Origin: Verrucomicrobiota bacterium
Lineage (GTDB): Bacteria; Verrucomicrobiota; Kiritimatiellia; SS1-B-03-39; UBA6053
DNA: 38,804 bases
Assembly: GCA_020831625.1 (NCBI GenBank)
Contig: JAFIGD010000046.1
Span: 1 to 38,804 of the forward strand
Reading direction: 5' to 3'
Each line of letters starts with the position of its first letter. Position 1 is the stretch's first letter. The position numbers and the translations under genes were made by a program. Under the pieces are notes generated by a model that was not told the DNA's origin, made no database searches, and saw nothing but the letters and a program-made list of their open reading frames with translations. Below are positions 1-38,804 of the stretch, piece after piece.

Positions 1-514
1 TCCACTCGGAATCTCACGGTCCTATGCGAAGATTTATGCTTTACTGAGTACTAGTAGGCAAGGGTTTCAGATGGAAGGTTTGAACGTCGTGTCTCTGAAT
101 TGCTTTTCGATCATGCTTTTGCCCCGTTTTCCGCTTGCCGCCTTGTTGCAGTTCACTGCTTCTGCCTCCGTCTGCTGCGGCTCCTGAACACAGGGAATAC
201 CGCGAGCTGCGTAAAACTACATTTTAGTCAAACGACCTCGAAAAATGATACAAAATCGTTTCATTTTGAACTCAAAACAACATTTTATCCAAAATATATT
301 TGGTACATCCCGTCAAGTATTGTAAAAGTTATGAATGAAACGAATCTATCGATGCCTGATATGCATCCTCTTTGTACCGGTGGACTTTTTTCGGTTAACC
401 TCGGATGCATGGCGGTTTACGCTGGAAGGCTTCTCACATCGCTATATGTACAAAAACAAGGACCAACCCTGTATTTTTTGCCGGGGGATGGACTGCGGTT
501 TCGCGCCCCGTCCC
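1..514. other. Left-edge stretch with no confident gene
   Basis: No convincing coding sequence is visible here. Codon use in the overlapping frames is unlike the GC-ending codons of the neighbouring genes, and no ribosome binding site supports a start. The part from about 220 to 350 is markedly AT-rich. It holds short inverted repeats: CAAAAT/ATTTTG at 251-256 and 263-268, CGTTTCAT/ATGAAACG at 257-264 and 335-342, and CCAAA/TTTGG at 289-293 and 299-303. A weak relative of the glycan-locus operator (CCTGATATGC) lies at 355-364. This may be a regulatory region or a degraded gene; its role is not recognisable. Confidence 0.5.
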
Positions 515-727
515 ATGCAAACCCGCATTCGATATTGGAACCTTTGGATGACCCGCCTCCTGCATCCGGAGTTGGTGGCGCTTGAACCCCGGCGGGGCAT
601 TCGCAAAGTGCCCATGTGTATGCGCGAAGGAGGCTATGTCTACACGCCCGCCTACGTCCCTCTGCTCGCCATCACCTGCAGTCTGATTTGGCTGGCCCTG
701 ATCGTCTGGCTGGCTCTCTCGGTTTGA
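515..727 (+). CDS. Possible small tail-anchored membrane protein
   Basis: This is a short reading frame of 70 codons whose codon use (CTG, ATC, GCC, CGC) matches the real genes of the window, unlike the DNA just upstream. The N-terminal 45 residues are basic and soluble-looking. The last ~23 residues are strongly hydrophobic, with several Trp and Leu, and end directly at the stop, so it would be a tail-anchored inner-membrane protein with its N-terminus in the cytoplasm. The start is uncertain: ATG at 515 has no Shine-Dalgarno, ATG at 488 follows a GGGGG run, and the frame stays open to 335. I recognise no family. It could also be the 3' remnant of a longer gene. Confidence 0.4.
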   Translation: MQTRIRYWNLWMTRLLHPELVALEPRRGIRKVPMCMREGGYVYTPAYVPLLAITCSLIWLALIVWLALSV

Positions 728-892
728 GAACTGCCGCCCGGTGCTTCTCCGGACATCCAAAATTCATTTTTGCAATAGTGTCATTGAAAAGAGGACTCCG
801 AGAAGAACTTCACCGCGTCCCTGAAAGGCCGTCCGCCTTTTGGCTTGCCCCGCCCTCCCCTTCACCATAGGGTTCATTCATCCGAACCCTAT

Positions 893-2731
893 ATGCTGAA
901 ACCCATTCTTTTTCTTGGTTTGTATGCCATCGCCGGCGTTTTTTCGCTGGTGCTGGCTTTTTTGTTCCGCTTCGAACTGAACCGGCTTCCGGAAATCTAT
1001 GCCGCGATGGCGCGTCACGCCCTGCCGGTCACGTTTTTCTGTAAAGGACTGACCGTTTTTTTCTTCGGCCTGCACCGTTACGACTGGCGGTTCGCGGCCT
1101 TTGGAGACCTGAGGCGGCTTTTCGGTGCCGCCCTCACCGGCAGTCTGCTCTTTACGCTGGTCATCTATTCTGTTCACCCCCGCTTTCCCCGGGGACCGCT
1201 GCTGCTGGATTTCCTCATCACCTTCTCCGCGTTCGCGACGATTCGCTTCTCCGGACGTCTCTGGATCGCCCTGCGGAGAACGCTGAACAATCCGGCCTCC
1301 GCACAGCCCCGTCTGCCCCTCCTCATTCTCGGCAACGGGCCCACCGCCGAGGCCGCCTTCCGCTTTCTGGCCCAAAGCCACACACAAACCCTGCGCGTGA
1401 CCGGCTTTGTCTCCGAAAACTCCCGTGAAACCGGCGCCCTGATTCATGGCGTGCCCGTTCTGGGCGCATTGACAGACTTGCCCGACCTTCTGCAATCCCG
1501 CGACATCGCCGAAGTGATCATCGCCCTCGAGGACACACCCCAAACCAAAATCCGAGATCTCTACGTCCTCGCCACCGCCAACGGATGCAAGGTGCGCATC
1601 GTGTCCAAGGATATGCTCACCCCCAAAGCGGATCCCAGCGAAAACCCCATCCGCAAACTCAACCTCGCGGATTTTCTCGGCCGCCCCGCCGTCACCCTCG
1701 ATGAGACCCCGGTCCGGGAGGCGCTCCGGGACCAGTCCGTCCTCATCACCGGCGCCGGCGGTTCCATCGGTTCGGAACTCAGCCGGCAAACCGCCACCCT
1801 CCCCGTCACCAGACTCATCCTCCTCGATCTCTCCGAAAACGCCCTCTTCGAAATCGCCGAGGAACTTCAGTGCCGCGAGACCTGTCCGGACTTTGACATC
1901 GAACTCTGCGACATCCGCCATGAAGCCGACCTGCGCAGAATCCTCGAAGCCCACCGGCCCGATGTGATTTTCCACGCCGCCGCCTGCAAGCACGTCAGCA
2001 TGATGGAGCGCCACCCGTTCGAAGCGGTCAAAACCAACGTCCTCGGTACCCGGACTCTGCTCACGCTGGCGGCGGAAGTCGGCGTGAAACGCTTTCTGCA
2101 TGTCTCCACTGACAAAGCCGTGGACTCCGTCGGCATCATGGGCGCCAGCAAAGCCATGGGCGAACAGCTCGTCCTCGCCGCCGGAGAAAATACCCCCATG
2201 ATCTGCTCCTGCGTCCGCTTCGGCAATGTGCTCGGCAGCAACGGCAGCGTCATTCCCCTTTTCGAAAAACAACTTCGGCGCGGCGGCCCCCTCCGCGTCA
2301 CCCACGCCGAGGCCACCCGCTATTTCATGACCCTCGAGGAGGCGGTCACCCTCATGCTGCAGGCCGAGGCGCTGCGCGAGAACGGCCGCATCTTTGTTCT
2401 GGATATGGGCGAACCCGTGAACATCATGGCCATGGCCGAACAGATCCGGGAACTGCATCACGCCGAAACCGGCACCCGGCCCGACGTGAAAATCATCGGA
2501 CTGCGCCCCGGCGAAAAAATCCACGAAGTCCTCCTCTCCAAAGATCAGCGCCTCGCCGCCACCCGCATCCCCAAGGTCAACACCCTGGAGGGCAAGGTGC
2601 TCTGGGAGGAGGCTGACCGGGAAAAACGTCTTGACCTTCTTGACCAGTCCGTAAAAGAGCGCAAGCTTGATCAGCTGAAAAAGGCCCTCTTTTCCCTTCC
2701 CGCCGCGGCGGAGGAAGACAGCGGGACTTAA
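893..2731 (+). CDS. FlaA1/CapD-type nucleoside-diphosphate-sugar 4,6-dehydratase (membrane)
   Basis: A 612-residue membrane protein of the PglF/WbpM/CapD family, which removes water from UDP-GlcNAc-type sugars as the first step toward deoxyamino sugars of capsule, O-antigen or glycoprotein. The N-terminal ~130 residues hold several hydrophobic helices. A first Rossmann-like domain follows (LLILGNGPTAEA, ~residue 143). The catalytic extended-SDR domain starts with the NAD-binding TGAGGSIGSE at ~286. The active site shows STDKA (~405) and M-x3-K (M416, K420) in place of the usual Tyr-x3-Lys, as is typical of this subfamily. The ATG at 893 is chosen because the frame extends upstream only to a TTG and the membrane segment begins right after it. 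No other polysaccharide gene is adjacent, so the sugar product is unknown. Confidence 0.9.
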   Translation: MLKPILFLGLYAIAGVFSLVLAFLFRFELNRLPEIYAAMARHALPVTFFCKGLTVFFFGLHRYDWRFAAFGDLRRLFGAALTGSLLFTLVIYSVHPRFPRGPLLLDFLITFSAFATIRFSGRLWIALRRTLNNPASAQPRLPLLILGNGPTAEAAFRFLAQSHTQTLRVTGFVSENSRETGALIHGVPVLGALTDLPDLLQSRDIAEVIIALEDTPQTKIRDLYVLATANGCKVRIVSKDMLTPKADPSENPIRKLNLADFLGRPAVTLDETPVREALRDQSVLITGAGGSIGSELSRQTATLPVTRLILLDLSENALFEIAEELQCRETCPDFDIELCDIRHEADLRRILEAHRPDVIFHAAACKHVSMMERHPFEAVKTNVLGTRTLLTLAAEVGVKRFLHVSTDKAVDSVGIMGASKAMGEQLVLAAGENTPMICSCVRFGNVLGSNGSVIPLFEKQLRRGGPLRVTHAEATRYFMTLEEAVTLMLQAEALRENGRIFVLDMGEPVNIMAMAEQIRELHHAETGTRPDVKIIGLRPGEKIHEVLLSKDQRLAATRIPKVNTLEGKVLWEEADREKRLDLLDQSVKERKLDQLKKALFSLPAAAEEDSGT

Positions 2732-2799
2732 ATTTTGAACACAGGGACAATGTGGCGCGTCTATGGCCACGAATCATTTGGAGAAAGGACTCTTAGTTT

Positions 2800-3789
2800 A
2801 TGAGCAATCAGATTGATATTATTCAGGAACGCGTCGATGCCGAGCGCGGGTTTCTCGAGCAAATCCGCCAACAAATGGCCCGTGTGGTCATTGGACAAAC
2901 CTACCTGGTCGACCGCCTGATTCTCGGCCTGCTCTGCGACGGCCATGTCCTCCTTGAAGGCGTTCCCGGTCTCGCGAAAACCCTGTCGGTCAAAACCCTG
3001 GCCTCCCTGTTTCACACCAAATTCCAACGCCTGCAGTTCACCCCCGACCTGCTTCCCGCCGACCTGCTCGGCACCCTGATCTACAATCCGAAAGACGGCG
3101 ACTTCTCCATCCGCAAGGGGCCGATCTTCGCCAACATCATTCTCGCCGACGAGATCAACCGCGCCCCCGCCAAAGTGCAGAGTGCCCTCCTCGAGGCCAT
3201 GCAGGAGCGTCAGGTCACCATCGGCGACACCACCTACCCGCTGCCCGCGCCCTTTCTGGTGCTCGCCACCGAGAACCCCATCGAACAGGAGGGCACCTAC
3301 CCGCTTCCCGAAGCCCAGGTGGACCGCTTTATGTTCAAACTCCGCATCGGCTACCCCTCCATCGAAGAGGAGCGTCAGATCATGGAGCGGCACGCGGTCA
3401 CCGGCAAAGCCGAGGACCTCAAAGCGGTGGTCGAGCCCGACCAGGTGATCTCCGCCCGCAAGGTGGTCAATCAGGTGTACCTCGACGAAAAAATCAAGGA
3501 CTACATTCTCAGCATCATCTTCGCCACCCGCGATCCGGCGAAGTACAACCTGAAACTGGAGAACTACCTCCGCTACGGCGCCAGCCCCCGCGCCACCATC
3601 AGCCTCGCCCTCGCCGCCCGCGCCCACGCCTTCCTGCAGGGCCGCGCCTACGTCACCCCGCAGGACGTCAAATCCATGGCGCCCGACGTGCTCCGCCACC
3701 GCGTGCTCGTCACCTACGAGGCCGAAGCCGAGGAACTCGACTCCGACAGCCTCATCCAAACCATCCTGCGCGAACTGCCCGTACCCTAA
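2800..3789 (+). CDS. moxR: MoxR-family AAA+ ATPase
   Basis: A 329-residue MoxR AAA+ ATPase, a presumed chaperone that remodels or helps load metals or cofactors onto the von Willebrand factor A (VWA) proteins of its operon. Walker A is GVPGLAKT (around residue 50) and Walker B is ILADEINRAPAKVQ, the hallmark MoxR form. Sensor 1 is the LATENP motif and the C-terminal lid contains YGASPRA. The start is supported by the GGAGAAAGGA stretch at about 2780-2789. It is the first gene of the eight-gene set that runs to 11089, and the next gene starts 14 bp after its stop. The domain order and length are normal for the family. Confidence 0.95.
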   Translation: MSNQIDIIQERVDAERGFLEQIRQQMARVVIGQTYLVDRLILGLLCDGHVLLEGVPGLAKTLSVKTLASLFHTKFQRLQFTPDLLPADLLGTLIYNPKDGDFSIRKGPIFANIILADEINRAPAKVQSALLEAMQERQVTIGDTTYPLPAPFLVLATENPIEQEGTYPLPEAQVDRFMFKLRIGYPSIEEERQIMERHAVTGKAEDLKAVVEPDQVISARKVVNQVYLDEKIKDYILSIIFATRDPAKYNLKLENYLRYGASPRATISLALAARAHAFLQGRAYVTPQDVKSMAPDVLRHRVLVTYEAEAEELDSDSLIQTILRELPVP

Positions 3790-3803
3790 CCCGGAGGCCC
3801 GCC

Positions 3804-4688
3804 ATGCTCTCAGAAGAGATGTTGCGGAAAATACGGGCCATCGAACTCCGCACCCGTCATATCGTCACCGCCGTCCTCGCCGGCCAGTACCACAGCGCCT
3901 TCAAAGGTTCCGGAATGGAATTCGAGGAGGTGCGCGAATACTTTCCCGGCGATGATGTGCGCGCCATCGACTGGAACGTCACCGCGCGCATGCGGCACCC
4001 CTTCATCAAGACCTTCCGCGAGGAGCGCGAACTCACCGTGTTTCTGGCGGTCGATATGTCAGCCTCCCTGCTGTTCGGCGACGGAGAGCGCGTGAAACGC
4101 GACATCGCCGCCGAACTCGCCGCCGTGCTCGCCCTCGCCGCCATCCGCAATCAGGACAAGGTCGCGCTGCTGCTCCACACCGACCGCGTCGAAAAATACA
4201 TCCCCGCCGGAAAAGGCCCCCGCCACGTGCTGCGCGTCATCCGCGAAATCCTCACCTTCGCCCCCGAATCCAAAGGCACCGATCTTCAGCCCGCCCTCAC
4301 TTTTCTGAACCGGGTGGCACACCATAAATCGCTTGTCTTTCTCATCGGAGACGGCTACATCACCGACGAGTCCCTCCGCGCCGCCACCCTCACCGCCCGC
4401 CGCCACGATGTCGTCGCCATCCGCCTCGACGATCCCCGCGAATCCGAATGGAACGCCGTCGGGCTCATCGACTGGATCGACCCCGAAACCGGCGACCGCC
4501 ATCTCGTAGACACCTCCAGCGCCGCCGTCCGCAAGGCCCTCCGCGAAAAACACCTCGCCTGGTCCGACGCCCACGAGCGCGACCTCCGCCGCGGCGGTGT
4601 CGATCCCCTCACCCTCTCCACCCACCGGCCCTACGAGCTGGCCCTCGCCAAATTTTTCCGCCAACGCACCGCCAGGAGGGGAAAATGA
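3804..4688 (+). CDS. DUF58 domain protein of the MoxR/Bat operon
   Basis: A 294-residue cytosolic protein with the DUF58 signature (EYFPGDDVRAIDWNVTARM, about residues 46-64) followed by a von Willebrand A-like fold whose metal site is read as DMSAS (~residue 92). DUF58 proteins regularly follow moxR and are thought to be partners or substrates of the ATPase. A good GGAGG Shine-Dalgarno at about 3792-3796 precedes the ATG. Its stop overlaps the ATG of the next gene in an ATGA junction, so translation is probably coupled. The biochemical activity of the family is not established. Confidence 0.92.
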   Translation: MLSEEMLRKIRAIELRTRHIVTAVLAGQYHSAFKGSGMEFEEVREYFPGDDVRAIDWNVTARMRHPFIKTFREERELTVFLAVDMSASLLFGDGERVKRDIAAELAAVLALAAIRNQDKVALLLHTDRVEKYIPAGKGPRHVLRVIREILTFAPESKGTDLQPALTFLNRVAHHKSLVFLIGDGYITDESLRAATLTARRHDVVAIRLDDPRESEWNAVGLIDWIDPETGDRHLVDTSSAAVRKALREKHLAWSDAHERDLRRGGVDPLTLSTHRPYELALAKFFRQRTARRGK

Positions 4689-5701
4689 GGGGAGTGACGA
4701 GTGACGAATGTCGAGTGACGAATGAAAGGAGCGCCAATCGCCGCATTGGCGGGGCGAAGGGGGGCCTTTTCTTTCTTTTCACGCTCCTCCTCCTCTCCGC
4801 CTGCTCGCGGCCGCCGGAACCGCGGTTCCCCGAACCCGACACCCTCCCCGCCCTTCAGGCGCGGGTCTCCACCGGCACCCCGCGCGTGGGCGACATCATC
4901 GAGGTCAACCTCCGTCTCACCGCCGAAGACCGCCTGGTGCTCCCGGCCTGGTCTGAACTTCTGCATGAGGACGTCAACCTGCTGGATCAACGGACTCCGT
5001 CCGCCACCCGGACCGAAGCGGGCCTCTGGCAACAGGAGGCCGAATTGCGCGTCGCCCTCTACACCGTCACCAACGCCACCCTCTTCGCCGATGACAGCGC
5101 CCAAACCCGCAACGATCCACCCCGCACGCTGAACCTGCCCTTCATCGCCCTCACCGTTGAGGCGCTCACCGGCGAGGACGACGATCCGAGCCTCGGAAAC
5201 ATGGATCTTATGGATTTCCGGGGATCGGAAGCCCTGCGCCGCGCCCGCCGCAACCGCTGGCTGAGCCTGCTGGGCCTGCTGCTGCTGCTCGCCATCCTCT
5301 ACTGGATTCACCGGCGGGTCTCCCGGCGTCCGGCCCCGCCGCCTCCGCCTCTGAAATGGGACAAAATCGCCCTGCGCAAAATGGAGGAACTGCGCTCCGA
5401 GGCGATCTGGATTCAGGCCGACGCCGACGCCTCCGCCGTCGCCCTCTCCGACATCCTCCGCGAATACATCGAGGGCCGCTTCAACATCCACGCCCCCGAC
5501 CTCACCACCGAGGAGTTTCTCATCGAGGCCTCCGAACGTCAGCCCTGGTCCGACACCGAGCAAACCGAACTCGAAGGCTTCTTCCGCGCCGTCGACCGCA
5601 TCAAATTCGCGGCCGAACGTCCCGGAGCCGAGGCCCTCACCCAGCTCATGCAGGCGGCCGAGCGCTTCGTCCGCGTCACCGGAACCGGAGGCGCCGCATG
5701 A
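4685..5701 (+). CDS. DUF4381-like lipoprotein of the Bat operon
   Basis: A 338-residue envelope protein. It has a short hydrophobic stretch ending in a lipobox (LLLSAC, Cys ~40), a beta-rich ectodomain, one strong transmembrane helix (~residues 193-212, many Leu), a proline-rich linker and a cytoplasmic helical domain. That last domain resembles DUF4381, found between DUF58 and BatA in these operons. The start is fixed by the ATGA overlap with the upstream stop. The first ~27 residues are odd: they are encoded by GAGTGACGA-type short direct repeats (4692-4724), so the cleavable signal sits unusually far from the N-terminus. The downstream end also overlaps the next gene by ATGA. A function as a partner of the VWA proteins is inferred from position only. 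Confidence 0.8.
   Translation: MRGVTSDECRVTNERSANRRIGGAKGGLFFLFTLLLLSACSRPPEPRFPEPDTLPALQARVSTGTPRVGDIIEVNLRLTAEDRLVLPAWSELLHEDVNLLDQRTPSATRTEAGLWQQEAELRVALYTVTNATLFADDSAQTRNDPPRTLNLPFIALTVEALTGEDDDPSLGNMDLMDFRGSEALRRARRNRWLSLLGLLLLLAILYWIHRRVSRRPAPPPPPLKWDKIALRKMEELRSEAIWIQADADASAVALSDILREYIEGRFNIHAPDLTTEEFLIEASERQPWSDTEQTELEGFFRAVDRIKFAAERPGAEALTQLMQAAERFVRVTGTGGAA
4692..4724 (+). repeat. Short direct repeats (GAGTGACGA) inside the 5' end of the lipoprotein gene
   Basis: Three copies of GAGTGACGA lie at 4692-4700, 4699-4707 and 4713-4721; the last two extend to GAGTGACGAATG. They begin 7 bp after the ATG and encode a hydrophilic N-region unlike a normal signal peptide. It looks like an intergenic-type simple repeat that has grown into the coding start. 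Confidence 0.7.
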
Positions 5702-6702
5702 TCACCCGTTTCGCGCATCCCTGGGTTCTGCTGCTGCTGTTGGTCATCCCCTTCTGGCTGTGGGCCCGCCTGTCACCGAAACTCAACGCCGCCCTGCACT
5801 TTCCCGGAAGCAAAGCCTTGAGCGGCCTCCCAAAAACCTGGCCCCAGCGTCTCCATTGGCTGCCGCATGTGCTTGCCAACCTCGGCTTAACTCTCCTGAT
5901 CGTCGCCCTGGCCCGTCCCCAGGCGGGCCTGCAGCGGCGCAGCGTGACCGCCGAAGTTTTTGACATTGTTTTGGTCATCGATGTCTCCACCAGCATGGAG
6001 GCGATCGACTTTGCCGAACAGGGCAACGAGATGAACCGCCTGGAGGCCGTCATTGAGGTTGCCCGCGAATTCATCGAATCCCGCGAGGGCGACCGCATCG
6101 GTCTCATCGCCTTTTCGGGTCAGCCCTTCACCATGAGCCCGCTCACCCGCGACCATGACTGGCTGCTGGACCGGCTCGGGGATCTGCAAACCCGTCAAAT
6201 GCCCGACGGCACCGCCATCGGCACCGCCATCGCCAGCGCCGTGAACCGCCTGCGCGACTCTGAAGCCGACCGGCGGTTTATCCTGCTGCTCACCGACGGC
6301 ATCAACAACGCCGGCGACATCAGCCCGCTCAACGCCGCCCAGCTCGCCGCCAGCCGGGATCTCCCGGTGTATGTCATCGGCGCCGGCTCCCGCGACTCCG
6401 TCCTCTTCCCCATGCGCGACCCTTTCGGCCGCACCCGCTATCAGCGCGTACACATGCCCATCGACGACGACGCCCTCCAGGCCATCGCCGATCTCACCGA
6501 AGCCCTTTACTTCCGTGTGGAAAACCGCGACCAAATGATCGATGCCTTCAATGCCATCAGTGATGAGGAACGCACCGAAATCGAACTGACCGAATACACC
6601 CTCTTTGAAGAGCGCTTTGCCGGATTCGCCCTCGCGGGCCTCGCGCTGCTGCTGCTGGAGCGAATCCTTTCCGTCACCCGTTTGGGGAGGGCGCTGTCAT
6701 GA
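5698..6702 (+). CDS. batA: BatA-like VWA-domain membrane protein
   Basis: A 334-residue protein of the BatA type. Two N-terminal transmembrane helices (about residues 8-23 and 57-72, followed by the typical ALARPQ turn) lead into a von Willebrand A domain. The metal-ion-dependent adhesion site is intact: DVSTS (D95, S97, S99), a downstream DGTAIG threonine and LLTDG. A C-terminal hydrophobic helix (FALAGLALLLLERI) anchors the end. Start and stop both overlap neighbours by ATGA. Bat proteins were named for aerotolerance in Bacteroides; their exact work in the envelope is still unclear. They are thought to form a VWA complex acted on by MoxR. Confidence 0.93.
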   Translation: MITRFAHPWVLLLLLVIPFWLWARLSPKLNAALHFPGSKALSGLPKTWPQRLHWLPHVLANLGLTLLIVALARPQAGLQRRSVTAEVFDIVLVIDVSTSMEAIDFAEQGNEMNRLEAVIEVAREFIESREGDRIGLIAFSGQPFTMSPLTRDHDWLLDRLGDLQTRQMPDGTAIGTAIASAVNRLRDSEADRRFILLLTDGINNAGDISPLNAAQLAASRDLPVYVIGAGSRDSVLFPMRDPFGRTRYQRVHMPIDDDALQAIADLTEALYFRVENRDQMIDAFNAISDEERTEIELTEYTLFEERFAGFALAGLALLLLERILSVTRLGRALS

Positions 6703-7718
6703 GCTGGGGCACCCCGGTCTTCTTCACGCTGCTGCCGGTGACCGCCCTGGTGCTGATGACCGTGCTGATCCTGCGTCACTACCGGACCAAACGCCTCGCG
6801 AAATTCATGCCCGTCCTGTCGCCGGGCAAGAATCTGCGCCGCGACAGCGCCGAGCTCAGCGGACTCCGCAATGTGCTCGGTATTCTTGGCCTTCTACTCT
6901 GCACCCTGTCCCTGGCCCGCCCCCAATGGGGCTACACCTGGCGCGACATCGAACGGCGCGGACTCGAGATTGTTTTCCTGCTCGACACCTCCAACAGCAT
7001 GAGAGCCAACGACATCGCCCCCACCCGTCTTCAGCGCGCCAAATGGGGCGTGGAGGAATTCGTGCGGGCCCTCGACGGCGACCGCATCGGCCTCGTCGGC
7101 TTCGCCGGCGACGCGCAGGTCCTCTGTCCCCTCACCCTCGACTACGGCGCTTTCATGATGCATCTCGACGATGTCTTCCCCGGCATCATCCCCCGAGGCG
7201 GCACCAACATGGAGGCAGGCCTCCGCCGCGCGATGGAGGCCTTCGACGCCGAGGAAGGCGAGGCCGACCGGGTGATTCTCCTGGTGTCCGACGGCGAAAA
7301 CCACGAGGGCGACCTCGATCCGGTCCTGCACGAACTCCAGCGCCGAAACATCCGCGTCTTCGCCATCGGCATCGGCGATCCCGATGGCTCCCTTCTTCCC
7401 CTGCCCATGGAGGACGGCGGCCCCTACCTCCGCAACCGCCAGGGCGAAGTCGTCATGTCCCGCCTCGACGAGGCCACCCTGCTCCGCATCACCCGGCAGA
7501 CCAACGGCCTCTACATCCGCGCCACCCAACAGGATTTCGGCATCGCCCACATCATCGAACAGGGCCTCGCCCCCCTCAAACGCGCCCAGCTCGACACCAG
7601 CCGTGTTCGCATGATGAACGAGCGCTACCAGCTCATCCTCGGCCTGGGCATTCTCCTGCTCTTTCTCGAAGGCTTCGCCCGCGCCCCCTCCCTGCTCATG
7701 AAAGGAGGGGACAAATGA
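6699..7718 (+). CDS. batB: BatB-like VWA-domain membrane protein
   Basis: A 339-residue paralogue of the preceding gene. It has the same layout: two N-terminal membrane helices (about residues 8-26 and 56-73, ending SLARPQW), a VWA domain with an intact metal site (DTSNS: D96, S98, S100; GGTNME; LLVSDGENHEG) and a C-terminal hydrophobic segment (LILGLGILLLFLEG). The ATG lies in an ATGA overlap with batA, and its own stop overlaps the next start in the same way. The two VWA proteins probably act as a pair, as in other Bat loci. Confidence 0.93.
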   Translation: MSWGTPVFFTLLPVTALVLMTVLILRHYRTKRLAKFMPVLSPGKNLRRDSAELSGLRNVLGILGLLLCTLSLARPQWGYTWRDIERRGLEIVFLLDTSNSMRANDIAPTRLQRAKWGVEEFVRALDGDRIGLVGFAGDAQVLCPLTLDYGAFMMHLDDVFPGIIPRGGTNMEAGLRRAMEAFDAEEGEADRVILLVSDGENHEGDLDPVLHELQRRNIRVFAIGIGDPDGSLLPLPMEDGGPYLRNRQGEVVMSRLDEATLLRITRQTNGLYIRATQQDFGIAHIIEQGLAPLKRAQLDTSRVRMMNERYQLILGLGILLLFLEGFARAPSLLMKGGDK

Positions 7719-8671
7719 AATTTCTGTTCCTCCTCCTCCTGACCCTGCCCCTCTTCGCGGAGGAGGTCCCCGAGGACCTCACTCCCGCACAGGTGCGCCA
7801 CCTCTTAAGAGAGGCCCGCCAGCTCTACGCCTCCGAAGAACCCGAAGACCTTGCCAACGCCGCCCGGCTGTTCCGCGCCGCCGCCGAGGCCGCCGATCCC
7901 GAAGAGGTGCACCTGGACGCCGTCCGCCTCGCGGAGGCCATGACCTGGATGCGGGCGGATCAAACCGAACGGGCCCTGGAGGCGTTTGAGCACATTCAAG
8001 GTTTTGAGGACGCCGCCGACCGCGCCCGCCACCGCAACCTCCGCGGCAACGCCCACCTCGCCGCCGGGGAACAGGCCTTCGCGCAGGAGGAGTTCGACAC
8101 CGCCAAAGAGCACATGGAATCCGCGATTCAATCCTTTATCGAATCCCTGCAGGACGACCCCGCCTCCGAAGACGGCAAGCGCAACCTTGAAATCGCCAAC
8201 CGCCGCCTCCGGCACGTCATCGAAAACACCCCGCCCCCGCCCCCACCCGAGGAGTCCGGCGAGGACGACGACAGTGAAGAGGGAGAGGATGCCGACCCTG
8301 ATCAGACGGATCAGCCCGATCCGACCGATCCGTCCGAAGACGAGTCGGACCCGTCCGACGAGTTCGACCCGTCTGATCCCTCCGACCCTGCGGACCCCTC
8401 GGATTTGTCTGACGCGTCTGATTTGTCTGATTTGTCCGATGACCCCTCAGCCCCAGAGCCCACTCCCGATGACCCCTCGGATTTGTCTGACGCGTCTGAT
8501 TTGTCCGATGACCCCTCCGCCTCAGAGCACACCCCGGAGGAAGACTTCTCCGAGGAGGAGGCCCAGCGCACGCTCGACGCCCTCCTCGAGCAGGAGCGCC
8601 GCCTGCGCGATGAAATCCTGCGCAACCGCAACCGCAATCTTCAAACCGTCCCCGTGGAAAAAGACTGGTAA
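7715..8671 (+). CDS. BatC-like TPR protein with acidic low-complexity tail
   Basis: A 318-residue exported protein with a signal peptide (MKFLFLLLLTLPLFA) and a helical, TPR-like region (about residues 25-170; AARLFRAAAEAA, ALEAFEHIQGF, RGNAHLAAGEQAF). After a proline stretch (TPPPPPP) comes an acidic, disordered tract of about 100 residues built from DPSD, DLSD and DASD units. A short charged helix closes the protein (LLEQERRLRDEI). The position after the two VWA genes is that of batC. The acidic tract carries a visible DNA-level duplication (8393-8448 and 8471-8517), so its length probably varies between strains. The start is set by the ATGA overlap with batB; an AAAGGAGG Shine-Dalgarno lies at about 7701-7708. 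Confidence 0.85.
   Translation: MKFLFLLLLTLPLFAEEVPEDLTPAQVRHLLREARQLYASEEPEDLANAARLFRAAAEAADPEEVHLDAVRLAEAMTWMRADQTERALEAFEHIQGFEDAADRARHRNLRGNAHLAAGEQAFAQEEFDTAKEHMESAIQSFIESLQDDPASEDGKRNLEIANRRLRHVIENTPPPPPPEESGEDDDSEEGEDADPDQTDQPDPTDPSEDESDPSDEFDPSDPSDPADPSDLSDASDLSDLSDDPSAPEPTPDDPSDLSDASDLSDDPSASEHTPEEDFSEEEAQRTLDALLEQERRLRDEILRNRNRNLQTVPVEKDW
8393..8517 (+). repeat. Duplicated segment inside the acidic tract of the BatC-like gene
   Basis: The stretch that begins GACCCCTCGGATTTGTCTG at 8393 and ends GATGACCCCTC at 8448 recurs almost identically at 8471-8517. The second copy lacks one 9-bp CTGATTTGT unit. At the protein level this doubles a DPSDLSDASDLSD block. Near identity at silent positions indicates a recent slippage or duplication event. 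Confidence 0.75.
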
Positions 8672-8684
8672 CCCCTCCGCCGCC

Positions 8685-10379
8685 ATGAAAACCCTGCTTG
8701 CTCTTTTTACCGCCTGTCTCCTCCTCCCGGTCTCCGCCCGGGTCTCCATGGAGGTTCGGCCGCGGGAGTTCACAACCGACGACACCGCCACCCTGACCCT
8801 CCGCATTCAGGGCGGTGTCGAGGGCACCCCCAACCTCACACTGCCCGAAGGGCTCACCATCGTCGGCACCTCCCGCAACGAGATGATCATCAACCGCTCC
8901 CGCGAAACCACCTTCAGCTTCACCTTTCAGGCCCGCGAAGCCGGCGACTACATCATCGGTCCCTTTTCCATGAACCTCGAAGGCCGCAATCATGTCGTGG
9001 AGGCGGTCCCGGTCACCGTCACGCAGGCCGAAGTCGTGCCTCCCTCCGACGACCTCATGATCCAACTCGAGGTCTCCCGCGACCGGGCCCTGGTGCAGCA
9101 GTCCCTCACCATCACCGCCACCTTCCTCAGCACCCGGCAAATCGACGACATTCAGCTTGCCGAGTTCGACACCTCCGGACTCGAAATCAGCGACTGGCAG
9201 GGCCAGCAGATCCGGGATCAGATCCTCGACGGCAAACACTACCGCGCCGCCCGCTTCTCCACCCGGGTCACCCCCGCCCGCGCCGGGGAATTCACCTTCG
9301 CGCCCGTCTTCCGGGTCACCGTCCTCGAACCCGAGGAGGACCTCACCCGCGGACGCATGGGCATGTTCACCCGCAACGTGCGGCGGCGGCAGGTGCGCAT
9401 CCAGCCCGAGCCGGTCGTCTTTGAAGCCCGCAATCCGCCCACAGAAGGCCGTCCCCGCGATTTCGACGGCGCGGTCGGCACCTTCACCTTCCAGGCCTCC
9501 GCCTCGCCCCAGGCCCTGAATGTCGGCGAACCCCTCACCCTCCGCACCCAAATCAACGGCTCCGGTAATATCCGCACCCTGCTCCCGCCCTCTCTGGAGG
9601 AAAGCGACGATTTCCGAGTCTTCAGCCCCCGCCTGGTCGAGGAGGATATGGCGCGCGACGGCCAAAGCGGCCGCAAAACCGTCGAGCAGGTCATCATTCC
9701 CCGGCACGCGGAAGTCACCGAAATCCCCGAACTGCGGTTCAGCTTTTTCGATCCCGACCGCTGGGAGTACGTCACCCGTACCGCCGGACCCTTTGCACTG
9801 GAGGTCCGTCCCGCCCCCGAAGGCGCGATGCCCGCCCTCACCACCGGAGCCGGAGCCCTGCGCCTCAATGTCGGCCCCACCCTCCTCGGACAGGATCTGG
9901 TCTACCTCAAGAGTGATCCCGGAACGATCCGCCCGCTTCACAGCATGTCCCCGGTCGCGTTTTCTCTCTGGTCCTCCCTGCCCCTGGCCGCCTGGGCCTT
10001 GTTCGGATGGACCCACCACCGCAAACAAACCCTTTTATCCAACCCCACCCTGGCCAAGCGCCAAAACGCCCCCCGCAACCTCCGCAAAAACCTCGAAAAA
10101 CTGCATGCCGCCTCCGCCGCCGACATTCACGAGGCCATCTGGCAGTGCCTCACCGAATACCTTGGCCACCGCTTTCAACTTCCGCCCGGCGACATTCAAT
10201 CCGATTCCCTGAAAACGCATCTGGACGGACAGCTTTCCGCAGAAACTATCGCCACCCTCGAAACCTGGCTTCAACGCTGCGAACGCGCCCGCTTTGCCGG
10301 CCAAGCGAACGCCGATGCGGGGAGTCTCGCCAAAGAGTTCGAATCCGTGATGCTCGCCCTCAACAAGGAGGCCTCATGA
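8685..10379 (+). CDS. batD: BatD-like oxygen-tolerance protein
   Basis: A 564-residue envelope protein of the BatD (oxygen tolerance) family. A signal peptide (MKTLLALFTACLLLPVSA) is followed by several beta-sandwich domains whose repeated features include the DTATLTLRIQGGVEGTPNL opening. A membrane helix (about residues 425-443, PVAFSLWSSLPLAAWALFGW) precedes a ~120-residue cytoplasmic helical region. The ATG at 8685 lies 13 bp after the previous stop, and the stop overlaps the next ATG. BatD is thought to cooperate with BatA and BatB in the inner membrane; its chemistry is unknown. The length is normal for the family. Confidence 0.88.
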   Translation: MKTLLALFTACLLLPVSARVSMEVRPREFTTDDTATLTLRIQGGVEGTPNLTLPEGLTIVGTSRNEMIINRSRETTFSFTFQAREAGDYIIGPFSMNLEGRNHVVEAVPVTVTQAEVVPPSDDLMIQLEVSRDRALVQQSLTITATFLSTRQIDDIQLAEFDTSGLEISDWQGQQIRDQILDGKHYRAARFSTRVTPARAGEFTFAPVFRVTVLEPEEDLTRGRMGMFTRNVRRRQVRIQPEPVVFEARNPPTEGRPRDFDGAVGTFTFQASASPQALNVGEPLTLRTQINGSGNIRTLLPPSLEESDDFRVFSPRLVEEDMARDGQSGRKTVEQVIIPRHAEVTEIPELRFSFFDPDRWEYVTRTAGPFALEVRPAPEGAMPALTTGAGALRLNVGPTLLGQDLVYLKSDPGTIRPLHSMSPVAFSLWSSLPLAAWALFGWTHHRKQTLLSNPTLAKRQNAPRNLRKNLEKLHAASAADIHEAIWQCLTEYLGHRFQLPPGDIQSDSLKTHLDGQLSAETIATLETWLQRCERARFAGQANADAGSLAKEFESVMLALNKEAS

Positions 10380-11089
10380 AAACGCTGCTGCTGTTGCTTC
10401 TGCTTCCCTTGCTCTGCCTCGGTGCCGACTGGACCGGGGCAATGGACGCCTTTGACCGGGGCGAATTTAAACAGGCCTACGACCTGTTTTCCGGTCTGCG
10501 CACCGACACCGCCACCTCCGCCGCCCTCGAATACAATCTCGGCAACAGCGCCTTCCGCATGGGACAGCCCGATCTCGCCCTTGCCCACTACCGCCGCGCC
10601 CTCTGGCTGTCCCCGAACGAACCCGACCTCACCGCCAACCTCAACCGCGCCCTGGATCTCCTCGGAGCCGAATGGCCCGAACTCCCCCTGTCCCGCCGCA
10701 TCAGCGCCCCCCTCTCCCACAGCACCTGGACCGCGCTCTGGTTCACACTGCTCACCCTCACCGCCCTCTACGGAGCCCTCACCCGCCTGTCCCCGCCGCT
10801 GCGCCACGCGCAGGCCTGGGTCTACCCCCTCGCCTTCACCCTGCTGGCAGCCGCCCTGTGGGGACGATGGGCCGGCTCCCCGCAGCGCATGCGCCACGAA
10901 GGTGTCCTGATCGGACAGGAGATCACCGCCCGCTTCGAACCCGTCGAAAGCAGCACCCGCCACTTTTCCCTCCCCGGCGGCAGCGTCGTCCACATCCAGG
11001 ATCAAACCCGCCAATGGGTCCGCATCCGCAGCAACGACACCTCCGGCTGGATCCACCGTGACGAGATTGTCCCTATTCTACAACCGTAA
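10376..11089 (+). CDS. batE: BatE-like TPR and SH3-domain protein
   Basis: A 237-residue exported protein with a signal peptide (MKTLLLLLLLPLLCLG). It has a TPR pair (about residues 20-90; FDRGEFKQAYDLF, YNLGNSAFRMGQPDLALAHYRRAL), two central hydrophobic helices (about 122-140 and 148-165) and a C-terminal bacterial SH3-like domain (about 175-235, ending QWVRIRSNDTSGWIHRDEI). This is the BatE arrangement and it closes the operon. The last 17 bp overlap the 3' end of the convergent GH78 gene (11073-11089), so there is no room for a separate terminator. Confidence 0.87.
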   Translation: MKTLLLLLLLPLLCLGADWTGAMDAFDRGEFKQAYDLFSGLRTDTATSAALEYNLGNSAFRMGQPDLALAHYRRALWLSPNEPDLTANLNRALDLLGAEWPELPLSRRISAPLSHSTWTALWFTLLTLTALYGALTRLSPPLRHAQAWVYPLAFTLLAAALWGRWAGSPQRMRHEGVLIGQEITARFEPVESSTRHFSLPGGSVVHIQDQTRQWVRIRSNDTSGWIHRDEIVPILQP

Positions 11090-13490
11090 ACGCATTCAGC
11101 CCGCCCTGTAAATGCCGGCGGGTGCTTTCATAAACAAATTCCCCCGTGAGAGTACCGGGGAGGTCAATGCGGACATTCATCTGACCGTCACGCCGGATGT
11201 ATTCACACGTCAGTGCCCCTTCCGGATGCGGGAGCGAAAGCCGGATGTGTTTCAGATGTCCCGGCATCGGGGCAATCCGGACGGTGCGGAACCCCGGGGA
11301 GGCGGGGCGGATGCCGGCGATACCGGCGAAAAAATGAAACAGGGGATGCGCGCCCCAGCCGTGACAATCGGAGCGCGACGGCTCCGGCCGCTCGGGCGTG
11401 GTGTGAAACCCCTGTTTTTTCAGGGCGGTCCAAAACCTAAGCCGGTCGAAAAAGGCGCCTTCCTCTCCGCCCCCGTACAGGGCCTCAAGTCCGTAGTGGG
11501 AAAAATAAATCGACATCGGCGCCAGCGACACTTCTCCGGAAAGCCACGCACGCAGGCAGGCCTTGCCCTCCGTCCCGGTCAGAATCCCGCTCTCCAGGCT
11601 CCAGACCTGCGCGTGCTCGGAAAAATAGCGGTGTGACGAATCGTCGGCCATCAGGTGCACATCCGAAGACCAGTATTTTGCTTTAATCCGTTGGTTCAAC
11701 CTTTCACGAAATCCGGAAATCCAGGGGATCAGGCCTTCTTCTCCGCAGGCGGCCTCCACCTCCGCCCAGGCCCGCAGGGCCCGGGAAAGATGCAGATTCG
11801 CCAGCGAGGAATCCCCTTCCCGCACGCCGGGGCCGCATCCGCTGTCCCACTCCGGAACCCAGTCCACAAAGGACCAGCCCGGCACCTGATGTATCAGGCA
11901 GTCCTCCCCCAGCCAGGCCAGACATTCATGCATCATCGCCCGAATTCCCGGCAGCAGGGTCCGTACAAACGCCTCGTCCCGCCGCCAGTAGGCATAGTCC
12001 CGGACCAGACAGGGGTACAACATGGAATACGTGAACGAGTCCTGTCGAATCGACGAGGGATAGCGCTCCGCCACCCATCCGTTCTCATGTCGGGACCAGT
12101 CAAACAGTTCCAGCGAACGCCGGGTCAGCGCGTCATCCCGGGTCAGACAATACCCTGCAAGCGCGGTGTTGGTGTGATCCCCCACATAAGACAACTGCTC
12201 ATAATAGGGACAATCCACCCACTGCTCATGGGCGCAATGTTTCAAGCCCCCGAGGAGAATCGGCCACAAGGCGTTCAGGGCTTCATCCTCACAGGTGAAC
12301 GTCCCCTCTTCCTGAAACGGAAATCCGGTCCGGCGCACCGCGAAACGCTCCAGGCGAAGCGGCGAATCACCCGTCCGCACGATCAACCGCAAAAACCGGC
12401 CCGACCGCCACCAGAAAGCAGGCGGACGCTGCCCGGTCTCACCGTTCAGCCGCCATCCATCCCCGAAGCCGTGAAAGACCTTGTCAATGAAAACATCGCG
12501 CTGACCCTTCGGGGTATCGGACCGGACCTCATATCCTGAGGCGGCATCGAAGAGGCTTTCCGCCCATTCAAGTCTCAGCTCCGACTGCCGGCCCCCGGAA
12601 ACGGTCATCTCCGGATACCCGCACACATACTCTCCCATATCGATCAGACACTCCGCCTCACACCCCGCAGGCATCACCAGTGCCGACTCTTCTCCGGAGA
12701 AGAAAGTGCGCAGTCCCCTGTACATCGGATCGGAAGGCTCCGGCCCGGACCAGGGCCCATCGTTTAGGCCCAGCCGAAAGGAACAGAGACGAAAGCGTTT
12801 GAAGAGATCGCGGCGCTGCTCCGGCAATCGCGTGGGATGCATCCGCCAGCCCCGCGGGCGCGCGCCATGGCGTTCCGGCACCTCCGGCCTGCGAAGCACC
12901 GACAGCGGCACAGGCTCACGCACCCGCCCCCAGGCCTCCAGATCGGTGATGAATTCAGGCCCCACCACATGAAATCCGCACAAAGACGGTCTGACGCACT
13001 TCACCGCGTCCGACACATCCTCACAACGCCACTCCGCTATGCCGGTGGTCAGCTCCCTATCCAGCACTCCCTCACCTTTCACAATCACCCCCGGACGGCA
13101 GGTGCATTGCGCCAGGGGCGCCAGTGTTTCCGGCAGCCACCACACGCGCAGCTCCACGCGCAAATCCGCACCGTCGGTTTCAAGCGCATATCCGGCGACC
13201 GACCAGTGCGGGAGGTCGGACCGGTCCGGTCCCTTCCCCTGAAATTCGCCATTGATCCAAAGCTGATACCGCTGATCGGCAGAAAGGTAAAACCGGTGTT
13301 TTCCCGCCGGGACCCGGATCTCCCGCGTCAACCGCAGAAAAACCGGGCGCTTGACATCCCACGTCTCCGGCCCCACCCAGGCGGCCTGCTCAATCGGCAG
13401 ATCCGCCCGCATTCCCGCCCAAAGCGGATGACGGTCGAGGGCCTTGGTTGAAAAACGGTTAATCTTCATAAGGGTAAAAGCATCAATCAT
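11073..13490 (-). CDS. GH78-family alpha-L-rhamnosidase-like protein
   Basis: A large (805-residue from this start) glycoside hydrolase resembling GH78, enzymes that release terminal alpha-L-rhamnose from plant, algal or bacterial glycans. An N-terminal beta-sandwich (RFYLSADQRYQLWINGEFQGKGP) leads to the (alpha/alpha)6 barrel. The barrel holds the family motif VDCPYYEQLSYVGD, in which E431 is the likely catalytic acid, and a later CHGWGAHPLFHF motif before the C-terminal beta domain. No signal peptide is visible, so the enzyme is probably cytoplasmic and acts on imported oligosaccharides. The start is uncertain: ATG 13490 and ATG 13469 are both possible, neither with a clean Shine-Dalgarno, and the frame is open to a TTG at 13517. 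An operator copy lies ~60 bp upstream, and the gene is divergent from the GH28 gene. Confidence 0.85.
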   Translation of the reverse strand: MIDAFTLMKINRFSTKALDRHPLWAGMRADLPIEQAAWVGPETWDVKRPVFLRLTREIRVPAGKHRFYLSADQRYQLWINGEFQGKGPDRSDLPHWSVAGYALETDGADLRVELRVWWLPETLAPLAQCTCRPGVIVKGEGVLDRELTTGIAEWRCEDVSDAVKCVRPSLCGFHVVGPEFITDLEAWGRVREPVPLSVLRRPEVPERHGARPRGWRMHPTRLPEQRRDLFKRFRLCSFRLGLNDGPWSGPEPSDPMYRGLRTFFSGEESALVMPAGCEAECLIDMGEYVCGYPEMTVSGGRQSELRLEWAESLFDAASGYEVRSDTPKGQRDVFIDKVFHGFGDGWRLNGETGQRPPAFWWRSGRFLRLIVRTGDSPLRLERFAVRRTGFPFQEEGTFTCEDEALNALWPILLGGLKHCAHEQWVDCPYYEQLSYVGDHTNTALAGYCLTRDDALTRRSLELFDWSRHENGWVAERYPSSIRQDSFTYSMLYPCLVRDYAYWRRDEAFVRTLLPGIRAMMHECLAWLGEDCLIHQVPGWSFVDWVPEWDSGCGPGVREGDSSLANLHLSRALRAWAEVEAACGEEGLIPWISGFRERLNQRIKAKYWSSDVHLMADDSSHRYFSEHAQVWSLESGILTGTEGKACLRAWLSGEVSLAPMSIYFSHYGLEALYGGGEEGAFFDRLRFWTALKKQGFHTTPERPEPSRSDCHGWGAHPLFHFFAGIAGIRPASPGFRTVRIAPMPGHLKHIRLSLPHPEGALTCEYIRRDGQMNVRIDLPGTLTGEFVYESTRRHLQGGLNAFTVVE

Positions 13491-13539
13491 CTCTTCAGGT
13501 AAATCATCATATATCAAAAGCGATCTCTAACCGGCAGCT

Positions 13540-13583
13540 CTCTCGACAATCTGATATGATTACGGAACCGATCTTGTCGAGAG
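13540..13583. repeat. 10-bp perfect inverted repeat in the GH78/GH28 divergent promoter
   Basis: CTCTCGACAA at 13540-13549 is repeated as its exact reverse complement TTGTCGAGAG at 13574-13583. The arms enclose 24 bp that contain one copy of the TCTGATATGA operator. The arms are far apart for a DNA-binding dimer and lack a T-tract, so this could be a looped or two-dimer regulator site or an RNA hairpin. Confidence 0.75.
13550..13559 (-). promoter_or_regulatory. Operator copy 1 (TCTGATATGA), for the GH78 gene
   Basis: An exact match to the 10-bp element shared across the glycan locus, reading TCATATCAGA toward the GH78 gene, about 60 bp upstream of its ATG at 13490. The pseudo-palindromic positions are TC..AT..GA. 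Confidence 0.75.
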
Positions 13584-13590
13584 GCTATCT

Positions 13591-13600
13591 TCATATCAGA
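13591..13600 (+). promoter_or_regulatory. Operator copy 2 (TCATATCAGA), for the GH28 operon
   Basis: An exact match, 65 bp upstream of the GH28 start. A weak -35-like TTGCGA begins 35 bp after the start of the element (13626), with TAAGGT 18 bp further on. That box would leave an almost leaderless transcript, so the promoter call itself is doubtful. Confidence 0.75.
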
Positions 13601-13664
13601 AAATTCAGAACATTTCCATCCGCACTTGCGAATCCGGCGGCAGCCGGACTAAGGTTTATTAATC

Positions 13665-14960
13665 ATGCAAATTCATCTTCCGCCGAATTCCAATCCTGAC
13701 GTTCTAAGCACCGCCGTTCTCCAGGAAGCCATCAACACCTGTGCCGCCCGGGGCGGTGGCACGGTTTACCTTGAGCCCGGTCTGCACCGCAGCGGTTCCC
13801 TGCAGCTGAAATCAAACATCACCCTGCATCTTGAAGCCGGAGCGGTTCTGGAGGGCTCTGAAGATTTAAACGACTACCCGCCGGTGCCGTTTCATCACAA
13901 CGAATTTCCAGTGACCCGCTCGCTGGTCTGGGCCATGGGCGAACAGAACATTGCCATCACCGGCTTCGGGCGAATCGACTTCAAAGGCTCCACCTTCATG
14001 AAACTCGACACCCCCGACACCCGAGGTCCGGGCGGCGAAGAGATCCACACCCTTCCCGAAGCCCTGCAACGGGAGGCGGTGGTGGTGGCGAATGACCGCC
14101 CCACGCAGCCGATTTTTCTGCACGAATGCACCCGCGTCCGCGTGGATAACCTCGAGTTGGTGGACGCCTCCTGCTGGACCCTCACCCTGAGCTGTTGCGA
14201 AGACGCGCAGGTGCGGGGCATCCGTGTGCGTAATTCGCTGGTGGTGCCCAACTGCGACGGGGTCAACATCAGCGCCAGCCGCAACGTGATTGTGACCGGC
14301 TGCACGTTTCACTGCGCCGACGACTGCGTGGCCGTGGTCGGCATCACCTGCTGGGACCGGCCCGCGGAGAATATCGTCATTTCCGACTGCACCATGGTCT
14401 CCCGCTCCTGCGGGGTTCGCATCGGACACCTCGCGAGTCAGGTGCGAAACGTGCATCTGCACCACCTCATCCTCTCCGAGGGCAACCGCGGCATCGGCAT
14501 CTTCGCGGGCGATGGCGGGCTCGTCGAAATGATTCACGCTGATCACCTGATCCTCCACACCCATCTGTACGCCGGGTTCTGGTGGGGAAAAGGCGAACCA
14601 CTGATCCTCTCCGCGGCAGACAGCACCGGCATTATTCGCAACGTGCGCGTTACGGAGGTCACCGCTTTCAGCGAAGGCCCTATTGTTCTGGCAGGAAACG
14701 ACAACAACGTCACCGGTATCGCCCTGGAGGACTGGGATCTGACTCTGGTGCCGAGCGCAAAACGGGAACACCTTGGCAACTGGCTCGATCTCCAACCCGC
14801 CGCCTGCCGTCCCCTTGAGGCAAAGCAATTCCCCTGGCTGGTTCAAGTGGGCGTGGAGGATGTTTCACTAAAGGGAATACGCTTGGACACAAAGCAGGCG
14901 CAAGCAGCGGGATACGGGGTCGGCCTGTTTTCCGAATGTCGGAAACTGATATGTTCTTGA
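13665..14960 (+). CDS. GH28-like pectinase-fold glycosidase
   Basis: A 431-residue right-handed beta-helix enzyme of the GH28 (polygalacturonase/rhamnogalacturonase) type. The opening TAVLQEAINTCAARGGGTVYLEPG is typical of the fold. The catalytic aspartates appear as NCDGVNIS (D198) and ADDC (D219, D220). The family's GHG histidine is represented by RIGH (H255), but the usual RIK motif is not obvious. The exact substrate is therefore uncertain; uronic acid or rhamnose-uronate linkages are likely. There is no signal peptide, so it is probably cytoplasmic. AAGG at about 13652-13655 may serve as a Shine-Dalgarno with a long spacer. It is the first gene of a four-gene + strand operon that ends at 18841. 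Confidence 0.85.
   Translation: MQIHLPPNSNPDVLSTAVLQEAINTCAARGGGTVYLEPGLHRSGSLQLKSNITLHLEAGAVLEGSEDLNDYPPVPFHHNEFPVTRSLVWAMGEQNIAITGFGRIDFKGSTFMKLDTPDTRGPGGEEIHTLPEALQREAVVVANDRPTQPIFLHECTRVRVDNLELVDASCWTLTLSCCEDAQVRGIRVRNSLVVPNCDGVNISASRNVIVTGCTFHCADDCVAVVGITCWDRPAENIVISDCTMVSRSCGVRIGHLASQVRNVHLHHLILSEGNRGIGIFAGDGGLVEMIHADHLILHTHLYAGFWWGKGEPLILSAADSTGIIRNVRVTEVTAFSEGPIVLAGNDNNVTGIALEDWDLTLVPSAKREHLGNWLDLQPAACRPLEAKQFPWLVQVGVEDVSLKGIRLDTKQAQAAGYGVGLFSECRKLICS
14945..14954 (+). promoter_or_regulatory. Weak operator-like site inside the GH28 3' end
   Basis: ACTGATATGT keeps the 8-bp core (CTGATATG) of the shared element. It lies in the last codons of the GH28 gene, 34 bp before the GH94 start. 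It may be chance or an internal control site. Confidence 0.3.
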
Positions 14961-14987
14961 ATCTGCGCATTTGCCCCTTTGCTTTTC

Positions 14988-17336
14988 ATGCCGTTTAATA
15001 GGCTAATGCATCAAGAACCCACTCCTTTCGGCGCGTTTGTCGAGAACTCGGCGGCCTTCCGCGTGACGAATCCGGCCACACCCCGCGCCTTTGACAACTT
15101 TCTCTGGAACGATGCGGTCATGTCCTGCGTCCAACAGACCGGCACCGGCACCCTGGATATTCAGCCCGGCAAAGAACAGGCCATCCAGGTGTTCACCGGC
15201 GTGGGGCGCGTGTGCGATATCGAGGCCTTCGGCCGCGACCACCTGATGAGCCGCCTGATCTACATCCGCGACAATGCCACCGGGAACTTCTGGAACGCGG
15301 GCTGGGAACCGGTCCGGGCTGAATATACACGCTATGCCTGCGAGCACGGACTGGGCTACACGCGCATCGAATCGGAAACCAACGGCATCGCCGCCTCGCT
15401 GCTGATCGTGGTTCCGCCGGGGGATGCCCCGGTGGAACAGTGGCGGCTAGAACTCCGCAACCGCTCTGACAGCGCCCGCGACCTCACGGTTTTCGCCTAC
15501 AATCAATATCAGCTCGGCTACAAGTGGGGCTTTGAAAGCTACGGCGACATGCTCTACCGCGGGGCCTGGTTTGATGAGGCCGTGCAGGGGATGATCATCC
15601 AGAAACACCCCTATGTCGCTCCCCATGCACACCTGACCGCCTTTTTCGGGGCAGACCGCATGCCCGACGGTCATGACGGCAGCCGCCGTCTCTTTGTCGG
15701 GGACTATGCCACCCTCGCCGCACCGGAGGCCGTCGTCAACGGCGCCTGCACCAACACCGCCGGCTCCTGCGAAGCCACCGTCGCCGTATTGCAGTTTAAT
15801 ATAATGCTTGATCCCGGTAAAGCCGATGCGGTCGAGTTTGTAAACGGACTCACCGATTCAGAGAAAAACGCCGCCGCCTTGTGTCAACAGTTTGCGGGAA
15901 CCGCGCTTAAGGCCCTGGAGGCAGTCAATGCCGGGGCCCAACGCCGACACGACCGCAACACCGTGACCACCCCCGACCCGCAGTTCAACCGTCTGATGAA
16001 CGACTGGCTGAAACAGCAGACACTCTTTGGCGCCACCTGGTGCCGCTGGGGATACATGGGCTATCGCGACATCGTGCAGCACGGCATGGGCATCTGCTCC
16101 TTCGCGCCGGAGCGCACCCGAGAAATTCTCATCGAGGCCTGCGCCCACATGAACTCCGACGGCATGGCTCTGCGCGGCTGGAATCCGGTGGACACCAAAC
16201 CCTACAGCGACAGCACCCTCTGGCTCGTCTACACCCTCACCGCTTATCTCAAGGAAACCGGCGATTTCGGAATTCTGGAGGAAACCGTTCCCTGGTTCGA
16301 CGGCGGGGAAGCCTCTCTGCTGGAACATATCGAAACTGCGATGCAGACCCTGGAGGACAACAAAGGGGCCCACGGACTTTGTCTCATCCGCTTCGGCGAC
16401 TGGAATGATTCGCTCACCAACATCGGCCGAGAAGGCAAAGGCGAAAGCGTCTGGCTGTCCATGGCCTATGTCCACGCCATGGATCTGCTGCAGGAACTCT
16501 TCACCTTCCGAATGGAGGAGAACCGCGCCTACACCTGCGGACAACGTGCAGAAACCATGCGGGAGGCCCTGAAAAATCAGGCATGGGACGGCAACTGGTT
16601 TGTGCGCTGCTTTGATGACCGCGGCGAGCCCGTGGGATCGCTGCGGAATGACGAGGGAAAGCTTTATCTCAATCCGCAGAGCTGGGCGCTGATCACCGGA
16701 ATCGCCGACGAAACGCAGCGTGAACAAATGCTGGCGGCCTGCCGCGAACATCTGCTCACGCCGGCGGGATACCGGCTGCTTCACCCGCCCTACCTCAAGC
16801 GGAACGACCACATCGGCCGCATAAGCTATCTCGAACCCGGCATCTGCGAAAACGGCACCGTCTATTCCCACGTGAACGCCTTTTTGTTTTTGGCGCAACT
16901 CAAAGAAGGCATGGGCGACGAGGCCTACGAGACCTTCCGCCGGCTCAGCCCCGGCTATGCTGGATCCGATAACAGCCCCAAACACAATATCCCTCCCTAC
17001 GTGTATGCCAACGGCTACTATGCTCCCGAACACCGCAACAATCCGCTGCAGGCCGAATTCACCTGGGTCACCGGCTCGGCGGCCTGGTGGCTCGAGGCGG
17101 CCATGGAGCATATGATCGGGGTTCAGCGCGGCTACGACGCTCTGATCATTCAACCCGCCCTCCCCACCGGTTGGGATGACGTAACCCTGAAACGAAGTTT
17201 CCGCGGCAAAGTCTTTCACATCACCCTGAAGCGAACCGGCCGTCCGGGTCTGCGCTTAAACGGAAAACCCATACAAGATCCACGGATTTCACTTGAAGTC
17301 TGTGAACCTGAGAACAGCATTGAGGTGACCCTATGA
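14988..17336 (+). CDS. GH94-like glycoside phosphorylase
   Basis: A protein of about 782 residues resembling GH94 (cellobiose/chitobiose-type phosphorylases), which split a disaccharide with inorganic phosphate to give a sugar 1-phosphate and thereby save ATP. It begins with the beta-sandwich motif YxFVTNPxTPR-like (AAFRVTNPATPR). It carries RFGDWNDS in the (alpha/alpha)6 barrel, whose D471 corresponds to the general acid of the family, then the late region SWALITGIAD and the FTWVTGSAAWW motif that precedes the C-terminal domain. No signal peptide is present, which fits a cytosolic phosphorylase. The start could also be ATG 15006. The specificity cannot be read from sequence; the company of GH28 and GH78 suggests a uronate or rhamnose disaccharide. 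The stop overlaps the next ATG. Confidence 0.83.
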   Translation: MPFNRLMHQEPTPFGAFVENSAAFRVTNPATPRAFDNFLWNDAVMSCVQQTGTGTLDIQPGKEQAIQVFTGVGRVCDIEAFGRDHLMSRLIYIRDNATGNFWNAGWEPVRAEYTRYACEHGLGYTRIESETNGIAASLLIVVPPGDAPVEQWRLELRNRSDSARDLTVFAYNQYQLGYKWGFESYGDMLYRGAWFDEAVQGMIIQKHPYVAPHAHLTAFFGADRMPDGHDGSRRLFVGDYATLAAPEAVVNGACTNTAGSCEATVAVLQFNIMLDPGKADAVEFVNGLTDSEKNAAALCQQFAGTALKALEAVNAGAQRRHDRNTVTTPDPQFNRLMNDWLKQQTLFGATWCRWGYMGYRDIVQHGMGICSFAPERTREILIEACAHMNSDGMALRGWNPVDTKPYSDSTLWLVYTLTAYLKETGDFGILEETVPWFDGGEASLLEHIETAMQTLEDNKGAHGLCLIRFGDWNDSLTNIGREGKGESVWLSMAYVHAMDLLQELFTFRMEENRAYTCGQRAETMREALKNQAWDGNWFVRCFDDRGEPVGSLRNDEGKLYLNPQSWALITGIADETQREQMLAACREHLLTPAGYRLLHPPYLKRNDHIGRISYLEPGICENGTVYSHVNAFLFLAQLKEGMGDEAYETFRRLSPGYAGSDNSPKHNIPPYVYANGYYAPEHRNNPLQAEFTWVTGSAAWWLEAAMEHMIGVQRGYDALIIQPALPTGWDDVTLKRSFRGKVFHITLKRTGRPGLRLNGKPIQDPRISLEVCEPENSIEVTL

Positions 17337-18157
17337 CCTACCCCACATCACATCAACCTGCGCACAAATGTAGCCGTGGATTTACGCTCATTGAGATGCT
17401 GGTGGTGATCACGATCATCATCATTCTTGCATCCCTCCTGCAACCGGGCATTCAGAACGCTCTGGAGCGGGGACGCCTGGCGGGTTGCATGAGCAATCTA
17501 CGCCAGCAGGGGATCGCGGTGATGGCCTTCGCGGCCGAAAACAACCAGAGTCTGCCGACCCATCAGTCCCGCCCGGCATCCGGGCATAACCGTTGGGGGC
17601 ACGAGAATATTGGGTGGGAACAGGCATTGATCCGATATCTCGACGATTCTGAACCTGGTGATGCGAACGAGGCCACAGGAAACGCGGCGTTTATCTGTCC
17701 CTCCAGCAGCATCCGATGGAATTCCGGCACCCGCAGATATCTGCACCGGGGTGTCGTGTCCGGGGCCTCCAGCAATGCCTACTCCGGACTGTATTATAAT
17801 TATCAGGCGTCCCCCTTAAACACCGATCGCGCCAATCCGAATCCCTCCCTGTTACGAATGAATTTTTATGCGCGGCCGTCCTCACAGCCCTTGCAGTGGT
17901 GTTCCCAGCGTTTTTCAACAGATCCAACCATTCCCTACAACACCAATACCCTTGCGGCACTCAGCTGGCATCCCCGGGGGCGGCCCACCCTGTTTATGGA
18001 TGGAAGCGCTCTCCTGCTCACCCGTTCAATTCACAACACCCTCGGGGAACAGGTCATGGTGAGGGCAAACCATCCCGACAATATAAATCACAGTGCCGAG
18101 ATGGGGGTTTGGGGAAATGCGGGTGCCTTCAGTTTACGTCTCAGGGAGGAACTCTGA
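17333..18157 (+). CDS. H-X9-DG pseudopilin-like protein
   Basis: A 274-residue protein with a type IV prepilin N-terminus: a short basic leader, then G/FTLIEML with the conserved glutamate at position 5 of the mature chain and a long hydrophobic helix (VVITIIIILASLL). The C-terminal part carries the H-x9-DG motif (HPRGRPTLFMDG) typical of the numerous PVC-phylum pseudopilins. It is translationally coupled to the GH94 gene (ATGA overlap), with GAGGTGA as Shine-Dalgarno. A pilB-type ATPase lies 19 kb away in the window and may serve the same type II-like secretion apparatus. The reason for a pseudopilin inside a glycosidase operon is not known; it may help secrete or display glycan-active proteins. 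Confidence 0.85.
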   Translation: MTYPTSHQPAHKCSRGFTLIEMLVVITIIIILASLLQPGIQNALERGRLAGCMSNLRQQGIAVMAFAAENNQSLPTHQSRPASGHNRWGHENIGWEQALIRYLDDSEPGDANEATGNAAFICPSSSIRWNSGTRRYLHRGVVSGASSNAYSGLYYNYQASPLNTDRANPNPSLLRMNFYARPSSQPLQWCSQRFSTDPTIPYNTNTLAALSWHPRGRPTLFMDGSALLLTRSIHNTLGEQVMVRANHPDNINHSAEMGVWGNAGAFSLRLREEL

Positions 18158-18160
18158 GCC

Positions 18161-18841
18161 ATGTTCACACTCCTCCTGATGCTCTTTTTGCTTCTCTCCC
18201 TTGGAGTTCTTCTTTTCCTGAAGTCTAAACCGGGGCTCAAACCTGTTGCCTTTGCACTTCCCGTCATCGCCTTGCTGCTTTTCATGTTCCGGCCGGCCCC
18301 CTCAACCAACCGGCGCCCGCAGACCGACCGCAGATTTCAGCAGGAGCTGGCCCGGATCACCGGAAGCCATCTGGCCATGTCGTTAACATCGCATTTGCCT
18401 TCCCGAAGTTCTGTGTTGATCCTTCACCCGGAGAGGCGTTCACACGTGTTTCAACAAATTCAAGGCCGGCATTTTCTGGCGGGAATCGAAAGCGGCCTTG
18501 AAACGCACGCAGGTGCGGTCCACGTGTTTCCGGTTCAAGAAGAGCTTTATATAAACACCCAAACCCTGCGTCGGGCTCTATCGCAATATGAGGGTGTGAA
18601 CGGCCTGATCCTGATCGGCATGCAAATCATGGCAGATCCTGATCTGCGCTCCTTATCCTTGCCGCCCATGGTGCTCAGCGACCTCGGCGATCCGGGCAGC
18701 TCGGAATGGGCCCTGCAAAACGGCGTTGCGAAGGCGGCGCTCTTTAGCAAAGACTCCGCTGAACAGCTCCCCGAAAGGCCCGGCCCGGAGGCATACTTCA
18801 CCTCGCGGTATGAAATCCGAACCGTCTCCGATTTGCAATGA
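18161..18841 (+). CDS. Membrane-anchored protein of unknown function
   Basis: A 226-residue protein I do not recognise. Two hydrophobic helices (about residues 2-20 and 26-44) are followed by a ~170-residue soluble domain. Its alternating beta and alpha pattern (SSVLILHPERR, VHVFPVQEE, GLILIGMQI, PMVLSDLGDP) suggests a Rossmann-like or periplasmic-binding-like fold. It starts 3 bp after the pseudopilin stop, with AGGGAGGA a little upstream, so the two are probably co-translated and may form a unit. A sensor or assembly partner for the pseudopilin are both possible. The next gene is convergent, with only 27 bp between and no evident terminator. Confidence 0.75.
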   Translation: MFTLLLMLFLLLSLGVLLFLKSKPGLKPVAFALPVIALLLFMFRPAPSTNRRPQTDRRFQQELARITGSHLAMSLTSHLPSRSSVLILHPERRSHVFQQIQGRHFLAGIESGLETHAGAVHVFPVQEELYINTQTLRRALSQYEGVNGLILIGMQIMADPDLRSLSLPPMVLSDLGDPGSSEWALQNGVAKAALFSKDSAEQLPERPGPEAYFTSRYEIRTVSDLQ

Positions 18842-18868
18842 GGGCCGGGATCGAAATCTAATCAATCC

Positions 18869-21586
18869 TCAGTCGTCAAACCGGACGATTCCCCAGTGCC
18901 GGGGGCCGGCGAGGAGTTTGTCGTCTTTGGTGTCCGGCCAGGCCGCACGGAGATTCATCAGGGTCGGAGTTCCGTTTTGCATGGACAACGCCATGCGCCA
19001 CGTTTCCCCAGCCCGGGGAACAGCGCCCAGCACTTCTGCAGGGACAAATGCACTCAGCATGAGTTTGCCGTCTTCATGCGTGACGTGTGAGCGCACCTCC
19101 GGATGATCCTGGATGTTCCCCGCGCCGGGATGGGTCCGTCCGCGCCATTGGCCCACCCATCCGCGCCAACCGCCCGGGGCAGGCACCGGCTGCAGCCAAA
19201 AGTGGCGGTCAATCGAAGCCCATTCATCCGGTCCCTCAGCGTCGGGCCGAACAAACCATTCCATGTTTTGTGCCGTCCAAAACCATTCGGGGTCGAGGTC
19301 ATACACCGTATCCGCCGAAAACCGCACCGCCAGATACAGCCCTTTCGGCGACCAGGCCACCGCCGCTTCGGGAGCCATCCGGTCCACATGCAACCAGGTC
19401 GCGTTCCAGCGGGCTTCTTCCGGCCACGCCTCCCATCCGTCTTCCAGTGAAAGCGTGTCCACACGCGGCACCGACACCTGCGCCGGACGCAGCCAGACGG
19501 TTTGCCGGCCCCCTCCGTCCAGGAGCAGATTGAGCGGGACAGGTCCGGAAGCGTTGCTCAGTGCGGCAAACTGAACCTCCACCGACCCGCCGGTTCCCAG
19601 TTCCCAGGTGGAGGGGGTAACCGTCCCCAGAGCCGGATCCACCTCCACCCTTCCGCTCGCCGGGGTTCCGCGGCTGCGCGCAAGCGTGACCGGCGTAGCC
19701 TGCCCCGGATGGTAAGCGGGAGCCTCAACGCTCAACGCCGGTTGAACATACACCCGAACCGGCCACGTCCGTTCCCATCCCCCGCCTTCAGCCACAAGCG
19801 AAAGCGTATAGGCCCCGGGGTCCAGACTCAGGCGCGGTCTAACCGATACCGTCCATTCATCCGGTCCCTTCACAATGGAAACACCCCAATCCTCCGCAGC
19901 CGCGTCCAAACGGACGGTGTGAGCTTGCCCCGCCGGATCTTCAAGCACCCATTCCACCGTGTCCTCCACCGGAACATGCTGAATCCGGTGTGACGTGAAC
20001 GCCACCCGCCGCATCGCCTCCCATGATGCCGGCCACGCATCAAAATGGTAATAGGCCACGGTGTCCTTCAGCACCGTGCCCGCTTCGATCGCATTTCCGT
20101 ATTGATCATAGGCCCGCCGGGCCTGGCGCAGTGCCTCCGGGGCAGGATGCTCCCCCTCCACCGCCCAGACCGTTGCCACCCCGCCGCCCGACGGCCGGTC
20201 CCATAAGAGACACCAAATGTCTGGATGTCCCAAATCAATAGTGCCTCCGTGTTCCGTGGCCGCAGTCTGCGCCGACAGCGCCGCAAGAGTCGCCGCGCTG
20301 GGCCGCAACATCCCCTGCGGATCAATAATGCCACTGGAGGCAAAACGGATGGGTCCCTCATCGACATCCCGGTCATAAAACCAGAAAATTTTATCCACCC
20401 CCGCCCAACGGGACAGCAGATAGATGCGCGGCAGCCAGACCGCCTGCAGGCGTTCGCCGACCGCCGGTCCGTAGTGGACATCCCAGCCCGTCTCCGTAAT
20501 CCACACCTCATGTCCCCGCGCCTTGAACATGCGCACATAGTCCCGGATACGGTCCAGCACCAGGGAGTCATTCGACCTTCGCTCCCCGCCCACATTAGTG
20601 TCGCGCCTGGCCTTTTCAGGCGCCACGGTTCCCGTGTAAATATGAATGCATGAAGCCCAGAAATCGTCGGGATCCGTCAGGGCCAACACCTCTTTCATCG
20701 CCTCCGGATACATAAACTGGTCACCCGCCAGCACCAGGCGTTGTCCCCGACCCGCCTGGCGGAGTCCGGCACTGGCGGCCCGGATGAATTGGGAATAATT
20801 CTTTGGATCATGCACATGACCCGGGAAAAAGGTCTCCTCTTCATTCCCGGCCTGGAACCACCCCTTGTCCGGAAAATGATTTCCGATGCGCATAAAGGTT
20901 TCCTGCACTTGACCGGGGTCGTCCATCCAGCGTTGCCGGTCCCCGGTAACGAACACCTTCTGAATACAGGGCAGCGTCAAGACGCCTGCGGCGCGGGCCG
21001 CATCCAGGCGCTTCAGAAAGTCCTCGCCCTGCGGGGTCGTGGTGCCGTGGTTCCCCCGCCCGTACCAGCCCCAGACATAGTCACGCGCCCAGTGAATGCC
21101 CAGACGCGCGAATAAGTCCCAGTCCGCCCACTGGTGGGTGTTGATCCCGACAAAAGAACGCATCCGTTCCGCCTCCGTTCGCGGCGGCATCGGGAGAATC
21201 CGCACCATGCGCTGCAAGGCCTCGGCAAGCACCGCCCCGTCCGCGGCACGCTCCAGACGAGCCTCCAGCACAAAGCCCCCGAATGCCGTCAGACGCAGCG
21301 TCCGCTCCTCCGTCCAGACCTCCTGGCCTGCAGGGACCGACACATCCCGCAAATCCCAGTCCGACACCTCCGCCCCGTCGGCGGTCACCAGCCGCTGGCG
21401 GAGCCGGTATTCTCCAGAGGATGGGGTCTCAATCCGAAACCGGACCCGCACATTCCCCGCATCATCCGCAAGGCCGCGCGGACTCAGCATCTCAACCTCC
21501 AACCCGGTCTGCGCAAACGCGCCCGCGCCCACGCCAAACGAACACACAAGCAACAAGACTTCAAACACACGGGATTTTAAAAACAT
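18869..21586 (-). CDS. Large secreted clan-A-like glycoside hydrolase with C-terminal CBM9-like domain
   Basis: A 905-residue exported protein. A signal peptide (MFLKSRVFEVLLLVCSFG, ending AFAQ) is followed by a beta-sandwich (to ~130) and a TIM barrel (~140-470) that opens FVGINTHQWAD. The likely acid/base is in QAGNEE (E249) and the nucleophile in WITETGWD (E365), the spacing expected of clan GH-A retaining enzymes. Beta domains follow, then a C-terminal region that resembles a CBM9-like module (AAVAWSPKGLYLAVRFSAD, WRMALSMQNG). It is distantly related to the two proteins encoded next door. The start is chosen at the ATG with AGGAG seven bases upstream. The operator at 21671-21680 lies 85 bp upstream. 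The substrate is unknown; no exact GH family is claimed. Confidence 0.8.
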   Translation of the reverse strand: MFLKSRVFEVLLLVCSFGVGAGAFAQTGLEVEMLSPRGLADDAGNVRVRFRIETPSSGEYRLRQRLVTADGAEVSDWDLRDVSVPAGQEVWTEERTLRLTAFGGFVLEARLERAADGAVLAEALQRMVRILPMPPRTEAERMRSFVGINTHQWADWDLFARLGIHWARDYVWGWYGRGNHGTTTPQGEDFLKRLDAARAAGVLTLPCIQKVFVTGDRQRWMDDPGQVQETFMRIGNHFPDKGWFQAGNEEETFFPGHVHDPKNYSQFIRAASAGLRQAGRGQRLVLAGDQFMYPEAMKEVLALTDPDDFWASCIHIYTGTVAPEKARRDTNVGGERRSNDSLVLDRIRDYVRMFKARGHEVWITETGWDVHYGPAVGERLQAVWLPRIYLLSRWAGVDKIFWFYDRDVDEGPIRFASSGIIDPQGMLRPSAATLAALSAQTAATEHGGTIDLGHPDIWCLLWDRPSGGGVATVWAVEGEHPAPEALRQARRAYDQYGNAIEAGTVLKDTVAYYHFDAWPASWEAMRRVAFTSHRIQHVPVEDTVEWVLEDPAGQAHTVRLDAAAEDWGVSIVKGPDEWTVSVRPRLSLDPGAYTLSLVAEGGGWERTWPVRVYVQPALSVEAPAYHPGQATPVTLARSRGTPASGRVEVDPALGTVTPSTWELGTGGSVEVQFAALSNASGPVPLNLLLDGGGRQTVWLRPAQVSVPRVDTLSLEDGWEAWPEEARWNATWLHVDRMAPEAAVAWSPKGLYLAVRFSADTVYDLDPEWFWTAQNMEWFVRPDAEGPDEWASIDRHFWLQPVPAPGGWRGWVGQWRGRTHPGAGNIQDHPEVRSHVTHEDGKLMLSAFVPAEVLGAVPRAGETWRMALSMQNGTPTLMNLRAAWPDTKDDKLLAGPRHWGIVRFDD

Positions 21587-21670
21587 TACCAATCTCCTGA
21601 ACGGGTTCCATAATAGACTTGATCAAGCGAAGCACCCCAGGGCGCACACGTCAAACCAAGCCACGAATCA

Positions 21671-21680
21671 TCATATCAGA
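21671..21680 (-). promoter_or_regulatory. Operator copy 3 (TCATATCAGA), for the 18869-21586 glycosidase
   Basis: An exact match between the two minus-strand glycosidase genes, 85 bp upstream of the ATG at 21586. Downstream of it (minus strand) TTGACG begins 26 bp from the element start and a good TATTAT box begins 65 bp from it. The two boxes do not form a normally spaced pair with each other. Confidence 0.75.
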
Positions 21681-21715
21681 TACCGAGAAAGGGCCGGAGT
21701 ATCTGCCGCCATCCC

Positions 21716-24709
21716 CTACTCCACTTCTACAAGCGTGAGCCAGTGGATATGCGCCATGCCTTCGACGCCGAGGATAAGGGTTTGCGCTTCCGCAAGCTCA
21801 ATCTCCAGCCCTATCGTGGTGGCTTCACGGGGAGTATCGGGCACAACGTGAATGGCGATCTGCTCTCCGTCAACATTCAGAGTGAGCGTTTCCCGCTCGC
21901 CCATGGGGGCGGCACTAAGTTCAAGGCGGTAGCGGCCCGGATCCACGTTAAAGCGGAAGGTCTGACCGTTCCGGAAGCGCACGGAGTCGCGGTTCAGCGG
22001 ACCGGGAATCCAGTGTTTGTCTTCGTTCAACATGGCGGCGGGTTGAAAGCCGTGACCCTTGTCCGCGTCATACAGATCGTCGTGCAGCACCGGAGTGAAG
22101 GTCCGCACATCGCCAAGGGTGAGGGTGCCGACAAACTCACGCCCTCCGAAATCGAAAAGATAGACTTGGCGCTCCTGATCGCGGGCCATGCGGGCCTGAC
22201 GAGCAGCTTCGCGGGCCTGTGCGGCCTCGGCCCGGCGCTGCCACTCCGCCGGCAGGGTCTCCAGAGCCACATAACGGGGAAAAGGCGTCAGGGTCACCCG
22301 CTCTCCCGCCGCAACCGTGGTTTTGGCGCTGAAAGAATCCGTAACCTCACCGGCGCCGAAATCCAGTTCGGCGGTGCCGGTGACGGTCCAGGCGGTTAGG
22401 AGGGGTTTGCCGTTGCGCTGCCAGAGGTAGACCCAGACATCCGGGTTGTCAGTGAGCAGCCGCAGCGCGCGTCCGGGGCCCACGCCCTCGAATTCGCGAA
22501 TGAGGGTGGCGTAGGTGAAGTAGGCGGGGCGCAGCGAGTGATCATTCCGCGCCAGTCCCGCGCCGGCGTGCATCGACTCGGTGCTGCCGCTTTCGCGGTA
22601 GATGAAGACCTTGTCCACGCCGGCGGCCAGGAGCAGGAGGGTCACCCGCGGAAGTTTCATGGCCTGTTCCCGTTCACCCAAACCGATGGGGCCGCCGACA
22701 TCGTAGCCGGTTTCGGTGATCCAGACTTCTTTGTCCGGTGCATGGCGGTTCCGCCAGTCGGTAAGTTCGCGAATGCGTTCGGGAAAGGTGGGCATGCCCT
22801 CGATGGGACGCCCGGATCGGTTGGCGTTGGGATCCCGGGTGGCGACTTCGGGGTCCTGCCTTCCACTGTAGTAATGCACGGTGATGAGGTCGGTGAAGTC
22901 CAGCGGCGTTTTTCCGTCCGCGTAGGTATGGGTGCGCAGCTCATTGACGAGGCTGACCCCGATGCCGGCGTAGCCCGCGTGGGCGACCCTTGCCCCGGGG
23001 TCGGCCCGCTTCACGCCCTCGGCCCCCTGCCGGAAGAGTTCATAGTACTGGGCCATGCTTCCCACCCAGGGAGCCCAGGTCGGGCCGACCAGATTGGGCT
23101 CGTTCCACAACTGGAAGACGGAGATCTGACCCAGCCCCGTCGTTTTGTCAGGCGTGCGCAGCGTGTCCTCGGGCACCGCCCGGGACCCGTAGCGCGCGGC
23201 GAGCTGATAAATGGCCTCGCCGTAATCCGCATAATCGTTGGGCGGCCAGGAATGGCGGTTTCGGGTCACATCCGCCGGAGCGGAGGTGGACCAGGCCGGG
23301 ACCTGGAAGGTGTAGGGCAGCACCTGCATGCCTCGCTTGTGATATTCCTCCACAAACACATCGTGCCGCACATGCCATGGCGCGATGGAGCCGTCGAAGG
23401 CAAAATGGTCCGGCGCATTGCTGAACATCTGCCATTTCATATTTTCAAACCGGATCCAGCCGACGCCAAGCCGGCGGTTGATGTCAAAAAAGTCAAACGA
23501 GGAGGCGTTCATGCCGAAGCGGGAATCATCCGGCAGGGTTTCGAGGATGCGCGGGAGGGTGAAATGGCTGCGGGACAGGATCTGTCGGAACCCGTCTCCC
23601 TCCACCCGCGCCTCCATCAGATAAGCACCCGGATCGATCTTCACAACAGGAAGCGCGGCCCAGACAAACGCGCCGGCGGGCACCTCCAACTCCAGCGTGC
23701 CCTCTCGGAGAGCGGGGCCGAGCTCCGCAAAGGCAAAATCCTCATCGCGGACGCCCTCGAAAACCCGGAGCTGCTGCGGCAGCCTCAGGAAATTCAGAGA
23801 CTCCCCCTGTTTGTGGTAGCGCAGGCGGATAAAACGAGCCTTGAACGGAGTCGGGACCGACAGATTTTGCTCGCCCCATTTTTTGTGAAGGTCCAGATTT
23901 TGCAGTCCCGGGACCGGCGCGAAGCTCTCCCCGTCCTGCGAGGCTGCAATGTCCAAATTCCAGATCCAGTTGGCGTCCCCGGCGCGGTACTGCAGGTGGG
24001 TAATCCGACGGGATGCGCCAAGATCCACATAGTGAAACGCCTCGGTGTAGCCGGGGTCGTTGATACGGCGGTCCAAACCGGTGAAAGGGCTTCCGTCGGT
24101 GAGCGAGCCGTCATCAATTCGCTCCCCGTTGACCACAACCCAGCTCGTACAACCCCCGACGCGGTTCAAGCCGTGGACAGGATGGGGGATGTCGGGCTCA
24201 ATCCATTCCGGGTTGGAACCCAGCCGATACGTCACGTGCAGCCTGCGGGGGGCGTTGGTCGGGTTTTCCAGCAAAACCGCGGCCTGAAGGGCCTCGCCGG
24301 GCTCCACATCCGGCGCACCATGCAGGACGGCGCGCAGGGTTCGCTCCGCCTCCGGCAGGCGGGCGCGCCCCACCAGGGCATCCACGGTATGTACCCACAA
24401 GCCAACGGCGGTCAGCTCGCCCCGCAGTCCCGACACCAGCACAAAATCCCCTTTGCCGGAGTTGATTTGGGATTCGCCCTCAAACCGCAGCGCATGCGAG
24501 CCCAGTTTGGGTGCCGGATCGGCAACCGGCACCGCGCGGGCCCGCGTCATCCGCCAGGCACCCGTGTTGGGGATATCCCCGGCACTCAGCATCGGATTAA
24601 GCAGCCGCAGGGATTCGCCGGGCCGCGCCGTCAACACACTTCCCTGCGGCACGACCGCGCAGGCCAATGCCGCCCACATCATCAAAAAATAAACAAGGAG
24701 CTTCTTCAT
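21716..24709 (-). CDS. Very large secreted clan-A-like glycosidase with discoidin-like domain (paralogue 1)
   Basis: A 997-residue exported protein with the signal peptide MKKLLVYFLMMWAALACA. An N-terminal beta domain (~30-180) is followed by a discoidin/F5-F8-like carbohydrate-binding region (~190-320; HYVDLGASRRITHLQYRAGD, ARFIRLRYHKQG), a beta linker and a TIM barrel (~395-745). The barrel has acid/base WNEPN (E537) and nucleophile WITETGYD (E666). A helical spacer (~820-845, many Ala and Arg) leads to a C-terminal malectin-like module (VYLFDFGG; YRLELSAAP). It is a clear paralogue of the divergent gene at 26123-29359, including LFQ/TFQ-xP-W and AHAGYAG or ATAGFAG stretches. GAGAG precedes the ATG. 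The substrate is unknown. Confidence 0.82.
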   Translation of the reverse strand: MKKLLVYFLMMWAALACAVVPQGSVLTARPGESLRLLNPMLSAGDIPNTGAWRMTRARAVPVADPAPKLGSHALRFEGESQINSGKGDFVLVSGLRGELTAVGLWVHTVDALVGRARLPEAERTLRAVLHGAPDVEPGEALQAAVLLENPTNAPRRLHVTYRLGSNPEWIEPDIPHPVHGLNRVGGCTSWVVVNGERIDDGSLTDGSPFTGLDRRINDPGYTEAFHYVDLGASRRITHLQYRAGDANWIWNLDIAASQDGESFAPVPGLQNLDLHKKWGEQNLSVPTPFKARFIRLRYHKQGESLNFLRLPQQLRVFEGVRDEDFAFAELGPALREGTLELEVPAGAFVWAALPVVKIDPGAYLMEARVEGDGFRQILSRSHFTLPRILETLPDDSRFGMNASSFDFFDINRRLGVGWIRFENMKWQMFSNAPDHFAFDGSIAPWHVRHDVFVEEYHKRGMQVLPYTFQVPAWSTSAPADVTRNRHSWPPNDYADYGEAIYQLAARYGSRAVPEDTLRTPDKTTGLGQISVFQLWNEPNLVGPTWAPWVGSMAQYYELFRQGAEGVKRADPGARVAHAGYAGIGVSLVNELRTHTYADGKTPLDFTDLITVHYYSGRQDPEVATRDPNANRSGRPIEGMPTFPERIRELTDWRNRHAPDKEVWITETGYDVGGPIGLGEREQAMKLPRVTLLLLAAGVDKVFIYRESGSTESMHAGAGLARNDHSLRPAYFTYATLIREFEGVGPGRALRLLTDNPDVWVYLWQRNGKPLLTAWTVTGTAELDFGAGEVTDSFSAKTTVAAGERVTLTPFPRYVALETLPAEWQRRAEAAQAREAARQARMARDQERQVYLFDFGGREFVGTLTLGDVRTFTPVLHDDLYDADKGHGFQPAAMLNEDKHWIPGPLNRDSVRFRNGQTFRFNVDPGRYRLELSAAPMGERETLTLNVDGEQIAIHVVPDTPREATTIGLEIELAEAQTLILGVEGMAHIHWLTLVEVE

Positions 24710-24963
24710 ATTTGTCTCTCACATTGCAGGGGTTTGTGTTTCAAGCATCCCAACTTACACCCGGCCGCTTCGGGAAGGCAAGGCCTGATTCCCCGGGCCG
24801 GACCCGAACCGGCGTTCTTCGAAGAAACTCGCGCGAATATCTGATATGGCTTCCTTTCGGGCATTTGACTTTCAGGGGGGGCGGATTGAATACATTCAAC
24901 CATGAAACATTACCCCCACTTACAATAAAGGCGGAGAACTTCGCTGACCGCGCCCTGAACTTC
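24710..24963 (-). promoter_or_regulatory. Intergenic region upstream of paralogue 1, with operator-like site
   Basis: 254 bp with no gene, between the regulator stop and the glycosidase start. TCTGATATGG at 24840-24849 matches nine of ten operator positions, 130 bp from the ATG. On the minus strand TTGCCT and TAAGTT spaced 18 bp apart lie nearer the gene and might be a promoter. GC-rich inverted stretches (CCCCGGGCCGG) occur in between. Confidence 0.55.
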
Positions 24964-25950
24964 TTATTTCCGCCAGCCGGGGGCAAGATACACGTTGGGC
25001 GACAGGAGGCGCTGCTTCGCGGCGGAGGAATCGCCGTTCCGCCGCTTCCGGTAGATGGCAATGACCGCCTCCGCGATTTCGCTCCAGGGTATGGTCAACG
25101 CCGTCACCCCTGCATCCACCGCCCGGGTCTCATCACCATAGGCCACCATCGGAAACTCCGCACCCAGTATCTTCCGCGCCACCTCCGCCGATGTGTTGTT
25201 GCCGCAGAAAAGACAGTCGAAATGCCCCTGCGCCTGCAGCCGCCGGAACGAATCCTCAAAATTCTCATCTTCCCAGTCCTCGGTGTATTCCACCGCCATC
25301 GGTTCCCATAAACTTTTAAATCCCTCCAGAAGATCCGGCCAGGTGTTCGGGGTGCCCATCATCACCGCCGGACACGTAAAGGCTCCGTTCTTTTTCAGGA
25401 GCTGCGCGGCGCTGACCCCGGCGGAATACAAATCAACCGAAATGCTGTCGGTGAAGACCGAATTCAATCCCGGCTGCGGCTTGCGGTCGATCAACACACT
25501 GTAATGCACCACATCTGGAATATCATGCAAATCGTAATGACCGCCCCAAATCACGCAAAACCGGTCCGGCGGATACTCCGTGAACGCGTCCGCATAGTCG
25601 ATCACATAATCAATTTTCTCCTCGTGCAAACGCTCCTCGAGCAATTCTCTCAGAATTGCACCGAAACGGCGTTCCTCTGTTTTAGACGTGCCATGCAGAA
25701 TCAGAGCCATTCCTTTGGGCGGATGCTTCTCCGAGGCGACATAGGTGCCGCTGGCTTCCGTGCGGTGCAAATACCCCTCGTCACACAACTCACGGATGAG
25801 CCCGTGCGCCGTCTGATAAGAGATCTTGTACCGGCCGGCCAGCTCACGGTTCGACAAAAACCAATTGCCGGGGCGGCGGTGCCCCTCTTTGATTTTTTCA
25901 ATTAAAAGGGCTTTGACCTGTTCAACTCGGGCGGTTCGTTTTTTGGGCAT
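24964..25950 (-). CDS. AraR-like transcription regulator (GntR helix-turn-helix plus LacI-type sensor)
   Basis: A 328-residue regulator. Residues ~5-73 form a GntR-type winged helix-turn-helix (SNRELAGRYKISYQTAHGLIRELCDEGYLHR, then the wing GTYV). The rest resembles a LacI/periplasmic-binding effector domain (MALILHGTS at ~80, YSVLIDRKP, AAQLLKKNGAF, FDCLFCGNNTSAEVARKIL, PMVAYGDETRAVDAGVTALTIPW). The combination is that of AraR and of many sugar regulators in PVC bacteria. It lies between two paralogous glycosidases. An exact operator copy (26023-26032) sits 73 bp upstream in the divergent promoter, so autoregulation is likely. The ligand is presumably a sugar released by the locus; activation or repression cannot be told from sequence. 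Confidence 0.87.
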   Translation of the reverse strand: MPKKRTARVEQVKALLIEKIKEGHRRPGNWFLSNRELAGRYKISYQTAHGLIRELCDEGYLHRTEASGTYVASEKHPPKGMALILHGTSKTEERRFGAILRELLEERLHEEKIDYVIDYADAFTEYPPDRFCVIWGGHYDLHDIPDVVHYSVLIDRKPQPGLNSVFTDSISVDLYSAGVSAAQLLKKNGAFTCPAVMMGTPNTWPDLLEGFKSLWEPMAVEYTEDWEDENFEDSFRRLQAQGHFDCLFCGNNTSAEVARKILGAEFPMVAYGDETRAVDAGVTALTIPWSEIAEAVIAIYRKRRNGDSSAAKQRLLSPNVYLAPGWRK

Positions 25951-26022
25951 AATCAGTTATCCTACAAGGGTTCACATCTTAAAAACAAGTTCAATCCCTG
26001 AAAACAACCCATTGATTTCATA

Positions 26023-26032
26023 TCATATCAGA
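26023..26032 (+). promoter_or_regulatory. Operator copy 4 (TCATATCAGA), divergent regulator/glycosidase promoter
   Basis: An exact match, embedded in TTCATATCATATCAGAG so that a second shifted half-site is visible. It lies 91 bp before the + strand glycosidase and 73 bp before the regulator start, so it could control both directions. Confidence 0.78.
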
Positions 26033-26058
26033 GTTTCATACTCTTGGGTTCCAAACCC

Positions 26059-26087
26059 TTGCATATCCGAAATCCCCTCCCTAGGGT
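26059..26087 (+). promoter_or_regulatory. Candidate promoter of the 26123-31156 operon
   Basis: A TTGCAT -35 at 26059-26064 and a TAGGGT -10 at 26082-26087 are separated by 17 bp, with the ATG 35 bp downstream of the -10. The operator ends 26 bp before the -35. The boxes are poor matches to consensus, as expected of a promoter that needs an activator. Confidence 0.4.
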
Positions 26088-26122
26088 AAATTCACGTTGC
26101 AACCCCAACCAGGTCACACCCT

Positions 26123-29100
26123 ATGAAATCAACCCGAAATATTTCCCTCACACTCCTCATTATCCTTTGCGCCGGTCTGCGGCCTTTCGCGCAACAGATT
26201 CCTGAAGAAAGCCGCATCGCCCGGCTGCCTCCCGGCACCGGCCTGGTTCTCATCAATCCGCTGGATGACACCCGCAGCACCGACCGGGGCCGCCACAACA
26301 TTCAACAGATCGATTCCTTCGTCGAAACCGGAATCCCAGCACGTCTAGGCACCCGCATGTTGCGGCTCCGCTCCCTTTCCACCGGTCGCAACGGGAAAGC
26401 ATCCTACTGGCTTCCCGCAGACACATCCTCCCGCTTTGACGTCTTCGGCTTTTGGATCTACCTCGAGGACAATCACCGGGTCAATCAACTGGGCATCGAG
26501 GTGACCGACGGCGAAGGCGAAATGCTCCTCGCCATGAAAGAGGTCGGCACCCTCAGCGGCTGGCACTGGGTCGAATTTGTGCCCGAGGACTTCCGCTCCT
26601 CCTTTAACCAGCCTCAACACAGCGGAGCCCTGGTGCAGCCCCTGCGCCGCATCGGCATCACCTGGTTTGCTCCCGAAGGCGAAAACACCTTCCTCGTGGA
26701 CGGACTCGTCGGCCGCGCTCCCGGTCAGGGAGGCGAATTCAACCTCGAAATCCAAACTCCGCACTATTTTTTGCACGACGACCCGGTCCGCGCCGCCGTC
26801 ACCCTCAATAACCCCACCTCCGAACCGCGCACCGTGGAGATTTCCTACAAAATACAGCGCGATTCCCATATGGTCCCCACCCCGCCCCCGCACCCGGACT
26901 GGGGCACCGACATTGCCCACGGCCGTCCCAATCAAACCTGGCACGACGGGAATCTCCTCGATGAAGGCTCGCTGACCGACGGCATCGATCACACCTACGC
27001 GGAAACTCCCTGGGGCCAGGGCTCCAAAGGGGCCATGCAACAGATCGATCTCGAATCGGTTCAAGAAATCAAAGCCATCACCCTGGTCCCCGCAGACGGC
27101 AACTGGCTGCGGCTTCTCAACGTTTCCACCTCGACCGACGGCGAAACCTTCACCCCGGTTGCCAACCTGCAGAACATCGATCTGCAGGGGCTGCGCCACG
27201 AACGGCTGCTGAAACCCGAAACGCCGGTCAGCGCCCGGCACCTGCACTTTGAGCATCATGATCAGGGTCAGGGCGTTCAAAAAATCACCCTGCCCTCGCT
27301 TATCCGGGTCTTCGACGGGGTGGAGAACGAGACCTGGCAGGCACCCGAAACCGGTGAGGTGGTGGCCGAAGGCTCCCTGCGCTTCGAGGCCGCCCCCGGC
27401 CGCTTTGCCCTCGGGGAACTCATCACCTCCTCCAGTCCCGGCCCCGGCGCCTATCTGTTTTCCTACACCGTGAACGACGGCGAACGCACCTACGGGTCCT
27501 GGCGTCATCTCTTTGTGCGCACCGCCCCGGTCGAAACCCTGCCGAAGTACGGACGTTTCGGCCTGAACGTCAATTCCGACATCAACGTCCGCTGGTTCCG
27601 GGAGATGGGCTTTTCCTGGATCCGCTACGAAAATCACAAATGGAATTTTGTCTCCCCGGAGGAGGGGAAATATTTCTTCGACGGATCCGTCGCCCCCTGG
27701 CGCGTCCCCTTCGACCGTCATTATCAGAGCTTCATAGACAATGAACTCCAAATCCTCCCTTATCTCTTCCAGTCCCCCCGCTGGATTTCCTCGGCGGAGG
27801 ATCCCGGACACCGCCGCGCCGCCCAGCATCCGCCCAAAGATTTGAGCCGCTTTGGGGAGTTCGTCTTTCAAAGCGTCGCCCGCTACGGCTCTGTGGTCCA
27901 TCCGGAGGAGGTCCTCAAAACCAACGACAAAAAAACCGGACTCAATAAAATCCAGGTCTACTCGCTTTGGAACGAGCCCAATCTGGATCACCCGCACTAC
28001 GGTCATTTCATCGGACCGCTGACGGATTACTTTGAAATGTTCCGCTACGGCGCCATCGCCGCCAAACAAGCAGATCCCAGTGTCCGGGTCGCCACCGCCG
28101 GCTTTGCCGGCATTGATCTGGACCTCATCGATCAGCTCGCCTCGTATACCTACGCCAACGGCCGCACTCCCGTGGACTACGCGGACGTGCTCAACGCCCA
28201 CCATTACACCGCGCGTCAGCCCCCCGAAACCGCGCGCGTCAACACCAACATCCAGCGCGGCCGCGATGTCGTCGAAGGCCCCACCTTCGAGGAGCGCGTG
28301 CTCCGCCTCGACCACTGGCGCCGCCGCAACATGCCCGGAAAAGAAATGTGGATGACCGAAACCGGATACGACACCGGCGGTCACGAGTCCGTCTCCTACC
28401 GCGAACAGGCCTCCCGCATTCCGCGTCTGCTCATGATCGCTCTCGGCAGCGGCTTTGATCAGGTCCATCTCTACCGCTCCTCCGGCAGCACCCCCCGCAA
28501 ATACGAGGCCACCGGGATTTTCGATGACCAGTGGAACCCCAAGCCCTCCGCCTTCAGCTTCGCGACCCTCATTCAGGAACTCGACGGCTATGATCTCGGT
28601 GTCCGCATCCCCCATCCCAATGAAAATGTCTGGGCATACGGATGGAAAACCGGCGACGATGTCGTCATCGCCGCCTGGGTGCTTGGCGAATCCACGCAAC
28701 TGGGGTTCGACCTCGGGTCGGCCACCGTCACCGACAGCTTTGGCCACCGCGCCACCCGCAAGGTGACCGCCGATTTTCAAATCAGCGACTTTCCGGTCTA
28801 CATCCGCGACATCAGCAACCGCGCCGAAGCACAGCGGCTCTTCGAGGCCGGTCTCGCCGCCCGCCGCGACCTGTACGCCCGCCGCGAACGCATGGCTCAA
28901 GCCCCCGGCTTCGGCTTTGACTTCGGCAAAGGCGAACGCATTGGCGCCTTCGACCTCGGAACCGTCCGCCGCTACCGCGCCATCCTCGGTCGGGAATCCT
29001 TCAGTCCCGAACAGGGATACGGCTTTGAAGGAAATCTCGAGCGCATCACCGCCTCGGAGCGCGCCTGGATTCGCGACGACGCCGCCCGCGACGAACTCCG

Positions 29101-29359
29101 TCTCCCCCAGGACACCGCCTTTGTCTTCAACGCCCCCGGCGGACGCATGGCGCTCGACCTCTCCGCCAACGACCGCGCCCGCTTCCGCATCACTTCCGGA
29201 GAGTCCGTACAGGAAATCGACTTCGAAGGCGGCGGCGACTACCGCCGGGTCATTCTCAACATTGGGGACACCCCCGTCCGGGTCACCGCCCTCGGTCACA
29301 CCAGCAGCCTCCGCTGGCTGCGCGTCTTCCCCGAACCCTACAGCGACCACGTGAACTGA
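26123..29359 (+). CDS. Very large secreted clan-A-like glycosidase with discoidin-like domain (paralogue 2)
   Basis: A 1078-residue exported protein with the signal peptide MKSTRNISLTLLIILCAGLR, ending near FAQ. An N-terminal jelly-roll-like domain (~40-200; FGFWIYLED, NTFLVDGLVG) is followed by a discoidin-like binding region (~270-400; IDLESVQEIKAITLVPADG) and a TIM barrel (~475-820). Acid/base is WNEPN (E618) and nucleophile MTETGYD (E746). A helical spacer and a malectin-like C-terminus (FGFDFGKGERIGAFDLG) end the protein. It parallels paralogue 1 domain for domain; the pair is divergent around the regulator and probably arose by duplication. The phosphoesterase-like gene follows after 3 bp. 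The exact GH family and substrate are not assigned. Confidence 0.82.
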   Translation: MKSTRNISLTLLIILCAGLRPFAQQIPEESRIARLPPGTGLVLINPLDDTRSTDRGRHNIQQIDSFVETGIPARLGTRMLRLRSLSTGRNGKASYWLPADTSSRFDVFGFWIYLEDNHRVNQLGIEVTDGEGEMLLAMKEVGTLSGWHWVEFVPEDFRSSFNQPQHSGALVQPLRRIGITWFAPEGENTFLVDGLVGRAPGQGGEFNLEIQTPHYFLHDDPVRAAVTLNNPTSEPRTVEISYKIQRDSHMVPTPPPHPDWGTDIAHGRPNQTWHDGNLLDEGSLTDGIDHTYAETPWGQGSKGAMQQIDLESVQEIKAITLVPADGNWLRLLNVSTSTDGETFTPVANLQNIDLQGLRHERLLKPETPVSARHLHFEHHDQGQGVQKITLPSLIRVFDGVENETWQAPETGEVVAEGSLRFEAAPGRFALGELITSSSPGPGAYLFSYTVNDGERTYGSWRHLFVRTAPVETLPKYGRFGLNVNSDINVRWFREMGFSWIRYENHKWNFVSPEEGKYFFDGSVAPWRVPFDRHYQSFIDNELQILPYLFQSPRWISSAEDPGHRRAAQHPPKDLSRFGEFVFQSVARYGSVVHPEEVLKTNDKKTGLNKIQVYSLWNEPNLDHPHYGHFIGPLTDYFEMFRYGAIAAKQADPSVRVATAGFAGIDLDLIDQLASYTYANGRTPVDYADVLNAHHYTARQPPETARVNTNIQRGRDVVEGPTFEERVLRLDHWRRRNMPGKEMWMTETGYDTGGHESVSYREQASRIPRLLMIALGSGFDQVHLYRSSGSTPRKYEATGIFDDQWNPKPSAFSFATLIQELDGYDLGVRIPHPNENVWAYGWKTGDDVVIAAWVLGESTQLGFDLGSATVTDSFGHRATRKVTADFQISDFPVYIRDISNRAEAQRLFEAGLAARRDLYARRERMAQAPGFGFDFGKGERIGAFDLGTVRRYRAILGRESFSPEQGYGFEGNLERITASERAWIRDDAARDELRLPQDTAFVFNAPGGRMALDLSANDRARFRITSGESVQEIDFEGGGDYRRVILNIGDTPVRVTALGHTSSLRWLRVFPEPYSDHVN

Positions 29360-29362
29360 ACC

Positions 29363-31156
29363 ATGAAAACACCATCCCAAACCCTCCTTCTCGCCCTCGC
29401 CGTCTGCCTCACCCCGCTCATTGCGGAAGAGCCGGAGGCCTTCAATCCGGTCGGACTCATGCTCACCTGGCAGCGCGATCCCACCACCACCATGACCATT
29501 GACTGGCAGCGCCGCGCCGAGGAACTCTACCGCCCCGCGCAAATCCACTACCGCCTTCGCGGAGAGCAGGCTCCCTGGATTGTTGTGGAGGCTGACCGCT
29601 TCGACTTCCCCTACTCCACCCGTAAAATCGACCGCGTGGAACTCACCGGGCTCCACCCCGGCACCGAATACGAGTTCCGGGGCGATGCGGACTCCCCCGT
29701 CTTCTATTTCCGCACCGCGCCCGCGAAGCTCGAGGGCCGTCTCCGCCTGGCCGTTGGCGGCGACATGCGCCACCGTCAAAGCCGCATGGAATCCATCAAC
29801 CGCGTGGCCATGGCCGAAGAACCCGACATCATCTACCTCGGCGGCGACTACGCCTACGCCGACGGACGCGAGGACCGACTCTACCGCTGGTATGAGTACT
29901 TCGACGCCAAACGCAACAGCCTCATCGCCCCCGACGGACGCGTCACTCCCGTGGTCGGTGCCATCGGCAATCACGAGGTGCGCGGCGGCTACGCCTGGGG
30001 CCGCATGGTGAACGACGCCGCCCGCCTGGAATTCGCCCCCTACTTTTACGCCCTGTTCGCCTTCCCCGGCCTGCCCGGATACGGCGTGCTCGATTTCGGC
30101 GACTATCTAAGCCTGATCGTCCTCGATTCCGACCACACCAATCCCATCCCGGGTACCCAGACCGACTGGCTCCGCGCCACCCTCGCCGCCCGAACCCGCG
30201 TCACCCACGTGCTTCCCACCTACCACGTGCCCGCCTACCCTTCGCACCGTGCCTTTGACGACCGCGCCGCCACCCTCGTCCGCGAAAACTGGCCACCTCT
30301 CTTTGACGAATTCGGCATCCGCCTCGCCTTCGAGCATCACGACCACCTCTACAAGCGCACCCATCCCATCCGCAACAACCGCGTCGATCCCAACGGCGTC
30401 GTCTACATGGGCGACGGTGCCTGGGGCGTCTGGACCCGCGATCCGCATCCCGTGGACCAAACCTGGTACCTCGCCGAAGCCGAAAACACCCTCCACGTCA
30501 TCATGCTCGATCTCTATCCCGACCGGCAGGAGCTCTATGTCCTCAATCCCGACGGCGAACGCATCGATGAATATGTGATCCATCTCGACCGCCCCGCGCC
30601 CGTGGAAGAACAGTTCATCGGCCTTCGCCCGGACTCCCCGCCCCCTCCGGCCGCCACCCGCCCCGTCCCCGCGCCGAAGGAAACACCCGCAGAGGAGGCT
30701 GCGGCGGCCGTTGTGCCCGACGCCCTGCCCCCGGGTGCCGGACAGCTTGTGCTCTCCCCGGAACAGGTCACCCTCGAATCCGGCGAGGGCGATGCCGGGC
30801 TGCTGCTCAGTCTGCAGGAGACCATCGGCGATCCCCGTGCCGGCACTGCGGGACGGCCGACCGAAGGCTGGCGGCCAAGTTGGCGCTTTGACGATTATCC
30901 GGTCTCCGCCATCATCGACCTGAAAACGCCCCATCACCTCACCCACCTCTACTTCTTCGATGCCAACAATGACGGGATCATCCGCTTCGAGGCCGAAATC
31001 AGCGGGGAATGGCAACAAATCGCCGAAGATGATCAGAAGCTCTTCAACCGCTGGGTCGGACACGACATCAACGTCACCACCCAACGCATCCGTTTCACCG
31101 CCGAATCCCGCGTCATCCCCAATGAAATCATCCTCTACGGCACTCCCGCCGAATAG
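29363..31156 (+). CDS. Purple-acid-phosphatase-like metallophosphoesterase with C-terminal beta domain
   Basis: A 597-residue exported protein (signal MKTPSQTLLLALAVCLTPLIA). An N-terminal fibronectin-like domain (~25-120; PVGLMLTWQRDPTTTMTIDWQ) precedes a calcineurin-like dinuclear metal domain. Metal ligands appear in the family order: GGDMR (D134), GGDYAY (D162, Y165), GNHE (N203, H204), TYHVPAYPSH (H288) and HHDH (H326, H328). The GHxH glycine is replaced by His. After a proline/alanine linker (~440-465) comes a ~130-residue beta domain with a discoidin-like look (HHLTHLYFFDANND), perhaps a carbohydrate-binding module. It is coupled to the upstream glycosidase, which suggests removal of phosphate or phosphodiester groups from the same glycan. 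No Shine-Dalgarno is evident; translation probably re-initiates. Confidence 0.83.
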   Translation: MKTPSQTLLLALAVCLTPLIAEEPEAFNPVGLMLTWQRDPTTTMTIDWQRRAEELYRPAQIHYRLRGEQAPWIVVEADRFDFPYSTRKIDRVELTGLHPGTEYEFRGDADSPVFYFRTAPAKLEGRLRLAVGGDMRHRQSRMESINRVAMAEEPDIIYLGGDYAYADGREDRLYRWYEYFDAKRNSLIAPDGRVTPVVGAIGNHEVRGGYAWGRMVNDAARLEFAPYFYALFAFPGLPGYGVLDFGDYLSLIVLDSDHTNPIPGTQTDWLRATLAARTRVTHVLPTYHVPAYPSHRAFDDRAATLVRENWPPLFDEFGIRLAFEHHDHLYKRTHPIRNNRVDPNGVVYMGDGAWGVWTRDPHPVDQTWYLAEAENTLHVIMLDLYPDRQELYVLNPDGERIDEYVIHLDRPAPVEEQFIGLRPDSPPPPAATRPVPAPKETPAEEAAAAVVPDALPPGAGQLVLSPEQVTLESGEGDAGLLLSLQETIGDPRAGTAGRPTEGWRPSWRFDDYPVSAIIDLKTPHHLTHLYFFDANNDGIIRFEAEISGEWQQIAEDDQKLFNRWVGHDINVTTQRIRFTAESRVIPNEIILYGTPAE

Positions 31157-31170
31157 GCCCCGATTTTAAA

Positions 31171-31180
31171 ACATATCAGT
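31171..31180 (+). promoter_or_regulatory. Weak operator copy (ACATATCAGT), for the PEP-CTERM gene
   Basis: Matches the 8-bp core CATATCAG, 91 bp before the PEP-CTERM start. It ends 26 bp before a TTGACG -35, exactly as at the 26123 gene. Confidence 0.5.
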
Positions 31181-31206
31181 TAATCACAGCCTCCCCTGCT
31201 TATCCA

Positions 31207-31236
31207 TTGACGCTTTAGGCATAGGCGGGGTAGAGT
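31207..31236 (+). promoter_or_regulatory. Candidate promoter of the PEP-CTERM gene
   Basis: TTGACG at 31207-31212 and TAGAGT at 31231-31236 are spaced 18 bp apart, 35 bp before the first ATG. The -35 is close to consensus. Confidence 0.45.
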
Positions 31237-31270
31237 AACATAGAATAGAAATTTCCACACAAGGAGATCG

Positions 31271-32017
31271 ATGATGAAAATGAAAAAAATCTTACTACCC
31301 ATTGCGGCAACCCTCCTCTCGGGAGCAGCCCTCGCCAGCCAAATCATTTTGATTGATTTTGGAAGTGCCGGAGGGGCCGGAGGAATGGGTTGGAACACTT
31401 TGGCGAATGCGTCAGCGACAGGGACATCCACCTTCAACCTGGATGATACCAATAATGATTCCAGCGGTTTAAGCGTAGGTCCCTTCACTGCGGCCGGGGT
31501 TGACGGAGCGGGAACCAATCTAAATGTTACGACCACTGGCGGACCGGTGAATTTACAATCCACACATATACCCACTTGGGCGAATGCCAATGCGATCAAC
31601 GACCACTTTCTCCTTACAGGTTCGAGTGCCACCGGCGGGTTCGCAATTACCGGACTACAAGCCGGATGGACCTACAATGTGAATTTGGCGGTGTTTGCGG
31701 ATAATTCCGACCGATTTGCCACATACAATTTTGACGTGTACGACGCTGTGGATGAATCCTACAGAAACGTGGGCTTATTTGCCGGTATCAACTCCCGGTA
31801 TAATGTTTCGCTGGGAAATCTTGGCAACGACCTTTACGTCACCTTTACCGCGCTTAGCAATGAAACAACGCTTCGAGTTCTGGCCACAACTGGATCAGGT
31901 AGTGGAGACCGAGCAGCGTTCAACGCCATGCAAATCGTCGCCATCCCCGAGCCCTCCACCATCCTGCTCAGCCTCCTTGCCCTGGGGACCGCCGTCCTGC
32001 TTCGCCGCCGCAAGTAA
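31271..32017 (+). CDS. PEP-CTERM-anchored exported protein
   Basis: A 248-residue secreted protein with the signal peptide MMKMKKILLPIAATLLSGAALA. The mature part is rich in Gly, Thr, Asn and Ser with beta-strand periodicity. It ends in a classical PEP-CTERM sorting signal: IPEPST, a Leu-rich hydrophobic segment and the basic tail RRRK. Such proteins are processed by an exosortase (EpsH/XrtA type) and end up at the cell surface or in the matrix; none of the exosortase genes is in the window. AAGGAG precedes the two adjacent ATGs. The gene is clearly richer in A and T than its neighbours. It has an operator-like site and its own promoter. The ligand or role is unknown; a beta-sandwich glycan-binding protein is possible. 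Confidence 0.88.
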   Translation: MMKMKKILLPIAATLLSGAALASQIILIDFGSAGGAGGMGWNTLANASATGTSTFNLDDTNNDSSGLSVGPFTAAGVDGAGTNLNVTTTGGPVNLQSTHIPTWANANAINDHFLLTGSSATGGFAITGLQAGWTYNVNLAVFADNSDRFATYNFDVYDAVDESYRNVGLFAGINSRYNVSLGNLGNDLYVTFTALSNETTLRVLATTGSGSGDRAAFNAMQIVAIPEPSTILLSLLALGTAVLLRRRK

Positions 32018-32047
32018 GCGGAAAAATGCAGTAGTTCCGCGTTTTGT
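32018..32047 (+). terminator. Possible terminator after the PEP-CTERM gene
   Basis: GCGGAA at 32018-32023 pairs with TTCCGC at 32035-32040 (loop of 11) and is followed by GTTTTGT. The stem is short, so this is only a moderate candidate. Confidence 0.4.
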
Positions 32048-32349
32048 GTCGATTTATAGAAAAACAAGAAATTTCAAACCACGGATTCAGGTTAATAGAT
32101 CTGCCTGAAACAAGATCCGTAACCCTTTGTGATTTAATCCACTGGTGCCTAACAGCACCCTGGCTCACAGCACGCTGCTCCACAGCATCCGTGGTCTGCA
32201 TCCGTGGTCTTTTTCTGCCCCCTGCCGCAAAGAAGACGACAAAGGTTGCGGAAAAAGGTTCTGTGGTGTGCGGCTGGAAAGCCGCCCCTCCGAAGACTTT
32301 ACCCCTATTTTCCTTCTTGTTTTACTTCGGTTGATTAGATCGACTGGCC
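32048..32349. other. Non-coding spacer with short repeats and hairpins
   Basis: No gene is visible. The spacer holds a perfect 13-bp tandem repeat GCATCCGTGGTCT (32185-32197 and 32198-32210) and an inverse copy of its core, CCACGGAT, at 32079-32086. A hairpin GCGGCT-GGAA-AGCCGC lies at 32270-32285, and CCGCAA/TTGCGG arms at 32225-32230 and 32246-32251. The hairpins may end transcription of the minus-strand lyase gene or be REP-like elements. Confidence 0.6.
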
Positions 32350-33564
32350 CTAACGACAGTACTCCGGCCCCGCAAACACCAGGCCCCGCTCATCCTCCTT
32401 CGGCCAGTCCGGCAGCGTCCCCCATGCCTCACGAAAAAGCGGATCCGAATCAAACCGCATCGCCGCCGACAAAAACATTCGCGCCAGTGCCTCCATGCGC
32501 TCTTTGCTCTCCAGGCCACCGGCCCGGAAGGGCGTCCCGAGAATATGCCGGGCCAGCCAGACCCCTCCCAGACGAATCGAACGTCCGCCGGGAGTGACCC
32601 GCTCCCAGAGTCCTTTCACTCCAACCCGCTCCCCCAGTTTGGCCAGATTCATCAGCGCAAACATCGCAAAGCAAATATAGGTGAACGGAATCGCCCGCCA
32701 GCATTCCTCCGGCAGCGATCCGTCCTCCGCCATTTGCGCGTCCAGCAATCCGGGTAAATCGCCTTCCAGCGTTTCGCGCACCAGCGCCTCGCGACCGGTG
32801 AACAACGCATACGCGCAGACTTGCACCCGATACCACAGCGCGTGGTTGTTGCGGGTATTCTTCTCATCCTGGCCCAGAGGACTCTCCAGCAGCCAGTTCA
32901 AAAACGCGCTGAACCAGGCACGCAGACCCTGCCAAAGCGCTTTCGTGAATTCCGGCGCATCCTCAAACACCCGCAGCGCATCCAACAGGAGCGGCAAACA
33001 GGAGCCCTCGATGGCTCCGCCGTAGGAAACAAACACCCCCCGGCCCGCCACGCCCTCCACCCGGCGGGGCGGATACCCCGGCGGTCCCGCCACCCCTTCG
33101 ATTCCGGGAATGTATTGCGCAAACGTCATGTGCGGGTTCATCCGCGTTTTATCGTCGATAAACCAAACCCTCAACAACTCCGCCGCACGATCGGCATACC
33201 GCGCATCCCTGGAAAAGCCGTATGCGATGGAGAGCAGTTGCACCGTATGCACCAGACGCGCCAGGCGTCCCAAATCGTACTGATCCAGCTCCGGATTCGG
33301 CACCCCGTCCCGCGCCACATACGGCAGGCCGTCCGCCGTGTCCGGATTGGGATGATAATAGCGGCTCAAACTGAAATAATCATGCGCATCCCCCGAAGGC
33401 GAAGGCAACCGTTTGTCGGTTACGGACCAGGGCCCCATCCCGCATGCCGCATCAGCTTTAGCATTTAGAAAATCCGGATTGCCCCTCCCGTGCCGAAAAG
33501 CGTCCTCTGGTAAAAACAGCTCTCGGTAGCGTACCTCCTCAAATCTGGCGTTCTGCTTTGTCAT
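32350..33564 (-). CDS. Alginate-lyase-superfamily polysaccharide lyase (PF05426-like)
   Basis: A 404-residue (alpha/alpha)-barrel protein resembling the alginate lyase domain family that includes PL5 and PL38. Typical features are the DYFSLSRYYHPNPDTADGLPY stretch followed by RDG..NPE (about residues 61-91), a helical tract with LVHTVQLLSIAYGF, and the NNHALWYRVQ motif (~240), which in the family carries active-site Asn and His residues. Family members cleave uronic-acid polymers by beta-elimination; alginate, glucuronan or an oligouronide are all possible. There is no signal peptide, so it is probably cytoplasmic. GAAAGG precedes the ATG. An exact operator copy 51 bp upstream places it in the glycan regulon. 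Confidence 0.82.
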   Translation of the reverse strand: MTKQNARFEEVRYRELFLPEDAFRHGRGNPDFLNAKADAACGMGPWSVTDKRLPSPSGDAHDYFSLSRYYHPNPDTADGLPYVARDGVPNPELDQYDLGRLARLVHTVQLLSIAYGFSRDARYADRAAELLRVWFIDDKTRMNPHMTFAQYIPGIEGVAGPPGYPPRRVEGVAGRGVFVSYGGAIEGSCLPLLLDALRVFEDAPEFTKALWQGLRAWFSAFLNWLLESPLGQDEKNTRNNHALWYRVQVCAYALFTGREALVRETLEGDLPGLLDAQMAEDGSLPEECWRAIPFTYICFAMFALMNLAKLGERVGVKGLWERVTPGGRSIRLGGVWLARHILGTPFRAGGLESKERMEALARMFLSAAMRFDSDPLFREAWGTLPDWPKEDERGLVFAGPEYCR

Positions 33565-33614
33565 CCAGCCTTTCTGAACCGTGATTCCCGCAATTCAAGC
33601 CACATCGGCAAGGA

Positions 33615-33624
33615 TCATATCAGA
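33615..33624 (-). promoter_or_regulatory. Operator copy 5 (TCATATCAGA), for the lyase gene
   Basis: An exact match within the 12-bp palindrome-like ATCATATCAGAT. It overlaps the stop codon (33620-33622) of the upstream ABC ATPase gene and lies 51 bp before the lyase ATG. Confidence 0.75.
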
Positions 33625-34393
33625 TCGATACGGGCAACACCGGCATTGCCGCCAAAAGTTGGCGGGTGTAGGGGTGTTCCGGCTCAAACAGCACCTTGCG
33701 GGTGTCGCCCTCCTCCACGATCTCCCCACGCCGCATCACCGCCACCCGGTCCGCGACGTGACGGACCACGGAGAGGTCGTGACTGATGAAAAGCATCGTC
33801 AGGCCCAACTCGTTTTTCATGTCCCGCAGCATGTTGAGAATCTGCGCCTGGATGGACACGTCCAGCGCGGAAACCGGCTCGTCCGCGATCACGAACTCCG
33901 GCTCCAGAATCAGGGCCCGGGCAATCGCGATGCGTTGCCGCTGTCCTCCCGAAAACTCATGCGGATACTTGCCCAGCGATCCGGACTCCAGTCCGGCCAA
34001 ATCCATGATCCGCGCCACGTTCACCACCCGCTCTTTGCGCGGCATGCGGAAATGAACCCACAGCGGCTCGTGCAGCGTCTGCTCAATGGTCATGCGCGGA
34101 TTCAGCGACGCGTACGGATCCTGAAAAATCAGTTGCAGCCGACGCCGCAGTGCTTTCGGCTTCCGGGTCCAGTCCAGCCGCTCGCCCTGCAAACTCACCC
34201 CGCCCTCAAAATCCACCAGGCCCAGCAGCGCCCGCGACAGCGTGGTTTTTCCGCAGCCCGACTCGCCCACCAGCCCCAGGGTTTCGCCCTGGCCGATCTC
34301 CAGCGTGACGCCCCGCACCGCATGCACCGCGTCGCCCCGCTTTCCCGGAAACGAGACCCGCAGATCGTTCACGTGCAGAAACGGTGAATTCAT
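33620..34393 (-). CDS. Orphan OppF/DppF-type ABC transporter ATP-binding protein
   Basis: A 257-residue ATPase subunit of the peptide/nickel-type ABC importers. Walker A is GESGCGKTT (~residue 44), the Q-loop is FQDPYASLNPR, the signature is SGGQRQR, Walker B with the catalytic glutamate is FVIADEPVSALD, and the H-loop is FISHD. The C-terminal HPYTRQLLAAMP motif is specific to the Opp/Dpp branch. No permease, binding protein or OppD partner is in the window; the gene is instead 3 bp downstream of an RdgC-like gene and must be co-transcribed with it. It may serve a transporter encoded elsewhere, perhaps an importer of oligosaccharides or peptides. The protein ends shortly after that motif, slightly shorter than typical OppF. 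Confidence 0.88.
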   Translation of the reverse strand: MNSPFLHVNDLRVSFPGKRGDAVHAVRGVTLEIGQGETLGLVGESGCGKTTLSRALLGLVDFEGGVSLQGERLDWTRKPKALRRRLQLIFQDPYASLNPRMTIEQTLHEPLWVHFRMPRKERVVNVARIMDLAGLESGSLGKYPHEFSGGQRQRIAIARALILEPEFVIADEPVSALDVSIQAQILNMLRDMKNELGLTMLFISHDLSVVRHVADRVAVMRRGEIVEEGDTRKVLFEPEHPYTRQLLAAMPVLPVSI

Positions 34394-34396
34394 CGC

Positions 34397-35497
34397 TTAA
34401 AAGGACACATTCCGGTTGTTGACCCACTCCCGCATTTCCGACACCCGGTGACTCCAGGTCTCGGAGTGACTCCGCTCTTTCAGAAACGCGCCGTAGAGTC
34501 CCAAAATCAGATCTTTAATCGTCTCCACCTGGAACATCCGGTCCTGAAAACGGCTGATCGGATCGCCACCGCCCTCCATCGCGATCAATTTCAGACTCCG
34601 CACCGCCAGCGTCTCGCCGTCCAGTCCGAAACGCCAGGTCTTGTCCCCGCACACCAGATTCACCGTGGCCTTGCGCAGCTTCTTGCCCGCCTGCAGACAG
34701 GCTTTTGCCTCCGCGCTGGCCAGGGGCTGTCCCTTGCGCAGACTGATCTCATGCGCGCCGCCGCCCTCCATCACCAGCGTCAGCGGCCCCTCCAGCATCA
34801 CCCCCACGGTTCCGTCCACCGTGGGCACCCGGTCCGGATGCATTTCCGCCTGAAACCACAGCCAGGTCATGAAATCATGCCCCGCCAGCGGCGAGGTCCG
34901 CTCCGGATCCACATCCTCGCTGAAACTGCACGGGGCCCAGTCCCGTGAATCCGTCCGTCCGATGCGCATGCACAGCGACTCCGGGGTCATCAGCTCCGGT
35001 GCAAACCCAATCGCCTCGCGCAAATAGCTCACAAACACATCCACCTGCTTCTCCGCCATGGTTTCCGCGAACAGTTCACCCTGTCCCGGACGGTGCACAA
35101 AAGTCATGCCCTTCAGCGTCGGCGGCATGTTCGGGAGCAGCCGGTCGCTGATCTCCTGTTTGATTTCGGTCTTCTCTTTGCGTGAAAGATATTCATTCCC
35201 GCTCACCGCCAGACGCACCAGCTCCTCCTGCATGATCTCCGCGCGCAGCAGACTGGTCGGAATTTTCCGCTCCGCCTGCAGCAGACACATCCGCAGCCAT
35301 CCGCCATAATACGCGTTCACCTCGTCAATCTTGCGGTCCAGCAGATACCGGCCGGTCACCCAGCCGTACACCGGCTGATCCCGCAGCGTGTCCAGCGGCG
35401 GGGCCACCCGCTTCAAGAACCCCTCCTCGGCGGGTTCCGGCAGCGCGCGCGGCAAATAATACATACGAAAACTGACAGATCCGGATTCAAATGACAT
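34397..35497 (-). CDS. RdgC-like recombination-associated protein
   Basis: A 366-residue protein that resembles RdgC, a ring-shaped DNA-binding protein that modulates RecA. The best match is the central LSRKEKTEIKQEISDRLLP (~residue 105) followed by a FVHRPGQGELF stretch and the segment ELMTPESLC, which parallel the RKEKKEIKEEV-LLP and later regions of RdgC. The N-terminus (SVSFRMYYLPRALPEP) is also compatible. Similarity elsewhere is weak, so this is a divergent member. ATG 35497 is chosen over the upstream TTG, with AGGA about nine bases before it. It is followed after 3 bp by the ABC ATPase gene. What joins the two functions is unclear. Confidence 0.62.
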   Translation of the reverse strand: MSFESGSVSFRMYYLPRALPEPAEEGFLKRVAPPLDTLRDQPVYGWVTGRYLLDRKIDEVNAYYGGWLRMCLLQAERKIPTSLLRAEIMQEELVRLAVSGNEYLSRKEKTEIKQEISDRLLPNMPPTLKGMTFVHRPGQGELFAETMAEKQVDVFVSYLREAIGFAPELMTPESLCMRIGRTDSRDWAPCSFSEDVDPERTSPLAGHDFMTWLWFQAEMHPDRVPTVDGTVGVMLEGPLTLVMEGGGAHEISLRKGQPLASAEAKACLQAGKKLRKATVNLVCGDKTWRFGLDGETLAVRSLKLIAMEGGGDPISRFQDRMFQVETIKDLILGLYGAFLKERSHSETWSHRVSEMREWVNNRNVSF

Positions 35498-35585
35498 CGG
35501 CAGGGTCCTGGGTTGTGTTTGCAAAAAAGTTGACTAAAGAGTCCTTAGAGAAATCCAACCCGTCTGTCAGCAGGAAAGCGAACCC

Positions 35586-36818
35586 ATGTCAACCTCTCCC
35601 CCTCCTTCCGCTTTGGAAACCGCCGAAATCCTTGATATCGGCGACGGCCTTATGCTCGGTCAATGCCCCTCCGGCGAAAAAATCTGGATCGACGGTCCCT
35701 GTGTTCCCGGGGATTCCGTGCGCTTTCACCGCAACGGCAAACGGGGCACCCTCACGCAAGTCGACACCCCGGCCACGGACCGCCGGCCGGCCCCCTGCCC
35801 CCACTTTGACACCTGTCCCGGCTGTACCCTGCAGCCCCTGCCCTACGAACGGCAATGCGAGTTGAAAGCCGAAAAAATCGTGCAAACCCTCCGCCGAATC
35901 GGCGGATTCAAAGAATTTGACTGGCGCGGTCTCCGCGCCTCGCCGGAGGAATTCGGCACCCGCAACAAACTGGATCTTCAGGTCAGCGGCGGCCAAATCG
36001 GATACACCAACGGCCGGGATCTCCTTCCGATTGAGGACTGCATGCTCGGAAACGACGTCATTCGAGACATTCTCGCTGCCCTCAAGCCTCTGCTCACGGC
36101 CCCCCACGGGATTCACCGCCTCACGATCCGCACCCAAACCGACCGCACCCAGGCGCACATTCTCGTCCGCGGCACCCCGCTTCCCGAAGGCTTCCTCGAA
36201 GCCTGCGCCGCCGACCCCCGAATTTCCGGTCTCTCCCAGCAACCGCAAAAAACCGATCCTTATCACTGCATTCTCGGCAGCCCGACCCTGTCCATGCGGC
36301 TTGCCGGGGTCGATCACGACCTTCGGGCCGACGCCTTTTTCCAGGTCCACGATCAGCAGGCCGAAGCCCTCGTGCAAACCGCGATGGACTGGCTCGCGGA
36401 ATCTCCCTGTCAAAACCTGCTCGATCTCTTCAGCGGTGCCGGGGCGTTCACTCTCCCCGCCGCCCGGCATGCGCAGCATATTCTCGGCATCGACGCCGTT
36501 CCCGGGAGCGGCCCCGATTTTCTTGCCGCCGACCTCTCAAAAGACCTCCCCGACGACGCCCGCATCCGCGACCGAGCCTGGGATGTCGTGCTCACCGATC
36601 CCCCGCGCGACGGCATGGAAAAACGCCTCTGCAAGCAGGTGCGCGATCAGTTGAGACCCGAACGCATCCTTTACATCAGTTGCAACCCCGCCACCCTCGC
36701 CCGCGATCTCAGCCGGTTCTGCCACGAAGACATCTATAAACTTCAGCGGGTGCAGGGGTTTGATCTGTTTCCCCAAACCCACCACGTCGAAACTCTGGCC
36801 CTGCTGGTGCGGGCCTGA
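35586..36818 (+). CDS. rlmD: RlmD/RumA-type 23S rRNA (uracil-5-)-methyltransferase
   Basis: A 410-residue S-adenosylmethionine-dependent RNA m5U methyltransferase of the TrmA/RumA family. An N-terminal TRAM-like beta domain (~10-62) is followed by the iron-sulfur cysteines C71, C77 and C80 (CPHFDTCPGC), with a further Cys in EDCMLG. The catalytic domain has the SAM motif DLFSGAGAFTLPAA, DPPRDG and the nucleophile-bearing ISCNPATLARDL (C366). The ending HHVETLALL is typical. The exact target uridine (U1939, U747 or another) cannot be decided from the sequence. AGGAAAG lies eight bases before the ATG. The stop TGA abuts the convergent pilB stop in a TGATCA hexamer. Confidence 0.9.
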   Translation: MSTSPPPSALETAEILDIGDGLMLGQCPSGEKIWIDGPCVPGDSVRFHRNGKRGTLTQVDTPATDRRPAPCPHFDTCPGCTLQPLPYERQCELKAEKIVQTLRRIGGFKEFDWRGLRASPEEFGTRNKLDLQVSGGQIGYTNGRDLLPIEDCMLGNDVIRDILAALKPLLTAPHGIHRLTIRTQTDRTQAHILVRGTPLPEGFLEACAADPRISGLSQQPQKTDPYHCILGSPTLSMRLAGVDHDLRADAFFQVHDQQAEALVQTAMDWLAESPCQNLLDLFSGAGAFTLPAARHAQHILGIDAVPGSGPDFLAADLSKDLPDDARIRDRAWDVVLTDPPRDGMEKRLCKQVRDQLRPERILYISCNPATLARDLSRFCHEDIYKLQRVQGFDLFPQTHHVETLALLVRA

Positions 36819-36821
36819 TCA
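36816..36821. other. Shared stop palindrome TGATCA of two convergent genes
   Basis: The TGA of the rRNA methyltransferase (36816-36818) and the TGA of pilB on the minus strand (36819-36821) form TGATCA. There is no intergenic space and no terminator here. Confidence 0.9.
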
Positions 36822-38543
36822 GACCGAATTGGTGATGCGCAGCACCTCGTCCACCGAGGTGATGCCCTGCAGCACTTTGTGAATGCCGGCCCGCTGCAGG
36901 GTGATCATCCCCTGCTGCACCGCCACCCGCCGCAAATCATCCCCGTTGGCGTTTTTCAGGATCATGTCCCGCACCGGCTCGGTGATTTCCATGATTTCCA
37001 TGATGCTGCCCCGGCCCTTGTAGCCCAAATGACTGCATTTATTGCATTTCCCCGGCAGAAACGTTGTTCCGCCCTCCAGCGAAAGACCTTCAACGTTGAT
37101 ATGATTGCCTTTCAACTCCTCAATCGTCAGCTCAAACGGCGTTTTGCAACTCGGACACAGACGGCGGTACAGGCGCTGGGCCTGCGCCAGAATCAGCGCC
37201 GAAGCCATCATAAACGGTTCGATGCCCATATTATGCAAACGCGCCACCGCGCCGGGCGCATCGTTGGTGTGCAGAGTGCTGAGCACCAAGTGTCCCGTCA
37301 GCGCCGCCTGAACCGCGATGGAGGCGGTCTCAAAGTCACGCACCTCCCCCACCAGCACAATATCCGGGTCCTGACGCAGAATGGAGCGCAGGCCCGCCGC
37401 GAAGGTCAAGCCCACATCCGCGTGCGTCTGCACCTGATTAATGCCTTTCAACTGATACTCCACCGGATCTTCCACGGTGATAATATTCGTGTCCGGATCA
37501 TTCAGTTCCTGAAGCGCCGAATAGAGCGTCGTGGTTTTACCGCTCCCGGTGGGACCGGTCACAAAAATCATGCCATACGGCTGTGAAAGCGCTCTTCCGA
37601 AGGCGTTTTTGGAATAGTCATCCAGCCCGAGATCGCCGAGGCCTTTCGGGAGGTTTGTCTTGTCCAGAATACGCATCACGATCTTTTCCCCGTGAATCAC
37701 CGGCAGAATACTCACACGGATATCCACTTCCTTGTCGAGCGCCCGAATCCGGGTCCGGCCGTCCTGCGGAATCCGCCGTTCGGCGATATCCAGATTCGAC
37801 ATGATCTTAATACGCGACACGATCGCGTTCATCAGACTCTTCGGCGGCGTGCCCGCCGCCACCAACACCCCGTCCACACGGTACCGAACCCGGCATCCGT
37901 CCAGTTCCGGCTCCACGTGAATATCGCTCGCCCGCTTCCGCAGGGCCTCCACCAGAATCGAATTCACAATCCGGATCACCGGCTTGTCATCCGCCGTATT
38001 GACCACTTCGTCCAGGTCAATGTTGTCAACATCCCCCCCCTCCACCGTCGACAGTTCCGCATCCTCGTTGAACTGGGAAAGGGTCTCCTCCAGATCATTC
38101 GTCTTGTCCTGCTCCACCAGCCGCGATTCCACAGCCTCCCGCAGGTTTTTCTCAGGCACAACCACCGTCATTAACCTTAATCCGGATGAACTGGAAATAC
38201 TTTCCAGCGCGATCACATTATAAGGATCCGACACCGCCACCGTCAGCGTCTTGCCCACCCGCGCAATCGGCAACACCAGGTGCTGTCGCAACTGATTGAT
38301 CGGCAGATCGGTCAAAAGATTCGGATCGGCCTTGGTCAGCGCCAGGTTAAACGGCGGCACATCGGCGCTGTGCGCCAGCGCCATCGCGATTCCGTGCGGC
38401 GGCAGATGTTTTTTCCGGATCAGCGCGTCCTCCAGACTGATCCCTTTTTCTTCGGCGAACGCTGCGGATTCCTCCAACTGTTCTTCCGACAGGTTGAAGT
38501 GCTCAATTAAATAGTCTAAGAGGTTTTCAAAAATACTTGGCAC
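36819..38543 (-). CDS. pilB: PilB/GspE-type assembly ATPase
   Basis: A 574-residue hexameric ATPase that powers type IV pilus or type II secretion pseudopilus extension. An N-terminal MshEN-like domain (VLPIARVGKTLTVAVSDPYN) is followed by the ATPase core: Asp box DIHVEPELDGCRVRYRVDG, Walker A GPTGSGKTTTLY, Walker B IVLVGEVRD and His box LSTLHTNDA. The zinc tetracysteine (CPSC and CNKC) is intact. The start is GTG 38543, with AAGG nine bases upstream; no ATG start is near. The gene is probably the motor for the H-X9-DG pseudopilins of this organism, one of which is in the glycan locus. No other pilus or secretion gene follows it in the window. Confidence 0.93.
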   Translation of the reverse strand: MPSIFENLLDYLIEHFNLSEEQLEESAAFAEEKGISLEDALIRKKHLPPHGIAMALAHSADVPPFNLALTKADPNLLTDLPINQLRQHLVLPIARVGKTLTVAVSDPYNVIALESISSSSGLRLMTVVVPEKNLREAVESRLVEQDKTNDLEETLSQFNEDAELSTVEGGDVDNIDLDEVVNTADDKPVIRIVNSILVEALRKRASDIHVEPELDGCRVRYRVDGVLVAAGTPPKSLMNAIVSRIKIMSNLDIAERRIPQDGRTRIRALDKEVDIRVSILPVIHGEKIVMRILDKTNLPKGLGDLGLDDYSKNAFGRALSQPYGMIFVTGPTGSGKTTTLYSALQELNDPDTNIITVEDPVEYQLKGINQVQTHADVGLTFAAGLRSILRQDPDIVLVGEVRDFETASIAVQAALTGHLVLSTLHTNDAPGAVARLHNMGIEPFMMASALILAQAQRLYRRLCPSCKTPFELTIEELKGNHINVEGLSLEGGTTFLPGKCNKCSHLGYKGRGSIMEIMEITEPVRDMILKNANGDDLRRVAVQQGMITLQRAGIHKVLQGITSVDEVLRITNSV

Positions 38544-38649
38544 GGCTTAAGCCTTGGGTTGGAGGGCTGGAATCCCGTCACCGCGAAGTCATCTCCGGGA
38601 GACGAATTCATTCAAACACAATTCTCCTCGATTAGGCAAGGATTTTCCT

Positions 38650-38804
38650 GCCGGACGCGGGCCATCCTGGCCAGGTCTTCCCGCCGCAGGATGCGGTGCC
38701 TCCAGCTTTCAACAGCCGGACGCGGGCCATCCTGGCCCGGACCTCCGCCGCAGGATGCGGCGCCTCCGGCTTTCAACAGCCGGACGCGGGCCATCCTGGC
38801 CCGG
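38650..38804. repeat. Hairpin-rich tandem repeat, 64-65 bp unit, running off the window
   Basis: Units begin with GCCGGACGCGGGCCATCC at 38650, 38715 and 38779; the third is cut by the window edge. Within each unit CGGGCCA-TCC-TGGCCCG (perfect in copies 2 and 3) and CCGC-AGGAT-GCGG are inverted repeats. Across the junction between copies 2 and 3 CCGGCT-TTCAAC-AGCCGG forms a third. There are a few substitutions between copies 1 and 2. It lies about 107 bp upstream of the pilB start. It is probably an intergenic REP-like array; a reading frame crosses it on the minus strand but has no gene character. Confidence 0.85.

Follow-up and report, generated by a model that had tools for sequence, protein, structure and literature searches.

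The sugar-binding proteins XylFII and LuxP work through contacts with membrane partners. Single lobes of a protein of this type are also on record: PMC9815098 describes engineered halves of ribose-binding protein that are stable alone and tend to dimerise. In planctomycetes, pili-like fibres and crateriform structures have been linked to polysaccharide (dextran) binding (PMC5394234). Pilins are unmentioned in the Pontiella and Kiritimatiellales papers that we checked. Here we report that a pseudopilin and a protein that we call half-PBP, a membrane hairpin followed by a single lobe, form a recurrent, conserved two-gene module. We found no description of this pair, or of the half-PBP family, in the open-access literature, and its novelty is accordingly provisional.

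Operon and neighborhood

Open reading frames, strand and spacing mark out a same-strand operon of four genes, GH28, GH94, pseudopilin and half-PBP, at 13665-18841 (+) of the window, the whole stretch of 38,804 nucleotides analyzed here. The first gene (13665..14960, +) encodes a polygalacturonase-like enzyme, assigned from its sequence and from Pfam and NCBIfam matches: the Pfam GH28 profile is matched with an E of 4e-14 and 52.8 bits against a cutoff of 22.9, and the closest NCBIfam model is PglB, with a score under its cutoff. Because no signal peptide is visible in the product, the GH28 enzyme is probably cytoplasmic, as the GH94 enzyme probably is too. The open reading frame of the latter, a disaccharide phosphorylase, opens at 14979 and runs to 17336; it matches both GH94 Pfam domains, supersandwich and catalytic, far over the cutoff (E 2e-88 and 1e-43), and its nearest solved relatives are cellobiose phosphorylases (E 1.7e-95). 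Its frame is conserved with that of a congener, G002, only from the methionine at 15006 onward, and its true start is probably 15006 rather than 14988 (15006..17336, +).

The GH94 stop and the pilin start overlap by 4 bp (ATGA, 17333..17336, +), an overlap conserved in the congener, and the pseudopilin gene (17333..18157, +) ends 3 bp before the half-PBP gene (18161..18841, +) begins. At locus L039 of G002, GH94, pilin and half-PBP recur with identical -4/+3 bp junctions, at 73% identity for the pilin and about 50% for the half-PBP; given this recurrence, the arrangement is beyond chance. The initial annotation had described a tightly joined operon, which is right for these junctions, kept in G002, but not for GH28 and GH94: from a start at 15006 the gap between them is about 45 bp in the window and about 300 bp in G002, so that this junction is not tight.

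Divergent from the operon, and adjoining it in G002 too, lies a gene for a GH78-like alpha-L-rhamnosidase (11073..13517, -). On the other side, a convergent gene (18869..21592, -), kept in G002, encodes a secreted protein of 907 aa with no Pfam match, and the nearest regulator gene, of the GntR family (24964..25950, -), is kept as well. Common to both genomes are therefore GH78, GH28, GH94, pilin, half-PBP, the convergent 900-aa protein and the GntR regulator; the gene at 21716-24709 is absent at that place in G002, where another gene is found instead. Elsewhere in the window, DUF58/VWA, VWA, BatD-like and TPR/SH3 genes at 3804-11089 make up a Bat operon of the aerotolerance type, left of the GH28 operon, and an alginate lyase gene (32350-33564, -) lies near a gene for a PEP-CTERM protein (31271-32017, +).

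The half-PBP family

The last gene product, earlier described as being of unknown fold, can now be recognized by structure and sequence matches as a single lobe of the type I sugar-binding-protein fold. It has 226 aa, with a hairpin of two transmembrane helices at about residues 2-42 and the lobe at about residues 52-226, and its AF2 model, from a 38-row alignment, has a pLDDT of 88.6. Residues 52-226 align on the C-terminal lobe of RbsB (102-271), XylFII (117-290) and LuxP (154-349), with Z scores of 12-14.5 to these lobes and the highest, 14.5, to XylFII (rmsd 3.6 A over 151 residues). The best 50 structural entries are all sugar-binding-protein-like and align through the C-lobe, and complexes of XylFII and LuxP are among the matches. 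Sequence comparisons point the same way: Peripla_BP_4 is matched by 6 of 38 family members (best 2.8e-5), the family profile retrieves a true binding protein of full length, matched in its C-lobe, and binding proteins in the PDB are matched weakly by the half-PBP sequence in the same region. No credible Pfam name was obtained for family members apart from the six Peripla_BP_4 matches. Homology to type I periplasmic binding proteins was found for the C-lobe only; a second lobe, with a ligand cleft between the two, is missing from this hairpin plus one lobe, and the conserved residues are mostly structural (Gly, Pro and hydrophobic). Aminotransferases, which Foldseek rows had offered as relatives, were set aside, being absent from the top rows of a second structural alignment, with the sequence matches leading to binding proteins.

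A search with the single protein returned one close and three distant relatives, and profiles, the last of them built from 38 members, then found half-PBPs in 32 of 288 genomes of the window's class and in 96 of 289 genomes of the phylum, corresponding to 59 of 153 sampled genera. As judged from sequence and predicted structure, this is a large bacterial family in which one half of a sugar-binding protein is fixed to the membrane. The loop between the two helices is net positive in 39 of 43 members, many others have a lipobox or a single helix in place of the hairpin, and anchor type changes at least 8 times on a tree of 81 half-PBPs. The positive-inside rule for the hairpin, and lipoprotein export for the lipobox, indicate that the lobe is probably periplasmic.

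The pseudopilin and its pairing

The pseudopilin carries a class III prepilin motif, SRG/FTLIE (FTLIE being residues 17-21), and scores over the cutoffs for both N_methyl (31.7 bits) and DUF1559 (29.4 bits), the DUF1559/SBP_bac_10 match having an E of 1e-6. With the TIGR01710 equivalog model for GspG, the major pseudopilin of type II secretion, it reached 29.6 bits against a cutoff of 88.85. A literal H-X9-DG is present as H213-PRGRPTLFM-DG (D223, G224); H213, D223 and G224 are nearly invariant across 45 aligned partner pilins, while the strict pattern is matched by just 29 of 55. The model, itself of low confidence (pLDDT 67), predicts a long N-terminal helix and a C-terminal beta head, the head at low confidence, for which reason we propose no interface between pilin and half-PBP. 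Nothing significant came out of a fold search with it, the best entry being a type IVb pilus at E 0.13, and we accordingly assign the head no fold; among 58 relatives a clear orthologue of the head was seen only in the congener. There are 37 pilin genes in the window's genome, against 11 T2SSE-type matches, and 51 in a complete relative of 4.4 Mb, G008. One T2SSE-type match, a GspE/PilB-type assembly ATPase with an MshEN domain, is encoded at 36819-38543 (-) of the window, where the contig ends on the right, 18 kb from the pilin pair.

A same-strand pseudopilin lies within 150 bp of 55 of the 87 half-PBPs of the window's class, upstream in 32 cases and downstream in 23, with a 4-bp overlap in 16. 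Since the complete genome has just its 51 pilin genes, chance adjacency would amount to a few percent at most. Members of the class are not independent, so that changes on the tree matter rather than counts: on the tree of 81 half-PBPs, gene order changed at least 7 times with adjacency kept, and pairing changed at least 15 times. Distances between half-PBPs correlate with those between the heads of their partner pilins (r 0.70); when partners were shuffled within genomes r was 0.26 +/- 0.05, none of 2000 shuffles reaching 0.70, and with close homologues left out it was 0.36 against 0.14 shuffled. This co-divergence shows that the two are inherited as cognate pairs, even within genomes, and is not by itself proof of contact; together with adjacency it is also expected if both genes were simply copied together as a unit. 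The treatment of 17333 and 18161 as a linked pair in the initial annotation is thus borne out by adjacency across the class, co-divergence, and order switches that leave the two side by side.

The remaining 32 of the 87 half-PBPs have no same-strand adjacent pilin, and outside the window's class no pilin adjoined any half-PBP whose context was read. These unpaired genes, in and outside the class, imply that half-PBP has a function needing no adjacent pilin. Named genomes, most of them from other groups, supplied 80 pilin loci, gathered with the pilin alignment; of these, only that of Kiritimatiellaeota bacterium B1221 has a half-PBP, the pilin being followed after 2 bp by one of lipoprotein type, and none was near the planctomycete pilin loci examined. 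The window's class is accordingly likely to be Kiritimatiellia.

Several loci have layouts of their own. Three half-PBP and pilin pairs share one stretch of L137 (G001:C231, 1716-10316), two tandem pairs stand beside an HrpA-like helicase at L136 (G005:C5), and half-PBPs and pilins alternate at L053. One clade of pairs (L150, L156, L163) adjoins a secreted protein with a peptidase C39-like match in L150 and a look-alike in the others. Outside the class (L106, L109, L112, L113, L121, L122), half-PBP repeatedly lies about 105-120 bp downstream of a lipoprotein that resembles M28 peptidases by eye.

Glycan context of the pairs

Direct same-strand neighbors of pairs include GH94 (in the window and G002), sulfatase, GH9, GH29, GH78 and an acetyl-xylan-esterase-like gene, and the regulators and transporters adjoining them include three of LacI type in alike loci, others of XylR and AraC type, and a sodium:solute symporter. 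TatD, an HrpA-like helicase, pgk/gapdh-like genes and nameless proteins also occur as neighbors. With all queries, a glycan gene was found within 5 kb of 16 of 29 same-family pairs, a share that we rejected as a measure of enrichment because the queries came from pair loci and are biased; leave-one-out and independent queries were used instead. Of 22 non-redundant loci belonging to the window's family, 7 had a glycan gene within 5 kb by independent queries (random windows: 6%) and 8 by leave-one-out queries (random windows: 16%). The query set is small and these shares are lower bounds; with this limited set, 14-15 of the 22 loci had no glycan gene. Glycan matches per 10 kb numbered 0.41-0.56 at pair loci and 0.05-0.12 at random loci of the same genomes. 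An early reading of our own, that most pairs occur away from glycan loci, did not survive the neighbor scans.

Glycan genes are overrepresented around the pair, which nevertheless also occurs elsewhere. The proposed link to glycan loci is upheld by the match densities, but the pair does not always travel with glycosidases: a glycan gene was seen at 7-8 of the 22 loci with the less biased queries, and other pairs lie by TatD, helicase or pgk/gapdh-like genes. Coupling of a pseudopilin to a phosphorylase had also been called unusual. In the window's genome, two tandem GH94 genes at L180 (G000:C69, 9500-18000) are followed after 144 bp by a pilin without half-PBP, and other unpaired pilins adjoin GH29, GH30, GH94, GH120-like, LacI and sulfatase genes; the window's genome thus makes a habit of combining pseudopilin and phosphorylase, and the window is no oddity in this. 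In G005, a GH94-like gene and a pair are arranged divergently. A LacI-like regulator lies opposite at L180. Overall, the initial reading is partly supported: the module is real and conserved, as a partnership of pilin and half-PBP, and these results lend no support to a surface assembly specific to glycosidases.

Proposed role and alternatives

We suggest that the last two genes of the operon are one copy of this module, in which both proteins would have inner-membrane anchors and be exposed to the periplasm. The half-PBP lobe may bind its own pseudopilin by the head, docking it to, holding it ready for, or regulating its entry into a shared machine, presumably type II secretion or type IV pilus-like and encoded elsewhere in the genome, to which each locus would supply its own pseudopilin. 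Made together with GH28 and GH94, the module would probably serve the uptake or handling of their oligosaccharide. We favor a docking or holding role because both products are predicted to face the periplasm at the inner membrane, the pair co-diverges, a ligand cleft is lacking, the conserved residues are mostly structural, and relatives contact membrane partners; our confidence in the whole proposal falls a little short of an even balance. The half-PBPs without an adjacent pilin count against it, as does the mostly structural nature of the conserved residues. More doubtful, though possible, is its extension to a natural family of single-lobe, membrane-tethered domains that would serve as dedicated pseudopilin partners and give one bacterial class many interchangeable pilin modules for shared machines, a sizeable share of these modules being dedicated to one glycan each.

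The main rival to docking is a sugar sensor, in which a single lobe or a dimer of lobes would bind a sugar or other small molecule and inform the pilin machine or a regulator. XylFII (with LytS) and LuxP, both binding proteins of the sensor type, are among the top structural matches; three genomes (L060, L064, L125) have a LacI-type regulator gene closely linked to half-PBP and pilin, with a 4-bp overlap and gaps of 6-9 bp between the three; and one pair follows an XylR-like regulator. We nevertheless consider a sensor unlikely, as the inter-lobe ligand cleft is missing and the conserved residues are mostly Gly, Pro and hydrophobic. At two of the three LacI-type loci, a gene that looks GH57-like by eye is divergent.

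We regard as similarly improbable the reading of the initial annotation, in which a surface structure specific to the glycan would be induced along with GH28 and GH94 and would capture or move that glycan: the overlap kept in the congener, the excess of glycan genes at pair loci over random ones and the dextran-binding fibres of planctomycetes (PMC5394234) are consistent with it, whereas most pairs have no recognizable glycan gene in the same operon and some stand beside housekeeping genes. Unrelated neighbors at many loci and the tandem arrays could instead be viewed as signs of a passenger pair, duplicated together and inserted by other loci, with no function shared mutually or with the glycosidases. 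The order switches with adjacency kept, the frequent 4-bp overlaps and the class-wide retention make this very unlikely.

The conserved, co-diverging partner offers a handle on the dozens of pseudopilin genes per genome (37-51 in two genomes), through which of them are paired, what the partner binds and whether each may be assigned a substrate. A natural family of single-lobe binding proteins also bears on the origin of the two-lobed ones.

Comparison with known systems

The planctomycete fibres (PMC5394234) are pilus-like structures linked to polysaccharide binding in the superphylum to which the window's genome also belongs; their protein was not identified there, and they are a precedent for contact between pilus and glycan rather than evidence for it here. 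To the type I periplasmic sugar-binding proteins (RbsB, XylFII, LuxP; Peripla_BP_4) the half-PBP is linked by fold and weak sequence similarity, in the C-terminal lobe only, and it differs from them in having one lobe, no inter-lobe cleft, and a hairpin or lipid that fixes it to the membrane; no ABC transporter genes were seen in its immediate surroundings. Compared with the engineered halves of ribose-binding protein, man-made and circularly permuted (PMC9815098), half-PBP is natural, membrane-tethered and paired with a pilin. The window's pilin itself shares the N-terminal prepilin motif, the DUF1559 match and the H...DG residues with the DUF1559 / H-X9-DG pseudopilins of PVC bacteria, from which it is set apart by its divergent head and its partner half-PBP.
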